The notes below the pieces were generated by a model, which was given only the letters and a program-made list of their open reading frames with translations, was not told the origin of the DNA and did not search any database. The position numbers were made by a program, and so were the translations under genes. A stretch of 64,000 nt of DNA, from NCBI RefSeq assembly GCF_014279835.1, contig NZ_CP047942.1, positions 744,001 through 808,000 on the forward strand, read 5' to 3'. The number at the start of each line of letters is the position of its first letter. The first letter of the stretch is position 1. Shown here one piece after another: positions 1 through 64,000 of the stretch. This DNA comes from Synechococcus sp. MVIR-18-1 (GTDB lineage: Bacteria > Cyanobacteriota > Cyanobacteriia > PCC-6307 > Cyanobiaceae).

Positions 1-2
1 AT

Positions 3-1454
3 AACACGCTTATTCCTGTCGACGTTTTGACGACAGACACTGTTAAGACTCGGATCGGCACGTTTAAGTATTTCGATGGTTTCCCTGATGACGAGACGAT
101 GCGAAAGGCACGGCGTCAGGTGGATTTAGGCCGTGGAATTCAGACCTTCCTCAATTTCATGCCAGCCGCTTCGCTGGAGATGCTGTACGTGGGACATCTT
201 GATGGCTATGGCCTGAAGCCGAATCGGGACATTGGCATTTTTGATGAGCTGATGAGTTCTAAGTCCCTGTGGCTTACAGGAAATACCGATACGGTCTACG
301 CCTCAGCTTTCCTAGATCTCAGCGATGGTCCGGTCGTTGTGGAGGTTCCACCCGGTACAGGTCCAGGAACGGTGAATGATGCTTTCTTCCGATTTGTGGT
401 GGATATGGGAGGCCCTGGACCTGACAAGGGTAAGGGCGGTAAGTATCTCATTCTTGGGCCTGGTCAACAGGCGCCTGCATCCACTGATGGGTTTTATATT
501 GCACAGACCCCTAGCATCATCAACTGGTTGATTCTTCGAGGTTTTCTTGATGATCAAGGCCAGCCAGATACGGCACGGGATAGCTTCAGAAATGGCTTGA
601 AGATCTACCCCTATGCGATGCGGGCCAATCCACAAGCCAACTCTTTCAAGGATCTCACCGACTGGACGGTGAACACCATTCATGCCAATAATTTCAGGTT
701 CTATGAAGAGCTGAATGAGGTGATTCAGCGTGAGCCTTCCGAGATGTTTTCTCCAGAGCTTCTTGGAATGGCGTCAGCGATTGGTATTCAAAAAGGCAAG
801 CCGTTTGCTCCGGATGCTGAGCAAAGGGAACTGCTTACAGAATCAGTTGCGATTGGTAATGCCACGGCTCGTTCGATCCTATTTTCACCTCAGGATCCCA
901 AGGCTTATATCTACCCAGGTAAAGCTGGTTATTGGCAAACTGGATTTCCTGGAGGTAGTCACGAGTATCTCGTGAACAATGGAAATGGTGGGCGCGATAT
1001 GGATGGCCGCACCTTGTTTTTCTATCTTGCCACGGTGAATACACCGGCGATGGCTCTTGAGCTACCAGGGGTTGGGTCTCAATATGCTTTCTCTTCTAGG
1101 GATGCGAAAGGTGCTTATCTCGATGGAGCCAACACCTATAAACTCACAGTTCCTGCCAATGCTCCGGCGAATCGTTTCTGGTCATTTGTGGTTTACGACC
1201 CCCAAACCCGTTCGATGCTGCAAAGCAAGGAATCGCCTTATCCCAGTAAAAACAACAAGCGCAATCAGGATATGGTGAGCAATGCTGATGGCAGCGTTGA
1301 TCTGTACTTCGGACCTGAACCACCAGCGGGCCAGGAGGCCAATTGGGTGAAAACCATTCCTGGTAAGGGTTGGTTTGGGATCTTTCGTTTGTACGGGCCG
1401 GAGCAAGCTTGGTTCGACCGGTCCTGGACGCTTGGCTCGATAGAAAGGCTCTAA
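3..1454 (+). CDS. DUF1254/DUF1214 domain protein, 5' end outside window
   Basis: The reading frame is open to the left edge, so the true start is probably outside the window; the first internal start is a TTG at 27. At least 475 residues are visible. The protein has the features of the long DUF1254/DUF1214 class: an N-terminal segment with LTGNTDTVYA, a GPDKGKGGKYLILGPG motif, and a C-terminal DUF1214 part with FWSFVVYDPQTRSML, a DGSVDLYFGP motif and the terminal RLYGPEQAWFDRSW block. The biochemical role of this family is not established. No signal peptide can be judged because the N-terminus is missing. Two shorter relatives follow on the same strand (1985-3097 and 3223-4374), making a family cluster. 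Confidence 0.85.
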   Translation, partial: NTLIPVDVLTTDTVKTRIGTFKYFDGFPDDETMRKARRQVDLGRGIQTFLNFMPAASLEMLYVGHLDGYGLKPNRDIGIFDELMSSKSLWLTGNTDTVYASAFLDLSDGPVVVEVPPGTGPGTVNDAFFRFVVDMGGPGPDKGKGGKYLILGPGQQAPASTDGFYIAQTPSIINWLILRGFLDDQGQPDTARDSFRNGLKIYPYAMRANPQANSFKDLTDWTVNTIHANNFRFYEELNEVIQREPSEMFSPELLGMASAIGIQKGKPFAPDAEQRELLTESVAIGNATARSILFSPQDPKAYIYPGKAGYWQTGFPGGSHEYLVNNGNGGRDMDGRTLFFYLATVNTPAMALELPGVGSQYAFSSRDAKGAYLDGANTYKLTVPANAPANRFWSFVVYDPQTRSMLQSKESPYPSKNNKRNQDMVSNADGSVDLYFGPEPPAGQEANWVKTIPGKGWFGIFRLYGPEQAWFDRSWTLGSIERL

Positions 1455-1472
1455 ATCAATTTGATCTGCATC

Positions 1473-1510
1473 ACAACATCAGGAGCTATGTTCATAGCTC
1501 TTGATGTTGT
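1473..1510. terminator. long near-perfect hairpin after the DUF1254 gene
   Basis: Two 18-base arms (1473-1490 and 1493-1510) are reverse complements with a single G/T mismatch, separated by only TT. It sits 19 bases after the stop codon of the upstream gene. There is no run of T after it, so it is not a classical intrinsic terminator; it may stabilise the mRNA 3' end, act as a weak terminator, or be an imperfect palindromic protein site. Confidence 0.4.
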
Positions 1511-1984
1511 TGCGAAGACTGGCGATAAAGAAGGCAAGGCAAAGTCCCCAGATGATGCCTTTCACGATGATGGCGTTCATATCCTCAATCGGATGATCTT
1601 TTCTGAAGGCTGTTCTATTCCACGTAGATAGTCCTATAAATGGGCAAAAATTAGAGCGATTGGATGATCACTGGCGATGCAACGCTGGTTTGGTTCAGAG
1701 GTGCGCCATTGCTGCAGGGCAGGCAGCATCCGTTTTGGGGCTGCCAGCAGGTGGGCCTGCTCCACCAAAAGCTGAGCTCAGGGTGGGAGCGAGCCGGGCG
1801 CACCGGCTTCGGTGCCGATCACATCGATCATCACGCCATTGTGCTGCGTCTAAGGCAGCGATCTTTGCTTCTTATTTTGATTCTTACTTTGGTTCGGATT
1901 GTGCGAGATGGCTTGCTCGATTGGGTGAATAGCCAGACAAAGTCTTTCAACGTGATTTAGACGTTTAAAGGAATCAAAAGACTC
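1511..1984. other. intergenic region, no convincing gene
   Basis: About 470 bases separate the first two DUF1254 genes. Two overlapping plus-strand frames (from 1660 and 1664) are open for 90-98 codons but resemble no known family and have no clear ribosome site. They could be remnants of a decayed gene. The last bases contain AAAGGA near 1967, a plausible ribosome site for the next gene. Confidence 0.4.
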
Positions 1985-3097
1985 ATGGCACCTCATATGA
2001 CTTCACTCTCAGGGCGATTCGCTGGTGTGGCCTCAGCGCTGAGCCTCGGACTCCTCTCTGTTGCTACGCCTTCTGTGTCAAAGGCGGAATCGATTGCAGC
2101 TTCGAATCGTTGCCCTGAGCCCGCTGTTGTTGTTGAAAGTGATGCGGTTGTTCCTGTCACGAAGGCAAACTATGCAGCGGCTGAAACACAGACCGTGTTT
2201 GCCAAGTACATCGCCAACGTTGCCAAGGGAAGCTGCAGCGGTGGGATGGGTGTGCTGTTGAACGTCAGCAAAGCAGCAGATCCAAAGGATCGAACGGTGA
2301 TTCGCATCAATTTCGATACCTTGTATTCATGGTTGATTTTGGATCTCAATGATCCGGCAACGATCACGCTTCCCGAAACAGGTGGTCGTTATCAAAGCGC
2401 CATGGTTGTGGATGATCAGGGATATACATCTGTCTATAAGAACCCTGGCGATTATGAATTAACCAAGGAAAATGTTGGCAGTCGCAATGCCTTGGTAGGG
2501 TTCCGCACCGGCGTGAACATGAATGATCCGGAAGACCTCGCCAAAGCTCGCGATTTGCAGAAGAAATTAAAGGTGAGCCAGGCGAATCGTGGTGAATTTG
2601 TGCAGCCCAATCGATGGAACCTCGAGGAGATGCTTGCCTTACGCGCTGCTTACAATCAAGAACGTAACGAGCAAGGTGTGAAGTCTGAAGACCTCTATGG
2701 CCGTAAGGGTGTTATCTCTCCAGAGCGCAATAATATGGGCGTTGCTGTGGGGATTGGAGGATTACCAAAAGAAGGGGCTGTCTATCTCTTCTATACGCCG
2801 TCTTCAGATGAGGCTCAAACGCTCACTCTCAAAGATGTTCCTTATGGAAACAATGCATTCTGGTCTTTAACTGTTTACGACAAGGATGGCTTCCCTGTTG
2901 GTGACAATTACAACGTCAACAGTGCCTTCGTAACAGCGAATGATCAAGGTGAAGTGGTGCTGAATTTTGGTGGTGATTCCAGTCAGGAGAATTACCTTGG
3001 CGTTTACCCAGGTTGGAATGCCACCTTGAGGATTTACAACCCCACTCCTGCTTATTTTGATGGCTCCTGGACGCGTCCGGAGTTGGTGCTGAAGTGA
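1985..3097 (+). CDS. secreted DUF1254/DUF1214 protein
   Basis: A 370-residue protein with an N-terminal signal peptide (hydrophobic stretch about residues 15-30, likely cleaved near SVSKA-ES). The mature part carries the DUF1254 portion (VTKANYAAAETQTVFAKYI, then RINFDTLYSW) and the C-terminal DUF1214 portion (FWSLTVYDKDGFPVGDNYNVNS, ending LRIYNPTPAYFDGSW; motifs paraphrased from residues about 290-365). It is shorter than the first gene in the window and closely resembles the next one, so those two are probably a duplicated pair. Function is unknown; export to periplasm or beyond is inferred from the leader. An AAAGGA lies upstream of the ATG; an alternative ATG is four codons later. Confidence 0.85.
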   Translation: MAPHMTSLSGRFAGVASALSLGLLSVATPSVSKAESIAASNRCPEPAVVVESDAVVPVTKANYAAAETQTVFAKYIANVAKGSCSGGMGVLLNVSKAADPKDRTVIRINFDTLYSWLILDLNDPATITLPETGGRYQSAMVVDDQGYTSVYKNPGDYELTKENVGSRNALVGFRTGVNMNDPEDLAKARDLQKKLKVSQANRGEFVQPNRWNLEEMLALRAAYNQERNEQGVKSEDLYGRKGVISPERNNMGVAVGIGGLPKEGAVYLFYTPSSDEAQTLTLKDVPYGNNAFWSLTVYDKDGFPVGDNYNVNSAFVTANDQGEVVLNFGGDSSQENYLGVYPGWNATLRIYNPTPAYFDGSWTRPELVLK

Positions 3098-3222
3098 GTG
3101 TCTGATGCGATCAGGAAAGATCAGGGTCCCATGGCTTCAACCGTGGATAGGCCCCATTTTTGATCCCAATGGTGCGTAATGCTGCATCGCTGCTGGTCTG
3201 CAGTGATGCAGGCCCTTCATTC

Positions 3223-4374
3223 ATGGTTATGACTAAACAAACAATGATCGGCTCAGTGGGATTTCGTTTATTCAGGCGTCAAGCGCGCACCGTCTTGATG
3301 GCTTCAGCTCTTGGAGCAGGGCTGCTAGTTGGTTCGCAAACCAGAGCTGACAGTGGTCACTCGCACGCAACGAAGCACAACTGCCCTGAAGCGGCGATTG
3401 AGACCAAAGCCACTGCGGTCACACCGGTGACCAAGGCCAATTACGCCGTTGCTGAGACGGAGGTGATTCTTGAAGATTACGTCCGCAAAATTGCCAAGGG
3501 AACGTGTGGCACGGGTGTTGGAGAGTTTATGCACCTCAGTAAGGCCATGGATCCAGCGGATCGGACCATCCTGAGGCCCAATTTCGATACGTTGTACTCC
3601 TTTGCAGTGCTGGATCTTGACAGCCCTGCAACCGTTGTCTTACCTGAAACAGACCGCTATCAAATCCTTGAAGTGGTTGATGAGGAGCATTGGATTCCCG
3701 TTGTTAGCGCTAAGCCCGGTCGTTATGAGTTGACGAAGGAGGCCATAGGGAGTCGCTATGTGTTCGCGTTCGTGCGCACACAGGTGAACATGCAGGATCC
3801 CGCTGATTTGCAAGCCGCCGCTGCTGTTCAAAAGCAAATTGGTTTGGAGCAGGCCAACAAAGGTGAATTTATCTCTAACCATCGCTACAACATGCAGGAG
3901 ATTCTTGATCTCCGTTCCGATTACAACAGTCGCCGTGAACCCGAGGGTGTGACCTCGGAGAACGCCTTTGGCAAAAGGGGAGAGATCAGCGATGAGCTGC
4001 GTAATTTCGGCGTTGCAGTGGGCTGGGGTGGATTGCCTAAGCAAGGAGCTGTCTATCCCTTCCCCAAGATTGTTGACTCCATCGAGCCTCACACTCTTGT
4101 GATGAAGGATGTGCCCAATGATCCTCGGGCTTTCTGGTCCGTCACGGTGTATGACGCCAAAGGGTTTTCAACCGGTGAAAAATATAATGTCAACAGTGCA
4201 TTTGCCAAGGCCAATGAAAAAGGTGAATATGTTATTCATCTAGGTGGAGATAAAAATCAGGATAATTATCTTGATATTTATCCGGGTTGGAATGTGGCTA
4301 TTCGTGTTTACTCTCCAACAAAGTCGTATTTCGATGGCAGCTGGAAACTACCTCAGTTTCAGCCCGTTCAATAA
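3223..4374 (+). CDS. secreted DUF1254/DUF1214 protein, paralogue
   Basis: A paralogue of the preceding gene with the same order of motifs (VTKANYAVAETEVILEDYV, PNFDTLYSF, FWSVTVYDAKGF, RVYSPTKSYFDGSW). The frame is open from an ATG at 3160, but ATGs at 3223 and 3229 place the start directly before a typical signal peptide (RRQARTVLMASALGAGLLVG, cleavage near TRA-DS), so 3223 is preferred. The mature N-terminus is His-rich (SGHSHATKHNC), which the paralogue lacks. A strong terminator follows at 4381. The function of the family is unknown; an exported enzyme or binding protein is possible. Confidence 0.85.
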   Translation: MVMTKQTMIGSVGFRLFRRQARTVLMASALGAGLLVGSQTRADSGHSHATKHNCPEAAIETKATAVTPVTKANYAVAETEVILEDYVRKIAKGTCGTGVGEFMHLSKAMDPADRTILRPNFDTLYSFAVLDLDSPATVVLPETDRYQILEVVDEEHWIPVVSAKPGRYELTKEAIGSRYVFAFVRTQVNMQDPADLQAAAAVQKQIGLEQANKGEFISNHRYNMQEILDLRSDYNSRREPEGVTSENAFGKRGEISDELRNFGVAVGWGGLPKQGAVYPFPKIVDSIEPHTLVMKDVPNDPRAFWSVTVYDAKGFSTGEKYNVNSAFAKANEKGEYVIHLGGDKNQDNYLDIYPGWNVAIRVYSPTKSYFDGSWKLPQFQPVQ

Positions 4375-4380
4375 CTTTGA

Positions 4381-4407
4381 AGCCCGGGTTTTTAACCCGG
4401 GCTTTTT
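4381..4407 (+). terminator. intrinsic terminator of DUF1254 gene
   Basis: A 10-bp GC-rich stem AGCCCGGGTT / AACCCGGGCT (4381-4390 with 4394-4403) is followed by a T run to 4407. It lies 6 bases after the stop codon at 4374. The other strand lacks a T run after the stem, so it acts mainly rightwards. Confidence 0.85.
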
Positions 4408-4447
4408 GACTTGACGTTTTGTATGCCCGATGTTGTGTGATTGATTA

Positions 4448-5521
4448 TCAGTCAAACAGCCAGCGCAGGCCAAGGTTCACGCCGCTTTGGTCCACGCTGT
4501 AGGCGTTGCCACCGCCTCCGGCGTAATCAAGCCCGAAGTACTTATAGGAAAGGGAGATTTGGGCTGAGTTTCCCAGGGCGTAGGCAATGCCTGCCTGCGC
4601 CGTTCCGCTCAGATCTTGTTCGCCGCTCAAGCCGAACCCGCCGGCATCCAGGTAGGCAAACGCTTGCCAGTCTTCACTGATGGCATAGGTGCCGAAGGCA
4701 CCGATCAGCGGTTGCACCCAGGTGTTACCCCAGCTTTCGCTGGAGGCTTTCTCCAGTTCACGCGTGTTCTCCAGGCTTACTCCCTGACCTTCCACGGAAA
4801 CGGTGGTTTCATTGCGAACGGACCAGCTGGTGTTGAGGTTGGCGTCGATCACTCGGGCTCCAAGCAGGCCAAGAAAACTGCTACTTCCTTTTTTCATCCG
4901 TGGTTTCTGAATCGCTCCTGCTCGGTAGCGGAAGGCCAGATCAACGATGGTTTGATTGACATCAACGTCAACATCTAGATCTCCATCGACGCGAACCGTG
5001 CTCTGTATGAGGGCTGCAGGAAGTCCTAGCTGATTGCGCAAGGGGTTCGTTGTTTCCTTAAAGAAGGATTTGGATCCGCTTCCGGACTGGCTCCCGTGAT
5101 TGACACCGGCCATGAACCCGAATCGGCCATATTCAACTTGTGCTTTAAAGGTGAGCACTCCATCGAGCGAACTAAGCACATCCGAGAGGGATTGTTCCGC
5201 GCTGCTTGTATTGCCGTTGATGGTTGTTGTGCTGTAAGTGGTTGGAACTAGGAAGGAATAGAGATCCAGGTACACACGCCAGCTGTCTTCCTCGTCTTGT
5301 TCCTGTTCGGATTGCGTTTCTTCATTATTCGCTTGACTGAGCACGAGGGGTGCAATTTCTTCTGTTTGAGAGATTTCAGGATCGACGTTGGCTACTACAT
5401 CAGTCTCAATCTGAGTTTCATTGGTATCAACGATTTCTGCCGCGAGTAACGGTTTCATCGATGCTTCCACGCACAGCATGCTTAGTGGAGCGATGAGAGC
5501 CAGGGGCAGAAAGCGTGTCAC
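4448..5521 (-). CDS. secreted outer-membrane beta-barrel type protein
   Basis: 357 residues with an N-terminal hydrophobic leader, then an acidic Glu/Gln-rich segment (about residues 30-78), then a domain of alternating hydrophobic/polar strands with Gly and aromatic residues (SWRVYLDLYSFLVPTTY, RFGFMAGVNHGS, DLAFRYRAG, AQISLSYKYFGL) ending in LGLRWLFD. This is the appearance of an outer-membrane barrel of moderate size. No specific family is recognised. It is convergent with the DUF1254 cluster and divergent from the next gene, with which it shares the intergenic region 5522-5665. Confidence 0.7.
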   Translation of the reverse strand: MTRFLPLALIAPLSMLCVEASMKPLLAAEIVDTNETQIETDVVANVDPEISQTEEIAPLVLSQANNEETQSEQEQDEEDSWRVYLDLYSFLVPTTYSTTTINGNTSSAEQSLSDVLSSLDGVLTFKAQVEYGRFGFMAGVNHGSQSGSGSKSFFKETTNPLRNQLGLPAALIQSTVRVDGDLDVDVDVNQTIVDLAFRYRAGAIQKPRMKKGSSSFLGLLGARVIDANLNTSWSVRNETTVSVEGQGVSLENTRELEKASSESWGNTWVQPLIGAFGTYAISEDWQAFAYLDAGGFGLSGEQDLSGTAQAGIAYALGNSAQISLSYKYFGLDYAGGGGNAYSVDQSGVNLGLRWLFD

Positions 5522-5665
5522 GTATGGAATTGAGATTCGCTGAAACTTAGGCGGGGCAATTTGTTATTGCTGCTGAATCTGATCCCATTCGTGCTGATTT
5601 TTGTGGGATGCCCTTGTCGGCTTGGTTTGATGCAATAAAACTCAATCGGTTTTTGGATCAAATTG

Positions 5666-6676
5666 ATGATTTCGCGTTTCCGTGGGCGTTTAGGCCTGGC
5701 ATGGCTACTTGGATGTGTGGCCCTTCTGGCCCCTTCCGTTGCTGAGGCGCAAGAGAAGTCTGAGTTTTTGGTCGCCGACCCTGTTGATTTTGATTTCACG
5801 CCTCTCGTTCATAGTGAAATTGCACAGGCTTCTGCCGACGGTCAACCTCCTGGTACGGATAATCAACCGGTCACGGTGACTCCAGGCGAATCGGTTGCTG
5901 CGGAGGAGGGTTCGTTGGCGAAGGCGGCGCAAAACCCGATTGCCAGTTTGATCAGCCTTCCCATTCAGTGGAACAGCACTCCAAATACGCAATGGGCGCC
6001 GAATCTTTTGGACCCCAAGGCCAAGCAGAATCAGACTCAAAATGTAGTCAATGTGCAGCCGGTTATTCCCTTCAAGGTGAGCGATGGCCTGACATTGGTC
6101 ACACGCACGATTGTTCCTTTTATTTCCCAGCCGTGGGTTGGCGGTACCTCGATTCAGGCACTTGGAGATATCAATCCTTCGGTGTTCTTGGTACCCACGT
6201 TGAAAGGCAATTTCACGGTTGGTGTGGGACCTACCGTGGTTCTCCCAACGGCGACTGACAGCAGGCTTAGTTCCGGGCAGTGGAGTGCTGGTCCTACGGG
6301 TGTTTTGGTTTACACAAAAGGAAAAATCGTTGCCGGCGGTTTGATTAATAATATTTGGTCATTCGCTGGAGATGGCAAGAAAAATGATGTCAATAAAATG
6401 TTGATCCAGCCTTTTTTGAATTACAACCTTCCTAAGGGGTGGTATTTGACCAGCTCTCCCATTATTACTGCGAATTGGAATACCCCTGATAATAAGGGTT
6501 GGACAGTTCCTGTCGGTGCTGGCTTTGGTCGCGTTTTTGTGCTCGGCAAGCAGCCAGTCAATGCTTCTCTTAGCGCTTATTACAACGCAATTAAGCCAGA
6601 GGTTGCTGGCGAAACTCTCATCGGCGATTGGACATTGCGCGCACAGGTTCAGTTCTTGTTCCCAACTGGTAGCTAA
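5666..6676 (+). CDS. neuromedin U-like outer-membrane protein
   Basis: About 336 residues with a clear signal peptide (GLAWLLGCVALLAPSVAEA, cleavage near AEA-QE), a low-complexity spacer, and a domain starting at NPIASLISLPIQ that resembles bacterial proteins annotated as neuromedin U or MetA-pathway outer-membrane proteins. Alternating strands and frequent Gly/aromatic residues support a porin-like barrel. A TTG three bases earlier opens the frame, but ATG at 5666 is preferred. It lies head-to-head with another barrel-type gene. The substrate is unknown; small-molecule passage across the outer membrane is an inference. Confidence 0.7.
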   Translation: MISRFRGRLGLAWLLGCVALLAPSVAEAQEKSEFLVADPVDFDFTPLVHSEIAQASADGQPPGTDNQPVTVTPGESVAAEEGSLAKAAQNPIASLISLPIQWNSTPNTQWAPNLLDPKAKQNQTQNVVNVQPVIPFKVSDGLTLVTRTIVPFISQPWVGGTSIQALGDINPSVFLVPTLKGNFTVGVGPTVVLPTATDSRLSSGQWSAGPTGVLVYTKGKIVAGGLINNIWSFAGDGKKNDVNKMLIQPFLNYNLPKGWYLTSSPIITANWNTPDNKGWTVPVGAGFGRVFVLGKQPVNASLSAYYNAIKPEVAGETLIGDWTLRAQVQFLFPTGS

Positions 6677-6833
6677 GCCCTTCAACTGTCATTGATGACG
6701 CTAATGTCAGGGTGTAAAAATTGATCTTTTCACCCTGCATCTGTTGGTTGCCGTGGTTGGGATGATGCTTCTAAAGGATTAGATTAGCATGCTTTTAGAT
6801 TTGGATTGAGTCTACTTTAAAATTATTCTTTTC

Positions 6834-7682
6834 ATGAGCAATCAACACGGTCGAATGATTATTATTCCATCAGGTGAATACTCAATCGGTTCCGACTCTT
6901 TTTATCCAGAAGAAGCGCCTGTTCGTTCTATTCAAATCAAGTCTTTCAAGATCGACGAAACTCCTGTTACCAATAGCGAGTATTCGTGTTTTGTCTCTGA
7001 GACTGGATACGTCACGGTCTCTGAAAAGCCGCCCGATCCTGTCTTGTATCCCAATCTTCCGCCTGATCAACAGAAGCCAGAATCAGCGGTGTTTATTCCG
7101 CCTCCTCCAACGGTGGATCGCAATCAACCAATGTCTTGGTGGGCCTTGATCGAAGGAGCCGATTGGCGGCATCCCCAGGGGCCTGATTCCAGCATCTCCG
7201 ACAAGATGGATCACCCTGTGGTTCATCTTGCTTATGAAGACGCCCTTGCTTACGCCCAATGGATTGGCAAACGTTTACCGACTGCTGATGAATGGGAGGT
7301 GGCTGCCAGAGGTGGCTTGGTTCAGCAGAACTATTCCTGGGGTGCGGAGATGACTCCAGGTGGTCAGTGGCTTGCCAATGTTTGGCAAGGAGCGTTCCCT
7401 TGGACAAATGAACAGACGGACGGATGGTTCTGGACGTCTCCGGTGGGATCGTTTCCCGCTAACGGCTACGGCCTTGTCGACATGTGCGGCAATGTTTGGG
7501 AGTGGACCTCCACGTTGTTTCCGGTTCCCAAAGGTGAGCAGGAGCGTCGGATCATCAAAGGTGGATCCTTCCTTTGTGCTGAGAACTACTGCCATCGCTT
7601 CAGGCCAGCGGCTTTGATGGGACAAACAACTGATACAGCAACCTGCCATATGGGATTCCGTTGTGCGGCGGATTCAGCCTGA
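6834..7682 (+). CDS. formylglycine-generating enzyme (sulfatase-modifying factor family)
   Basis: 282 residues covering the whole FGE-sulfatase fold: N-terminal GEYSIGSD and DETPVTNSEY, RLPTADEWEVAARGG (about 148-161), MCGNVWEWTS (217-226) and a C-terminal GGSFLCAENYCHRFRPAA block (243-260). The two cysteines of this block, Cys248 and Cys253, match the active-site pair of true formylglycine-generating enzymes, which convert a Cys in CxPxR of type I sulfatases to formylglycine using oxygen and copper. This favours a real activator over EgtB-type or structural relatives. A matching Cys-type sulfatase lies at 14069-16420. No signal peptide is seen, so it probably acts in the cytoplasm. Confidence 0.9.
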   Translation: MSNQHGRMIIIPSGEYSIGSDSFYPEEAPVRSIQIKSFKIDETPVTNSEYSCFVSETGYVTVSEKPPDPVLYPNLPPDQQKPESAVFIPPPPTVDRNQPMSWWALIEGADWRHPQGPDSSISDKMDHPVVHLAYEDALAYAQWIGKRLPTADEWEVAARGGLVQQNYSWGAEMTPGGQWLANVWQGAFPWTNEQTDGWFWTSPVGSFPANGYGLVDMCGNVWEWTSTLFPVPKGEQERRIIKGGSFLCAENYCHRFRPAALMGQTTDTATCHMGFRCAADSA

Positions 7683-7775
7683 GATGTGAGTTGATCCGAA
7701 TCGTGCTCAATTCATCCTTTCCGATGTTTGCTGTCGAATCCAGTAGCTAATGCTTAGGGAAGTTTTTGTTCTCTG

Positions 7776-8630
7776 ATGCCCCGGCTTGAAACCAGTCTGT
7801 TGATCTTGGCTTTGCTCGGTGGGGGGCTGCCGCTTGGAGGTCCTGTTCAAGCCGCGGATGCACCAAGCCACTGTGAATCCAACGTGGGATCCCCTTCTGA
7901 TCTGAAGGAGCTGAAACACGGTCTTGTGCAGGGCTACCTCGCACAGGACACTCTTCCTGATTCCCTAAAACTGCTTGCTCCGCCGCCTGCTCCAGGATCA
8001 GCGGCACAGGCGCTCGATGATGAGTACGCCAACCTCAACATTGCTCTTCAGGAGACCCCACGCTGGAACCAAGCCGCAACGGATGCCGATCTCAACTTCC
8101 CTGCTGCTGCGTCAATTTTTTCCTGCAGTTTGGGAGTTGAGATTTCTGAGGAGCGAACCCCCAGGCTGTACACGCTCCTGCGTCGCTCACTGACCGACGC
8201 GGGACTTGCTTCTTACAAAGCAAAGATGCACTACCAACGGCCTAGGCCATTCGTGAGCAATAGACAGTCGATCTGCACCCCTGAAGATGAGTCGATACTC
8301 CGATCCGACGGTTCTTATCCGTCGGGGCACACATCAGTGGGCTGGGCCTGGGCTCTGATCCTCAGTGAGATTGCTCCAAGCCAACAGGATCAAATTCTCC
8401 AACGTGGGATTGAGTATGGAAAGAGCCGAAACGTCTGCAATGTGCACTGGTACAGCGACGTCCAGGCGGGGCAGCTCATCGGCTCAGCAACCGTGGCCCA
8501 ACTGCACGCCAATCCCGTCTTTCGCGCTGATTTACGTGCAGCAGCAGCAGAAGTTAAGGCGCAACAAGCGCTGAATCAAAACGCAAACGGCATCGACTGC
8601 GAGCTCGAGCAACAAGCGCTGCGTCCCTGA
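7776..8630 (+). CDS. class A-type acid phosphatase (PAP2 superfamily)
   Basis: 284 residues with an N-terminal signal peptide (LLILALLGGGLPLGG, cleavage near VQA-AD). The three PAP2 signature parts are present in order: K150-x6-R157-P158, PSGH (182-185) and S217-R218-x5-H224-x3-D228. The family hydrolyses phosphate monoesters through a phosphohistidine intermediate; export suggests phosphate scavenging in the periplasm. Long Cys-containing segments (Cys33, Cys117, Cys167, Cys221) may form disulfides. It precedes the lipid-kinase gene by 23 bases and may share its transcript. Confidence 0.88.
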   Translation: MPRLETSLLILALLGGGLPLGGPVQAADAPSHCESNVGSPSDLKELKHGLVQGYLAQDTLPDSLKLLAPPPAPGSAAQALDDEYANLNIALQETPRWNQAATDADLNFPAAASIFSCSLGVEISEERTPRLYTLLRRSLTDAGLASYKAKMHYQRPRPFVSNRQSICTPEDESILRSDGSYPSGHTSVGWAWALILSEIAPSQQDQILQRGIEYGKSRNVCNVHWYSDVQAGQLIGSATVAQLHANPVFRADLRAAAAEVKAQQALNQNANGIDCELEQQALRP

Positions 8631-8653
8631 ACGACTTATCCCATGACCAAGCC

Positions 8654-9964
8654 ATGCCCTCAACCCTTGTCCTGAACGCTGATTTAGACGTCTGCCCAGC
8701 CCTTGGGACGTGGATCATCAACAACACCCAACTGCTATCTGGGTTTTCACTCTTGATCGCAGAAGACGTGCTGCAGGAGCTCGCGAAGCGCTATCCCTTG
8801 CAGGGCCTCTCGATCGTTCAGGCTCGGGCGATTCGCCAAGGCGGAGACATTGCGATGGCCGCCACGATCCTCAACGGTGAGATCAGTGGTCTCATTCACT
8901 TCCCCTCTCCACCTCAACGTCAAGGCAGGGATGTGCTGTCTGAGCCGTTGGTTCGTGCAGCACTGCTCCAAGACCTGCCGGTTGCCCTGAATCCAGCCAC
9001 GGCATCGGCGTTGATGCAGGGCGTGAAAAGAAGCCGCAGGGGGTATCTGATTTTTAATCCCGTCTCCGGTCAAGGAGATCCTGAAGCGGAGCTGGCCGAA
9101 ATTCGCTCTTATCTTGAGCCTCAGTTCATGCTGCAGATTTGGAAGACGCGACCCGATCGAGACCCCGCCGAACAAGCCAAAGACTTGATCAAGGAGATCA
9201 ATGCCTTTGATGCTGAAGGGGAGGGAGATTCGATCATCATTGCCTCGGGCGGCGATGGCACGGTTGGTGCCGTTGCTAGTGCCCTTCAAAACAGCAATAT
9301 TCCCCTTGGCATCATTCCCCGTGGCACCGCCAATGCCTTTTCGGTTGCGCTGGGAATTCCTACGGGATTGAAGGCCGCTTGCACCAATTTGCTCCTTGGC
9401 AACCTGCGTCGGGTTGATGTTGCTCTGTGCAATAACCGACCGATGATTTTGTTAGCTGGCCTCGGCTTTGAGGCAGGAATGGTGGATAAAGCGAGCCGTG
9501 AATTAAAGAACATTCTCGGACCCATGGCCTACATTTTTTCAGGTGCCCGGCAGCTGGTGGATCAGCAACCTTTCCACGCCACGATGCAGATTGATGGAAA
9601 GGACTACAGGCTTGATGCCAGCGCGATCACGATGGCCAATGCCGCTCCGGCCACATCCGTGATGGCCCAGGGTTTTGGAGAGGTGATTCCAGACGATGGA
9701 TTGCTCGAGGTGATCGTTGCTTCTCCGAAGGACCGCATCAGTGGGCTTTCGGTGCTCTCAAGTCTTGCTTGGTCAGCGATCATGAGCAGTAGCGCCAATC
9801 ACAACAACAATATTGCTTGTTTTCGAACCAAAGAACTACAAATTGAACTGGATGATGTTCAGAAATTGGTGATCGATGGTGAGGTTCTCGATGCGAAAAG
9901 TATTACTTTGAGTGTGAATCCTGGAGCCCTGCAGGTGGTTGCTCCAATCCCCTTGAAATCTTGA
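8654..9964 (+). CDS. fusion of methylglyoxal-synthase-like domain and diacylglycerol kinase
   Basis: Residues about 1-125 resemble methylglyoxal synthase (GGD followed by a LIHFPSPP segment), and residues from about 130 form a DagK/YegS-type lipid kinase with RGYLIFNPVSGQGD, SGGDGTVGAVASAL, PRGTANAFS and a C-terminal IPDDGLLEV and VIDGEVLDA. The kinase motifs are complete, so phosphorylation of diacylglycerol or a related lipid is likely. In the first domain the Asp of GGD is kept, but the N-terminal histidine region of real methylglyoxal synthases reads LNADLDVC, so this part may be a sensor rather than an enzyme. The stop overlaps the next start by 4 bases. Confidence 0.88.
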   Translation: MPSTLVLNADLDVCPALGTWIINNTQLLSGFSLLIAEDVLQELAKRYPLQGLSIVQARAIRQGGDIAMAATILNGEISGLIHFPSPPQRQGRDVLSEPLVRAALLQDLPVALNPATASALMQGVKRSRRGYLIFNPVSGQGDPEAELAEIRSYLEPQFMLQIWKTRPDRDPAEQAKDLIKEINAFDAEGEGDSIIIASGGDGTVGAVASALQNSNIPLGIIPRGTANAFSVALGIPTGLKAACTNLLLGNLRRVDVALCNNRPMILLAGLGFEAGMVDKASRELKNILGPMAYIFSGARQLVDQQPFHATMQIDGKDYRLDASAITMANAAPATSVMAQGFGEVIPDDGLLEVIVASPKDRISGLSVLSSLAWSAIMSSSANHNNNIACFRTKELQIELDDVQKLVIDGEVLDAKSITLSVNPGALQVVAPIPLKS

Positions 9965-11520
9965 ACTTCGCCAGTGATCCCAGCATCCAGCGGAAGATCA
10001 GCAAGATGGCCGCGCGCGTGCGCTGGAAGCATCCAGAGCTGATTCGCCAAGGGATTGATCAGACCCGACTCGTGATTGACCAGGGGAATGACAACCCTGG
10101 TAGCGACGATGCCTTTTACTTTTTGGTTCTTGGCGATAGTGGTACTGGTCGTCATCGCTTCCAGAGTCCTCCCCGTCGGATTGCTGAACGACTGCTACCG
10201 CATAAAGCGGATGCAGCTTTTCTGCTGCACACCGGAGATGTGGTTTATCTGGTTGGCGCTTTGGATCAGTACCGCGCCAACTTTTTAAGGCCCTACCGGG
10301 AATGGCTTGATCAGGGCAACGCTTGGAAAAGCATGAGCCCTGAAGGCTTGGTCTTTAATCAGCCATTTTTGCCAGTTCCTGGTAACCACGATTACTACGA
10401 CCTTTCATGGCCTGTTGCCTTGCTCGCGGGGCTGACCCTTCCGTTGCGCCGCTATTTGCAATGGTTTGATGATGTCGATGCCGGCTGGCGCGGCTCTCGC
10501 CAGGGTGAGGCCTATGCCCGCGTGTTTTTGGATGTTCTGAATCAAATCCCCCCAGCCCGGCTGACGAACCATCTCGAGTTGCATTACGACGCTGTTTGGG
10601 ATGGACAGCGATGTTTGCGATACCGGCCTGGTGTGAACACGCGTCTCCCCAATCGTTATTTTCGTTTCCGACAGGCTGGTGTTGATGTGTTTGCGATCGA
10701 TTCGAACACCCTGATGTCGCCCGAAAAACCAACGAATAATCTTCGCAACTTGCGAGGAGATTTGCGCAGTCTTGAAGAACGTCGAACCACTCTCTACAAA
10801 ACATTGGCGAGTAGCAACCTCGATGAAACCCACCGAGATGAACTGTTTGATGCGTTGGAAACGCTCCAGGAGGAATGCTTCGATCTTCAACGTCAAATTA
10901 AGCAACTCAATCAGATCAATCAAGCAGCGCTAGTTGATCATGAGCAACTGGAATGGCTCAAGGAGGGGTTAATCACATCCCATCGCGATCCAGAAGTGAG
11001 GGGCAGGATTTTGACGATGCATCACCCGGCCTATGTCACCGAGAAAACAAAATGCAACCAGGCCGATACGCATGCGATTCGCAGGCAATTGCGCGCTGTT
11101 TTCGATGCTGTTGTGAGGGCTCTAGGTGAGGATCTCGGATCGGCCAAACCCGTTGATCTTGTGCTGAGTGGGCACGCCCATTGCCTAGAGGTGCTTCGCA
11201 CCCATGACACGGGACATGCAGACAGCCACATCAACTGGGTGATTTGCGGCGGCAGCGGCTATGGATTGCGAGCTCAGCGACGGGAAGGTGCTGAGATTAC
11301 GGAACAAACAGTGGATGGAAAGACCAGGGTGGTGGCAACGAGCGAGCTGTTTATTGGGCGAAACTCGACTGATGCAGGGGGACGCGATGGCTACAGCGGT
11401 TTGCGTGTCGACGTTGCAGAGGGGCGCCCCCTCACCATCCGTTTAACGCCTTTGGTGTCGTGCCGAGATGGCAAGAGTTGGCTGGATGCAGATCCTGATC
11501 CGATCAGCTTGAGGTCGTGA
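9961..11520 (+). CDS. calcineurin-like metallophosphoesterase
   Basis: 519 residues with the metallophosphoesterase metal-binding blocks in order: LGDSGTG (near 57), HTGDVVY (near 95), PGNHDYYD (near 139), MHHPAY (near 355) and SGHAHCLEVL (near 400). A helical segment rich in Leu, Glu and Arg (about 260-325) lies between blocks and may be a coiled coil or cap. No signal peptide is present. The start is a TTG at 9961 overlapping the previous stop (TTGA), implying translational coupling to the lipid kinase; ATG at 10006 is an alternative. The substrate is unknown; a phospholipid or nucleotide phosphoester would fit the neighbour. Confidence 0.85.
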   Translation: MNFASDPSIQRKISKMAARVRWKHPELIRQGIDQTRLVIDQGNDNPGSDDAFYFLVLGDSGTGRHRFQSPPRRIAERLLPHKADAAFLLHTGDVVYLVGALDQYRANFLRPYREWLDQGNAWKSMSPEGLVFNQPFLPVPGNHDYYDLSWPVALLAGLTLPLRRYLQWFDDVDAGWRGSRQGEAYARVFLDVLNQIPPARLTNHLELHYDAVWDGQRCLRYRPGVNTRLPNRYFRFRQAGVDVFAIDSNTLMSPEKPTNNLRNLRGDLRSLEERRTTLYKTLASSNLDETHRDELFDALETLQEECFDLQRQIKQLNQINQAALVDHEQLEWLKEGLITSHRDPEVRGRILTMHHPAYVTEKTKCNQADTHAIRRQLRAVFDAVVRALGEDLGSAKPVDLVLSGHAHCLEVLRTHDTGHADSHINWVICGGSGYGLRAQRREGAEITEQTVDGKTRVVATSELFIGRNSTDAGGRDGYSGLRVDVAEGRPLTIRLTPLVSCRDGKSWLDADPDPISLRS

Positions 11521-11585
11521 ACTCTTGATTGAATGGATCACTGATTGCCTAGCAGTGGTGTTTCCTTTTTGGTGTGTTGATTGGC

Positions 11586-12191
11586 TTAATGCGAGTGATT
11601 GCGTTGATAGATTCTGAGCTGGTGACTGATCCATCCAGGGCCTAATAAGCCAAGAACGATGATGGTGAGTGAGGCGGTGAGCCGGCTTGAGAGCGTTCGT
11701 GCTTCTTCTAGGCCGCCCAATACAAAGGCGATGCCAACTAAGACACCGAAGACACCGGTAAATGTTCCACTGAGCGTGCGCAATAATTCTCCGATCGATC
11801 GTCCTTCAACAGCATCAGGATTGATGCCGACCCGAGAGCCTGAAAAAAAGCCAGTGATGCCTAAGACAACAATAAAGAGAAAGCGTTCTAAGGCCGTATT
11901 CGCTGGTGCAGCCCCATGTTGTTGAATATTGTTCACCATTGATGATGCTGTTCCTAGGAAACTTCCGCTGCAGAGTCCGATCCCAGACCACCAGAGCAAA
12001 GGTTGATGCAAGCGATTTCTCAGTCTGCTCAGCAAAATTAGCAAAAGGCAGCTTATGACTAAGCCTGCAAATAATGATGCTGTAAGTGTGATAAAATAGC
12101 CGATCGCAGCGGAAATAAGTAAAGCGCTCAAGTCGGATTCTCTACGGGGCTTTAACTTGAGCGGGGTTTCATTGATTGGATCGTTTTGCAT
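11586..12191 (-). CDS. multi-pass membrane protein, unknown
   Basis: 201 residues with four to five hydrophobic segments (around residues 24-55, 68-82, 104-120, 140-160 and 168-185) joined by short loops. Arg/Lys-rich ends suggest cytoplasmic termini. No family is recognised. It lies 27 bases downstream of the BASS-type transporter on the same strand, so the two are likely co-transcribed. Confidence 0.65.
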   Translation of the reverse strand: MQNDPINETPLKLKPRRESDLSALLISAAIGYFITLTASLFAGLVISCLLLILLSRLRNRLHQPLLWWSGIGLCSGSFLGTASSMVNNIQQHGAAPANTALERFLFIVVLGITGFFSGSRVGINPDAVEGRSIGELLRTLSGTFTGVFGVLVGIAFVLGGLEEARTLSSRLTASLTIIVLGLLGPGWISHQLRIYQRNHSH

Positions 12192-12218
12192 GGGTGTGAT
12201 TTCGTTGTTTTCGACGCA

Positions 12219-13073
12219 TTAAGCCTGTGATGTGGTTTTTTTGCGCCATTTCATGAAGGGTGCAGATCCGATTGCTGTGATCACGACGTAGCCAACGACA
12301 GCAGCCTTGATGTCCATCGCGCCGGGAGCCATCTGTTGAACGATCAACAACGCCAGGCCTGGATTACGCATGGAAAGAACCAGCGGAATAGTGCTGCGCT
12401 CGACGCTGTCTTCTCCGGCAATCGTAAACCCTAGAGCGAGTGCGATCCAGGTGAGGATCAGCATCAATAAGGCACCTTTGAGGTTGCCGATCAGCATCGG
12501 CGCTGCTTGTGGTAAAGCCACAATCAGGATTAAGACCAAGAGGGCTAATAACAGCGCAGTTGCTATTTTTTGAATCAGTGAATTCCAGCGTTCGGCCCAC
12601 TCACTACGCCATCGTCGGAGTGACACTCCCACCAGGAGTGGAATCAACTGCACGGTCAAGATCTGGAAGGCAACGTCTTGACTTGGGATATTCCACACGG
12701 TTTCACCTGCTTCGCTTGGCAGCTGACTGACCCAAAGCGGGACGCTGATGATGGCTGCGCAAGCTGTCCAAAATTGCAGCCTTGTTGCTAATTCAGGGTT
12801 CTCCGCTAGTTTTCTGCTCTTCAAGGCAATCATGGGAGCGCTTGGGCAGATTGCCATCAGCATCACTGCCATTTTGATCGCAGGCGAAAGACCATCTCCC
12901 AGAGGAGATTGCAATAGCAGAAGTGCTGCGAGTGGCATGGCAACGCAGGTGGCAAGCAACACGCGAATGAGCAAAGCAGGCCTGCGCTTGAGAAGCCCGA
13001 ATTGCAGACTGGGCAGGTTGAGGCCCAGTGACACCATGATGAAAAAGAGGACCAGTGAAATCAGGAGTGACAT
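12219..13073 (-). CDS. bile acid:sodium symporter-type (BASS) transporter
   Basis: 284 residues, almost entirely hydrophobic, with about nine to ten membrane segments. N-terminal FFIMVSLGLNL, LMAICPSAPMIALKSRK and a late SMRNPGLALLIVQQM motif resemble the BASS/arsenite-resistance superfamily, in which such segments form the unwound crossing helices of the transport site. The N-A/S-P-type motifs support a secondary transporter for an organic anion driven by sodium or protons. The substrate cannot be inferred. It is probably transcribed with the small membrane proteins on either side. Confidence 0.75.
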   Translation of the reverse strand: MSLLISLVLFFIMVSLGLNLPSLQFGLLKRRPALLIRVLLATCVAMPLAALLLLQSPLGDGLSPAIKMAVMLMAICPSAPMIALKSRKLAENPELATRLQFWTACAAIISVPLWVSQLPSEAGETVWNIPSQDVAFQILTVQLIPLLVGVSLRRWRSEWAERWNSLIQKIATALLLALLVLILIVALPQAAPMLIGNLKGALLMLILTWIALALGFTIAGEDSVERSTIPLVLSMRNPGLALLIVQQMAPGAMDIKAAVVGYVVITAIGSAPFMKWRKKTTSQA

Positions 13074-13118
13074 CGGAATAGGGGAAGATGTTTTGGTAAA
13101 CGGGGAATGGTGACTGGC

Positions 13119-13514
13119 TCAGATCAATCCGGAAAGCAGCAATAGAAATGCCAAGACTCCGATTACCAAAACAGCTGTTGCTGTGGCAATTGAAAGAGAA
13201 GGCTCATCTCGGTAGAGGTAGGGGTCGCTGCGTAGCCGAATGAGTTCACGTTTGTGTTGGCGCATGGCAATCAGCAATGTGAAGATCCCGACTGCGATGA
13301 ATCCCATCGACATCAGTTGCACGCCAATGTCTTGACTTGCATTTCCGTTGCCTCCTGCATCCCGGATCGCACTGATGATCTTGTCCAGCCCGAATCCGAA
13401 ACTGATCAGTGCGAGGGCCGTGCGGATCCAAGCCAGGGTGGTGCGCTCTGCGGCAGCTCGGTTGCGTGTTTTGGCCAATTCCGTGCTGGTATTGGACATC
13501 TCTGCTGACATCAT
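13119..13514 (-). CDS. DUF202 family membrane protein
   Basis: 131 residues. The N-terminal half has the DUF202 signature NRAAAERTTLAWIRTALALI, followed by three hydrophobic segments (about 29-45, 67-85 and 108-130). Proteins of this family (YidH-like) sit in the inner membrane; their function is not established. Two ATGs occur at the start (13514 and 13511). It is 46 bases upstream of the BASS-type gene on the same strand. Confidence 0.8.
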   Translation of the reverse strand: MMSAEMSNTSTELAKTRNRAAAERTTLAWIRTALALISFGFGLDKIISAIRDAGGNGNASQDIGVQLMSMGFIAVGIFTLLIAMRQHKRELIRLRSDPYLYRDEPSLSIATATAVLVIGVLAFLLLLSGLI

Positions 13515-13662
13515 TTACCTCTATTCCAAGATTAGAAACCATTTCCAATTCGGGCCTTAATCAATGATCCCGTTTGTGCCGAATTCTGCAGGTTGCTGCA
13601 AATGGTTTGTTTATTTTCATGTTTTGAGATCACAATTGTTTGAGACCTTACGCGGATGACGG

Positions 13663-14022
13663 ATGGAATGGGTTGAGCATGTTCTGACACACACTGCGGA
13701 GGGATTGCGCTTGTTGCTTGAGATCCTTTCGGTGCTATCGGTAGCCGTTGGCTTGGTTGCAGTTTTTAGCCCTGCTGGTCCACTCCGGCTTAGAGCGATT
13801 CCACCTCGACTTCTGCAACGAGGGCCCTTAACTTCCGCCCGCTTGACATTTGGCGGATGGATTGCTTTGGCTCTTGAATTTCAGCTTGGTGCTGATGTGG
13901 TGCAGACCACCATTAGCCGTGAAGCTTCTGCTTTGATTCAGCTTGGAGCAGTAGCGTTGGTGCGTACATTCCTGAATTACTTTCTGAGTTTGGAACTCAA
14001 AGAAAAAGAGCAGACCTCTTAA
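13663..14022 (+). CDS. DUF1622 family membrane protein
   Basis: 119 residues with three hydrophobic segments. The motifs GWIALALEFQLGADVVQTTI and the C-terminal VALVRTFLNYFLSLEL match DUF1622, a family of small bacterial inner-membrane proteins of unknown function. It is convergent with the arylsulfatase gene, and the sulfatase terminator lies inside its last codons. Confidence 0.8.
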   Translation: MEWVEHVLTHTAEGLRLLLEILSVLSVAVGLVAVFSPAGPLRLRAIPPRLLQRGPLTSARLTFGGWIALALEFQLGADVVQTTISREASALIQLGAVALVRTFLNYFLSLELKEKEQTS

Positions 14023-14034
14023 ATAGATCTGCTC
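14001..14034 (-). terminator. intrinsic terminator of arylsulfatase gene
   Basis: Read on the minus strand, the stem GAGCAGA / TCTGCTC (14034-14028 with 14014-14008) is followed by TTTTTCT. It lies 35 bases beyond the sulfatase stop and overlaps the 3' end of the convergent DUF1622 gene. Confidence 0.65.
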
Positions 14035-14068
14035 AAAGACATGCTGCATTTGTGTTGGCTTGGTTTCT

Positions 14069-16420
14069 CTATTCGAGATACTCCACGTGCATGGTGTGAA
14101 TCGTTCCGTTGAATTTAAATGGTGCCCGCTCGTGGTAATCCAGGGAAACTGGAGACCCGAGCGCTTGACCAACATCCAGGCAGTCATTAGCAGTGAACAG
14201 CAGCGCTGCCACTCTTGGCACAATGCCTTTCATCAGTTGTGTGCCATTAAGGGACACTTTGATCGCTAGTGGACCTCTTGGATTGTCGTCGGTGTGTTCG
14301 GTCACCACCTCCAGCTTGTGTCTGCCAGCGGGTAGTGGCTGATCAGAGCGCAGCTTGGTGCGTTCAATGATGAATAGGTTGTACTCGTAGGTGAGGATCC
14401 CTTGATCCATGAACAGGGTGAGACCACCTGAATTGGCACCAAGTTTGTAAAGCACTCCACTGGCATTCTCTGGAATGTCCATGTCGATCGTGACTTTGTT
14501 GTTTAGGCAACCAAGACGTGGAGCACAGGTCTCAGGAATGCGGGTAATGGTGCCAGGCAACTCCCAGGATGTTGCTTCCGGGGCCACCTTCAGTTCGGGG
14601 TGGAAGATGACGGTCCAGAGACCACCACCAATCGGCATGTTTTTGTATTTCGCCGATTCCACCAGGAACAGATTCTTGAGCATCTGCAGTTTTTCTGGAT
14701 GCTCATTGGCAACATTCTTGCTCTGACTGAAATCCTCGTCGAGGTTGTAGAGCTCCCAGACGTCGGTGTCTGGTGACCAGGTGAGGATGTCGGGGTCGAC
14801 GCCCTTCACCCAAGGCAGGCGTGGCCCCACGGCTCCAGCCATCCAGCCATTGTGGTAGATGGATCGAGAGCCCATGATGTCGAAGAATTGGGTTTTGAGT
14901 GCACCCGGTGCATCCGGCGCATTGAAGGCATAGGCAAAGCTGGTGCCGTGAATCGGGTCTTGTTCAACGCCATTCACCACCTTGGGTGGAGTGATTCCTA
15001 CCAGCTCGTAGATCGTTGGCACGAGATCGTTGCAGTGGTGGAACTGCGACCGAGGTTTGGGATCTGGCTTGATGCCCTTTGGCCACTTGATCGCCATCGG
15101 ATTGCGAGTGCCACCGAGGTAGGAGGCCATCAGCTTCATGCCTTGATAAGGCGTACTGCCAGCCCAGGCCCAGCCTGCGTGATACATGTTGTCCACCAGC
15201 GGGGAGCCAAGCGCATCCAGCCCGCCTAAATCGTCGAGCACTTTGATGTGCTCATCGATCTCTGTGGCAATGGAGTTTTGAGCGAGCAGCTCAGAGATCG
15301 TGCCGTCCTGGCCCTCGCCCGATGAGCCGTTATCGCCCCAGATGTAAACAACCAGGGTGTTTTCTTCGTACCCGAGCCGTTCAATTTCAGAGACAATGCG
15401 GCCAACCTGATGATCCGTGTGTTCGGCAAAGCCTGCCAGCACTTCCATCAAACGCGACTGAAAGGGCTTCTGGTGCTCGGGAATGGAATCCCAGGCTGCC
15501 ATCCTGGGATGGCGTGGTGTGAGTTGGGCGTTCTCTGGAATCCAGCCTTTGGCTTTGGCGTTCTTGAAGGCACGCTCGCGGTAGGCGTCCCAGCCCTCAT
15601 CAAACTTGCCTTTGTACTTATCAGCCCATTCCTTGTTCACGTGGTGAGGGCCATGCAGGGCTCCTGAAGCCCAGTACATGTAGAAGGGCTTGTCAGGACT
15701 CAGGGCTTTGTGGGTTTGAAGCCAGTTGATGGCGTCATCGGCGAGGTCTTCACTGATGTGATAACCCTCCGCTGGCGTTTTCGGTGGCAACACCACTGTG
15801 GTGTTGCGCACCAGATGCGGCTCGTATTGAGAGGCCTCTCCTGCCAGGAATCCGTAGAAATATTCGAATCCCAGCCCCGTTGGCCAGTTCTCAAAGGGAC
15901 CTGCAGCCGTGGTTTGGTTGGTGGGTGTGTTGTGCCACTTGCCCCATGCACCGGTTGAGTAGCCGTAATTGCGTAGTACGTCGGCCTGGAGTGCACAACT
16001 TTCAGGAATTCGTCCTGAATAACCGTCCCAGTCGTTCGCGAATTCACAGATCTGGCCATTGCCCACGAAGGTGTGGTTGCGACCGCTGAGCAGTGAGGAG
16101 CGCGTTGGTGAACACATCGCTGTGGTGTGGAAGCGATTGAAGCCCACGCCACCGTCTTTCACGTTCTGCAAGGTGGGCGTATGGATATCGCCGCCAAGGC
16201 ACTCCGGCAGTGCCGGACCTGCATCATCAATCAGCACCACAAGAATATTGGGTGCATCGTCTGGCAGCCTTTGGGGTTCGGGTAGCGGACTGTATGTCGA
16301 CTCCTGCATCGTCGTTCCGGCTTTGCTGCCCGACGGCTTGGCAGGGAACGGCAGGATTGAACCGTCGACGTGTGGATTGTTGCCCATGGATGAGAAACCA
16401 GTCGTGCGTTGGCTGACCAT
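14069..16420 (-). CDS. type I arylsulfatase
   Basis: About 783 residues. NILVVLIDDAG (near 60) starts the alkaline-phosphatase-like sulfatase fold and supplies metal ligands. The signature MCSPTRSSLLSGR contains CxPxR; its Cys (residue 103, codon 16112-16114) is the one converted to formylglycine. AWGKWHN (near 165), HGPHH and VYIWGDNGSSGEGQDG (near 365) supply further active-site residues, and a C-terminal beta-rich extension (about 600-783) resembles that of other large arylsulfatases. There is no signal peptide, unlike many secreted sulfatases. An ATG at 16420 follows a GTG at 16423. The maturation enzyme is encoded at 6834 and two AraC regulators lie upstream. Confidence 0.92.
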   Translation of the reverse strand: MVSQRTTGFSSMGNNPHVDGSILPFPAKPSGSKAGTTMQESTYSPLPEPQRLPDDAPNILVVLIDDAGPALPECLGGDIHTPTLQNVKDGGVGFNRFHTTAMCSPTRSSLLSGRNHTFVGNGQICEFANDWDGYSGRIPESCALQADVLRNYGYSTGAWGKWHNTPTNQTTAAGPFENWPTGLGFEYFYGFLAGEASQYEPHLVRNTTVVLPPKTPAEGYHISEDLADDAINWLQTHKALSPDKPFYMYWASGALHGPHHVNKEWADKYKGKFDEGWDAYRERAFKNAKAKGWIPENAQLTPRHPRMAAWDSIPEHQKPFQSRLMEVLAGFAEHTDHQVGRIVSEIERLGYEENTLVVYIWGDNGSSGEGQDGTISELLAQNSIATEIDEHIKVLDDLGGLDALGSPLVDNMYHAGWAWAGSTPYQGMKLMASYLGGTRNPMAIKWPKGIKPDPKPRSQFHHCNDLVPTIYELVGITPPKVVNGVEQDPIHGTSFAYAFNAPDAPGALKTQFFDIMGSRSIYHNGWMAGAVGPRLPWVKGVDPDILTWSPDTDVWELYNLDEDFSQSKNVANEHPEKLQMLKNLFLVESAKYKNMPIGGGLWTVIFHPELKVAPEATSWELPGTITRIPETCAPRLGCLNNKVTIDMDIPENASGVLYKLGANSGGLTLFMDQGILTYEYNLFIIERTKLRSDQPLPAGRHKLEVVTEHTDDNPRGPLAIKVSLNGTQLMKGIVPRVAALLFTANDCLDVGQALGSPVSLDYHERAPFKFNGTIHTMHVEYLE

Positions 16421-16496
16421 CACTTGTTAATAGTTGGTTCAGCCTTTGTCTCTGCTTGGGAACTCAAATTTGCACGGATGGGATCTTTGGCAACGA

Positions 16497-17524
16497 TCAG
16501 CGATTCGTTGACTTCAGCCAGGTCTCGCTTGGAGTTTCTGCAAACAGCTTTTGGTAGGCCTTGGCGAAATGTCCGCGGCTCTGGAATCCGTAATGCTGGG
16601 CAACTTGGCTGATGGTTTTAAACCTTTCGTCTTCCCGTGCTTCCGTTGATCGCAGGATCCAATTCACTCGCTCGAGGCGTATATGTTTCATCATTTCCAT
16701 CGGCCCCATTCCGAATGCTTCTTTTGCACCTTGGATCAGGGTTCGTCTTGATGCAAACAGCGATTCGCTGATTTGATCAAGATTGCTTCCAACATGAGCG
16801 TTTTCGAAGGCCAAATTGACAAATTCTTTGATGAGGATCTGTCGGGGAGATGGTGCGTGAGGCAAATAAGAAATGTTGGGCTTATCGCTAATAGACTTTA
16901 CTAATTCTGCGTAGAGATGATTTGTTATTTGCCGTTTTTTTCTGATGTTAACGCTGGTTTAACGAGAAGCCTCTGACATATTTTTCGAAAATGTGCATGC
17001 ATCCTAGGGGTGATCTGCAATGCATTGCTGGCTTCGAGTTGTTCAATTAGATCTTCTCGTTCACAGTAAGAAATGAAAGCATTGAAACGGCTGATAGAGA
17101 GAATGATGAGATAAGTGGTTGTATTCGCTGTGAGTTGGAAATGAGATTCTTTCTGCCCTTGGCGAAACCCATTGAGGGAATAGGGCGCAATCGGTTTGTT
17201 GAACATCAGGTGCTCATCGGCCAGTCCTGTGGCTTCAAAACAAAAACTCATGCAATCGGGTCCTCTATCTCCATTCAGGAGTAGGCGCTGATTGGTGCGG
17301 ATTTCTAGCAGGACCATACTGCCTAGGCCTGTCAAGCTGAACTGTCCATGCAGTGCGCCTCTGCTGACCTGAACCACGTCAAAGGATTTTCCGACCAGCA
17401 TGAACAGCTGCTTCAGTTCGCTCGCAGAGTGAAATCCAGTTGTTATGTGCTGATCAGTCCGATCACCATTTGATAGTTGTGAGAAGGTTCCAAGATGAGA
17501 TGAGCTGATGCTGCTGGCAGACAC
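16497..17524 (-). pseudogene. AraC-type regulator split by a -1 frameshift at an A-run
   Basis: Two minus-strand frames together form one protein resembling the intact regulator next door. The first (17524-16925, GTG start, AGGAGG upstream) holds the N-terminal sensing part, and the second, open through 16497, holds the AraC helix-turn-helix part (ESLFASRRTLIQGAKEAFGM and YGFQSRGHFAKAYQKLF). The break is at A7 (16935-16941 on the plus strand as T7). Reading the run as one base longer, or slipping back by one, joins TSEKK to RQITNHLYAELVKS and continues without a stop. The sequence is A AAA AAC in the zero frame, a known slippery type. It may be a recent pseudogene, a base-count error, or an expressed frameshifted gene. 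Confidence 0.8.
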
Positions 17525-17642
17525 GATCGTTACTTAGACCTCCTTGTTGTAAGCGAGTTTTTCTGCATCAATGATTTTGGTGCATCGCGGGAGTGTGTGT
17601 CTTGAAGGGGTAGGGATTCGTCTTTCTTGGATTCATTTTCGT

Positions 17643-18671
17643 CTACATCGTATGGATCATGTTTGCTTTCGAAAGTGTTTGCCTTGGTGATTCGCCAAAT
17701 TGATTTTGATAGGAAGCTGAAAAATGTCCTCGGCTTGAGAAGCCAAAATGACTTGCAATTTCTCCTACCTTATTTAGCTTTAGTTCTCTTCGTAACTCTT
17801 TGGATCTGAGGAAGTGATTCACTTCCTCGAGGCGGATTAAGCGAAGCAGCTCCATTGGTCCCATTTGGAAGTTTTCTTTGCAACCTTGTATGAGAGTGCG
17901 CCTTGAGCTAAAGAGAATATTGCTGACATCATCAAGCTTGAGCGGGTTTGTGCTGTTATCGAATCCCCAACTGATCAATTTGCAAACCAGTTGTTGGCGT
18001 GGTGCTAGTTCGAATGCCTTGAAGGATTGATTGTTTCTGCTTGAAAGCGCTTCCAGCATCAGCGCGAAGATCTCTCCTGTATGCAGTGAACGCAATTCTG
18101 GGTTGTTAGATGGGTTGTTTAAATGCCAGCAAAGATTGTTTGCAATTGCAGAATAATGTGCTGGATTTAGCTGTAATGAATTGCTGGTATAGAGACTATC
18201 CCGTAATTCAAACGCTCCGCAGCATTCAAGAAATCTACAGAATTTTTTGGCTGAGGTGATGGCGATAACAGTTGTTGAGCTTGCTGTTAATTGGAAATGG
18301 CTTTCGTTGAGATCTAGTTTGAATCCATGTAGGGAATGGGATTCAATGGATTGGCAGTAAACTTTGTGATCAGAATGGTTCCCACTCGTTTCTAAACTAA
18401 ACGTGATGCAATCTTGTCCGCGTTCGCCGTTGAGTAAGAGCAGCTGATTGGTTTCAATACTAAAAATGCTGAGATCATTGAGGTGAACAACAGCGAAGTG
18501 GCCTTGAAGTTGACCGGTAGACAGCTGTAAAACATCAAATTGTTTGCCAAGCCTTAAGAGCACAGCGGCTAATTCGCTGGCGGAGTTAAATTTGGTACTC
18601 CAACTAATGCTTTGCGATGAGCCGGGAGGGACAGAATATTGGTTGGTTATTGCGCTTGGCGTCTGCAACAT
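17643..18671 (-). CDS. AraC-type transcriptional regulator
   Basis: About 342 residues. The N-terminal 200 residues are a sensing domain without recognisable family. The last 100 residues form the AraC DNA-binding part, with the first helix-turn-helix in NILFSSRRTLIQGCKENFQM and the second in SHFGFSSRGHFSASYQNQFG. The ATG at 18671 is preceded by GAGGAG at good spacing; a TTG at 18689 opens the frame earlier. The protein closely parallels the split regulator 119 bases downstream, indicating duplication. Position beside the sulfatase suggests control of that gene; the signal is unknown. Confidence 0.88.
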   Translation of the reverse strand: MLQTPSAITNQYSVPPGSSQSISWSTKFNSASELAAVLLRLGKQFDVLQLSTGQLQGHFAVVHLNDLSIFSIETNQLLLLNGERGQDCITFSLETSGNHSDHKVYCQSIESHSLHGFKLDLNESHFQLTASSTTVIAITSAKKFCRFLECCGAFELRDSLYTSNSLQLNPAHYSAIANNLCWHLNNPSNNPELRSLHTGEIFALMLEALSSRNNQSFKAFELAPRQQLVCKLISWGFDNSTNPLKLDDVSNILFSSRRTLIQGCKENFQMGPMELLRLIRLEEVNHFLRSKELRRELKLNKVGEIASHFGFSSRGHFSASYQNQFGESPRQTLSKANMIHTM

Positions 18672-18820
18672 GCTTGGCTCCTCACGCAATGGTGTGCAAA
18701 TTATGCATAGTTTTCGCTAAAAATGGCAATAAGACTCCCTAAGTACTTTGTTGGGGACCATTGCGGTTTCGAAATGAGCCTTCGTTCTGTCCCTGCGGGC
18801 TGCGGGTTTCTAGGTTTGTG

Positions 18821-19885
18821 ATGTCTGTGTCTCGCCTTTTCGATGTGCTGGTCGCTGGGGGATGCATTCGCCCCACCACGCTGCTTGCTGGGTTAAGGCA
18901 TGGATCCGTGTCCCCAAGGCGTTTTCCCGTTGCGTTGTTGCTTACGGCCAGCGGCTTGGCGGTCGAGCCGTTTGCCTGGCTGCAAGCCCTGATCTATGGG
19001 CGCAGGATTCAGGCTTGCGCCTGCCCTGATAACCCAGTGGTGGTGATTGGTCACTGGCGCAGCGGCACCACCTATCTGCACCAGCTGTTGGCGGCTGATC
19101 CAGCTGCAGCCACCGCTCGCAACCACTTCACCATTGCGCCGCAGGCTGCCTTGGTGCTGAAACCGCTGCTCAAGCCCCTGTTGAAGTGGGGGATGACACA
19201 GCATCGCCCCATCGATGCTGTGCCCTGGGGAGCAGAGGATCCCCAGGAAGACGAGGTGGGGTTGGCCCGGCTCACCATGGACACCAACATGGCGGGCATT
19301 GCTTTTCCTCAGCATTACCCAACGCATTTCCGCCGCGCTGTGCTCAACAGCACGCCCGAGTTTGAGCAGACGTTGCTTCATTTCACTCGCCTTACCTGGT
19401 TGCATGAGGGAGCTGGTAAAAACCACCTGGTGATCAAAAATTCTGCGCACACCGCACGGGTTGTTTTGCTACTGCGTCTGTTTCCGCGGGCCCGGTTTGT
19501 CTATCTGTACCGGTGGCCGATCGATTCGATTCGTTCGCTTGCGCAGGTCAAGCAGCGGTTAGCTCAATTGGTAGGCCTGCAAGAGCCTCCATCCAGCCTG
19601 CGACAAGTGAAGGAAACAGCGGCGGCCCATGACCAATTGCAAGAGGCCTTTGCTCGCTCGCGGCATTTGATCCCCAAGGGGCAGCTGGTGGAGATCGCTT
19701 ACGACGACTTGGTGCAGTCACCGCTGAATACGCTGCAGCGGATTTACAGCGCTCTTAAAATTGGGGGTTGGGACTCTGCGCGCGAGGCGATTGCGGCTCG
19801 CATTGCCAAGGGCAGGGCGTATCAAGCGGAGCCTGTTGTCTTAGATCCGGAGGCTGAGCAACGCCTGCAGGAGTTGCTCAGCTGA
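18821..19885 (+). CDS. sulfotransferase family protein
   Basis: About 354 residues. GHWRSGTTYLHQLL (residues 77-90) is the 5' phosphosulfate-binding loop of PAPS-dependent sulfotransferases, and the segment FPRARFVYLYRWPIDSIRS matches the region binding the 3' phosphate. A late YDDLVQSPLNTLQRIY block is also typical of the family. The N-terminus has no clear signal peptide. The frame opens at a TTG at 18761, but ATG at 18821 fits better. The acceptor, lipid or carbohydrate, is unknown. Its location next to a sulfatase suggests opposite steps in sulfate-ester metabolism, though co-function is an inference. Confidence 0.85.
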   Translation: MSVSRLFDVLVAGGCIRPTTLLAGLRHGSVSPRRFPVALLLTASGLAVEPFAWLQALIYGRRIQACACPDNPVVVIGHWRSGTTYLHQLLAADPAAATARNHFTIAPQAALVLKPLLKPLLKWGMTQHRPIDAVPWGAEDPQEDEVGLARLTMDTNMAGIAFPQHYPTHFRRAVLNSTPEFEQTLLHFTRLTWLHEGAGKNHLVIKNSAHTARVVLLLRLFPRARFVYLYRWPIDSIRSLAQVKQRLAQLVGLQEPPSSLRQVKETAAAHDQLQEAFARSRHLIPKGQLVEIAYDDLVQSPLNTLQRIYSALKIGGWDSAREAIAARIAKGRAYQAEPVVLDPEAEQRLQELLS

Positions 19886-19912
19886 GCCGGAGGTGTCTCT
19901 ATGGCGGACCGG

Positions 19913-20878
19913 TTACTGACCGAAGGCCACCTGACAGGCTGCATTGAGCAATTGGGCCTCATTGGCATTGAGCGGTGCTCCGCCGTTGAGGGTGCCATCG
20001 CGGCAGTTGGCGTTGAAGCGCAGCGTGTCGTAACCGTTGTCGGCTTCAAAACTCACCACATCCCCAGTGGCCGTCACGCTGGGGTAATAGAGGGAGTAAT
20101 CGGAGTTGGGGACTTCGATGTAGCTCACTTGACTGGTTTGAGCTGAATTCACCAGCCTGTTGATGGTGCCAAAGGTGGCCATGCCAGCAAGACCCCAGGC
20201 GGCTGCTTGGCCGGGATACCAACGCCAATTGTTGTAATAGGACCCGCCATACCAGCCGTTGTTCCAGGGGCGATTGTTCGACCAGCTCGATCCGCTGTAC
20301 CAACCGTTGCCGTAGCGATCCCAGTTGTTCACGGCATCGCGGCGGGTGTTGGAGCGGTTGTTCACCCGATCATTGCGGCCGCTTTGGCGTTGATCCGTGC
20401 GGCTGGTGCGTCCCTGCTGACGGGAATCAACGTTGCTGCTGCGCGAGTTTTGGCGCGTTCCCCGGTTGTCGGTCCGGCTGGTTTGGCGCGTATCACGGGT
20501 GCCGCTGCGCGCGCTTTGCCGGTTGCTGCTCGTGCTGCTGCGCGTGCTTTGGCGGTTGCTGCGGGTGGACTGCCGGCTCCCTTGGCGGCTGCCGCTGTAG
20601 GAACTAAATCCGGTGCGGCCACTGCTGGAGCGACTGCTGGAGCGCGAACCACTGCTGCGAGAGCTGCTGCGTGATCCCCCTCCCCTGGATCCTCCGCCGC
20701 CTCTCGAGCCGCCCCCGCCGCGTCCGCCGCGTTGGCTGATCAGCAGCTCTTCTGTGGCAGACGTTGTTGTGGCAGAAGTTGGTGTCGCCTCAAAGGCGGA
20801 GAGGGCGGCTGCTGGTTGCAGCATCAGCAAAACGCCGATCGCTCCTGCCAGGCCTGTCTTTTGGACTTTGTTTGTCAT
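19913..20878 (-). CDS. secreted Ser/Arg/Gly-rich low-complexity protein
   Basis: 321 residues: a signal peptide (GLAGAIGVLLMLQPAAALSA), a Gly/Arg stretch (RGGRGGGGSRGGGGSRGGG), then a long repetitive Ser/Arg/Gln/Thr region (about 70-180) with recurring NRQSTRS-, TRxxR-type units, then a Trp/Tyr/Asn/Gly segment (about 185-220) and a compact C-terminal domain with two cysteines. The cationic repeats suggest an intrinsically disordered segment that binds an acidic polymer or surface; this is inference. The start overlaps the stop of the upstream gene (ATGA), so the two are coupled. Confidence 0.75.
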   Translation of the reverse strand: MTNKVQKTGLAGAIGVLLMLQPAAALSAFEATPTSATTTSATEELLISQRGGRGGGGSRGGGGSRGGGSRSSSRSSGSRSSSRSSSGRTGFSSYSGSRQGSRQSTRSNRQSTRSSTSSNRQSARSGTRDTRQTSRTDNRGTRQNSRSSNVDSRQQGRTSRTDQRQSGRNDRVNNRSNTRRDAVNNWDRYGNGWYSGSSWSNNRPWNNGWYGGSYYNNWRWYPGQAAAWGLAGMATFGTINRLVNSAQTSQVSYIEVPNSDYSLYYPSVTATGDVVSFEADNGYDTLRFNANCRDGTLNGGAPLNANEAQLLNAACQVAFGQ

Positions 20879-21375
20879 TTTTGAATGGCCTCCATGAGGC
20901 GATCGCAGCCGTTGTCAAAGCAAGACACATCCACACGGCCGTTGCCGGCAAAGGCCAAGCCGAGGCGGGTGCGGCCTTGAATGGCATCCCCGCCTTGGGT
21001 CAGCACATCGGCCAGAAAGGTGGGATTGTTCACGCAAAACGCCTTGCTGTTGAAGCAAAGCTCCTCTGTTTTGAAATTGATCGAGGCGCTTTTCACTGAT
21101 GTCCACGGTGCGCCTGGAGAGGCCTGTCCTTCGATGCGGACGTAGGGATCTTCAATCACGCGGTAACTCACCGTGCGTGAGCCAAATCGATGGCGATATT
21201 CCGTGGAATCATCCACATCAATGGCCTTCACTTGGCAAGAAAAGTTGGGGGAGGTTGGGGTGCTGCAGGTGGTGTCGAGCACGTAAAGCTCCTCGGCAAA
21301 TACCGCTGGAGCACCAAGGCCGCTGCAGAGCGCCAGCAGAGCTGTCAGCACCTTGCTTCGTTTGGAAACAAGCAT
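20875..21375 (-). CDS. secreted protein, unknown
   Basis: About 166 residues from the ATG at 21375, which directly precedes a signal peptide (KVLTALLALCSGLGAPAVFA, cleavage near VFA-EE). The frame is open to 21411, but that adds an unlikely tail. Mature part contains six cysteines (for instance DTTCSTPTSPNFSC, EELCFNSKAFC, DVSCFDNGC), suggesting disulfides. No family recognised. It overlaps the start of the Ser/Arg-rich protein gene by 4 bases, so the pair probably acts together outside the cytoplasm. Confidence 0.7.
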   Translation of the reverse strand: MLVSKRSKVLTALLALCSGLGAPAVFAEELYVLDTTCSTPTSPNFSCQVKAIDVDDSTEYRHRFGSRTVSYRVIEDPYVRIEGQASPGAPWTSVKSASINFKTEELCFNSKAFCVNNPTFLADVLTQGGDAIQGRTRLGLAFAGNGRVDVSCFDNGCDRLMEAIQK

Positions 21376-21449
21376 GAAAAGGGTGAGTGCGCGGAGGGAT
21401 ATGACCTCCATCCCTTCAAGATGGCCACAGCGAGAGCGGTGTGGTTGAA

Positions 21450-21719
21450 ATGTGCACCAATGGGATCAAGGAGCGCCGGCAACGCCTCCACGACATCCTG
21501 TTGGCTCTCCTGGCCCAACAGGGTGATTTAGAGCTGATGGATGTGGATAATCCCTCCGGCTTGGTGAGTGGGGGCAGCCGAGATACGCCAGCCGATGCCG
21601 CCCGCTGGCTGGAGCGAAATCGACGGGTGTTGCAGCGCTATCAAGCTTTGGTGCGTACAGCGGTCACGCTCGATGCCCTGCTTGATGCGGAAGACGGCAT
21701 CGCTCAGGAACCTTCTTGA
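21450..21719 (+). CDS. small cyanobacterial protein, unknown
   Basis: About 89 residues, helical and charged (GIKERRQRLHDILLALLAQQ, WLERNRRVLQRYQALVRTAV), with no membrane segment or signal. A GTG at 21441 precedes the ATG at 21450. It overlaps the 3' end of the convergent MFS gene by 16 bases. No function can be assigned. Confidence 0.6.
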   Translation: MCTNGIKERRQRLHDILLALLAQQGDLELMDVDNPSGLVSGGSRDTPADAARWLERNRRVLQRYQALVRTAVTLDALLDAEDGIAQEPS

Positions 21720-23242
21720 TGGAGCAGTTGTTGCTCGCGGCCAATGATCAACAGCAGCAAGCTGATCGCAAACAGCAGCCCCGTGAGCACTGCCACAACC
21801 AGCATCGTTCCCGCTAGCCCCTGGGTGTAGGCCTCCCGCAGAAGATTGAGAAGCTGCTGAGACGCCGATCCCTCAAGCGAGATCGGGCTATTGCGCAAAA
21901 ACAAACGAATCTGCTCATCGCGTTGGGGCAGATGCTCCAAGCCCAGGCCTGCGGCCTGCATGCGGCTGTGCAGATCATGGAAGCCAAAGCCGCTGATCAT
22001 CGTGCCGCTGGCGGCGAGCCCAAAGGCAAAGCCCAGCTGGCCGCTGGTGGTGCGAAAGGCCAGCACCGATCCAAAGCAATCCTCTGGTGCTTCCTGCACA
22101 AACAAGGCGGATTGCGGCACCGCCACAAAGGCCAGGCCGAGGCCGGCCAGCATCAGGGCCGGCAGCAGCTGCCAGTAGGGCGTTTGCACTTGCACGATCG
22201 CGAATAGGGCCAGGCCGAGCACCAGCGCCAGGCTGCCGCCCGCCATCAACATCAAGGTGCGCCGGCCAGGACCCATCCAGCGCCCGGCGTAGATCCCCGC
22301 CACGCCAAAACAGATCAGGAAGGGCAGCTGAGCGAAGGCCACCGCACTGGTGCTGTATCCCTGCACCAGCTGCCAGAAGTTGCTGGTTTGCAGCTGCACC
22401 ACCGCTTGGGCCACATTCCAGCCGATCCCATTGATCACGGCTGCAGCAAAGAACCCGCGCAGGTACAGCCGCGGCGGAAACATCGGTTTGCGGCTGCGCC
22501 GCTCAAGGCTGATGTGCAGCACAAACAACAGCAGTCCGCTGCAGGCCGGCAGCCAGAAGCTGGGGCTGCGCAGCCCTAAAGCGGCGTGGTTGATGCCAAA
22601 TAAAAACAGCACCATGGCGATCGCGATGCTCGCCAGGCCAGGGAGGTCGGGCTTGAGGGCGCGATTGCCTGGAATCGCTGGCAGCAGTGCTGGTAAGAGC
22701 AGCAGGCTGGCGCTGCAAATGATCGGCACCAGCAAAAAAGACAGGCGCCAATTGATGGTGGCCATCCAGCCACCGATCAGGGAGCCGCTGATGAAGCCCA
22801 CCACGATCAGCAGGTTCCAGAGGCCCAGGGCGGCGCTCACGCCAGCGGCGGGTGTCACGAAGCGCACGCTGGCAAAGGTGCTGGTGAGCACCGAGCCGAG
22901 GGCGATGCCGGTGAGGGCACGGCCGAGCAGGAAGAGGCCCGCCTCGCCCGACAGCATTGACAGCAGATTCCCCACCACCGCGAGCAGCAGCGAGGCCGCC
23001 AGCACCCTGCGCCGGCCAAAACGGTCGCCGAAAAAGCCCATCACCAGCACCGATGCGGCTTGGGCCAGGGTCGACACGCTGGCGCCGAGGGCCAACACAG
23101 CGCCATGCATCTGCAAGGCATCGCTGGCTTTCACCAAGGCGATATTGGCCACGCTGGGGTCGATCAGCTGCAGGCTGGCGAGGATGCCTAGAAAGGGGAT
23201 GCAAGCCAGCGATTGCAATTCCCTTAAATTGCCAACTCTCAC
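21704..23242 (-). CDS. MFS drug-exporter-type transporter (DHA2-like)
   Basis: 512 residues with about 14 hydrophobic segments, the number typical of the DHA2 class. The loop GFFGDRFGRRRVL (about 70-82) is the MFS motif between helices 2 and 3, and GRALTGIALGSVL matches motif B. Such proteins usually export drugs or amphipathic compounds by proton antiport. Starts at GTG 23242. The substrate is unknown. It is monocistronic in appearance, converging with the small gene at 21450. Confidence 0.85.
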   Translation of the reverse strand: MRVGNLRELQSLACIPFLGILASLQLIDPSVANIALVKASDALQMHGAVLALGASVSTLAQAASVLVMGFFGDRFGRRRVLAASLLLAVVGNLLSMLSGEAGLFLLGRALTGIALGSVLTSTFASVRFVTPAAGVSAALGLWNLLIVVGFISGSLIGGWMATINWRLSFLLVPIICSASLLLLPALLPAIPGNRALKPDLPGLASIAIAMVLFLFGINHAALGLRSPSFWLPACSGLLLFVLHISLERRSRKPMFPPRLYLRGFFAAAVINGIGWNVAQAVVQLQTSNFWQLVQGYSTSAVAFAQLPFLICFGVAGIYAGRWMGPGRRTLMLMAGGSLALVLGLALFAIVQVQTPYWQLLPALMLAGLGLAFVAVPQSALFVQEAPEDCFGSVLAFRTTSGQLGFAFGLAASGTMISGFGFHDLHSRMQAAGLGLEHLPQRDEQIRLFLRNSPISLEGSASQQLLNLLREAYTQGLAGTMLVVAVLTGLLFAISLLLLIIGREQQLLHQEGS

Positions 23243-23414
23243 TGGGTTCTCACGCGTTTTCCATCAGGGCAGCGCCAACGGCACAAGGGGCTGGACTTGG
23301 CTGCCGGTGAGCGTTTAAAGGCTGTATGGGGGAAGGGCTCAGTCGTCTTGCTCCTAGCAAGGCCCTGGCTCTTCTGGCCAGCTCTGGCAATCTGGGTCAA
23401 CTTTCGGCCTCTGC

Positions 23415-25916
23415 ATGGCACCGCTCGGACTGTCCGCATTGCGTTCACGGCTGAGCCGCGGCTCATCAGGGAAGGGCTGGCAACCACCAGAGGCCAGCTG
23501 GAGCCGTTCGTTTGGCTTGGGCTGGCAGTCCCCGTTCACGGTGCGCTACGCCAGCAACCTCGACGATGGCCCCTGGCATGGCATGCCCCTGGGTGGTTTT
23601 GGTGCCGGTTGTATCGGCCGCAGCTCCCGTGGTGATTTCAACCTTTGGAACCTTGATGGCGGTGAGCATTGGTACGGCAGCATTCCCGATTGCCAATTCG
23701 CGCTTTGGGAACAGCAAGGCGATCAGGTGCGCGTGCATGCCTTGGCCACAGAGCCAACGCGTGATGACTCCAGGCCGGAGTCAGGCAAGCCTCTGAGCAG
23801 CTGGCAGTGGTATCCCGCCAGCACGGAGGAGACCAGCACCGGTACCTATGCCGCTCGCTATCCCCTGAGTTGGAATCACTACGCCGGGGTGTTTCGCGCT
23901 GAGGTGAGCTGCGAGGCGTTCAGCCCGATCCTTCCGGGTGATTACCAACGCAGCAGTTATCCGGTGGCGGTGTTCCGCTGGACGCTCAGCAACCCCACCA
24001 ACAAGCCCTTAGATCTGTCGTTGCTGCTGAGTTGGCGCAACACGGTGGGCTGGTTTACCAACACCGATTCCTCGGCAGAGGTGCACTTCCGTGATGACGG
24101 CAGCCCCGAGCACAACTACGCCCCAGCGATTGGAGCAGGCGATGGCCAGAGCAACCGCTGGATCGATGGCGATGGCCTGAGCGGGGTGCTGCTCGATGGC
24201 AAGCGCTCCACGCCGGTGGCGGAAGGGGAAGGTCAGTGGTGTCTGGCTCTACCAGACACGTTGGAAGGGGTGGAGCTGATGCGCTGCAGCCGCTGGGATC
24301 CCAGTGGTGATGGCGCTGAGCTCTGGCAGCCCTTTGCCGCGGGTGGGGTGATCCCCGATAGCAACAACGATCGCACCAGCCGTAAGGGTGAGCACGCCAG
24401 TGCGGCGATCGCCGTGAAATTCACCCTGGCGCCGGGTGAAACCCGAGAGATTCCGGTGGCGATCAGCTGGGATCTGCCAGTCACGAGCTTTGCGACCGGG
24501 GTGCGCGACCTGCGCCGCTACACCGACTTTTATGGCGCTGATGGCTGCCATGCGGCGGCGATTGCGGCAGAAGCACTGCGCGATTGGACGTCTTGGCACG
24601 AGCAAATCGAAGCCTGGCAAGCGCCGGTGTTGGCGCGCAAGGAGCTTCCTGAGGAGCTGCGCATGGCGCTGTTCAACGAGCTCTATGACCTCGCCAGTGG
24701 CGGCAGCCTCTGGACGGCCGCCAGCTCCAAGGATCCCTATGGCCGCTTTGGGGTGCTCGAGTGCCTCGATTACGCCTGGTACGAAAGCCTTGATGTGCGT
24801 TTGTACGGCTCCTTTGCGCTGTTGCAGCTCTGGCCGGAGCTGGATAAGGCGGTGATTCGCAGCTTTGCTAGGGCCATCCCTGCGGCAGATGCCACCCAAC
24901 GGCCGATCGGTTGGTATTTCACCCAGGGCCGCGGCCGAGTGGAAGCAGACCGCAAGGTGAAAGGTGCTACGCCTCACGATTTGGGAGCACCGAATGAGGT
25001 GCCGTTTGATGCCACCAACTACACCGCCTATCAAGACTGCAATCTCTGGAAAGATCTCGCCAGCGATTACGTCTTGCAGGTGTGGCGCACGTTCAAATTG
25101 GCGCCCACCGGAGAAGACCTGAGCTTTCTGGCGGAGTGCTGGCCTGCGGCGGTGCAGGCGTTGCATTACCTCAAGCAATTTGATGTGAATGCCGATGGCC
25201 TGCCCGATAACGGCGGTGCGCCGGATCAAACCTTTGATGATTGGCCGCTCAAAGGGGTAAGTGCCTACTGCGGTGCGCTTTGGATCGCGGCCTTGGAAGC
25301 GGCCTTGGCGATGGCCCAACGGCTGCAGCTGGAGCTGGGATTGGAGACCGGCGATGAGCAGCACACCTTCAGTGGCTGGCTGGAGCAATCACGCGCGAAT
25401 TTTGATGCGCTGCTTTGGAACGGTGAGTACTACGACATCGATGCTGAAAGCGGCACGCCGGTGGTGATGGCCGATCAGCTTTGCGGTGATTTTTATGCGC
25501 GCTTGCTGGAGTTACCGCCGGTGGTGAGTGAGGCCAACAGCCGCAGCACCTTGAAGGCGGTGAAGGAAGCCTGCTTCGACAACTTTGCTGGCGGAACGCT
25601 CGGGGTGGCCAATGGTTTGCGCCGTGATGGCACACCCCTGGATCCGAATGGGACGCACCCCTTGGAGGTGTGGACGGGGATCAACTTTGGAATCGCCAGC
25701 TATTACCGCTTGATGGGAGAGGGCAAAACCGCAGAAGCGATTTGTTCAGCGGTGGTGACCCAGGTGTATTCGGGGGGCTTGCAATTCCGCACCCCAGAAG
25801 CGATCACGGCCGTGAACACCTTTCGGGCCTGCCATTACCTGCGGGCGATGGCGATTTGGGGCCTCTGGGCAACGCACACCAATTGGGAAACGATACCTGG
25901 GGCTAGTAATGATTAA
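23415..25916 (+). CDS. GH116 family beta-glucosidase/glucosylceramidase-like enzyme
   Basis: 833 residues. The N-terminal part (about 45-380) has GMPLGGFGAGCIGRSSRGDF and beta-rich sequence, the C-terminal part is an alpha/alpha barrel, as in GBA2 and bacterial GH116 enzymes. The family nucleophile Glu fits E449 in FGVLECLDYAW and the acid/base Asp lies in PDQTFDDW (about 603-610). GVANGLRRDGTP and LEVWTGINFG further match. Family members hydrolyse beta-glucosides or glucosylceramide. There is no signal peptide, so it probably acts in the cytoplasm. The substrate in cyanobacteria is uncertain; a glucosylglycerol-type or glycolipid glucoside is possible. Confidence 0.88.
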   Translation: MAPLGLSALRSRLSRGSSGKGWQPPEASWSRSFGLGWQSPFTVRYASNLDDGPWHGMPLGGFGAGCIGRSSRGDFNLWNLDGGEHWYGSIPDCQFALWEQQGDQVRVHALATEPTRDDSRPESGKPLSSWQWYPASTEETSTGTYAARYPLSWNHYAGVFRAEVSCEAFSPILPGDYQRSSYPVAVFRWTLSNPTNKPLDLSLLLSWRNTVGWFTNTDSSAEVHFRDDGSPEHNYAPAIGAGDGQSNRWIDGDGLSGVLLDGKRSTPVAEGEGQWCLALPDTLEGVELMRCSRWDPSGDGAELWQPFAAGGVIPDSNNDRTSRKGEHASAAIAVKFTLAPGETREIPVAISWDLPVTSFATGVRDLRRYTDFYGADGCHAAAIAAEALRDWTSWHEQIEAWQAPVLARKELPEELRMALFNELYDLASGGSLWTAASSKDPYGRFGVLECLDYAWYESLDVRLYGSFALLQLWPELDKAVIRSFARAIPAADATQRPIGWYFTQGRGRVEADRKVKGATPHDLGAPNEVPFDATNYTAYQDCNLWKDLASDYVLQVWRTFKLAPTGEDLSFLAECWPAAVQALHYLKQFDVNADGLPDNGGAPDQTFDDWPLKGVSAYCGALWIAALEAALAMAQRLQLELGLETGDEQHTFSGWLEQSRANFDALLWNGEYYDIDAESGTPVVMADQLCGDFYARLLELPPVVSEANSRSTLKAVKEACFDNFAGGTLGVANGLRRDGTPLDPNGTHPLEVWTGINFGIASYYRLMGEGKTAEAICSAVVTQVYSGGLQFRTPEAITAVNTFRACHYLRAMAIWGLWATHTNWETIPGASND

Positions 25917-26055
25917 AATAGGAATAGGATGTATTTATCTCATCAGCTTTTTTTAATCGGTAATGGTTGAAAGGTTGCTGTTTTGAGAAAAAAGCCGCAA
26001 TTTTCTGCAGAGTTTGCTTTTTAAATTAAAATATTTAGATTAGTTCCACAGTCTG

Positions 26056-26262
26056 ATGAGCAGTTCCTCCAGTCCAGAAAGTGTCTTTTTTGAATCCTTA
26101 ACTTCTTTTGTTGGGGCTTTTGTTCTGTTGTTGGGTGTTCCGTTATCTTCAATTGCGAATCCGACAGAGCTCGGTACTGAGCACCTGCCTGAGCCGATTA
26201 AGGCTGAGGTAGGGGCTAATTGTTATTTGATTACTTCCTACACTGTGACGCCTGCGTCTTAA
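26056..26262 (+). pseudogene. detached signal-peptide segment of autotransporter
   Basis: 66 codons from ATG 26056 to TAA 26260, encoding a hydrophobic leader (FVGAFVLLLGVPLSSIAN) and a short mature piece. It is in the same frame as the autotransporter that begins at 26299; apart from the single TAA the frame is open through all 36 intervening bases (ASWGEAEAARGF). The simplest reading is one gene of about 635 codons with a nonsense codon. A separate small secreted protein is less likely. Confidence 0.6.
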
Positions 26263-26298
26263 GCATCTTGGGGAGAGGCTGAAGCAGCTAGGGGCTTT

Positions 26299-27963
26299 GT
26301 GAATACCCCTTGGGCTCCAAATGGAGACTCTCCTTCTTTGGCTTCAAAATACGGGTCCTACGCATTTCTTGCTGACCCTGCTTATTACACCAGTCCTGCG
26401 AATATACCTAGTAACGCGACATACGTATTAAAAGACCCCAAGCTGAATTCGAGTAATGGTCTTTTTTATTACCAGAATAGTGAACAGTTGCATTACACAA
26501 CAGCAGCTGGAAGCGATAATGGTTATAAAGTTCAGTTCTACGCAGGAGAAGATTTCTCGGGCAATTGTGAAGAGTCTGGCCCCGGAAATATTGACGATTT
26601 TATAGACATCCTTGATGAAACCCCTTCAGACATCGATGCTGGAATTCTTTCAAGACTTAGAGGTTTAAGTAAATCAGAGCGCCAAGCCAGGTTGGGTGAG
26701 CTTGTCAGTGCACTTCTTATTCCACGTAATGTGATTGCAGCAGGAGGTTTGGCTACGCAAGCCTTCAGTAATGATCTTGCAGACACGATTTTAGAGCAAT
26801 TACCAACGCGTTATTTGATGGAAGTAGAAGAGGAGGTTGTTGTTGAGATCGACGAAGTCGAAACAGAGGAAGAGGTTGTTCCTACTCGTGAGCCTGTGCG
26901 TGGGCTGTGGATGAAGGATGGAGAGGTGGATGATGCCCAGGCTTCTGATTATCTTGATAAGACGGTGATTGCATCAGCGAGTCAATCCACTGATGCGTTA
27001 GAGATCGGAGGGATTAATTATGTGGAGGATCAAGATCCAAGAAGTATTTATCTCAATGGTGGGATGCGTGCCTGGGTGAAAGGATTTGCAGGAAGCATGT
27101 CACCGTTTAGTACCGGTGGGCTTGAGAAGAATGGTATTTATTACCCCGATGTGTATAACGACTTCTACTCAACGCATGGTGGCGTTGTTGTTGGTGTGGA
27201 TGCACCGGTTGCCGATAAGGTTCAAGTTGGTGTTTTTGGGCACTACGGAAGCATCTCGCTGAATCAGTTTGCTGGTGAGTTCACAGGCAATGGTTCTTGG
27301 AATCCATCGGGCTGGGGCGGAGGCCTAACGGCTTCTTACGTGGATAAAGGGTTCTATGTTCAAGGCCTTTTTGGAGCTACATCTTTTTCAGGTGAAAACA
27401 AACGCCAGGTTTTGCTTGGCGGTGTGATCGATGAAACGTACACGGCCACAAAGAACACCACCTCTTATGTTGGCGCCGTGCGTGTTGGTGCTCCTGTGCT
27501 GTGGGTCGGAGTGATTGTTGACCCACAGTTAACGGCAACGTGGAACGGCAACAACGATGCGTCCTATACGGAATCAGGCCGGTATGACGCGTTGGCATTA
27601 AAGGTCAAGTCTTATTCCGATCATTTTCTGCAAACAGCGCTTGGATCCAAGTTTTCATGGCCGATTCCCTATGACAACGGCAATCTGTTGACGCCGTCAT
27701 TGCGTGTTGCTTGGCTTGCTGATTGGAACACCAACAATGGCGATGTGTCATATCAAAGGGCTAATGCAGAGAATCCAACAACGGCCAAGATTCCATCCAA
27801 TCAAGAGATGGAAAACGGAGTGTTGTTAGAAGGAGGCGTTGATTACGCGATCTTTGGAGGCGAATCATCGTCTTGGATGCTGTATGCCAAAGGAGGCGCC
27901 AAGGTTTGGTTCAGTAAGTCTGCTGACTGGAGAGCAAGTGGCGGTGTGACCTTCCGCTTCTGA
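26299..27963 (+). CDS. autotransporter-type outer-membrane protein, leader separated by in-frame stop
   Basis: 554 residues from a GTG. The C-terminal about 270 residues are typical of an autotransporter barrel: alternating strands (GVVVGVDAPVADKVQVGVFG, YVQGLFGATSF, GAVRVGAPVLWVGVIVD, SLRVAWLADWNT) ending in ASGGVTFRF with the terminal Phe needed for barrel assembly. The passenger (about 1-240) has a Glu-rich hinge (MEVEEEVVVEIDEVETEEEVV is residues about 174-194). Without the upstream leader the protein cannot be exported, so either stop readthrough or a start upstream is needed, or the gene is newly inactive. A terminator follows at 28045. Confidence 0.75.
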   Translation: MNTPWAPNGDSPSLASKYGSYAFLADPAYYTSPANIPSNATYVLKDPKLNSSNGLFYYQNSEQLHYTTAAGSDNGYKVQFYAGEDFSGNCEESGPGNIDDFIDILDETPSDIDAGILSRLRGLSKSERQARLGELVSALLIPRNVIAAGGLATQAFSNDLADTILEQLPTRYLMEVEEEVVVEIDEVETEEEVVPTREPVRGLWMKDGEVDDAQASDYLDKTVIASASQSTDALEIGGINYVEDQDPRSIYLNGGMRAWVKGFAGSMSPFSTGGLEKNGIYYPDVYNDFYSTHGGVVVGVDAPVADKVQVGVFGHYGSISLNQFAGEFTGNGSWNPSGWGGGLTASYVDKGFYVQGLFGATSFSGENKRQVLLGGVIDETYTATKNTTSYVGAVRVGAPVLWVGVIVDPQLTATWNGNNDASYTESGRYDALALKVKSYSDHFLQTALGSKFSWPIPYDNGNLLTPSLRVAWLADWNTNNGDVSYQRANAENPTTAKIPSNQEMENGVLLEGGVDYAIFGGESSSWMLYAKGGAKVWFSKSADWRASGGVTFRF

Positions 27964-28044
27964 TCCATCTGCTTCTTCGGATGCGCTAGCTCTGTTGCTC
28001 TTGGGGGGCTTTGAATGGTCCTTATTCACGATTGTTAGTTTTTT

Positions 28045-28070
28045 GCTCGCCAGCAATGGCGAGCTTTTTT
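28045..28070 (+). terminator. intrinsic terminator after autotransporter gene
   Basis: The stem GCTCGCC / GGCGAGC (28045-28051, 28058-28064) with loop AGCAAT is followed by six T (28065-28070). It lies 82 bases after the stop. The rest of 28071-28393 shows no gene or obvious site. Confidence 0.85.
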
Positions 28071-28393
28071 GTGGTTTGAGTTCCTGTTCAGATGCAGTTA
28101 GTCATAGGCGCTCAGCAATTGAGTCATGGTTGCGTGTATTGGATTTGTAAAAGTAGTTTCAGAGTTCAGGGTTTGTGCTTCTGGATAGATCTTCCTTTAC
28201 TTGCCTAAGGGAAGATCTTTGGATGATTGGTCTCCTAAATGGAGTCTAATAATCTGGGTTTGACGTTCATCTTGATAGTGCAATGCTTCAGGATTTGCTT
28301 TGTTCTGGTGCTTGCTTTGTTGCCTCAGATGATCGTTTGAATCTGATTCAGTAACTACTTATCTTTGCTCTTGTTTTTGTTCTTCATGTCTGA

Positions 28394-31300
28394 ATGATGA
28401 CTGATTCCTTCGCCAATGGTGTGACCTATCAGGTCAACCCTGCAGGATCTGATATCACCGATTTCAATTCCACTACAGATAGCCTTGATTTTGGAGAGAT
28501 TTCCGTTCATGGCTTGATTCTTGGTGCATTGCCTGATGGCACAGCTGCGATTGTTAATCCCTGGGCCGATCAGGTGCAAGCGCTTCAGGGTTTGAGCTGG
28601 AGTGATCTAAGCCTCAATAACCTTGGTGTTGTTGGTAATGAACATCTCCGTCAAGATATTGGGGCGGTGTTGTCTTGGGAGCAAGCTATTGGTGCGCGTG
28701 ACTCAGAAACTGTATACATACGCTCTCATCAGTTTGGCGTTCAAGAGGTCATTGATGACTTTGACCCTCAAACCCAAAAGCTGAATTTTCTCTACACAGG
28801 TACGCGCGAACGTCTGTCTGTTGTTGATACGGATCAGGGATTATTGATTCAGTTTGAGCCCACAAATCAAAGTGTACTTTTAAAGGGAGTTCAGCGCAGC
28901 GAGTTGATCGGCGCCAATCTCGAGTTTCATCACGATCAGGTGATGGAAGACAACCTTGAGGTTCCTTTTGGCTTCACAGCAGAAGAGGTTTCCCTGGTGA
29001 GCCGAGCTGGTCTGCTCACACCCCAGGCTCCCAGTGGTGCCTCCACCGATGGCGACCAGATGCGCGCTGGGCTGATGGTGAATCCCGACTCCACCGTGAT
29101 AGCGATGGACGCGTTTCAGTCCATGACTGACCACTCCATGCACAACCATCCGATGCCATCGAGCTCGGGCGAATTGCAGGCCTCTGTTGCTGGCAAGCTC
29201 TATTCCGGGGGAATGGGTGGAACCCTTACGCTCTCGAACGCATCAGATGTTGCGCTTAATGATTGGTCGTTCCGTTTTTTGACCAATCAACCCGATTTTG
29301 AGAGTTGGTCGGCTGAATCCTCCGTGAACGATCTCGGTGGTGGCGTCTATCAGGTGTTGATCAAACCTCCCGCCTGGGGCCTTGAGATTCCAGCTGGTGG
29401 GTCTGTTGATCTCTCGTTTAATGCCAACAGCGTGGGATTACCGGATTCAGGCGAGCTCAGCAATGCGCTGTTTTTTGTTGCCGCACCCGGAGCCGATGTT
29501 GCGGCTCCAGATCAAGCAGACCTCAACGACACGTCTTCGCTGAGCACTGTGGATTCACCGCCCATTGTTGAGCCATCGCCAGCTGTTGAGCCATCGCCGG
29601 TGATGGCAGATTCGCAGGGACTTTCTGTATCGGCCACGATCACCGACGGATGGTCTGGGATCTTTGCGGGCGAAATCACCGTGACCAATGTTGGAGATGG
29701 TTCTGCCGGAAACGACTGGAGTGTGGATGTTGTGATGGATGCACCACTCACAATGGTTAGCAACTTTGAAGTGACGTCTTCCTTGCGAGGTGATGGTCGT
29801 TACGACGTCTCCATTTCTCCGAAAGCATGGGCTGCTCCCTTGGCTCCAGGTGCTTCACAGGCGTCCTATTACCAGGCAGCTGGTGAGTTCATCGACCCCG
29901 CTCAGGTGTTTGACTTCACCGAGAGTGTTGTTGTTGCAGAAAGCCCAGCTTCAACGCCAATGGTTGAGCCCAGTGTTGAACCCACTGTTGAAGACACTGT
30001 TGCAACCTCGGTTGATGTGCCGGTTCCAAATGGTGGCAGTGATAAACGCATCGTCACCTATTTCGAGGAATGGGGTGTGTATGAGCGCGATATCAATCTG
30101 TCCGATGTGAATGGGCAAGCGATGACCCATCTCAACTACAGCTTCTTTGATGTCAAAGCCGATGGCTCTGTTCAGCTGTTTGATGCCTATGCAGCACAGG
30201 AGAAGCGCTTTGATGCTGCTGATCAAGTGAGTCGAACCTTCACAACAGCTGAGTATCAGGCCGTTGATCCAGCTCTGATTGCTGCTTACAACTCAGATCG
30301 CTACACCATCACTGAAACGGCTGACTCTGTCACGATTACCAGTGTTCCCGTTGGTTGGAATGATGCGGGACCTCAAGATGCCGGAAATTTCGAGCAACTG
30401 AGCCGCTTTAAGGAACTCAACCCCAATGTTGAGCTTGGTTTTGCCCTTGGTGGATGGACGCTCTCAGATGAGTTCAGCACGGCCTTTACAACGCAAGCAG
30501 GCCGTGATCAGTTCACAAGTGATGTGGTGGATATTTTCAAAACCTATGAGTTCTTCAGTGTTGTGGATTTTGATTGGGAATATCCCGGTGGTGGTGGTGA
30601 TGCGGGAAATGCATCGAGTGCCAATGATGGGGCCAATTTTGCTTTAGTTCTGGAACAGTTGCGCAGCGAGCTTGATGCACTCGAATCGCAAACTGGCGGA
30701 AACTATGAGGTCTCGATCGCGACGGCGGGCGGCTCAGAAAAACTCGCCAATCTCAATCTTGCCGGGATCGATCCTTACGTTGATTTTTATAATGTAATGA
30801 CCTACGACTTTCACGGTGGTTGGGAGAGTCAAACCGGGCATCAGGCCGCGATGACAGGTGATGCCAACAATTACGATGTCACCACATCGGTGTCTGTCTT
30901 TGAAGAGGCTGGGGTTGCCCTCAATAAGGTTGTTTTAGGGGCTCCCGCTTATACCCGGGCTTGGGGAGGTGTTGAGGCTGGTGGCACCTTTGGTTATCAA
31001 CAATCAGGCACGGGGGCTGAAGCGCAAGGGTCTTTTGAAGCTGGGGTTTATGACTACAAAGACATCGTCACCGATGTAATAACGGGGCAGACCGATCTCT
31101 ACTGGGATGACAACAGCAAAGCGGCCTTTGCCTATAACGGTGATGAATGGAGCTCGATTGAAACCACCGCCACGATTGCTGGCAAAGCCGCTTATGTGCA
31201 AGAAAAGGATCTGGGCGGAATGATGTTCTGGGCCTTAAGCAATGATGCTGAAGGTGATCTCAGTTTAGTGGAAGCTGCTGATGACATTCTTCGTCAGGGT

Positions 31301-31399
31301 GGTTCCTATTCGGAAGCGATTGGGAATGCCCCAGAGTTTGATACTATTCTTGGGGGCAATGGTGAATTTAGTATCAGTGATTTTACGGCTTTGGCCTAA
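28394..31399 (+). CDS. GH18 chitinase with putative chitin/cellulose-binding modules
   Basis: 1001 residues. From N- to C-terminus: a domain of about 165 residues with DITDFNSTTDSLDF; a low-complexity His/Met stretch near 240; two CBM2-like beta modules (about 255-360 and 405-495); Pro/Val/Glu linkers; and a GH18 barrel (about 550-975). The catalytic DxxDxDxE equivalent is VVDFDWE, with the acid Glu729, and MTYDFHGGW, FALGGWTLS and MMFWALSND are the other GH18 blocks. The enzyme would cut chitin. There is no Sec leader; an acidic C-terminus ending EFSISDFTALA suggests type I secretion. Chitin use has been described for some marine picocyanobacteria. Confidence 0.92.
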   Translation: MMTDSFANGVTYQVNPAGSDITDFNSTTDSLDFGEISVHGLILGALPDGTAAIVNPWADQVQALQGLSWSDLSLNNLGVVGNEHLRQDIGAVLSWEQAIGARDSETVYIRSHQFGVQEVIDDFDPQTQKLNFLYTGTRERLSVVDTDQGLLIQFEPTNQSVLLKGVQRSELIGANLEFHHDQVMEDNLEVPFGFTAEEVSLVSRAGLLTPQAPSGASTDGDQMRAGLMVNPDSTVIAMDAFQSMTDHSMHNHPMPSSSGELQASVAGKLYSGGMGGTLTLSNASDVALNDWSFRFLTNQPDFESWSAESSVNDLGGGVYQVLIKPPAWGLEIPAGGSVDLSFNANSVGLPDSGELSNALFFVAAPGADVAAPDQADLNDTSSLSTVDSPPIVEPSPAVEPSPVMADSQGLSVSATITDGWSGIFAGEITVTNVGDGSAGNDWSVDVVMDAPLTMVSNFEVTSSLRGDGRYDVSISPKAWAAPLAPGASQASYYQAAGEFIDPAQVFDFTESVVVAESPASTPMVEPSVEPTVEDTVATSVDVPVPNGGSDKRIVTYFEEWGVYERDINLSDVNGQAMTHLNYSFFDVKADGSVQLFDAYAAQEKRFDAADQVSRTFTTAEYQAVDPALIAAYNSDRYTITETADSVTITSVPVGWNDAGPQDAGNFEQLSRFKELNPNVELGFALGGWTLSDEFSTAFTTQAGRDQFTSDVVDIFKTYEFFSVVDFDWEYPGGGGDAGNASSANDGANFALVLEQLRSELDALESQTGGNYEVSIATAGGSEKLANLNLAGIDPYVDFYNVMTYDFHGGWESQTGHQAAMTGDANNYDVTTSVSVFEEAGVALNKVVLGAPAYTRAWGGVEAGGTFGYQQSGTGAEAQGSFEAGVYDYKDIVTDVITGQTDLYWDDNSKAAFAYNGDEWSSIETTATIAGKAAYVQEKDLGGMMFWALSNDAEGDLSLVEAADDILRQGGSYSEAIGNAPEFDTILGGNGEFSISDFTALA

Positions 31400-31570
31400 G
31401 TCTAGTTCTGCTCATTGCTGTTAAAACTTGATATTAGGGCCCATGGCTTGGCTGAATCCTCCTCCTTGCAGGGGGGGGAGGATCTCTTTGTTTTTGTCTT
31501 TCTGAGGCCATTAAGTTCCGCAGTCCTTGCAGGCAGCGCCGATGATGGCTGCATCGATTGGTCTGAACGA

Positions 31571-32068
31571 ATGGGCGTGCTGCGTCGACTTTTGGTTTCT
31601 TTGTTAGCAGCGATGCTGCTGTTGCTGATCACCCCAAACGCAGCCCTTGCTCAGGTGCATCAGCACAACGATGAGGCTGGAGCACCGATGCTGCGCAGTC
31701 TTGAAAGTTTGCGTGACCTTGATTACGACAGCTGGCAGGCCGTTGCCTATCGCACTGGAAAGCCAGGAAATCCGGTGGTGCTGCGGATTGTGGGCTATCC
31801 CGGCAAGGTGCGGCTCGATCATCCCGTTTCGTTGCTTGTTCAAGCTGGAGTGAGGGAGTGGCAATTGGACGACATCACTCTCAAAAACCCCGCCCTCGCC
31901 AGTGACGGTCGTGAAGCTGCCGCCGAATTTGCGCTTGATCCTCTCCTCGCTGATCTGAGCAACAACCGTCCGCTGCGTTTATTTCTTCCTGGGGTATTTA
32001 ACGAATTGCCCGTTCCTCCCTATGTGGTGGGTGAATGGCGCGACGTGCAAACCCAGCCGCTGAGCTGA
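31571..32068 (+). CDS. DUF3122 secreted protein
   Basis: About 165 residues from ATG 31571, chosen because it directly precedes a signal peptide (RRLLVSLLAAMLLLLITPNAALA, cleavage near ALA-QV); the frame opens upstream at 31415 with an unlikely leader. The mature part matches the cyanobacterial DUF3122 family: SLRDLDYDSWQAVAYRTGKPG, RIVGYPGKVRLDHP and LRLFLPGVFNELPVPPYVVGEW (last segment, residues about 140-160). Function is unknown. Its stop overlaps the ATG of ribD by one base. Confidence 0.8.
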   Translation: MGVLRRLLVSLLAAMLLLLITPNAALAQVHQHNDEAGAPMLRSLESLRDLDYDSWQAVAYRTGKPGNPVVLRIVGYPGKVRLDHPVSLLVQAGVREWQLDDITLKNPALASDGREAAAEFALDPLLADLSNNRPLRLFLPGVFNELPVPPYVVGEWRDVQTQPLS

Positions 32069-33153
32069 TGCAGACCGGCCCCAATCGCTGGACCTTTTGG
32101 ATGCGCCGGGCGCTGCAGTTAGCAGCCTTGGCGGACGGCCAAACCAGCCCCAATCCCTTGGTGGGGGCAGTGGTTCTTGACGTGCAAGGAGCTCTGGTGG
32201 GCGAGGGTTTTCACGCCAAAGCAGGTGAGGCCCATGCCGAGGTGGGCGCACTTGCTCAAGCTGGGACGCGCGCCATGGGCGGCACGATCATCGTCACGCT
32301 TGAGCCCTGTTGTCACCAGGGCCGCACGCCCCCCTGCACGGAGGCAGTGATTCAGGCCGGCATTCAGCGCGTGGTTGTAGCACTCAAAGATCCTGATCCG
32401 CGGGTTGCTGGTGGTGGCATTCAGCGTTTACGCGATGCCGGCTTGGAGGTGGTCACCGGGGTTTTGGAGTCCGAAGCGGCGCAACAAAACCGAGCCTTTG
32501 TGCATCGCGTTCAAACCGGGCGTCCCTGGGGCCTTCTCAAGTGGGCGATGAGCTTGGATGGCCGCACCGCGCTACCGAATGGCGAAAGTCAGTGGATTAG
32601 TGCCCCTCCCGCGCGCGCTTGGGTGCATCAGTTGCGGGCTGGTTGTGATGCGGTGATTGTGGGAGGCGGCACCGTGCGCGCCGATAACCCCCTGCTCACC
32701 AGCCGTGGGGCCCGTTCGCCCGAACCCTTGCGCGTGGTGCTGAGCCGAAGCCTTGACCTGCCTGCCTACGCACAACTTTGGGACACAAGCCTGGCGGCAA
32801 CGCTTCTGGCTTACGGGCCAGGTAGAGCTGATCGCTTCCTGCCTGAGGGCCCGGAACCTCTTGAACTTTTGGCCAGCGAGCCCTTGGACCTTCTGCAAGC
32901 CTTGGCTCAAAGAGGCTGCAACCGGGTGCTCTGGGAATGCGGCCCTGCCTTGGCAGCAGCGGCACTCCAGCAGGGCTGCGTGCAGGAGTTGGCGGTGGTG
33001 ATTGCCCCCAAGCTTCTTGGAGGTACATTGGCGCGAACGCCCCTTGGTGACCTGGGTTTTTCGGCGATGGATCAGGTCATTCCGCTGTCGGCGCACACGG
33101 CAGAGCGGTTGGGGTGTGATCTGCTCTTGCGAGCTCTTACTCAGGATCCCTAA
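32068..33153 (+). CDS. ribD: riboflavin biosynthesis bifunctional deaminase/reductase
   Basis: About 361 residues. The N-terminal deaminase domain carries SPNPLVGAVV, HAEVGAL and the zinc motif PCCHQGRTPPCTEAVI, and the C-terminal reductase domain carries KWAMSLDGRTA, SQWISAPPARAWVHQLRA and VIVGGGTVRADNPLL. Together they carry out the second and third steps of riboflavin synthesis. ATG 32068 (TGATG overlap with DUF3122) is preferred over an earlier ATG at 32035; the overlap suggests coupling. Confidence 0.93.
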   Translation: MQTGPNRWTFWMRRALQLAALADGQTSPNPLVGAVVLDVQGALVGEGFHAKAGEAHAEVGALAQAGTRAMGGTIIVTLEPCCHQGRTPPCTEAVIQAGIQRVVVALKDPDPRVAGGGIQRLRDAGLEVVTGVLESEAAQQNRAFVHRVQTGRPWGLLKWAMSLDGRTALPNGESQWISAPPARAWVHQLRAGCDAVIVGGGTVRADNPLLTSRGARSPEPLRVVLSRSLDLPAYAQLWDTSLAATLLAYGPGRADRFLPEGPEPLELLASEPLDLLQALAQRGCNRVLWECGPALAAAALQQGCVQELAVVIAPKLLGGTLARTPLGDLGFSAMDQVIPLSAHTAERLGCDLLLRALTQDP

Positions 33154-33205
33154 CCCAACCTTTTGATCGAATACTTCAAGATTTTCCGCTAGCTGACCTC
33201 TGCAC

Positions 33206-33946
33206 TCACCGTCGATCGTCGTGCTCAAAAATGTCTTCTTCTTCCATTTGTTTGGTGTAGCGACCGATCAAGACTCCCATCACTACCGCTAAATAAAGCG
33301 GTCCAATGATTCCTGTCACCACCGCCAGCATCCGCGAGACCGGCATGACCGGTTGGATGTCTCCAAAGCCCACCGTGGTTAAGCAGATAAAGGCGAAATA
33401 GTTGATTTGGGAGAAGTCATTCAGCTTCATCAGCACGCTTGCGTTGGGCCCACTGGCGGATTCTTGAAGCATGCTGAGTGGCGCGAAACTGCCCGGTTGA
33501 ATGGTTTCCACCGCACTCATCACCAAACCAGCTGTGAGGCCCAACAGCAAATACCCAGCGGCAGCTCCCATCAGCAACCCAGATGTGACTCTCCGCTCCT
33601 GGGACAATCGCTCCACCAAGCGGATCACGCTCCAGCCCACCAACACACTCCAGGTGAGCACGAGTGGAACGCCACTCACCACCCAGCGCACAGGCGTGAC
33701 TTGCCACAACATCAGGGCAACCAGGGCCGCGAGCCCTAGCAGCTGATACAAGCGGTCCTCAACAGTGAGCACCGTTTTGCGGATCATCACCAATTGCGTG
33801 AGCAGCAGGGCGATGAGGCCGTACCCCAGGGGGCCGATCCAGCTCAGGCGCGGAAAGGCAAAGCTCACTAGCACGACAATGCACAGGCCTAGAAGCAGCT
33901 CATAGATTTTTTCTCGATGGCGGCGCTTTGATCGATCTGATTTCAT
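33206..33946 (-). CDS. two-transmembrane-type potassium channel
   Basis: 246 residues. After several N-terminal hydrophobic segments come a pore loop with TTVGFGD (about residues 189-195), the K+ channel selectivity filter, and a last inner helix (MLAVVTGIIGPLYLAVVMGVLIG). The C-terminus is short and acidic (KQMEEEDIFEHDD), with no RCK regulatory domain, so gating is by another mechanism. Four to five segments precede the filter, more than a minimal two-helix channel. Located in the inner membrane. It stands alone, convergent with ribD. Confidence 0.85.
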   Translation of the reverse strand: MKSDRSKRRHREKIYELLLGLCIVVLVSFAFPRLSWIGPLGYGLIALLLTQLVMIRKTVLTVEDRLYQLLGLAALVALMLWQVTPVRWVVSGVPLVLTWSVLVGWSVIRLVERLSQERRVTSGLLMGAAAGYLLLGLTAGLVMSAVETIQPGSFAPLSMLQESASGPNASVLMKLNDFSQINYFAFICLTTVGFGDIQPVMPVSRMLAVVTGIIGPLYLAVVMGVLIGRYTKQMEEEDIFEHDDRR

Positions 33947-34149
33947 CTTCAGAGCATTCCGCCAGGCTCAGGATTCCAACAATCGCGAACGCCAGCGAGC
34001 CCAGCAAGGTGCTTGGTTTGCTTGTTGTTCATGGTCCTTTCAAACGCACTGGCTGGTCTAGACGCCAAGCCGTTCGGTTCTCCCCCCAGCATGCGCACCC
34101 ATCAGGGAAACAACCGACTTAGTTTGGTGCGCATTCGGGAACCGGCTTC

Positions 34150-36033
34150 ATGGCGATTCGAGAAGACGACAATCGCCCTAATCGGCGCTTCGGGATCATC
34201 AACCTTGTGTTGATTGGTTTCGGAGTGTTGTTGCTGCTCAGCAGCTTCATCCCCAACCAAGGCATGCAGCAGGTGCCTCGGGTGCCTTACTCACTCTTTA
34301 TTGATCAGGTGAACGATGGGGCGGTCAAGCGCGCCTTCATTACCCAAGATCAGATTCGCTACGAGCTTAGTGAGGTTGAGGAGGGAGCCCCCTCCGTGCT
34401 TGCAACCACGCCGATCTTCGATATGGATCTTCCCCAACGCCTGGAAAGCAAAGGTGTTGAGTTTGCTGCTGCTCCGCCCAAGAAACCCAATATTTTCACC
34501 ACCATTTTGAGCTGGGTGGTCCCCCCACTAATTTTTATCCTCGTCTTGCAGTTTTTTGCCCGTCGCTCGATGGGCGGCGGCGGAGCTCAAGGTGCACTTA
34601 ATTTCACCAAGAGCAAGGCCAAGGTGTATGTGCCTGATGAGAAATCACGGGTCACGTTCGCCGATGTGGCAGGTGTGGATGAAGCCAAAGATGAGCTCAA
34701 TGAAATTGTTGACTTCTTAAAAACACCGGAGCGCTACACCGATATCGGCGCACGCATTCCCAAGGGTGTGTTGCTTGTTGGCCCTCCAGGTACAGGTAAA
34801 ACGTTGCTCTCCAAAGCCGTGGCTGGTGAGGCAGGTGTTCCCTTCTTCATCATCAGTGGTTCTGAATTTGTAGAACTCTTTGTGGGAGCTGGTGCTGCTC
34901 GGGTTCGTGACCTGTTCGAACAGGCTAAAAAGAACGCTCCTTGCATCATTTTTATTGATGAGCTCGATGCGATCGGTAAGAGTCGCTCAGGCTCGATGGG
35001 TGTGGTTGGAGGTAACGATGAGCGCGAACAAACGCTGAATCAACTCCTCACCGAAATGGATGGTTTTGCCTCCACAGACAAGCCTGTGATCGTGTTGGCT
35101 GCTACGAACCAGCCTGAGGTCTTAGACGCAGCCCTACTTCGTCCTGGTCGCTTTGATCGTCAGGTGCTCGTGGACCGTCCCGATCTTTCTGGTCGTAAAA
35201 CAATTCTTGAGATCTACGCCAAAAAAGTAAAACTGGCTGATGCCGTCGATTTAGACAAAATCGCTCAAGCCACTAGTGGTTTTGCCGGTGCCGATCTCGC
35301 CAACCTGGTGAATGAGGCAGCCTTATTGGCAGCGCGTAATTACAAGAAAGAAGTTGTCCAAGGTGACCTCAATGAAGCCATTGAGCGCGTTGTTGCCGGC
35401 CTTGAGAAAAAGAGCAGGGTGATGCAAGACGATGAGAAAAAGGTTGTTGCTTATCACGAGGTTGGTCACGCGATCGTGGGTCACCTCATGCCCGGTGGAA
35501 GCAAAGTGGCCAAGATTTCGATCGTGCCCCGCGGCATGAGTGCCTTGGGCTACACCCTGCAACTCCCCACGGAAGAGCGTTTCCTCAATTCTCGCGAAGA
35601 TTTGGAAGGACAAATTGCCACCCTGCTCGGCGGTCGCTCTGCAGAGGAGATTGTCTTCGGCAAAATCACCACGGGAGCTGCCAACGATTTGCAGCGTGCC
35701 ACCGATATTGCTGAGCAGATGGTGGGCACCTATGGCATGAGCGACACCCTCGGTCCCCTTGCCTATGACAAGCAGGGCGGTGGCCGTTTCCTTGGCGGCA
35801 ACAACAATCCCCGCCGCGCCGTAAGTGATGCCACAGCTCAAGCGATCGATCGTGAAGTGCGTGGCTTAGTGGACCGTGCCCACGACCAAGCCCTTTCGAT
35901 TCTTCGTCAAAACATGGCGTTGCTTGAAACGATCTCCCAGAAAATTCTTGAAAAAGAAGTGATCGAAGGCGATGACCTCAGGGAGATGCTCTCGGCCAGC
36001 GTGATGCCCGAAGAGCAATCCGTTGCGGTCTAA
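34150..36033 (+). CDS. ftsH: ATP-dependent zinc metalloprotease FtsH
   Basis: 627 residues: two transmembrane segments (about 14-34 and 117-137), an AAA domain with Walker A GPPGTGKT (211-218), [11 protein letters not shown] Walker B, and the second region of homology ending in GRFDRQVL, followed by the protease domain with HEVGH (436-440). It degrades membrane and soluble proteins, with a role in thylakoid protein turnover in cyanobacteria. Several ftsH paralogues are usual in cyanobacteria and which one this is cannot be settled here. Followed by a strong terminator. Confidence 0.95.
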
Positions 36034-36085
36034 GACCCTGCTCTGCCCTTAGAGCGGCCTCCTTTCGGTGTTCACTCGCTGCATG

Positions 36086-36114
36086 AACTGCCTTCTTCGG
36101 GGGGCAGTTTTTTT
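36086..36114 (+). terminator. intrinsic terminator of ftsH
   Basis: Stem AACTGCC / GGCAGTT (36086-36092, 36103-36109) followed by a T run to 36114, 53 bases after the ftsH stop. Confidence 0.85.
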
Positions 36115-36227
36115 GTGTTCGTTGAGCTCCAGGCGCCGTGAACAGCATCGGTTCCAGCACGAAGGGGGCAGGAAGGCTTGACGAGCAGCCCTTTCATCCC
36201 CGATAACACTCCTTTGAAGCCGCTGGC

Positions 36228-37175
36228 ATGGATAAGGGCGTTGCTGCTGTTCTCACCTACTTAAGCGGGCGTGATTACCTGTCGTCTGCAGACGTTTCTG
36301 CGCAGGAAACCCAGGCTCTGCTCGACCTTGCGCGCCAACTGAAGTCTGGTGACCGGCGCATCGATCTCGGCAATCGGGTGCTCGGGTTGATCTTCACCAA
36401 AGCCTCCACACGCACCAGGGTGAGCTTTCAAGTGGCGATGGCCCGGCTCGGCGGTCAAACCGTGGATCTCAACCCCCAGGTCACCCAGCTCGGTCGGGGT
36501 GAACCCCTAGAAGACACAGCCAGGGTCTTGAGCCGTTTTTGCGACGCTCTCGCTGTGCGCACCTATGCCCAACAGGAGCTCGTGGATTACGCCTACTGGG
36601 CTTCGATTCCGGTGATCAATGCGCTTACGGATCTCGAACATCCCTGTCAGGCCTTGGCTGATTTCCTCACGATGCAGGAGGCCTTTGGTGATCTGCAAGG
36701 CCAAACCCTCGCTTATGTGGGAGATGGAAACAACGTGGCCCACTCCTTGATGCTCTGCGGTGCTCTGCTCGGCGTGAATGTGCGCATCGGCTGTCCCGAT
36801 GGTTTTGAGCCCCTTCCCGGGGTGCTGGATCAAGCACGTGCCCTTGCCGTTGCTGGTGCTCAGATTGAGGTCACCAGCGACCCGGGTGCGGCGGTGCGCG
36901 GCGCCCAGGCGTTGTACACGGATGTTTGGGCGTCGATGGGCCAGGAGGAGGAGCAGGCGGAGCGTGAACAGGCCTTCAAAGGGTTTTGCTTGGACGAGGC
37001 CCTGCTGGCAGAAGCGGATCCCAAAGCGATCGTGCTGCACTGCTTGCCTGCCCATCGCGATGAGGAGATCAGTGCCGGGGTGATGGAGAGTGCGTCCAGC
37101 CGGATCTTTGACCAAGCGGAGAATCGTTTGCATGCCCAGCAGGCGCTCCTCGCCGTTTTGCTGGGTGGTTTGTGA
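36228..37175 (+). CDS. argF: ornithine carbamoyltransferase
   Basis: 315 residues, the usual length. Carbamoyl-phosphate binding STRTRVSF (near 58), HPCQALADFLTMQE (near 138) and the ornithine/catalytic HCLPAHRDEEIS (near 273) are all present. It makes citrulline for arginine biosynthesis. It starts the tight run of genes leading to lexA: the next gene overlaps by 4 bases (GTGA). Confidence 0.95.
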   Translation: MDKGVAAVLTYLSGRDYLSSADVSAQETQALLDLARQLKSGDRRIDLGNRVLGLIFTKASTRTRVSFQVAMARLGGQTVDLNPQVTQLGRGEPLEDTARVLSRFCDALAVRTYAQQELVDYAYWASIPVINALTDLEHPCQALADFLTMQEAFGDLQGQTLAYVGDGNNVAHSLMLCGALLGVNVRIGCPDGFEPLPGVLDQARALAVAGAQIEVTSDPGAAVRGAQALYTDVWASMGQEEEQAEREQAFKGFCLDEALLAEADPKAIVLHCLPAHRDEEISAGVMESASSRIFDQAENRLHAQQALLAVLLGGL

Positions 37176-37924
37176 GCGCATCGCCCCAGGCGTTTTCCCT
37201 GCCTGGAGGAGCGATCACGGTGGTTCTTATTCATGGATTTACCGGATCGCCTTCTGAGATGGAGCTTCTCGCTGCCGCCTTCAATGCCGAGGGCTACGGC
37301 GTCGAAGTTCCCCTGCTCGTTGGTCATGGCACCACCCTCAGCGATTTGATGGAGGTGCAGCCAAAGCAGTGGATCGACCCGCTTGATGCCTTGATCACTC
37401 GTCTGTTATTAGAGGGGCAAATAGTGGTACTGGCAGGGTTGTCGTTGGGGTCGATTTTGAGCCTGCAACTGGCGTTGCGTTACCCCCAAATCAAGGCTCT
37501 CTTGCTGTACTCACCACCCATTCGCAGCGGAGACCCCCGTCGCTTTTTGGCCCCTTTGCTGATCCGATTCACGCAATCGCTGCCCAAGCCGGTCTCTGAT
37601 TTCTGTGACCCGATCGCGGCCCAGCGGCTTTGGTCTTACGACCGCTATCCCGTGGCCACCAGTGCTCTTGTGCTGGATCTCATCTCTCGCACGCGCAAGC
37701 AGCTCTCCAAGGTTCAGCAACCGCTGCTGGTGATTGCGAGTCGTCGCGACAAGGTGATTTCAGCCAGTGGTATCCAGCTTTTGATGCGCACCGTGAACTC
37801 TTCGCCTCGAGAGCTTCACTGGTTAGAGCGCAGTGGGCATGCGATCACTGTGGATGCTGAATGGATGGTGGTGCGTGATCTCAGTCTCAACTTTCTACGT
37901 AAGCTTTTTCCAACGTCAACTTGA
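37172..37924 (+). CDS. alpha/beta hydrolase (carboxylesterase-like)
   Basis: 250 residues. LIHGFTGSPSEME (about 19-31) holds the oxyanion loop, GLSLG (about 90-94) the nucleophile Ser, and SRRDKVIS and SGHAITVD carry candidates for the Asp and His of the triad. This pattern matches monoacylglycerol lipase or carboxylesterase-type small hydrolases. GTG start overlaps the argF stop by 4 bases. The substrate is unknown. Confidence 0.85.
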   Translation: MSASPQAFSLPGGAITVVLIHGFTGSPSEMELLAAAFNAEGYGVEVPLLVGHGTTLSDLMEVQPKQWIDPLDALITRLLLEGQIVVLAGLSLGSILSLQLALRYPQIKALLLYSPPIRSGDPRRFLAPLLIRFTQSLPKPVSDFCDPIAAQRLWSYDRYPVATSALVLDLISRTRKQLSKVQQPLLVIASRRDKVISASGIQLLMRTVNSSPRELHWLERSGHAITVDAEWMVVRDLSLNFLRKLFPTST

Positions 37925-37927
37925 AGC

Positions 37928-38098
37928 ATGGATCAAGTCGAACGAGACAATTGGCAAAGGGTTCTCGAAGCCCTAGAGGCGGCCGGTGACCGCGAAAGCG
38001 GCTTTTATCTCAGGGCTCAAGCGATCTGTAACGGTGAGCCAGACCCCTTGCTGGAGCAGGAGCAGAAGGATCAGGAACAGAGGGAGCAGGGCGCATGA
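37928..38098 (+). CDS. small conserved-type protein, unknown
   Basis: 56 codons, ATG at 37928, 3 bases after the hydrolase stop. The protein is charged, helix-prone (NWQRVLEALEAAGDRESGFY) with a Glu/Gln-rich tail. It is coupled to its neighbour by an ATGA overlap at 38095. Position in a run of tightly packed genes makes it likely to be real. Function unknown. Confidence 0.6.
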   Translation: MDQVERDNWQRVLEALEAAGDRESGFYLRAQAICNGEPDPLLEQEQKDQEQREQGA

Positions 38099-38343
38099 GC
38101 ATCGACCCGATCGAGCGTGGCCTGGAACAATCCTTTGAGCTCGAAAAGTGGGGGCGGTTCATTCGTGAGTGCGACGACATCGACACCCTGCGAGAAACGG
38201 CTTTGTCCTTGGTGCAGCAAATGGCTCAGCTCAAGGCTTCCAGTGCCTGGATGGCAACGCGTGCCTCTGAATCCGAAAACGGCAGATTGGAAATGTTGGC
38301 GGAATTGATCAAGCAAAAAAACGTCGATCAGGAGAAGTCATGA
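38095..38343 (+). CDS. small cyanobacterial protein, unknown
   Basis: 82 residues, acidic and helix-rich (DPIERGLEQSFELEKWGRFI, DIDTLRETALSLVQQMAQL). It resembles a small cytoplasmic protein found in many cyanobacteria with no assigned role. It overlaps both neighbours by 4 bases (ATGA), indicating coupled translation. Confidence 0.7.
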   Translation: MSIDPIERGLEQSFELEKWGRFIRECDDIDTLRETALSLVQQMAQLKASSAWMATRASESENGRLEMLAELIKQKNVDQEKS

Positions 38344-38810
38344 GCGTTCTTTCCATTCTGAGGACGTCGGTTGGATTGCGAACCATCGTGATCACCGGAT
38401 CCACCGCGGCTGTTGTGTCGGTTGCCTCTGCGTTGCCAAGCGATGCCAGCTGGGCGCCAAAACCTGAGCCCAAGTTTTGGAGTGAGGTGCGCCTGCAAAT
38501 GATGGATCAGGAAACGTCTGCACCATCGGATTGGACGTTTATGGAAGCGATGCAATCCCCCAAAATCGACGCAGCTGAATACTTACGTGATCCTCGCCGT
38601 GAGCAACAGACAGTGACCTTTCAGGCCTTGTTGTTGATGCGCAAAGGGGATGGCAATCCCTGGGGAATGCGGCAGTTATCGATGCGCGCCCAGTGCCTTG
38701 AGGGGGTGTTGGAACGCCAGGATCAACAGGGGGGGTGGAGTGTTTACCCAGGGCGACAGGGAACGGCGTCCAAGGTGAATTGGATCTGCGCACAAGCTCC
38801 CAATCCCTGA
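38340..38810 (+). CDS. secreted protein, unknown
   Basis: 156 residues with an N-terminal hydrophobic leader (TIVITGSTAAVVSVASAL). The mature part contains several Trp and Pro residues (SDASWAPKPEPKFW, GNPWGMRQL) and two Cys. No family is recognised. It follows the preceding gene with a 4-base overlap and precedes lexA by about 60 bases, which contain a candidate LexA operator. Confidence 0.6.
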   Translation: MSVLSILRTSVGLRTIVITGSTAAVVSVASALPSDASWAPKPEPKFWSEVRLQMMDQETSAPSDWTFMEAMQSPKIDAAEYLRDPRREQQTVTFQALLLMRKGDGNPWGMRQLSMRAQCLEGVLERQDQQGGWSVYPGRQGTASKVNWICAQAPNP

Positions 38811-38836
38811 GCCCCTTGCCAAATCTCTAGGGAATA

Positions 38837-38850
38837 GGTACATATGTATT
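38837..38850. promoter_or_regulatory. candidate LexA (SOS) operator
   Basis: GGTACATATGTATT has one half-site fully matching the cyanobacterial SOS-type consensus RGTACNNNDGTWC and one base off in the other half. It lies 20 bases upstream of the lexA start, consistent with self-repression. No experiment is implied. Confidence 0.5.
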
Positions 38851-38870
38851 GACTGAATTGGATCATCCCG

Positions 38871-39488
38871 GTGACCACTGGATCCCCCGAGCCGCTCACC
38901 ACTGCTCAGCAGGAGCTTTACGACTGGCTGTCGGACTACATCGGTAGCCATCGCCATAGCCCCTCCATCCGTCAGATGATGCAGGCGATGGGGCTTCGTT
39001 CTCCCGCTCCTGTGCAAAGTCGCTTGCGCCATTTGCAGCAGAAGGGATGGCTCACCTGGCAAGAGGGGCAAGCGCGCACCTTGCAATTGTTGGGAGATGT
39101 GGCCTCGGGTATTCCAGTGCTTGGCGCTGTAGCGGCCGGTGGTTTGGTTGAAACCTTCGATGATGTGCAAGAACATCTCGATTTGGCTCCAGTGCTCGAA
39201 ACCCGTGGCTTGTTTGCGCTCACCGTGAATGGTGATTCGATGGTGGACGCTCACATCGCCGATGGTGATGTGGTGCTTATGGAGCCCGTACACGAGCCCG
39301 GTCGTTTGCGTCAGGGCACGATTGTGAGTGCCCTGGTGGCTGGCAGTGGCACCACCCTCAAGCATTTCCACCTTGATGGAAGTGTGGTGCGCTTGGAAGC
39401 GGCAAATCCTGCTTATGACCCCATTGAGTTGCCAGCGGAGCAGGTGCAGGTGCAAGGCAAATTAATGGCGGTGTGGCGCCAGGTTTGA
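38871..39488 (+). CDS. lexA: LexA repressor
   Basis: 205 residues, GTG start. The N-terminal winged helix contains the recognition segment SIRQMMQAMGLRSPAPVQSR, and the C-terminal S24 peptidase domain has the cleavage pair Ala89-Gly90 (VAAGG), the nucleophile Ser123 in GDSM and Lys164 in TTLK. All residues needed for self-cleavage are therefore present. A candidate operator lies upstream. In cyanobacteria LexA may control genes other than classical SOS targets. Confidence 0.93.
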   Translation: MTTGSPEPLTTAQQELYDWLSDYIGSHRHSPSIRQMMQAMGLRSPAPVQSRLRHLQQKGWLTWQEGQARTLQLLGDVASGIPVLGAVAAGGLVETFDDVQEHLDLAPVLETRGLFALTVNGDSMVDAHIADGDVVLMEPVHEPGRLRQGTIVSALVAGSGTTLKHFHLDGSVVRLEAANPAYDPIELPAEQVQVQGKLMAVWRQV

Positions 39489-39552
39489 GCTCCATGGCGG
39501 TGTAAGCTTCGCCACGACAACGACAAGGCTTTCGAGCTTCGGAGTTGTTGAT

Positions 39553-39625
39553 GGGGCCATAGCTCAGCTGGTAGAGCACCTGCATGGCATGCAGGGGGTC
39601 AGCGGTTCGAATCCGCTTGGCTCCA
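39553..39625 (+). tRNA. tRNA-Ala (GGC)
   Basis: 73 bases forming a complete cloverleaf: acceptor GGGGCCA / TGGCTCC, D stem GCTC...GAGC, anticodon stem CCTGC/GCAGG with loop ATGGCAT (anticodon GGC), and a T arm containing GGTTCGAATCC. CCA is not encoded. It is followed 8 bases later by a small membrane-protein gene, and lies at the start of the gene-sparse region. Confidence 0.95.
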
Positions 39626-39633
39626 TTGATTGA

Positions 39634-39945
39634 ATGAAGTCTGCTTTTTTTGCTACCAAGAGAAGGCGTTGGTTTGCTTCCTTGGAAAAGTCAGAGAAAA
39701 GTGCATTGGTGAAGATCGCCTTGCTCGCTTTTGGTTGGCCCTTGGCCCTCAATCATTTTTACGAGGGAAACGCTGGGAGTGGTCTTATCGCCATCCTCGT
39801 GACGTGGATCGCCTGGATCTCGATTTTTGGAATAGTGCTGTGGATTTTTCCCTATTTCACAGCAGTGTTCAAAGCCTTAAGGGAGTTTGAAGATCGGTCA
39901 CCTCAGTTTGAGGAAAGGCCATCCCTCGACCCCAAGCGTCAATGA
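39634..39945 (+). CDS. small TM2-like membrane protein
   Basis: 103 residues with two hydrophobic segments (about 24-42 and 50-72) linked by GWPLALNHFYEGNAGSG, a motif similar to TM2-domain proteins (GxHxFYxG). The tail is charged. Located directly after the tRNA-Ala; no promoter is obvious between, so read-through transcription is possible. Function unknown. Confidence 0.65.
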   Translation: MKSAFFATKRRRWFASLEKSEKSALVKIALLAFGWPLALNHFYEGNAGSGLIAILVTWIAWISIFGIVLWIFPYFTAVFKALREFEDRSPQFEERPSLDPKRQ

Positions 39946-40137
39946 TTTTATCCAATGGTTACATCTGTTGCCTTACTGATTGATGGGCGAAGGGTATTTC
40001 AACCCCATTATGGTTAGCGACGACGAAGTCTCTGTACTGCCTAAACGAACTGGGTTGGTCCAAGTGATATCAGAGCCTTTTGCCGTTGTCTTTGATCAGG
40101 AGCCTGGCTATACAAGGAATGCTCGTCAAAGCAGTCA

Positions 40138-40713
40138 ATGGTTGAGAAAATTCTGCTGCTATCACTTTCATTAGGCATTTTAGGAGTTGTCGATCATGAA
40201 GTGATTGCAGCTTCGTTGCCAAATCGTGAATCAGTTGAGTTTTTAGAAAGTGAAGGACGTAACTATGCAGTGATAAATTTTAGCAGTGAAGAATGTAAAG
40301 TATCGGGAAGCGCTGCTAGGCGGGCAATCCTTTACTCTTGTTTTGCAATTGTTTATCCAGGTGGCAAGGTTGGCTCCCTTACTTACATGCTTAAGTCTGC
40401 AGATATAGGGGTTAAAGATAGTGTAAGCTGTCCTTTATCGGCTAATAAGAATCAAGCCACGCTTTTTCATACAAGGTTCAGCGACAACTTGCCCCGTGCT
40501 GGTTTGGGTGCATTCGCAACCTATGCGATGGCTAGAAATGTGAGAGAAGAAGGAAACACTTATTATGCTGACATCGCATTCCCGGCATGGTGGCTAAATC
40601 AAAACAAGCATGTTAAGGAGGGTTTGGTTGATGTAAAAGCAGAAGATATTTGTGGAATTAACTATTATTTCAAACCTTCTAAGAAGCTTTTCGATTTAAT
40701 CGAGACCTTTTAG
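40138..40713 (+). CDS. secreted protein, unknown
   Basis: 191 residues with an N-terminal leader (ILLLSLSLGILGVVDHEVIA, cleaved near IAA-SL). The mature part has four cysteines (SEECKV, LYSCFA, DSVSCPL, AEDICGI). No family recognised. The base composition is AT-rich relative to the surrounding core genes, consistent with accessory DNA. A 64-codon frame at 39980 overlaps its start and is judged spurious. Confidence 0.65.
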   Translation: MVEKILLLSLSLGILGVVDHEVIAASLPNRESVEFLESEGRNYAVINFSSEECKVSGSAARRAILYSCFAIVYPGGKVGSLTYMLKSADIGVKDSVSCPLSANKNQATLFHTRFSDNLPRAGLGAFATYAMARNVREEGNTYYADIAFPAWWLNQNKHVKEGLVDVKAEDICGINYYFKPSKKLFDLIETF

Positions 40714-40825
40714 GGCCAAGTTTTTTCTATTTCAATGTCAATGAATAGGCTCAAAACCGTCTCCTTCCTATGGGTGCCGCACTGCAGCTTCGGGAATCAA
40801 CGACCTTAGGTCGACGTTTGATCCA

Positions 40826-41023
40826 ATGATTGTGTTATCAATGGATCACGCCACAGGGCCCGATAAAGAGCCCACTGCGCGAGAACAGATAACCGTTTCT
40901 TCCATGAATCGAAAAACACTGCCTACAGAGCGGGGCTCTGTAGCTTCGAGGCCAAATGTGTCCGCGACAACCAAAAAGCAACCAGAATTAATCACTTGGG
41001 AGGAGCTGATTGGTAAACGCTAA
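40826..41023 (+). CDS. small hypothetical protein
   Basis: 65 codons with Ser/Thr-rich, basic sequence and no hydrophobic segment (GPDKEPTAREQITVSS, KKQPELITWEELIGKR). It is isolated, with about 110 bases on each side and no clear ribosome site. It may be a real small protein, but the evidence is weak. Confidence 0.35.
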   Translation: MIVLSMDHATGPDKEPTAREQITVSSMNRKTLPTERGSVASRPNVSATTKKQPELITWEELIGKR

Positions 41024-41063
41024 ATATGGTGCTTGCTGATGGCTTGCCAACACTAAATATGGT
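41016..41063. repeat. short direct repeat
   Basis: AACGCTAAATATGGT (41016-41030) and AACACTAAATATGGT (41049-41063) differ at one base and are 33 bases apart. The first overlaps the end of the small ORF. Too short and single to be called an attachment site. Confidence 0.5.
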
Positions 41064-41178
41064 CTATCAAGTGGGTTGTTCTTTGTTGCTGCTGCAGAGC
41101 TGATCGCTCGTTCACCTTTTGATTCAGTCAGCAGCATTAGCTGGGTGATGATCAGCGGGTTCGATGCTTCTCGTTTCG

Positions 41179-42039
41179 ATGCCCACCATTGCGTTGCTTG
41201 GCACCGGTTTGCTCGGTGAGGCCATCGGCTGCCGTCTGCTCGAGCGAGGGGTGACCTTAAGGGTCTGGAACCGCACCCCTGAAAAATGTGAGCCTCTCCT
41301 GGAGCGGGGGGCTGTGCTGATCGACTCACTAGATGGGTCAGCCAAGGGCTGTGATGCCGTGATCACAGTGCTGCGCGATGGGCCTGTGAGCGCAGAGGTG
41401 ATTGCCGAGCTGGGTGATCTCGATGCCGCTTGCTGCCTGCCGATGGGCACGATGGGAATCAGTGAATCCCGGCAATTGGAGCTGCAGGTTCAAGGGCAGC
41501 AGGGTGTCTACTTGGAGGCACCGGTTTTAGGTAGCAAGGCAGAGGCCTTGAAGGGCAAGCTATTGGTGATGGCGGGAGGCGATGCCTCCGTGTATCAACA
41601 ACAGTTGCCACTGCTAAAACTGCTCGCAGAAGAGCCCAAATGGATGGGCCCCACCGGCCGTGCAGCCGCCAGCAAGTTGGCTCTTAACCAGCTCATTGCC
41701 AGCCTCACCCACGGCTACTCCTTGGCGTTGCGTTTGGTCCAGGCCTCCGGGTTGGAGGTGGAGCGCTTTATGGAGGTGCTGCGTCCATCAGCGCTTTATG
41801 CACCCACCGTGGATAAGAAGCTCGAACGGATGCTCTCGCACGACTTCAGCAATCCCAACTTCAGCACGGCGCTCCTGCGCAAAGATTTGCGGCTGTTTGT
41901 GCATGAAGCATCTCTGGCTGGGGTGAATGCTGAGGCCCTCGAGGGGTTGGTGGAGCTCCTAACTTGCGCGGAAGGGACTTCGCTTGATGCAGGCGATTAT
42001 TCAGGGCTGCACGCTCTGACAGCAGGGTCATTCGATTGA
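41179..42039 (+). CDS. 3-hydroxyisobutyrate dehydrogenase family oxidoreductase
   Basis: About 286 residues. ALLGTGLLGEAIG at the N-terminus is the dinucleotide fold loop, EAPVLGSKAEALKGKLLVMAGG (near 118-139) and the segment near Lys of NQLIASLTHGYSLAL match the beta-hydroxyacid dehydrogenase fold. ATG 41179 is preferred over the one at 41164, since the fold begins at once. Possible substrates include glyoxylate/succinate semialdehyde. Cofactor and substrate are not settled. Confidence 0.85.
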   Translation: MPTIALLGTGLLGEAIGCRLLERGVTLRVWNRTPEKCEPLLERGAVLIDSLDGSAKGCDAVITVLRDGPVSAEVIAELGDLDAACCLPMGTMGISESRQLELQVQGQQGVYLEAPVLGSKAEALKGKLLVMAGGDASVYQQQLPLLKLLAEEPKWMGPTGRAAASKLALNQLIASLTHGYSLALRLVQASGLEVERFMEVLRPSALYAPTVDKKLERMLSHDFSNPNFSTALLRKDLRLFVHEASLAGVNAEALEGLVELLTCAEGTSLDAGDYSGLHALTAGSFD

Positions 42040-42129
42040 TGCTCATTGATGACTATCAGCGGCCTCCAGGCTTATCGAATCCGCAAGCAGCGGTTCTGAT
42101 CACCATTGGCCTGCAGGTTGTTAAAAGCA

Positions 42130-42462
42130 CTAGGAGTGATCAAAGGGCTGAAGCAGCGTTGCATCAATGTCAGCCTTTGGATTGAGCTTCAGGACCATCC
42201 ACAACAGCATTGCTGAGCATGCCTTGTCATCAGCGCCATAATCGTATTTCCAGTCCTTAATCATGCCGACGAGCTCATGCTGAGCATTGGTGATGAATGC
42301 ATCCGTCCATTCCTGCATAGCCAAATCGTTCAAGCCGTGAATAGTGTCACAGATCAACTGCGGAACTGGAGTCGTCTGCGTCTGACTCAGCGCTGATGAC
42401 CTCAGAAACTTGAGTTCGCCTCCTCTTGTAGCAACTGTGCTACCCCGTTTCCAAAAGACCAA
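42130..42462 (-). CDS. hypothetical protein, uncertain start
   Basis: 110 codons from a TTG that overlaps the tautomerase gene by 61 bases; a later ATG at 42318 gives a 62-residue protein. Sequence is mildly acidic, with MQEWTDAFITNAQHELVGMI and LLWMVLKLNP. No family is recognised. The shorter version, or a start near the end of the tautomerase gene, is likely, so the left part of this annotation is weak. Confidence 0.45.
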   Translation of the reverse strand: MVFWKRGSTVATRGGELKFLRSSALSQTQTTPVPQLICDTIHGLNDLAMQEWTDAFITNAQHELVGMIKDWKYDYGADDKACSAMLLWMVLKLNPKADIDATLLQPFDHS

Positions 42463-42803
42463 TCTTCCCGTTGTGTTGGACTAATACTGATGAAGAGGTC
42501 TTCTTTGCGAATGCCTTGTTTCTCGAGCTCTTCAGCGAGAACACGGAAGAGCTCAATCTTCAACTCCTTGCTTCTGGGTGAAGACGTGATCTGAAGAAGT
42601 AGGGGTGGCTTGTCTGATCGCTGAATCCCCCACATGCTGCGATTAATACGCATTCGTGATTTTTTGTATTCGTTAATAATATAAAAACCACCATTCTCTG
42701 GGATTCCCCAAGCTCTCACAAGGCAAGCATGAATCGTCTTTTGAAGATGATCGATCGATTCTTCTGTCATCCCCTCTGTGATGTTAATCGTGATGAGTGG
42801 CAT
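42402..42803 (-). CDS. tautomerase-superfamily protein
   Basis: 133 residues beginning MPLITINITEGM, so Pro2 follows the initiator Met as in 4-oxalocrotonate tautomerase and related enzymes, where the free Pro amine is the catalytic base. An Arg in NRSMWGIQRSDKPP and FISISPTQREDWSFGNG resemble the longer MIF/cis-CaaD-like members, about twice the size of the short tautomerases. The substrate is unknown. Probably co-transcribed with the next gene on the minus strand. Confidence 0.75.
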   Translation of the reverse strand: MPLITINITEGMTEESIDHLQKTIHACLVRAWGIPENGGFYIINEYKKSRMRINRSMWGIQRSDKPPLLLQITSSPRSKELKIELFRVLAEELEKQGIRKEDLFISISPTQREDWSFGNGVAQLLQEEANSSF

Positions 42804-43267
42804 CCGATGGCTTAAATTCTACGCTTCTTTAATAGCATGTATTGATTGCTTGGAATCCTCTTTCCTTTGGCAAGGTCTTCGAGCTGTTTGTCGGATCCTA
42901 TTGAGATATCTTGGACCACCGTTCAGATTGCTTCTATGTGCTGATTTGGTGCCATAAGGCTTTTTTGTCTTTGTTTGGAGTTACCGAACGACCGTTTAAA
43001 AGTCTTTGATATGAACATGAAGCCTTCCTTGCTAAATGACTGCTGCCTTTGAAGACTATTGTAGGCAACATGTTACAGCTTGAATGATAACTATTTGGCC
43101 GCTACTTTCTAAGTCGTCTTTTCGGAAATGACCGAAACTATGATTTTTGAGTAAGATGCATATGCCATTACCTTTCAATATGTCTGGGAGTAATCTTCTT
43201 GTTAATAACTGAAAGAATAGCTGGCTTTATGTTTATGCTTAATTATCGGTGATTGTTTGCTTGATTC
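42804..43267. other. AT-rich intergenic region
   Basis: About 460 bases with no open frame of credible coding quality, no tRNA-like fold and no clear terminator. It begins the gene-sparse part of the accessory region. Confidence 0.5.
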
Positions 43268-43453
43268 TTAATCTTCTTCTTCAACCCTGGGGTTTTCTGC
43301 TGTCCATGCTCGTTCGAGTGCATTCACGTTTGCACTTCTTTCGGGAGACTCAACGATCACATTGACATTTCGCTTGGCAAGAATCAAGCGCACGAGAGAA
43401 ACCAAAAACCAGTAAGCGGTGGCAAACAGCACACTGAAGTAGACAAAACGCAC
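43268..43453 (-). CDS. small single-pass membrane protein
   Basis: 61 residues. GTG start preceded by GGAG at 7 bases spacing. One membrane segment (FVYFSVLFATAYWFLVSLVR) followed by a soluble charged tail (KRNVNVIVESPERSANVN, RVEEED). No family recognised. It is one of several tiny membrane proteins in 43-45 kb. Confidence 0.55.
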   Translation of the reverse strand: MRFVYFSVLFATAYWFLVSLVRLILAKRNVNVIVESPERSANVNALERAWTAENPRVEEED

Positions 43454-43594
43454 TCTCTCTCCATCGGTTATGAGTTGATGCTAAGGGGGCTTTGTGGGCC
43501 GTTGCGGCCCTGCAATCCCGTTTTGTTGCAAGCTGCTTTAGGCCTGTCTCCCTTGACCAACGTCCTGGTGACGAGTTTGATAGGACACTTTGTG

Positions 43595-43927
43595 ATGGCA
43601 GCGATGCAAGACGATGCTCTTAAAGCGTTGATCTCTGATTTGGGAGAAGGGATCGTGATTGATCCAGAGCTTCTTGAGGGTTGCTCGGTTGCTGCCCATG
43701 ATCTTGATGACATGGACGCTGCTCAAGCTGCTGAGGTTGCAGCTCACGTGTTTTTCACATTGTTTGAAACCAAGGTTTTGGAGCAGACCGGTGAGAGTGC
43801 CGAACCTGAAGAGGGTGAATGGTCTGGCTTGGTGAATGGGTTTCGCTTCGTCATTGAACGGGATGGTGATGGTGACCTTGTGGTGGATTTCAGTGAGGCT
43901 CCATCCGTGAGTTCCAGCGATGCTTGA
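43595..43927 (+). CDS. small acidic protein, unknown
   Basis: About 110 residues from ATG 43595, which has AGGA nine bases upstream; the frame opens at 43475, but the extra 40 residues look untranslated. Sequence is acidic (QDDALKALISDLGEGIVIDPE, EEGEWSGLVNGF) with a C-terminal acidic stretch DGDGDLVVDFSE. No family recognised. Confidence 0.6.
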   Translation: MAAMQDDALKALISDLGEGIVIDPELLEGCSVAAHDLDDMDAAQAAEVAAHVFFTLFETKVLEQTGESAEPEEGEWSGLVNGFRFVIERDGDGDLVVDFSEAPSVSSSDA

Positions 43928-43987
43928 GATTGGCCCCAACATCGCCTTGGAGCTTGTTTGTGACAGCTAGAGCATCAAGGTCGTTGC

Positions 43988-44140
43988 ATGCGGATTGAGA
44001 AAGTTGAGCAGGTTGCAGCCCTGATCATTACGGCTGGACTCGTGCTTGGAAATTTTGTGATGTTCACTCCATGGAGGAATGACCAAGACCCTCGCAACCG
44101 CCAAGTGGCTCCGCTTCAATCGCAGCCTGATCGACCCTGA
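43988..44140 (+). CDS. 50-residue single-pass membrane protein
   Basis: 50 codons from ATG 43988 with AAGG nine bases upstream. One membrane segment (VAALIITAGLVLGNFVMF) followed by a charged Pro/Asn/Gln-rich tail (RNDQDPRNRQVAPLQSQ). No family recognised. Confidence 0.55.
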   Translation: MRIEKVEQVAALIITAGLVLGNFVMFTPWRNDQDPRNRQVAPLQSQPDRP

Positions 44141-44256
44141 TCGATCTGATCCCTGGTTTGTTGATTGGGATGGCTGCGGTACGTCTGGCATGTGGCGAAG
44201 CGCGTTGTGATCACGGCTATAAAGCTTTATGATCTGATTCCTTGGAGATCAAGATT

Positions 44257-44388
44257 TTGGGAAATTACACAGTCGCCATTCTTGCAACCATTGGTCTTGT
44301 GATTGTTTTTACTGTTCCTGTTGTTTGGCAATTTTTGCAGCCCAACGATGATGACTTTGGCGATATCAGTAAAAAGCCAAAGCAGTAA
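44257..44388 (+). CDS. 43-residue single-pass membrane protein
   Basis: 43 codons from TTG 44257, with GGAG nine bases upstream. A membrane segment (VAILATIGLVIVFTVPVVW) followed by an acidic then basic tail (QPNDDDFGDISKKPKQ). Size and layout recall photosystem-type small subunits, but no specific one matches. Confidence 0.45.
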   Translation: MGNYTVAILATIGLVIVFTVPVVWQFLQPNDDDFGDISKKPKQ

Positions 44389-44480
44389 TAATACTGTTTG
44401 CGATTATAATTTGATTGTATTGCTGTTAAGGCGTAAATTTTCCTGGTTTGCATGCAATTTGAAATGTCTAACCCATTCGG

Positions 44481-44675
44481 TTAGGTTTGTTGTTCAGAAT
44501 CGATGCTAATTCTCTCTTCTGGTGTTAGGTGCTCTTTGATGATTGGTGATTCCTCACCTGCTTCCAAGGCTCTAATGTCTCGTTCGATGTTATCGATAAA
44601 GAGTTTGTTTCCATTGGCTTTGGCAATGCTTAGTACCTTTTTTAATCCCTCTAACAACTGCTCGTAATCGCTCAT
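44481..44675 (-). CDS. small hypothetical protein
   Basis: 64 residues, acidic, helical (YEQLLEGLKKVLSIAKANG, IERDIRALEAGEESP), no membrane segment. No family recognised. The charge and regular helix pattern support a real protein. Confidence 0.5.
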   Translation of the reverse strand: MSDYEQLLEGLKKVLSIAKANGNKLFIDNIERDIRALEAGEESPIIKEHLTPEERISIDSEQQT

Positions 44676-44797
44676 TGATCCTTTGTGGCTGTCGCTGACG
44701 GTGGTTCAACCTTAGGCTTCAGAGCCTTCGTCATCAGATCTTCTCGTCATTACAGCCTTAAATCCTTGGATGCTTTTGCTGGTTTGGCAATGCGCCT

Positions 44798-45132
44798 TTA
44801 CACCGATGCCAGTGGCTGTTGGCTGGCACAAACTGTAGAGAGTGAGATTCGGAGGCGCTTTGGCAGACGACACTCCACCTGAGTGCTCAGCAGAGGCAGG
44901 CTGATCTCAGCTGCCTGCTTAACAGCCTCAATTAAGGCAGTCTCATCACAAGCAGTCTCAACAAGATTGTGTGGCTCTTTGGTTTGGCCTTGTGTTGCCT
45001 TAACGAGTACCCCAGCCCAAGCCTTGAGCCATGGTCCACTAGATCCTGAAGACAGACGCTTTTAGCAGCCTTCCAATCCCTGGCAACAGAGATGGTTCCA
45101 GCATCAATCAGAGAGTCCTGCTGTCGTACCAA
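44798..45132 (-). pseudogene. possible frameshifted gene remnant
   Basis: Two minus-strand frames with protein-like composition adjoin. The first (45132 downwards) reads SLIDAGTISVARDWKAAKSV and then loses quality. A second frame then reads PWLKAWAGVLVKATQG and later DETALIEAVKQAAEISLPLL, ending at 44798. The switch near 45025 suggests one gene with a frameshift. No family is recognised, so this is only a suggestion. Competing plus-strand frames in the same DNA look poorer. Confidence 0.3.
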
Positions 45133-45177
45133 GTGGGAGGCCGGCCTGCTTCCCTTTCAGAAATTTGGAGAATCTTC

Positions 45178-45477
45178 ATGAACAAAGCTGCGATGACCAC
45201 TTCCCAGACTCAGGCTTCCCTGATGTCCGTTGGAGCTGCCTCTGAATGTCGTTCTCGCAACGATCGTCAGACATATTTTTCAATCACAAGAAGTCTGGTT
45301 CAGGCACAGTTCAAGCTTGATGATCGGGAGTTGTCTCGTCGCCTGTGGCAGGAGGTTGCCGACCGTGATCTTGAAGTGGGCCGGATTATTAATCTGATGT
45401 ATGGATGTTGGTTCCACCAGAATGAGGATGAAATGTTGGAAGTTGACAATCGGCACCTTGCATTGTTTGTTGACTAG
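45178..45477 (+). CDS. small hypothetical protein
   Basis: 99 residues from ATG 45178, with TTGGAG at good spacing; the frame opens at 45133 without one. Polar and helical (VQAQFKLDDRELSRRLWQEV, INLMYGCWFHQNEDEMLEVD). No family recognised. Confidence 0.6.
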   Translation: MNKAAMTTSQTQASLMSVGAASECRSRNDRQTYFSITRSLVQAQFKLDDRELSRRLWQEVADRDLEVGRIINLMYGCWFHQNEDEMLEVDNRHLALFVD

Positions 45478-46463
45478 CTTGATGATTTCTTGTCTTTAAG
45501 TCGACGTATTTGATTGAGTTAAATATTTATTTGTCAGGTTATGCGTGCCTTTTTGTGATAATGATTTTCTTGATTTTGGTTTGCATGCTTTCTTGAGGCG
45601 TTAGCATTAGTGCAGCTTTTATGCCGTCATGGGTTCTCAGCATGCTTCCTTATTGTTAGCGGTTAAGAGCTTTTTAATCAAAATCGCGATTGATTTGATA
45701 GCAGAGCTGGTTGTTTGTTAGCTAGACGGAAGCGGGCTTGTTTGTAAATTCATTGGAAAGGTTTTCCTGCCTTGTGTTGTTAGCTTTGCAATTATTGATT
45801 TTGTTGTTTTGTCCCAGATACGCAATGCCCTGAAGCGTAGGCATCATAAACTTGAGTCTAGAAATAAATCATTTGCTGATGGCGTACAGCGTGTATTAGA
45901 TGAATGAGCTGGTAGTTGTTGATTATGTTTCGCAGGTCTTTTTCCTTCCTCGTTGCTCTAGGCATACAAGATTGTCTTAATGGAATCTTTTTATTGAATC
46001 GTCTAAATATTCCTACTCAGCTACGCACATCGTTGCTGATGATGAGACTGAGTGGCTGCATAGCGCCGTCCCGCAATATGGGCCTCGCTTACAGATCTGA
46101 AGTTTCCAACATGGTCGTAATTCACCCCATTGGTTGTTGCAGAGACTGAATAGAGGCTTGATGTAACCTTCTGCACGCACCAATGCATGAAGCAGGATGG
46201 TGCCTTTTCGAGAGAATGCATTCTGTCCTCGACCTTGAATGTGTTGAAAGTAAGATAGGATCACTTAGCTGAGGCCCATCCTTCACGAAAGTCCATTCGG
46301 CTTAAGTTTTTCTTTAGTATTGTCGCTATTGATCGTTGTTGGTCTTGTACCAGTAGCCCCAGTGCTGACCATGCTTTTAAGATTTCTTCTTTAATGGCTT
46401 GCTCGTTTCAATACGGCTATGGCCCATTGACCCATCCTTTTTGGCGCTGTTTAGGTTTTCCTC
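45478..46463. other. nearly 1 kb without convincing genes
   Basis: AT-rich DNA with only short frames on both strands (plus 45916-46149; minus 46013-46264) of weak coding quality. Could hold decayed genes or a non-coding RNA, but no known fold was recognised. Confidence 0.5.
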
Positions 46464-46679
46464 ATGGCTCTTGATCAACTCAAGGCTTTTCTCATCCAGA
46501 TGCAAGATGACGAGGGGCTCAAATCCACAGTTCTTTCGGCATCAACAGCGGATGATGTAGCCAAAATTGCGGCCAAGCTTGGTTATGAGTTTTCTGGAGA
46601 CGAGTTGCTACGTCAATCGGGAAAAAAGGTAGGACGCGTGACCGTCTCTAAGCAAGAAACACCCGGCGAATATAATTAA
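46464..46679 (+). CDS. Nif11-like protein
   Basis: 71 residues. LDQLKAFLIQMQDDEGLKST and AKIAAKLGYEFSGDEL match the Nif11 domain found in cyanobacterial leader peptides and stand-alone proteins. The C-terminus (GKKVGRVTVSKQETPGEYN) lacks the double-Gly cleavage site and Cys-rich core, so this is more like a stand-alone Nif11 protein than a lanthipeptide precursor. No modifying enzyme lies nearby. Confidence 0.75.
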   Translation: MALDQLKAFLIQMQDDEGLKSTVLSASTADDVAKIAAKLGYEFSGDELLRQSGKKVGRVTVSKQETPGEYN

Positions 46680-46721
46680 TTGATCGCAATAGGATTGTTC
46701 TTCTTTTCCTAGAGTTTTTGT

Positions 46722-46973
46722 TTATTCGATTGGTTCTCCATCGATGCTAATTTCAAATTCAATCCCGAATCGATGTGCCGTTGCTCTGAATCGTTTTGCT
46801 AGTTCAATAAATAGCTTCTTTACTAATTCGTCGTCAAATTCATAAATCTCTAAATTCGCTGTTTTTGCCATCGCTTGTAAATCTTCTATCAGTTTTTCTA
46901 CTCTCGTTGAAAAAACTTTGCCAAACCGAGCTCGTTTTTCTGTTGATGAATTGAAATCAGGCATCATTGTCAT
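46722..46973 (-). CDS. small hypothetical protein
   Basis: 83 residues, charged, helix-rich (RVEKLIEDLQAMAKTANLEI, DDELVKKLFIELAKRFRAT), ending in FEISIDGEPIE. No family recognised. Its start region shares DNA with the upstream end of gap, 250 bases away. Confidence 0.55.
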   Translation of the reverse strand: MTMMPDFNSSTEKRARFGKVFSTRVEKLIEDLQAMAKTANLEIYEFDDELVKKLFIELAKRFRATAHRFGIEFEISIDGEPIE

Positions 46974-47226
46974 GGTGTGTTCTTGATCACATTGCTGCTC
47001 TGTGGCTAGTTTTGCATGTTTTCTGGTGATCCTTGCATATGGTGTATATGCCTACTAAACTCTTGATCCGTCTTGAGATGGCTGGAGTGTATACAACACT
47101 GATTAAAAATTTTCTAACTCGTATCAAGAAAAGGGATTATCTATTGTCTCTATTTTAAGTTATTCCAGTCTGATAAGAAGTGATGCTCTAGTTGACTGGA
47201 ATGAGTCTCTTTTGACCCTTGTGAAG

Positions 47227-48258
<1,032 letters not shown>

Positions 48259-48365
48259 TTATAGGTGCTGTGCATCTCTTTGCATCTCCTCATTTGAGGA
48301 TGCTCACATGTGATTGAGTACTATCACTCAGTATTGCTATTTACGATGAAGGTCGGTTACTGCTT

Positions 48366-49022
48366 TTAGCGATTACAGGGTTGGTTCGATGTCACGATCA
48401 CCTCATCACCAAGATTGATGCTCTTGATCAGTTTGGTGAGCTGTTTGTTCTTCATGTTGATGCAACCACCTGTAACACGTTTGCCGATGCGAGTTTCATC
48501 ATTTGTTCCGTGAATGGCAAAGCTATACCAACGGTATATTCCATCGTATTCGTTAAAACTAAAGGGTTGAGGTGTTGAAGGTACTGGGGCTAGGCTGATA
48601 TACCCTGATCCATACTCACCTGTTTCTCCGTCACCTTTGAAGTCTATGGAGTTCATGTTATTAAATAAATTTTCTGACAGATAGCTTTTGGTTTTTCCTG
48701 ATTGTTGGATCAGTGATTCATCCATTTCAAATCTCTCTTTACTCATAATCGCATTAACTTTGAAGGTGCCAAGTGGTGTAACACCTTCCTCAAATGTGCT
48801 GCCTATGCATCCCACTCCATTCTTCCCATAGCCCACTTCAAACACCATCCCTTTGCTTTCGTTTGGTGCTGTCCCTTTGCTTTCGTTTGGTGTTAGTTGA
48901 TTGAGTTCGATTTTGATGGGCCCTTCTCCTCGTGACGAGCCCTTTGTTGTGTTTGGTTGCTGCATGCATCCTGAAAGCATGAGAGCTGATGATGTGACCA
49001 TCAGCATCTGTGCTACACGCAT
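48366..49022 (-). CDS. lipoprotein L,D-transpeptidase (YkuD-type)
   Basis: 218 residues with a lipobox (LMLSGC, Cys19), then a Ser/Asn/Gly-rich spacer that contains a duplicated PNESKG, then a YkuD domain. Its catalytic His171 and Cys187 lie in FAIHGTND and TGGCINM. Such enzymes form 3-3 crosslinks in peptidoglycan or anchor proteins. Membrane attachment on the periplasmic side is inferred from the lipobox. It is divergently placed from the cysteine-repeat micro-ORF. Confidence 0.85.
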   Translation of the reverse strand: MRVAQMLMVTSSALMLSGCMQQPNTTKGSSRGEGPIKIELNQLTPNESKGTAPNESKGMVFEVGYGKNGVGCIGSTFEEGVTPLGTFKVNAIMSKERFEMDESLIQQSGKTKSYLSENLFNNMNSIDFKGDGETGEYGSGYISLAPVPSTPQPFSFNEYDGIYRWYSFAIHGTNDETRIGKRVTGGCINMKNKQLTKLIKSINLGDEVIVTSNQPCNR

Positions 49023-49048
49023 GATCGTTTTGGTGGGTTCTCCACATC

Positions 49049-49228
49049 ATGGCGTGGTTTGATTCGAATGCCTGCGATTCAAATGCCTGCGTTTCAATTG
49101 CCTGCAAAGATGGTTGTGTTCTGAATGTTTTGGATTTGAAGCTTCTGATCGCGGCTGCTTTTCTTCTGGGTTTGTTGGCCCTCACTCAGTTTCTTGTTCG
49201 CCGTGGAATGTCGAGTGGTGATGAGTAG
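49049..49228 (+). CDS. cysteine-repeat micro-membrane protein
   Basis: 59 codons from ATG 49049. The N-terminus repeats DSNAC, DSNAC, VSIAC and ends in KDGC, so four Cys occur in 16 residues, encoded by three near-identical 15-base units. This is followed by one membrane segment (KLLIAAAFLLGLLALTQFLV) and a short charged end. No clear ribosome site is seen, but the periodic cysteines and the segment argue against chance. Its start region overlaps the divergent transpeptidase promoter. No family recognised. Confidence 0.45.
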   Translation: MAWFDSNACDSNACVSIACKDGCVLNVLDLKLLIAAAFLLGLLALTQFLVRRGMSSGDE

Positions 49229-49323
49229 CTCAACAGTTCGTATATCGTCCATTTGAAGGCTTTTTACGAAATGGTTCCAGGTGATGCCATTGGCCTGATG
49301 ATGAATCACCTTCATCTCTATCC

Positions 49324-49581
49324 ATGACTTCTCATCTTTTGGCGGTCGCTTCTCCTGAAACCTTCAGTTGGTCTCCAAAGGTGGGTCTCTTGATGGTGTT
49401 ATGCAATATTTTTGCGATCTATCTAGGCACAAAAATTTTTCAGGCTGGAGAAGGTACTCAACTTCCTAATCCTAAATACTTTGGTGGCTTGGGCTTAGAA
49501 GCTTTAGTGGCTACAACCAGTCTTGGTCATGTGATTGGCTTTGGTGTCATCCTCGGTGTCGGAGCTTCAGGCCTGCTTTAG
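49324..49581 (+). CDS. psaK: photosystem I reaction-centre subunit PsaK
   Basis: 85 residues, with two hydrophobic segments (about 20-36 and 66-83) and PNPKYFGGLGLEALVATTSLGH, matching the PsaK family (loop rich in Gly/Leu, second helix ATTSxGH). PsaK is a two-helix subunit near the edge of photosystem I. ATG start. Confidence 0.88.
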   Translation: MTSHLLAVASPETFSWSPKVGLLMVLCNIFAIYLGTKIFQAGEGTQLPNPKYFGGLGLEALVATTSLGHVIGFGVILGVGASGLL

Positions 49582-49722
49582 GTTGTAAGTTCTTTGGTCT
49601 TCGTTGAACAGAGAAGCGGTTCAGAAGTATTCATTAGCCGTTGGTTTTACCTCGCTATTGACTACTTCTCGCCTGGTTTTTTTTGGTTTTGTGTGATGTG
49701 AAATGTCTGGGTTTAGATTTGA

Positions 49723-50421
49723 TTATTTGAGCTGCTTCGAAGCTTTTACTTGATATTTTTTCACAACTCCTGCAATAATTGCTAATGCAAAGACGCCTAG
49801 AGATGCGAAAACAAGTATTAATTTTCCACCGTTAAAAACCTCAGCTCCTAGGGCCACGATTGGCAAGTCACTCAAGGCAACGCTGATGATGAGTGCTGGA
49901 GTGAATACCTTCCACTTTGTTCCCCCAAGGCCAGCTGCATAACTCACAAAATCAAACAGACCCGTCATCAATAGTCCTGTTAAGAGGAAAGGATTTCCTT
50001 CTATTTGGGATTGATTAAAGCTTTCAATCCGTTTGCTTGCTTTCTCGCCTACGAGTTTCTTGACTGGTTTTTGTCCGTAGCGTTTTGCTATGAGAAATGC
50101 GATTTGGCAAAAAACTAAATCTGTTATATAGATGGTGATTAGTCCTGTTCTAAAGCCTAGGAGTGCTCCGGCAAGGAGTGAATACACCGTGCTCGGAAAG
50201 GCTGGAAGGAGAATGCTGATGCCCCGCAGAGCCACGATCCCTAGGGGTGCCCAAACACCCATTCCTTCAACCTGCGCACGAAGGGGCTCGAGCGCATGGG
50301 TGTGGGCGAGATGGAGAACAACAATGACCAGCGCAACAACAATGCTGACCCCAAGGATTTTGCGTAGTCGCTGCACGTAGTCCTGATTGAATGTGATTGT
50401 TTTTACTTTTGCACTGTTCAA
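49723..50421 (-). CDS. TVP38/TMEM64 family membrane protein
   Basis: 232 residues with about six hydrophobic segments. GLLMTGLFDFVSYAAGLGGTKW resembles the SNARE-associated core of TVP38/TMEM64/DedA-like proteins, with LLPAFPSTVYSLLAGALLG typical of the first re-entrant part. Bacterial members are thought to act as lipid scramblases or transporters. ATG start. Confidence 0.8.
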   Translation of the reverse strand: MNSAKVKTITFNQDYVQRLRKILGVSIVVALVIVVLHLAHTHALEPLRAQVEGMGVWAPLGIVALRGISILLPAFPSTVYSLLAGALLGFRTGLITIYITDLVFCQIAFLIAKRYGQKPVKKLVGEKASKRIESFNQSQIEGNPFLLTGLLMTGLFDFVSYAAGLGGTKWKVFTPALIISVALSDLPIVALGAEVFNGGKLILVFASLGVFALAIIAGVVKKYQVKASKQLK

Positions 50422-50576
50422 TCGCTTATGCCAACTTCTGTTTCGATGTGGAATGTGTTGTTACAACTTCATCCGTGATGCTTGTTTCTTTGTTGTTGTG
50501 ATTTTCTAGTGATCTTTAGTTCACTCATGAATTCTATCTGTATGGCTTTGTCTGGTTTCTTTTGGCCTAGGTCGTT

Positions 50577-50696
50577 GTGAGATTGGCGCTTGGAACTCTT
50601 GCTCTCCTTCTCCCTGCCTTGTTGTTAGCGCGCTTTACTTGTGCTTTTGACTGGTTCCTCGCACTGATCCACAGGTTTTCTTTGGGATTGCCCTGA
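50577..50696 (+). CDS. 39-codon hydrophobic peptide, doubtful
   Basis: A GTG at 50577 opens 39 codons of mostly hydrophobic sequence (LALGTLALLLPALLLARF, ending LIHRFSLGLP). No clear ribosome site. A real small membrane peptide is possible but not shown. Confidence 0.25.
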   Translation: MRLALGTLALLLPALLLARFTCAFDWFLALIHRFSLGLP

Positions 50697-50744
50697 TTTT
50701 GATTGCGTTGTCAGCGTTAACTTTCCGGCAAACGCGCGGTCACT

Positions 50745-50924
50745 ATGGATTCGTCTGATCTCGAAGTGGTCAATGTTCTGGTTTTCCAGCAGCTTCTGGA
50801 ATCTGTCGAAAGCGAATCCTGGGATGAGGCCGCCATGGCCCTCTACAAGCTTTACGACATTGAGGCAGGTCAGGACTTTCTCGATCAAGACGACGTCGAC
50901 GACCAACAGCTTCTGGCCGCCTGA
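50745..50924 (+). CDS. small acidic protein, unknown
   Basis: 59 codons from ATG 50745. Acidic, helical sequence (LEVVNVLVFQQLLESVESES, MALYKLYDIEAGQ) ending in DQDDVDDQQLLAA. Regular helix pattern suggests a real protein. It lies convergent to the MHS-type transporter. No family recognised. Confidence 0.55.
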   Translation: MDSSDLEVVNVLVFQQLLESVESESWDEAAMALYKLYDIEAGQDFLDQDDVDDQQLLAA

Positions 50925-50956
50925 TCGCTCTGTTGTGCTGTCGCGCTCAATCTTGC

Positions 50957-52312
50957 TCAGCACTGTTGTGTCTGAGCTTGTTTCAGCAACGGTTTGAACG
51001 CTGTCTCTCTTGTGAAGAAGGCAGCCGTCACAAAGGTGCATAGGCCACTGAGGCCGACCCAAATCCCCAGATAGATCGGATTTCCGCTGGCGCGAGCGAT
51101 CAGCACAGCAGCAATCAATGGAGTTGTTCCACCAAACCAGCCTTCGGCGAGGTTGTACGCCAAGGCTGTCCCCGTGCAGCGCACTTCTGCTGGCATCAGT
51201 TCCACATTGGCAGGGCCTTTGCCACCGTCCACCAGCGCAATTGCCAGCGTGAATCCCAGTTCCCCGCGAACGATCGATCCAGGGTCTTGGCTGTGGATTA
51301 ACTGCAGGAATGGAACCGCTCCAATGCAGAGCAGGGCTGCTCCACCCATCAACATCGGACGTCTGCCGATGCGGTCTGAAAGCCAGGCTGTGATTGGGTA
51401 GAGCAACAGCAACACAGCCATCACATCGGTATTCAGGCTGAGAGCAAGGCTGTTTGAGATTCCATCTACATCTTCCACATAGGTCACTAAGTAGACGTAG
51501 ACCGCATAAAAACCAACGCTGCTGGCAATGTTGAGCGCTAAAACTCTGAGGAATGCAGGACGGTGGACTCCCAAGGTTGAAGCGAGCGGGGTCTTGGTTG
51601 TCTCGGGTGTTTCGTCTTCCCCGATGCCCGTACGAATAATCACTCCTGTTAGGGCCACCAAGGAGCCCAGGGCAAAGGCCACCCTCCAACCCCAAGCATC
51701 GAGTTGCGTTTGTGTGAGCGTTCTCGTGAGCAGATCACCAAAGGCCGACCCCATCAGCATCCCCAACACAGACCCCCATAGCCCCCAAATGCTGTAGAAG
51801 CCCCGTTGCCGATCTGGAGCGGCTTCGGCAAGAAAAATGATGGAGGTTGTGTACTCACCGCCTGCTGAAATTCCTTGCAGAAGGCGTAAAAGCACTACGG
51901 CAATCGGCGCCGCAATTCCGATCTGGGCATGGCTGGGTAAAAACGCCATCGCCACGGTTGGGATCGCCATTGCAATCACCGACAGGGTTAGGGCGCGGCG
52001 ACGTCCAACCAAATCGCCGATCCGGCCATACACAATTCCTCCCAGTGGACGGACGATGAATCCTGCAGCAAAGGCTCCAAAGGCACCAATCAGTGACGCC
52101 GTTGGGTTGGTTGAGGGAAAGAATTGTTGGCCAATCACCGTGGCGAAGTAGCCATAGAGCGCAAAGTCGTACCACTCCATCACGTTGCCGATCAGGCCGG
52201 CGATTAAGACCCTCGCTTTGGAAGGCGTTCTCGATCCCTTCTCTTGTTCTTTAAACATCCAATCAGCAGCCCCGAATCTCCACATTGGACGATTGGGCAA
52301 GTTTGAAATCAT
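50957..52312 (-). CDS. MHS-type MFS symporter
   Basis: 451 residues, 12 predicted segments. NVMEWYDFALYG, RPLGGIVYGRIGDLVGRRRAL and GISAGGEYTTSIIFLAEAA are typical of the metabolite:H+ symporter family (ProP, ShiA, citrate and other organic acids). Starts: ATG 52312 is the longest, 52285 and 52258 are alternatives closer to the usual N-terminus. Substrate unknown. Confidence 0.88.
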   Translation of the reverse strand: MISNLPNRPMWRFGAADWMFKEQEKGSRTPSKARVLIAGLIGNVMEWYDFALYGYFATVIGQQFFPSTNPTASLIGAFGAFAAGFIVRPLGGIVYGRIGDLVGRRRALTLSVIAMAIPTVAMAFLPSHAQIGIAAPIAVVLLRLLQGISAGGEYTTSIIFLAEAAPDRQRGFYSIWGLWGSVLGMLMGSAFGDLLTRTLTQTQLDAWGWRVAFALGSLVALTGVIIRTGIGEDETPETTKTPLASTLGVHRPAFLRVLALNIASSVGFYAVYVYLVTYVEDVDGISNSLALSLNTDVMAVLLLLYPITAWLSDRIGRRPMLMGGAALLCIGAVPFLQLIHSQDPGSIVRGELGFTLAIALVDGGKGPANVELMPAEVRCTGTALAYNLAEGWFGGTTPLIAAVLIARASGNPIYLGIWVGLSGLCTFVTAAFFTRETAFKPLLKQAQTQQC

Positions 52313-52345
52313 GTGGCTAGAGAGTGTTCAAATTCCCTCACGCTG

Positions 52346-52633
52346 ATGTGCCTTCTGGCTGCTCTGGGCCTTTTCGTTCCCAGGTTGATTCTGATTCTTC
52401 TCTGGTTTGTGAATGCGCCCTTTGTGCTTGGACCCTTCAGTGGATTACCCCTCCCAGCTTTTGTTGCGCCCTTGATTGGTTTGGTGATGTTGCCCACCAC
52501 CTCCTTGGGGTACTGCTGGGCGAGTGCCTCCTATGGCGGGATTAGTTCGTTTAGTGGTCTTTTAATTGTTGGTATTGGTTTATTAATTGATCTTGGTTTG
52601 ATCGGTGGCGGGCGAGGAATTGCCCGTCGTTAA
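52346..52633 (+). CDS. small membrane protein, unknown
   Basis: About 95 residues from ATG 52346, with three hydrophobic segments and a GGGRGIARR end. It is divergent from the MHS symporter; a GTG at 52313 would also be possible. No family recognised. Confidence 0.55.
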   Translation: MCLLAALGLFVPRLILILLWFVNAPFVLGPFSGLPLPAFVAPLIGLVMLPTTSLGYCWASASYGGISSFSGLLIVGIGLLIDLGLIGGGRGIARR

Positions 52634-52652
52634 TGATGCGGATTAAAGCTTA

Positions 52653-52832
52653 TTAAAGTGTGCCCAATCCTTCAATACAAATCGTGCTTGCTTTAGGCTG
52701 CCAAGCCTTGATCAATGTTGCGTTGGCTTCGCACTGATCTCTGGACGTTTGTGGAACTTTTTCCAGTGCAGCAGTGGTGCGATGGGCTCCATAGGTGGCC
52801 CAGGTGATGATCAGCCAAGTGATCGGTTCCAT
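52653..52832 (-). CDS. 59-codon secreted or membrane protein, unknown
   Basis: Minus strand from ATG at 52832. Begins with a hydrophobic segment (MEPITWLIITWATYG), then ALEKVPQTSRDQCEANATLI and a second Cys in KASTICIEG. The frame is open upstream to the TAA at 52908, with 25 further codons (starting TKNQEEVHSWAALDDKLEG) before that stop. A real small protein is plausible. Confidence 0.45.
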   Translation of the reverse strand: MEPITWLIITWATYGAHRTTAALEKVPQTSRDQCEANATLIKAWQPKASTICIEGLGTL

Positions 52833-52907
52833 GAAGAGAGAAGCGAATTCTCCTTCTAGCTTGTCGTCTAGTGCTGCCCAACTGTGGACTTCTTCTTGGT
52901 TTTTGGT

Positions 52908-53045
52908 TTACACAAGGATATCGTCTTCGATTAGCCAGCCTTTGAGGATCAGTTCTGCTTTTTTTGGTTCGACGTTTGAGGCTGGTACATCAACCATCAA
53001 AAACACACCATTGCGGTTGCAATAAAGCCGTCTTAGTCCAATCAC
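52908..53045 (-). CDS. 45-codon protein, in frame with the next small ORF
   Basis: Minus strand from GTG 53045, ending in TAA at 52908. Sequence is charged (LRRLYCNRNGVFLMVDV, EPKKAELILKGWLIEDDILV). It is in the same frame as the ORF ending at 52653, separated by a stop and 25 codons. It may be the front part of a decayed gene, or a separate small protein. Confidence 0.35.
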   Translation of the reverse strand: MIGLRRLYCNRNGVFLMVDVPASNVEPKKAELILKGWLIEDDILV

Positions 53046-53138
53046 GTGAGCGACTCCTGCTTATGCAGAATCCATCATGTTGAGAGTTGCCTGAATCTTC
53101 AGTAGCGGCTGAGACCAAGCACGGATCGTTCGATTGAA

Positions 53139-53807
53139 TTAGCTGTCGCTGATGTCATGCAATCTGTCGATCAACAGGTCAACATCGGTTGCATTTCCAC
53201 CATCCTCAGCCCAGGCTTCTGGATGAATCCTGTCTTGAATTTGTTGATTGAGTCGCGTTGCGTTGCGCAGATTGAGCAGGGTTTGATTGCTGGCTGTTTG
53301 CGTTGTTGCGGTTGCACGCGTTGAGGATGTTTGTTGGAGATTGCTTTGTTCGTCTCCGATCAAGTGGCAAGCGACCTGCCTTGTGCTTCCGAGCTGGCGA
53401 TGCTCCCAGAGATACACCGCCTGCCAGGTGCCCAGCAGCAAGCGACCGTTTTGAACGCTGAGCGTCATGGTTTGGCTGGTGAGTGCCGTTCGGATGTGCG
53501 CAGGCATGTCGTCATCGCCTTCATCGTCATGGAGGTAACGGCGACGTTGACCTTGGGCATCTGCTGGACCTCTCCCATCCTGCGGGACAACAGCCTCCAT
53601 CCAAGCGGCTAAATCACTGAGGACGCGTGGATCTGCGTTTTCGTTGATCGTGATGCTGCAGCTGGTGTGCAGACAGGTGAGGTGCAACACCCCTTGCGCG
53701 ATGTCCTTGCTTCCAAGCCAGGTTTCGATCTGTTCATTCAGCCTCGTAAACCCTTTCCCCTTCGTTTGGATCTGGAGTTGCGTCAAGGACTGTGCAAGGG
53801 CCATCAC
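53139..53807 (-). CDS. YjbQ family protein with long C-terminal tail
   Basis: 222 residues. SCSITINENADPRV, the acidic GDDDMPAHIRTALTSQTMTL and GRLLLGTWQAVYLWEHR are the YjbQ/UPF0047 signatures. Normal family members are about 140 residues; here about 70 Thr/Gln/Asn-rich residues follow (about 152-222). YjbQ proteins are weakly linked to thiamine-phosphate synthesis, but the function is unsettled. Confidence 0.85.
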   Translation of the reverse strand: MMALAQSLTQLQIQTKGKGFTRLNEQIETWLGSKDIAQGVLHLTCLHTSCSITINENADPRVLSDLAAWMEAVVPQDGRGPADAQGQRRRYLHDDEGDDDMPAHIRTALTSQTMTLSVQNGRLLLGTWQAVYLWEHRQLGSTRQVACHLIGDEQSNLQQTSSTRATATTQTASNQTLLNLRNATRLNQQIQDRIHPEAWAEDGGNATDVDLLIDRLHDISDS

Positions 53808-53858
53808 GGCGCGATCCAGAGATATCCACGGTTTAGCCGTGTTGAATCATTCTGAGCT

Positions 53859-54584
53859 TCAAGCGTGCGTTTCTAGTCGTACAGGCTCCCCTGGTACTGG
53901 AGTCACAACGCGTGGATCATGCTGTTCTTTGATCTCTGCCCCACTGAGCAGGGCACTGATCAATCCGCTGAAGGTCACGTCTCCGCCTGTTGTACTGGCG
54001 AGCACCGTTTGGGGAGTGAAGCGTTCGATCAAGTCTGGAAGCACGCTTGCGCCAGTGATGAAGTTGCCGGCCAGTGGTAGTCCGAGGTCGATCACCGGCG
54101 TAATCACGGTGTCGACAGGTCGGGAGGCGAGCGTGGGATCAAGAACGCCATGGGGCTCGAGATAAAGAGAGCCACCGGTCCAATCAAGCAGGTATCCGTT
54201 TTCCACATTGGGAACCGCTGCTCCAGCTGTGGCCTGGATGCTGATGCCCTTCACGGTGCAGCTTTCACCAGGCTTGAGGGTTTCAATCTTTTCAAAACCC
54301 AAACGTTTCACCACCTTTGCTGCAGCTCCTGAACCCACCACGGGGAGGTTGCGTGGCAGCAGTTTCAGGCTGGGTTGGTGGGCATGGTCCGCTAACCCTT
54401 GGGTCAGTAGGAGAAGGTCAAGATTCTCAGGAACCTGCCAGGGGTGAGGCAGTTCGCCGCGCAACATCCAAGCACCAGGTGGAAACACCAAGGGGCCACT
54501 CAGCCAGGGGTCGACCAGGACCCGACAATCAGCGATTTCTAAAAGCCAGCCATTGGCCCCGAAATAGGTTGCTTGCGAGGTCAT
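53859..54584 (-). CDS. metallo-beta-lactamase-fold protein, degenerate metal site
   Basis: 241 residues of MBL fold (YFGANGWLLEI, RVLVDPWLSG, NLDLLLLTQGLADHAHQPSL). The usual HxHxDH motif reads QGLADH, so the first two His are lost while Asp-His are kept. A plant/cyanobacterial homologue group with such sites is known. Enzyme activity is doubtful. Its start overlaps the stop of the gene ending at 54581 by 4 bases. Confidence 0.8.
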   Translation of the reverse strand: MTSQATYFGANGWLLEIADCRVLVDPWLSGPLVFPPGAWMLRGELPHPWQVPENLDLLLLTQGLADHAHQPSLKLLPRNLPVVGSGAAAKVVKRLGFEKIETLKPGESCTVKGISIQATAGAAVPNVENGYLLDWTGGSLYLEPHGVLDPTLASRPVDTVITPVIDLGLPLAGNFITGASVLPDLIERFTPQTVLASTTGGDVTFSGLISALLSGAEIKEQHDPRVVTPVPGEPVRLETHA

Positions 54585-54709
54585 GACTGCTCTTTGGGTG
54601 GGGTCTGAAGCGATTCATCGAGGCCAAGATCGATCTCGCCGATCCAAGCCACCATGGCCAAAAGGGCAAGAACGGAGCCGATCAGTGGAACCAAGCGGCG
54701 CGCTTTCAT
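54581..54709 (-). CDS. 42-residue single-pass membrane protein
   Basis: From ATG 54709. Basic start (MKARRLVPLIG), one membrane segment (LVPLIGSVLALLAMVAWIG), and acidic tail (EIDLGLDESLQTPPKEQS). Its end overlaps the MBL-fold gene by 4 bases, suggesting coupling. The frame is open to 54784, overlapping the EamA gene. Confidence 0.55.
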   Translation of the reverse strand: MKARRLVPLIGSVLALLAMVAWIGEIDLGLDESLQTPPKEQS

Positions 54710-54761
54710 GAATGCTTCGTGAGTGGCTGAACCGTAGAAGGGCGTTGGCCTGTCCTGCGAG

Positions 54762-55634
54762 TCAGGAGAGAACGGCCAAGGCAATGCCGCTCACGGCCAG
54801 GAGTGATGCGCACACTCCAGCTGCGCGTGGATGGTCGCCTTCCGGTGCTGCCACCAACAACGCCATCACGGGGGCTGTACTCAAAACCGTGATGCCGATG
54901 CCAAGCGGTAACTGCTTCAACACCACTTGCTGCAACACGATCCCCACATTGGTGCCGAGCAGAGTGGCGATCAGCACTCTTGGCCAGCGCCTGTGGTTGG
55001 GTCGAGGCTTGGGAAACAGCGTGCGAAGCCGCAGCCAAGGAAGTAAGAGCAGTAGCCCTCCCAATAGGCGCGTGGCTGCGCTTTGCCATGCCGTTAAATC
55101 CGTGCTGATCAAAATGCTGCGGGAGACGGCTGCTCCGCTGACGCCACACAACACGGCGAGGAGGGCAAACACAATTCCTTGCCATTGCACGTTGCGCGCG
55201 CGATCCAGCTGGCGCGTTCCGTCCGGTGGACTTTGACGCGCCACCAGCAACACCGAAACGGACACCATCACGGCTCCTAGCCAAGCTTGAACTTCAATGC
55301 GTTCGCCCATCACGACAAGGCCGCCGAGGGCTGCGATCAAGGGGGCAAGCGACTCAAGCGTGAGGGTGCGTCGTGTGCCAAGACGACGCAGGGCTGCCAA
55401 ATAAAAGCTGTCTCCTAAGGAGATCCCGAGCCCACCGCTGATCAACAGCCAGAGCAGTGCTTGGCTCTCAAGTTTCCATGGCAGAAACAACAGAACCGGA
55501 AGCAATAAGGCACAAGCGATTGCGTTCTTGAGCCCGTTCAGTTCGAGCGCCGTGAGTGAGGTGGAGAGGCCACGCCAAAGGCTGCTGGCCAGGGTCCAAG
55601 CCAGCGCTGCGACCAACCCCGCGATAACGCCCAT
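54762..55634 (-). CDS. EamA/DMT-family transporter
   Basis: 290 residues with ten hydrophobic segments in two repeats, each with the EamA pattern (LISGGLGISLGDSFYLAALR with LESLAPLIAALGGLVVMGE; LGTNVGIVLQQVVLKQLPLG with LSTAPVMALLVA). Drug/metabolite transporter superfamily. Substrate unknown. Seven bases separate it from the upstream ferredoxin gene. Confidence 0.85.
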   Translation of the reverse strand: MGVIAGLVAALAWTLASSLWRGLSTSLTALELNGLKNAIACALLLPVLLFLPWKLESQALLWLLISGGLGISLGDSFYLAALRRLGTRRTLTLESLAPLIAALGGLVVMGERIEVQAWLGAVMVSVSVLLVARQSPPDGTRQLDRARNVQWQGIVFALLAVLCGVSGAAVSRSILISTDLTAWQSAATRLLGGLLLLLPWLRLRTLFPKPRPNHRRWPRVLIATLLGTNVGIVLQQVVLKQLPLGIGITVLSTAPVMALLVAAPEGDHPRAAGVCASLLAVSGIALAVLS

Positions 55635-55641
55635 TGATCAA

Positions 55642-55893
55642 TTACCAGTAGGGGTCTGTGGCGAATTCCACGGAGAGGGATCCTGAGGTTGATGCAGGCA
55701 CCGTGCTGATACAGGCACGCACCGTTTGCCCATTCACGTCGATTTCGCAGGCGCCACAACTTCCCCCTAAGCAGCCCGTTGGAATGTGGATGCCTGCCGC
55801 TTGAGCAGCCTCGAGCCAGTCATCGCCTTTGGAACAATGGCTTTGGCTTCCGTTGGGCCATTGGATCGTGATGGCGGACTGTTTGTTCTCCAT
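55642..55893 (-). CDS. plant-type [2Fe-2S] ferredoxin
   Basis: 83 residues from ATG 55893 (the frame opens at 55917). The cluster Cys are 41, 46, 49 and 61 in the pattern CLGGSCGAC...RAC, the plant-type 2Fe-2S signature. The sequence otherwise diverges from main photosynthetic PetF. Likely electron carrier for a specific partner. Confidence 0.85.
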   Translation of the reverse strand: MENKQSAITIQWPNGSQSHCSKGDDWLEAAQAAGIHIPTGCLGGSCGACEIDVNGQTVRACISTVPASTSGSLSVEFATDPYW

Positions 55894-55988
55894 CGCTGGA
55901 TTAAGGGAAAACGGCACCCTGTGATGGATGCAGAGTGCCCTTTTTGATTGTTGAAATCACCTTAACGAGCCTTTGAAACAACAAGGTT

Positions 55989-57515
55989 TCAAGCTTGTGG
56001 GCTGCTGCCGAGTAGGGGCTCGATGTTGATGTGTTGCTCGAAGGCATCAGCGAGGCGATCGAGCAATGCTTCCCGCTGCCGGCTGTGGTGCGGTTGTTGT
56101 TCACTGAGCGGCGGCAATCCCTTGCTTGCTCTCAGCTGATTCAGCCAGCGTCGCCGCCAAGGGCCACTTTCAAACACCCCATGCAGATAGGTGCCTGCCA
56201 CAAACCCTCCTCGCTCGCTGATGGGAGTCACCCAGCCAAGCTCAGCATCAAGGCACAACGGTTGGCAGGGTTCAGATTCTTTGCTGGCGGTGCGGCCATG
56301 GTGGAGCTCAAATCCTTCGAGTTTGAGAGCGCTGCTTCCAGCGGGCCATCGGGCCACACTGTTGCGCTGCCGGAGCGCCTTGTCAGCGGAAAACACGGTA
56401 CGAAGCGGCAGGAGGCCTAGGCCTGTATGGCTGTTGTTGACCGATTGAGCACCGCCTTCCAGACCCTCCGGATCGCAAAGCTCCTCGCCCAGCATCTGCA
56501 TGCCGCCGCAGATGCCAAACACGTGGCCACCACCGGCGCTGTAGGCCTGAAGTGCTGCTCCCAGGCCACTGCTGTGAATGGCGGCAAGGTCACGGAGCGT
56601 TTGTTTGCTGCCTGGGATCACAACGGCATCTGGCAAGCCAAGTTCCTCGCCTGGGGCGACCCAGCGCAACTGAACCGTGGGCTCGGCTTCCAGTGGATCG
56701 AGGTCAGAGAAGTTGCTGAGGGACGGCAGCTTGAGCACAACAATCTCGAGTTCGGCGCTGCGTTTGCGCCCGCGTCGCTCGAGGAGGTCGAGGGAATCCT
56801 CCGGCGGGAATAGCTCATCCAGCCAGGGCATCACTCCCAACACCGGGACACCTGTATGGGTTTCAAGCCAGCGTTGACCCTCGTCAAACAGTTCACGCCG
56901 GCCGCGAAAACGATTGATCAACAGCCCTTTGATGAGCGGCCGTTCCACCGGGCGGAGCAGATTCAGTGTGCCCACGATTTGCGCGAACACGCCTCCCCTT
57001 TCAATGTCTGCCACGAGAACGCAATGCGCTCGTAGATATTGAGCAAGGCGCAGGTTGGTGAGATCACGTCGTTGCAGATTCACCTCCACCGGGCTTCCAG
57101 CGCCCTCGAGCACGAGGCGTCCGCCTGGATGGCTGCTCTGCAATGCATCTAAGCCCTCACGAATCGCCTTCCAGCCCGGTTTGAACCAGTCGCGGTAATA
57201 GTGCTCAGCGCGAGCAGATCCCACACTGCGGCCCAAGTGAATCAGCTCACTGGTGGAGTCTCCCTGAGGTTTGAGCAACACGGGGTTCATCGCGCAGACA
57301 GGCTCAAGCCCCGCTGCCCAGGCCTGAAGGGCTTGGGAGTAGGCCATCTCACCGCCAGTTGGATCGACCCAGGCGTTGTTGCTCATGTTCTGCCCTTTGA
57401 ACGGCAGCGGCGTTTCTCCTCGACGGCGCAAGACCCTGCAAAGCGCAGCAGTCATCAACGATTTTCCGGCACCACTGGAGGTGCCCAGCACCATGAGAGC
57501 AGGGGGAGACTTCAC
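55989..57515 (-). CDS. cobQ: cobyric acid synthase
   Basis: About 508 residues. [18 protein letters not shown]-loop, KGQNMSNNA, a central [11 protein letters not shown] and the glutaminase-type [11 protein letters not shown] (nucleophile Cys) with YLHGVFE. It amidates adenosylcobyrinic acid a,c-diamide in cobalamin synthesis. GTG 57515 overlaps the stop of the preceding gene (GTGA) and begins eight residues before the fold, so it is preferred over ATG 57590. Confidence 0.92.
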
Positions 57516-57889
57516 AGACGCGGACGATGACGGCGAAGCCAGTGATGCATCACTTGTAGCGCATCTGCGTTTGGAATCTCTCCATCCCAATCGTCCAGGA
57601 GGTCTCGCCCCATCGGAGTGAGCCGCACCCGTTCTGTGAGCCCTTGGCCATCCACTTCCCTGCGCAGCACGCCCACTTGGATCAACCAGATCAAGTCATC
57701 CTCTGTTTTTGAACGATGGAGAGGTTTGCGGCTGATGGCCATCCAGTTTTTTTGGCTGCTCAGCTGCGTGCTGCTTCTGGCTTCGTGTTCCAGTTCGGCA
57801 TAAAAGGCGTGGCGAAACGGCAGACAGCGCATGGCCTGACGTGCCCGTTTCAAGGCTCGTGCCGATACCAGGGAGGTGGATGAGGTCAC
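57512..57889 (-). CDS. Npun_F0494 family protein
   Basis: 125 residues matching a cyanobacterial family: [20 protein letters not shown] and [37 protein letters not shown] (about 62-98), a winged-helix-like segment. Function is unknown. Overlaps cobQ by 4 bases. Confidence 0.8.
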
Positions 57890-57970
57890 GACCTTGCTGC
57901 TTCATCTTTCATTCTCCTCCCGTTTCATTCCGAGCGTGGCTGTGACCAGCATCAAACTGAAGGACGTTGC

Positions 57971-58582
57971 TTGTTTGTTTTGTTGCTGTTGGCATCCGCG
58001 TCTCCAGCCAGGCGCCGTCTGTTGGAGCAAGCTCAGATTCCCCATCAGGTGATGGTGAGCGGCGTGGATGAAGATCAGATTCAGCACCCTGATCCAGCTC
58101 AGTTGGTGCAGTTACTAGCTGAGGCCAAGGCATCAGCGGTGAAGCTCAAAGTGGAGCAGAGCGCGGAGCTCAGCCCATCCATTAAGGCCGTGCTCGGTTG
58201 TGATTCGGTGCTCGCGTTTGAGGGCGAAGTGTTTGGCAAGCCTGTGGATGCGGCAGAGGCCATCGCGCGCTGGCAACGGATGCGCGGCAAATGGGCTGAA
58301 TTGCATACCGGACACTGTTTAGTGCTTCCATCCTTTGCACGTTCAAGGGCAGGTGAAGCCGCTGAGATGCAGCGCAGGTGTGTCACGACCCGTGTGCTGT
58401 TTGCCAATCTCACGGATGCGGAAGTGAAGGCTTACGTCGCCTCAGGCGAACCTTTGCAGTGTGCTGGAGGTTTTGCGCTGGAAGGACGCGGAGGTTGCTG
58501 TGTGGAGCAACTCAATGGTTGTTATTCGAATGTGATCGGCCTTAGCTTGCCGCTGCTCCGACGTTGGCTGGCGCTCTCTTAA
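57971..58582 (+). CDS. maf: Maf-type nucleotide pyrophosphatase
   Basis: About 203 residues. [17 protein letters not shown] at the N-terminus and [18 protein letters not shown] later are Maf motifs; [32 protein letters not shown] (about 163-194) is the C-terminal block. Such enzymes hydrolyse non-canonical nucleotides. Start is a TTG; later TTGs are also possible. Confidence 0.88.
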
Positions 58583-58644
58583 AACCGTTGTCATTTTCCT
58601 CTGGTCGTAGCTAAATCAAAGACAGTTGTCGCATCACGCGCGCC

Positions 58645-58899
58645 ATGACCCGTCTGCTTTGCCGCTGCTTTGCCTTGATGATCTTGACGGCTGGAGTGGC
58701 GCCTGCGTTTGCCTTTGAACCCCTTCAAAAATCCTTTGATGCAACGCCTCAAGACGCATCCAGTGAGCTCAGTGTTGAAGACGTGAACTTCTCTTCTGAT
58801 GAGCTGAGGCAGGCGGAATCCTTAACGGTGACTCCAGCAGCTCCTGGAGAAAAAGGCCGGGCACCGAAGGGATATTCCCTGTTGGATGTTGGTTTTTGA
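58645..58899 (+). CDS. small secreted protein, unknown
   Basis: 84 residues with a signal peptide (LCRCFALMILTAGVAPAFA, cleavage near AFA-FE). The mature part is acidic and Ser-rich (PQDASSELSVEDVNFSSDEL). Convergent with psbC. No family recognised. Confidence 0.6.
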   Translation: MTRLLCRCFALMILTAGVAPAFAFEPLQKSFDATPQDASSELSVEDVNFSSDELRQAESLTVTPAAPGEKGRAPKGYSLLDVGF

Positions 58900-58932
58900 G
58901 CCTGTTGCTGATTTGTCGATCTGTTTTTGGCC

Positions 58933-58963
58933 AATAAAAAACCCTCACCTTGCGGCGAGGGTT
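58933..58963 (-). terminator. intrinsic terminator of psbD-psbC
   Basis: Read on the minus strand, stem AACCCTCGCC / GGTGAGGGTT with loop GCAA is followed by TTTTATT. It lies about 20 bases past the psbC stop at 58986. Confidence 0.85.
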
Positions 58964-58985
58964 GAGACAGGTGATCAGAGAATGA

Positions 58986-60374
58986 TCAGTCGAGATCAGG
59001 CATAGCCAAGGTGGGCTCTGCTTGACGATCGATTCCTTTTTCGAAACCAGCAGCGGCAGCGCGGGCGCGGCCTGCATGCCAGAGGTGACCAACAAGGAAG
59101 AAGAAGGCAAGGATGAACTGCGTCGCGGCAAGCCACTGACGGATGTTCACGAAGTTCACCGAGTTTGGCTCGGTGATGATGCCTCCAACAGAGTTGATCG
59201 ACGCGTTAGGAGCGTGGGTCATGTATTCAGCGGCGCGGCGAACCTGCCAAGGCTGAATATCGTTCTGAAGCTTGTCGAGGCTCAGGCCGTTGGGTCCACG
59301 AAGGGGCTCCAACCAAGGACCACGGAAGTCCCAGAAACGCATCGTTTCACCACCAAAGATGATCTCACCGGTTGGTGAACGCATCAGGTACTTACCAAGA
59401 CCCGTTGGGCCCATGGCTGAACCGATGTTGGCTCCCATGCGTTGGTCACGCACGAGGAAGGTGAAACTTTGGGCTTGGGAGGATTCGGCGTTGGTCGGGC
59501 CGTAAAACTCCGAAGGGTATGCGGTGTTGTTGAACCAGATGTAGGCCGAAGCGATAAAGCTCATGAAGCTCAGAGCGCCAAGGCTGTAGCTGAGGTAAGC
59601 CTCACCATTCCAGATGAAGGCGCGTCGCACCCAGCCGAAAGGCTTGGTGATCACGTGCCAAATACCACCGAAAATGCAGGTCAAACCAAGCCAGATGTGG
59701 CCACCGATGATGTCCTCCATGGAGTTCACACCGATGATCCAGCCTTCGCCGCCAAAGGGAGCGCGGAACAGATAACCGAAGATCACACCGGGGTCGAGGG
59801 TGGGGTTCGTGATCAAACGAACGTCTCCACCACCTGGAGCCCAGGTGTCATAAACGCCACCGAAGAACATGGCCTTGAAGACCAGGAGTAGGCAGCCCAC
59901 ACCCAGAAGGATGAGGTGATAACCAATGATGTTGGTCATCTGGTTTTTGTCACGCCAGTCCTGGGAGAAGAAAGTGGAGTAGTTCTCCAAAATCTCTGGA
60001 CCACGAAGAGCGTGATACAGGCCGCCGAGTCCGAGCACGGCAGAACTGATCAGGTGCAGAACACCAACAACAAAAAAGGGGTAGAGGTTGGTGACCTCTC
60101 CGCCGGGACCAACGCCATAGCCAAGAGTGGCCACGTGTGGGAACAGGATCAAGCCCTGCTCATACATCGGCTTATCGAAGGTGAAGTGACTCACCTCGAA
60201 CAGCATCATGGCGCCAGCCCAGAACACCATCAGGCCAGCGTGGGCCACGTGGGCACCTAGCAGTCGGCCAGACAGGTTGATGAGTCGAGCATTACCGGCC
60301 CACCAGGCAAAGCCGGTGGAGTCGAGGTCTTTACCGCCAGTGGCGATAAGACCGGAATTAAAGGGCGTTTCCAC
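58986..60374 (-). CDS. psbC: photosystem II CP43 protein
   Basis: 462 residues. GTG start at 60374 ([20 protein letters not shown]) with GAGG upstream, overlapping psbD by 17 bases; the frame opens further upstream but that is inside psbD. CP43 hallmarks include [31 protein letters not shown] and [20 protein letters not shown] (the Arg near the Mn cluster). It binds chlorophyll in the inner antenna. Confidence 0.95.
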
Positions 60375-61413
60375 GGGGCAGAACCTCTTCAGGGAAGACG
60401 AAGTTTTCGTGCGGCTGGTCAGCCGGTGCCATCCAGGCACGCAGACCTTCATTCAGAAGAATGTTCTTCGTGTAGAAGGTTTCAAATTCAGGATCCTCAG
60501 CAGCGCGGATTTCCTGTGACACGAAGTCATAGGCACGCAAGTTGAGTGCAAGGCCGATGATGCCGATGGAACTGGTCCACAAGCCCATCACTGGCACAAA
60601 CAGCATGAAGAAGTGCAGCCAACGCTTGTTGGAGAACGCAATTCCGAAGATTTGGCTCCAGAAACGGTTGGCGGTGACCATTGAATAGGTCTCTTCTTCT
60701 TGGGTGGGTTCGAACGCCTTAAAGGTGTTCGACTGTTCACCATCCTCAAAAAGGGTGTTTTCCACGGTTGCGCCGTGAATGGCGCAAAGCAGTGCGCCGC
60801 CAAGAATGCCGGCCACTCCCATCATGTGGAAGGGATTCAGAGTCCAGTTATGGAAGCCCTGGAGGAACAACAGGAAGCGGAAAATTGCAGCCACACCAAA
60901 GGAGGGTGCAAAGAACCAGCTGCTCTGTCCCAAGGGGTACATCAGGAAGACACTGACGAACACCGCGATCGGACCTGAGAAGGCGATGGCGTTGTAAGGA
61001 CGAATGCCGACGAGACGAGCAATTTCAAACTGACGGAGCATGAAGCCGATCAGTGCAAAAGCGCCGTGGAGAGCAACGAAAGCCCAAAGGCCTCCAAGTT
61101 GTATCCAGCGGACAAAATCACCCTGGGCTTCTGGGCCCCAGAGCAACAGCAAGCTGTGACCCATCGCATCAGCGGGGGTGGACACAGCAGCGGTCAAGAA
61201 GTTGCAACCTTCGAGGTACGACGACGCAATGCCGTGGGTGTACCAGGAAGTTACAAATGTGGTTCCCGTTAACCAGCCACCAATCGAGAGGTAGGCCGTG
61301 GGAAGAAGAAGAATGCCGGACCAGCCGACAAAAACAAATCGGTCGCGTTTGAGCCAATCATCGAGGACGTCGAACCATCCCCGCTGCGGCATGCGACCTG
61401 CAGCGATCGTCAT
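60358..61413 (-). CDS. psbD: photosystem II D2 protein
   Basis: 351 residues from ATG 61413 ([20 protein letters not shown]); the frame opens upstream with an unlikely leader. [26 protein letters not shown] and [17 protein letters not shown] carry His ligands of chlorophyll and iron. It is a reaction-centre subunit. Co-transcribed with psbC. Confidence 0.96.
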
Positions 61414-61632
61414 GAATTGAACGTTGCGGTTAACCCGCATGCATTGGGTTCCCGGCGACCTTAACAATCTTGTTGGGTCATTCGGGGCTTAGATGGCTCA
61501 GCTGAAACCCGTTGTATCGGAATGCATCTTCTGGGTTTCTTTCGATTTGAGTCCTCGTTTCGTGGCAATGCTTTGTAGCGGGCTCAGCTGATTGGCTTCG
61601 CAGTCCAAAATGACCTTTGATTTTGGGCTTTG

Positions 61633-62169
61633 ATGGCCGCTGAACTGCTCGAACAACCCGTCCTCGGCTCGCGCCGGCTTTCGAACATTCTCGTTGCCTT
61701 GATGGTGACGATTGGCGGTATTGGTTTTCTGTTTGCTTCTCTTTCCAGCTACTTGGGTAGGGATCTCCTCCCCCTGGGCCATCCCGCTGGCTTGGTGTTT
61801 GTTCCTCAGGGACTGGTCATGGGGTTGTACAGCCTTGCGGCTGCCCTTCTCGCCACCTATTTGTGGGCCGTGATCACGATCAACGTGGGCTCGGGTAGCA
61901 ACCGTTTTGATCGCTCCGCAGGTGTGGTGACCATCTCAAGGCGTGGATTTCGTAAGCCGATCAGCGTTGAGATTCCCATGAAAGACATCCAGGCGGTGAA
62001 AGTTGAGGTGAGGGATGGCTTCAACACCCGGCGCCGGGTTTCGCTGCGTGTTCGCGGAAGGAGGGACATGCCCCTCACCCGTGTTGGTGAACCCCTCCCC
62101 CTGGCCCAGTTGGAACAGGACGGAGCCGAGTTGGCACGTTTTTTAGGTGTAAATCTCGAAGGACTTTGA
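61633..62169 (+). CDS. ycf4: photosystem I assembly protein Ycf4
   Basis: About 178 residues. Two N-terminal membrane segments (about 20-38 and 60-82) and the C-terminal [28 protein letters not shown]-like and [18 protein letters not shown] are Ycf4 hallmarks. ATG 61633 is one codon after a TTG. Acts in PSI assembly in the thylakoid. Ends 14 bases before the start of the next gene. Confidence 0.93.
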
Positions 62170-62183
62170 TCTTCTTTCCTCTC

Positions 62184-62882
62184 ATGCAGCGCTCAATCAT
62201 GCGGACGCTTTTATCTCTTGCTGTCTGCTTGCCACTTCTTGTTGGTTGCTCTCAGTCCAATACAGCGTCAACGGCTTCAGTCCCTACGGGCTGCAGTCAG
62301 GCCAGTAGCCCTTGTCTTCAGGGGAAGGCCAATGTGGAGCTCACAACAACCCGTGGGGTGGTCAAGCTTGAACTCGATGGTGATGCGGCACCTGTGACCG
62401 CTGGCAATTTTGTGGACCTTGTCAAAAGAGGTGCGTACGACGGCACCGTGTTTCACCGGGTGATTCGTGAGCCAGTGCCGTTTGTTGTGCAGGGTGGTGA
62501 TCCCACATCCAGTGATCCGAACACCTCGAAATCTCAGTACGGAACAGGAAGTTTTGTGGATCCCGACAGTGGGCAGGCGCGATTCATTCCCCTTGAGCTG
62601 TCGTATCAAAATGAAGATCAGCCGCGCTACAGCCGCCAGAGCACCAATCCCAGCGATCTGCAGCAGCTCACGCTGAGTCATGAGCGGGGAGCCCTTGCCA
62701 TGGCTCGCTCCCAATCCCCCGATTCGGCCAGCGCTCAGTTTTATATCGCCCTAAAGCCTTTGCCTGAGCTGGATGGCCGCTACGCCGTGTTCGGTCGTGT
62801 GACCGATGGCTTGGAGGTGGTGGATGCGATTGAACAGGACGACAAGTTGATCAAAGCCAAGCTGCTCACTCCAGGCCTTTGA
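62184..62882 (+). CDS. lipoprotein cyclophilin-type peptidyl-prolyl isomerase
   Basis: About 232 residues from ATG 62184. Leader with lipobox LLVGC. Domain: VELTTTRGVVKLELDGDAAPVTAGNF, GTVFHRVIREPVPFVVQGGD, SAQFYIALKPLPELDGRYAVFGRV (residues paraphrased) match cyclophilin. Folds proteins in the periplasm or thylakoid lumen. Confidence 0.88.
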   Translation: MQRSIMRTLLSLAVCLPLLVGCSQSNTASTASVPTGCSQASSPCLQGKANVELTTTRGVVKLELDGDAAPVTAGNFVDLVKRGAYDGTVFHRVIREPVPFVVQGGDPTSSDPNTSKSQYGTGSFVDPDSGQARFIPLELSYQNEDQPRYSRQSTNPSDLQQLTLSHERGALAMARSQSPDSASAQFYIALKPLPELDGRYAVFGRVTDGLEVVDAIEQDDKLIKAKLLTPGL

Positions 62883-62891
62883 TGTCAGCCA

Positions 62892-63422
62892 TCAAGCGGG
62901 CACGCGCCCGCCGCTGATGGCGGCTTTGAGTAATTCGGTGTTCACCCCTGAAGCCCGTTCCAGGGCCACTTTTCCGGTTCGGGCGATTTCCAGGATTCCG
63001 TAGGGAGCCATGAGGCGCTCCAGGGCCACCAATTTGCCTGGGTCTCCCACCACTTCCAGGGTGAGCGCGTCATCGGCCACATCCACCACTTTGGCGCGGA
63101 ACACCTGCACCAACTCCAGAATGGCGCCCCGCTGTTCAGCCGGAGCTGACACCTTCATCAGCATCAGCTCCCGTTCCACCGCGGGCAATTGCGAGAGATC
63201 GAGCACTTGAAGCACGTTCACCAGCTTGTCGAGCTGCTTGCTCATTTGCTGCAAGGTGTGTTCGTCGCCTTCCACCACCATGGTGAGCCGCGACTGTCCA
63301 TTGGTTTCAGCAGGACCGACCGCCAAGCTGTCGATGTTGAAGCCGCGTCTGGCGAAGAGGCCGGCGATGCGGCTCAGTGCGCCGGATTCGTCCTCCACCA
63401 GGACGGACAGGGTGTGCTTCAT
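62892..63422 (-). CDS. ilvH: acetolactate synthase small subunit
   Basis: 176 residues. [31 protein letters not shown] (about 4-35) is the ACT domain; the C-terminal part matches the family. Regulatory subunit of valine/leucine/isoleucine synthesis. Start overlaps the stop of the next minus-strand gene by 4 bases. Confidence 0.93.
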
Positions 63423-64000
63423 GCCCGTTGCTTTGCGTCCAGCTCGCTTGTTCTTCCTAAATTAAGGTCCAGCCAGCGCAAAAGCTCTTGATGGAAATGT
63501 TCGGGGCTTTCATCGTGGGGACAATGTCCACTTCCCTCGAGCACGCGTAGCTTCAGCCAGGAATGCTGCTGCTGCAGTTTTTCGCCGATGATCAAGGGCA
63601 CGAATCGATCCTGTCGTCCCCAAAGCAATAAAAGGGGAACAGGTTGGTCATGCCCGGCTAACCGCTCCAACAGCTCCGGTGCCGTGGCCCCGCGTGGACG
63701 TAAGGCCATGCCAACACTCATGGCGCGGAGGCTGCGTGCGGCGGTGCGGCGTCGGGCTGGGCTGGCAATCAGCTGATGCAATTCCCGGTCTGAGCGGATC
63801 GAGTGGCAGTAGGCCCCTTGCAGGCCCATGCGCAGCAGAGCTGTGCGGCTGATCAAGGGGACGATGAGTTCTAGAGGCAGCAACCGGCAGAGCAACCCAA
63901 CCGTGTGTCTTTTGAGTTGGCGCAGCCGGCGTGGCTGACGTCGTGGCAATGGCTGCATGAGGGCGGGGTCCGGCAGCGGTGCTGCAACCACGGCTGTGAC
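63419..64000 (-). CDS. alpha/beta hydrolase, 5' end outside window
   Basis: The frame is open to the right edge (at least 193 codons), so only the C-terminal part is visible. [14 protein letters not shown] and [16 protein letters not shown] carry the Asp and His of the triad in an alpha/beta hydrolase. The nucleophile part is outside. Overlaps ilvH by 4 bases. Confidence 0.8.

Follow-up and report, generated by a model that had tools for sequence, protein, structure and literature searches.

A probable young frameshift pseudogene among adjoining AraC-type regulators of Synechococcus sp. MVIR-18-1

An AraC-type regulator gene (gene B) of Synechococcus sp. MVIR-18-1 is split between two reading frames in the window, the whole stretch of 64,000 nucleotides that was analysed. 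The break most probably reflects an ordinary gene loss of recent date, or else a rare sequencing slip, and not a programmed switch of reading frame. The preferred reading, to which we assign a probability of about 0.77, is that gene B is a young pseudogene disabled by an isolated one-base deletion. One C beside a run of seven As would have been deleted in the lineage of the window; the shifted frame reaches a TAA two codons past the AAC. The initial annotation of this region had left loss of function, sequencing error and expressed frameshifting open; all three are retained here, the second as a considerably less probable reading than the first and the third as an improbable one.

Gene B combines intact orthologues in its relatives with a disabling indel in the window, which is the constellation expected of a frameshift pseudogene. 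Like the frameshift pseudogenes and singleton frameshifted genes of a prokaryotic survey (PMC3711429, excerpt), it has a single disabling indel, intact relatives and two halves that are still recognizable. It differs from them in that its break happens to hold an in-phase slippery heptamer.

The split regulator and its neighbours

Gene B starts with a GTG at position 17524 and runs for 199 codons to a TAA at 16927-16925 (minus strand). The letters of the zero frame at its 3' end (16945-16925) are TCA GAA AAA AAC GGC AAA TAA, just as the initial annotation had read them, and the -1 phase that it assigned to the heptamer was confirmed. Its further statement that a -1 shift restores the second half also holds: the -1 frame, entered at 16940, translates as KKRQITNHLY... 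and stays free of stops to 16500 (147 amino acids). The description of the gene as a split AraC regulator rests on this second half, whose helix-turn-helix scores above the curated cut-offs in a Pfam scan (PF12833 [HTH_18], 54.6 bits vs. a cut-off of 33.6; PF00165, 41.9 bits vs. 26.6), whereas a Pfam scan returns nothing for the first half at an E value of 0.01. The 199-residue product would therefore lack the DNA-binding domain and is presumably non-functional.

Table 1. Coordinates of the split regulator, the features at its break and the adjoining genes (window positions).
Feature	Position	Strand	Description
Gene B, first half	16925..17524	-	Zero frame, 199 aa, premature TAA; from ORF list, Pfam scan and orthologue alignment
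Gene B, second half	16497..16940	-	-1 frame, AraC helix-turn-helix; from translation, PF12833 and PF00165, 97% identity to G022
Seven-A run and following C	16934..16941	-	A-run at 16941-16935; one extra C in G022
Perfect inverted repeat, 9 bp	16861..16933	-	GGCAAATAA (16933-16925) and TTATTTGCC (16869-16861); no spacer after the heptamer
Gene A, intact paralogous AraC-type regulator	17643..18689	-	98.5% identity with the copy in G022 over 264 aa
Sulfatase gene	14069..16423	-	Downstream of gene B; PF00884, 186 bits

The two halves might each retain a function of their own, as a free sensor domain and a DNA-binding domain re-initiated from a TTG at 16865, which opens an ORF of 122 amino acids that spans the helix-turn-helix matches. 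However, the first 130 bases of the -1 frame from 16940 contain neither ATG nor GTG, and no ribosome-binding site is visible by eye in the 20 bases before the TTG, so that separate action of the halves is scarcely credible.

Gene B lies between the paralogous gene A and the sulfatase gene (Table 1). Control of the adjoining sulfatase by the two regulators is only a guess from their position, and a literature search on AraC regulators and sulfatases in marine Synechococcus retrieved nothing on this subject. Photosystem II genes in the genome (PF00421, 907 bits) mark it as cyanobacterial, since of the 14 control genomes only that of the cyanobacterium gives a match.

Comparison with orthologues and the sister species

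The second half of gene B was searched in 31 genomes of the genus, including that of the window, and gave matches in 25 of them. With orthologues defined by at least 64% identity to this half (the next matches reach 53% or less), gene B is carried by ten genomes, namely that of the window and nine others (loci L003 to L011; 64-97% identity over the second half). All nine orthologues are open across the position of the break (345 to 467 codons from stop to stop). The initial annotation had argued from the intact paralogue next door that the protein should be continuous; the continuity itself is borne out by the orthologues, but the paralogue shares only 41-42% identity with gene B and is a poorer test of it than these closer sequences.

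The nearest relative, the sister species G022 (97.7% identity over 3.4 kb), has seven As followed by CC at the position of the break, where the window has seven As followed by a single C. Its codons GAA AAA AAC CGG CAA encode E-K-N-R-Q and differ from the window by this one base. The cause is therefore not a count of seven instead of eight As, the possibility that the initial annotation had raised. The comparison of both counts in related genomes that it proposed is answered by an intact gene with seven As in G022 and by the other eight orthologues, which have neither the A-run nor the heptamer at this position.

Positions 4446-11548 and 11941-25900 of the window align to G022 with 97.4% and 94.8% identity, respectively. 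The gap analysis covers this pair of blocks, about 21 kb in all; less similar blocks at 28.4-43.8 kb hold further gaps. Within the pair, no uncompensated indel other than the gap at 16934 falls inside an ORF of the window. The remaining gaps comprise a single base at 12212, which falls between ORFs of the window but inside a 135-aa ORF of the sister, four gaps in multiples of three in the ORF at 19913-20878, and a compensated pair at 21113/21120. About 270 bases (11668-11940 of the window) are apparently missing in G022, in the counterpart of the 201-aa ORF at 11586-12191.

The same comparison bears on the possibility that gene B is intact in the organism and that the record is short of one base beside the A-run. 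Miscounted bases cluster at homopolymers, and the break adjoins one; the conserved second half (see below) would equally fit an intact gene. However, the run is as long as that of G022, the difference lies in one of the two Cs that follow it, and the genome consists of one contig with a listed completeness of 99.93%. The absence of any other uncompensated indel from the ORFs in the aligned 21 kb argues against a generally error-prone record. In the prokaryotic frameshift survey, singletons with intact relatives, which gene B resembles, are expected to be sequencing errors and not genuine indels (PMC3711429, excerpt). A missing base in the record thus accounts for the break with a low but appreciable probability, clearly below that of a genuine deletion. 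No second strain of the window species was found, and the base count is that of one assembly.

A search for DNA similarity in 251 genomes of the family matched four, all of the same genus and including that of the window. Scans with the locus of paralogue A and with a DNA pattern over the break returned no relative, although near genomes may have been excluded from them. In another genome of the genus, G008 (C1, 3114742-3156545), three AraC-like matches of identical score and a similar fourth lie within 42 kb, which suggests repeated copies.

The heptamer and expression across the break

The heptamer A AAA AAC (16940-16934, minus strand) is situated directly at the change of frame and in the X XXY YYZ phase (phase 2) that is characteristic of programmed -1 frameshifting. 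Taken by itself, the motif is no rarity: the 15 copies of AAAAAAC on the two strands of the window are at chance level (12.9 expected; a count of 15 is reached in 34 of 100 shuffles), and the genome holds AAAAAAAC 102 times, 43 times on the forward strand and 59 times on the reverse. Across the 47 ORFs of the window with at least 150 amino acids (16,493 codons), 44 heptamers of whatever sequence fit the X XXY YYZ pattern in phase; AAAAAAC occurs twice within these ORFs and is in phase only at the break of gene B. Motif and break do coincide, but G022, which has the same heptamer in the same phase inside an intact gene B, shows the motif to be independent of the break. Because a -1 slip in G022 would leave the frame, the heptamer is most plausibly plain coding sequence, its codons specifying lysine and asparagine, rather than a purpose-made shift signal.

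The element that might stimulate a shift of the ribosome, typically a structure some 5-9 nt downstream of the heptamer, is missing from the predicted folds. The only strong stem, formed by the 9-bp inverted repeat, begins immediately after the heptamer (0 nt) and drops from -13.1 kcal/mol to -9.4 after opening of one nucleotide and to -5.6 after opening of two, for which reason it was rejected as a stimulator. G022 lacks this stem (-6.2 kcal/mol), its right arm differing by a cluster of substitutions, and the repeat was judged incidental. The fold of a 102-nt segment from the A-run has a z-score of -2.04 (7 of 200 shuffles are as low), and those of two shorter downstream segments have z-scores of 0.83 and 0.45. 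Folds of 108 nt at spacers of 7-9 yield -6.9 to -10.9 kcal/mol, but this energy resides in a hairpin some 90 nt further on, which G022 has as well; this candidate was likewise rejected. In these pseudoknot-free folds, no stem starting at spacers of 4-10 was predicted, and no Shine-Dalgarno-like or purine-rich element is visible by eye upstream of the heptamer. A single template switch at the inverted repeat that would yield both the deletion and the differences in the right arm is not claimed, because the outgroup codons are ambiguous about the lineage that changed and one of the four differences would stay unexplained.

These results also weigh on the reading of a real but leaky break, at which -1 slippage on the heptamer or insertion of an A by the polymerase would restore a useful regulator. 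A -1 shift would indeed join the halves, with K at the junction instead of the N of G022, and the conservation of the second half would agree with its continued use. There are precedents for frameshifting on A_AAA_AAC in a cluster of IS elements, where it is proven without an established stimulator (PMC4066793, excerpt), and in a halophilic archaeal virus (PMC5009743, excerpt). In Escherichia coli, however, A_AAA_AAC is far less prone to shifting than A_AAA_AAG (PMC5009743, excerpt), and a survey in this species indicates that the bacterial ribosome is less tolerant than its eukaryotic counterpart of shifts such as that from AAC to AAA (PMC4066793, excerpt). Slippage of the polymerase is hardly favoured by the length of the run: in a large share of bacterial genomes, A or T runs are avoided in coding regions from nine onward, although some bacteria may show slippage on shorter ones (PMC1088944, excerpt), and with seven As the run of gene B stays below the roughly nine or more A or T of transcriptional slippage. 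Taken with the absence of a split from all nine orthologues, this renders a useful leaky regulator unlikely.

Gene B shares with established cases of programmed -1 frameshifting (dnaX, IS elements; PMC4066793 and PMC5009743, excerpts) the in-phase heptamer and the downstream coding sequence in the -1 frame. It differs from them in that the frame change is not conserved, the orthologues being single-frame throughout, in that a suitably spaced stimulator is lacking, and in that its heptamer is the less shift-prone variant in E. coli. With transcriptional slippage (mxiE, Thermus dnaX; PMC1088944, excerpt), it has the A-run at the break in common; the run comprises seven and not nine As, and the gene of G022 is intact without slippage.

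Read-through of the break is therefore plausible in traces and unlikely at a useful level; chance slippage at A AAA AAC would yield full-length protein in trace amounts only. It is similarly doubtful that the pre-existing heptamer cushioned the deletion, with low-level slippage or A-insertion supplying some full-length regulator. If this were true, a strongly expressed regulator would have become a weakly expressed one, in the sense of a 'savior' indel (PMC5009743, excerpt).

Divergence and dispensability of the regulator pair

The substitutions that separate the window from G022 are compatible with a deletion so young that its consequences are scarcely visible. The second half of gene B differs by 3 of 145 amino acids and has a dN/dS of 0.07 (12.5 synonymous and 3.5 non-synonymous differences), a conservation that counts against the pseudogene reading; the deletion, if real, is recent, and decay has barely begun. 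The ratio is the same in the sulfatase gene (0.07; 21 synonymous, 5 non-synonymous) and amounts to 0.24 in paralogue A (9 synonymous, 8 non-synonymous) and 0.54 in the first half of gene B (5 synonymous, 9 non-synonymous). When the 12 amino-acid differences in gene B were polarized with eight outgroup orthologues, five fell on the branch of the window, four on that of the sister, and three were unclear. Two changes on the window branch, F to L in the second half and I to V in the first, affect positions that are invariant in all eight outgroups, which is the case for none of the changes on the sister branch; a clear excess of amino-acid changes on the broken branch was not found.

The dS of the second half (16500-16934) is 0.145, about 3.6 times that of the first half, paralogue A and the sulfatase gene (0.038 to 0.040). 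A recombination tract is a possible explanation.

The neighbourhood of gene B in its relatives suggests that a loss would be tolerated, as a related regulator adjoins the gene and members of the pair come and go. A close sulfatase (at least 89% identity) adjoins gene B in seven of the nine orthologue loci, and gene A (at least 68% identity) stands beside it in four. In G007 (L040, 3434-3702), only a remnant of gene A was found, with residues 7-99 spread over two frames, just upstream of a gene B that is open, and in 8-kb stretches of G028 and G009, no gene A was found beyond gene B itself (in G008 and G017, the check covered a short flank). Conversely, a stretch of G001 carries an A-like gene (69%) and no close gene B; the best match to the second half in that genome reaches 52%. 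This patchy occurrence gives the regulators, and the pair as a whole, a dispensable appearance. As one member is absent or decayed more than once among the relatives, a plain loss of gene B would not be surprising.

The case illustrates that a slippery heptamer lying at a break by chance can readily suggest programmed frameshifting, even though the same heptamer stands in the intact frame of G022. What remains for the biology of the organism is of small significance: of two adjoining regulators next to a sulfatase gene, one has probably been lost recently, and the pair is patchily distributed among the relatives.
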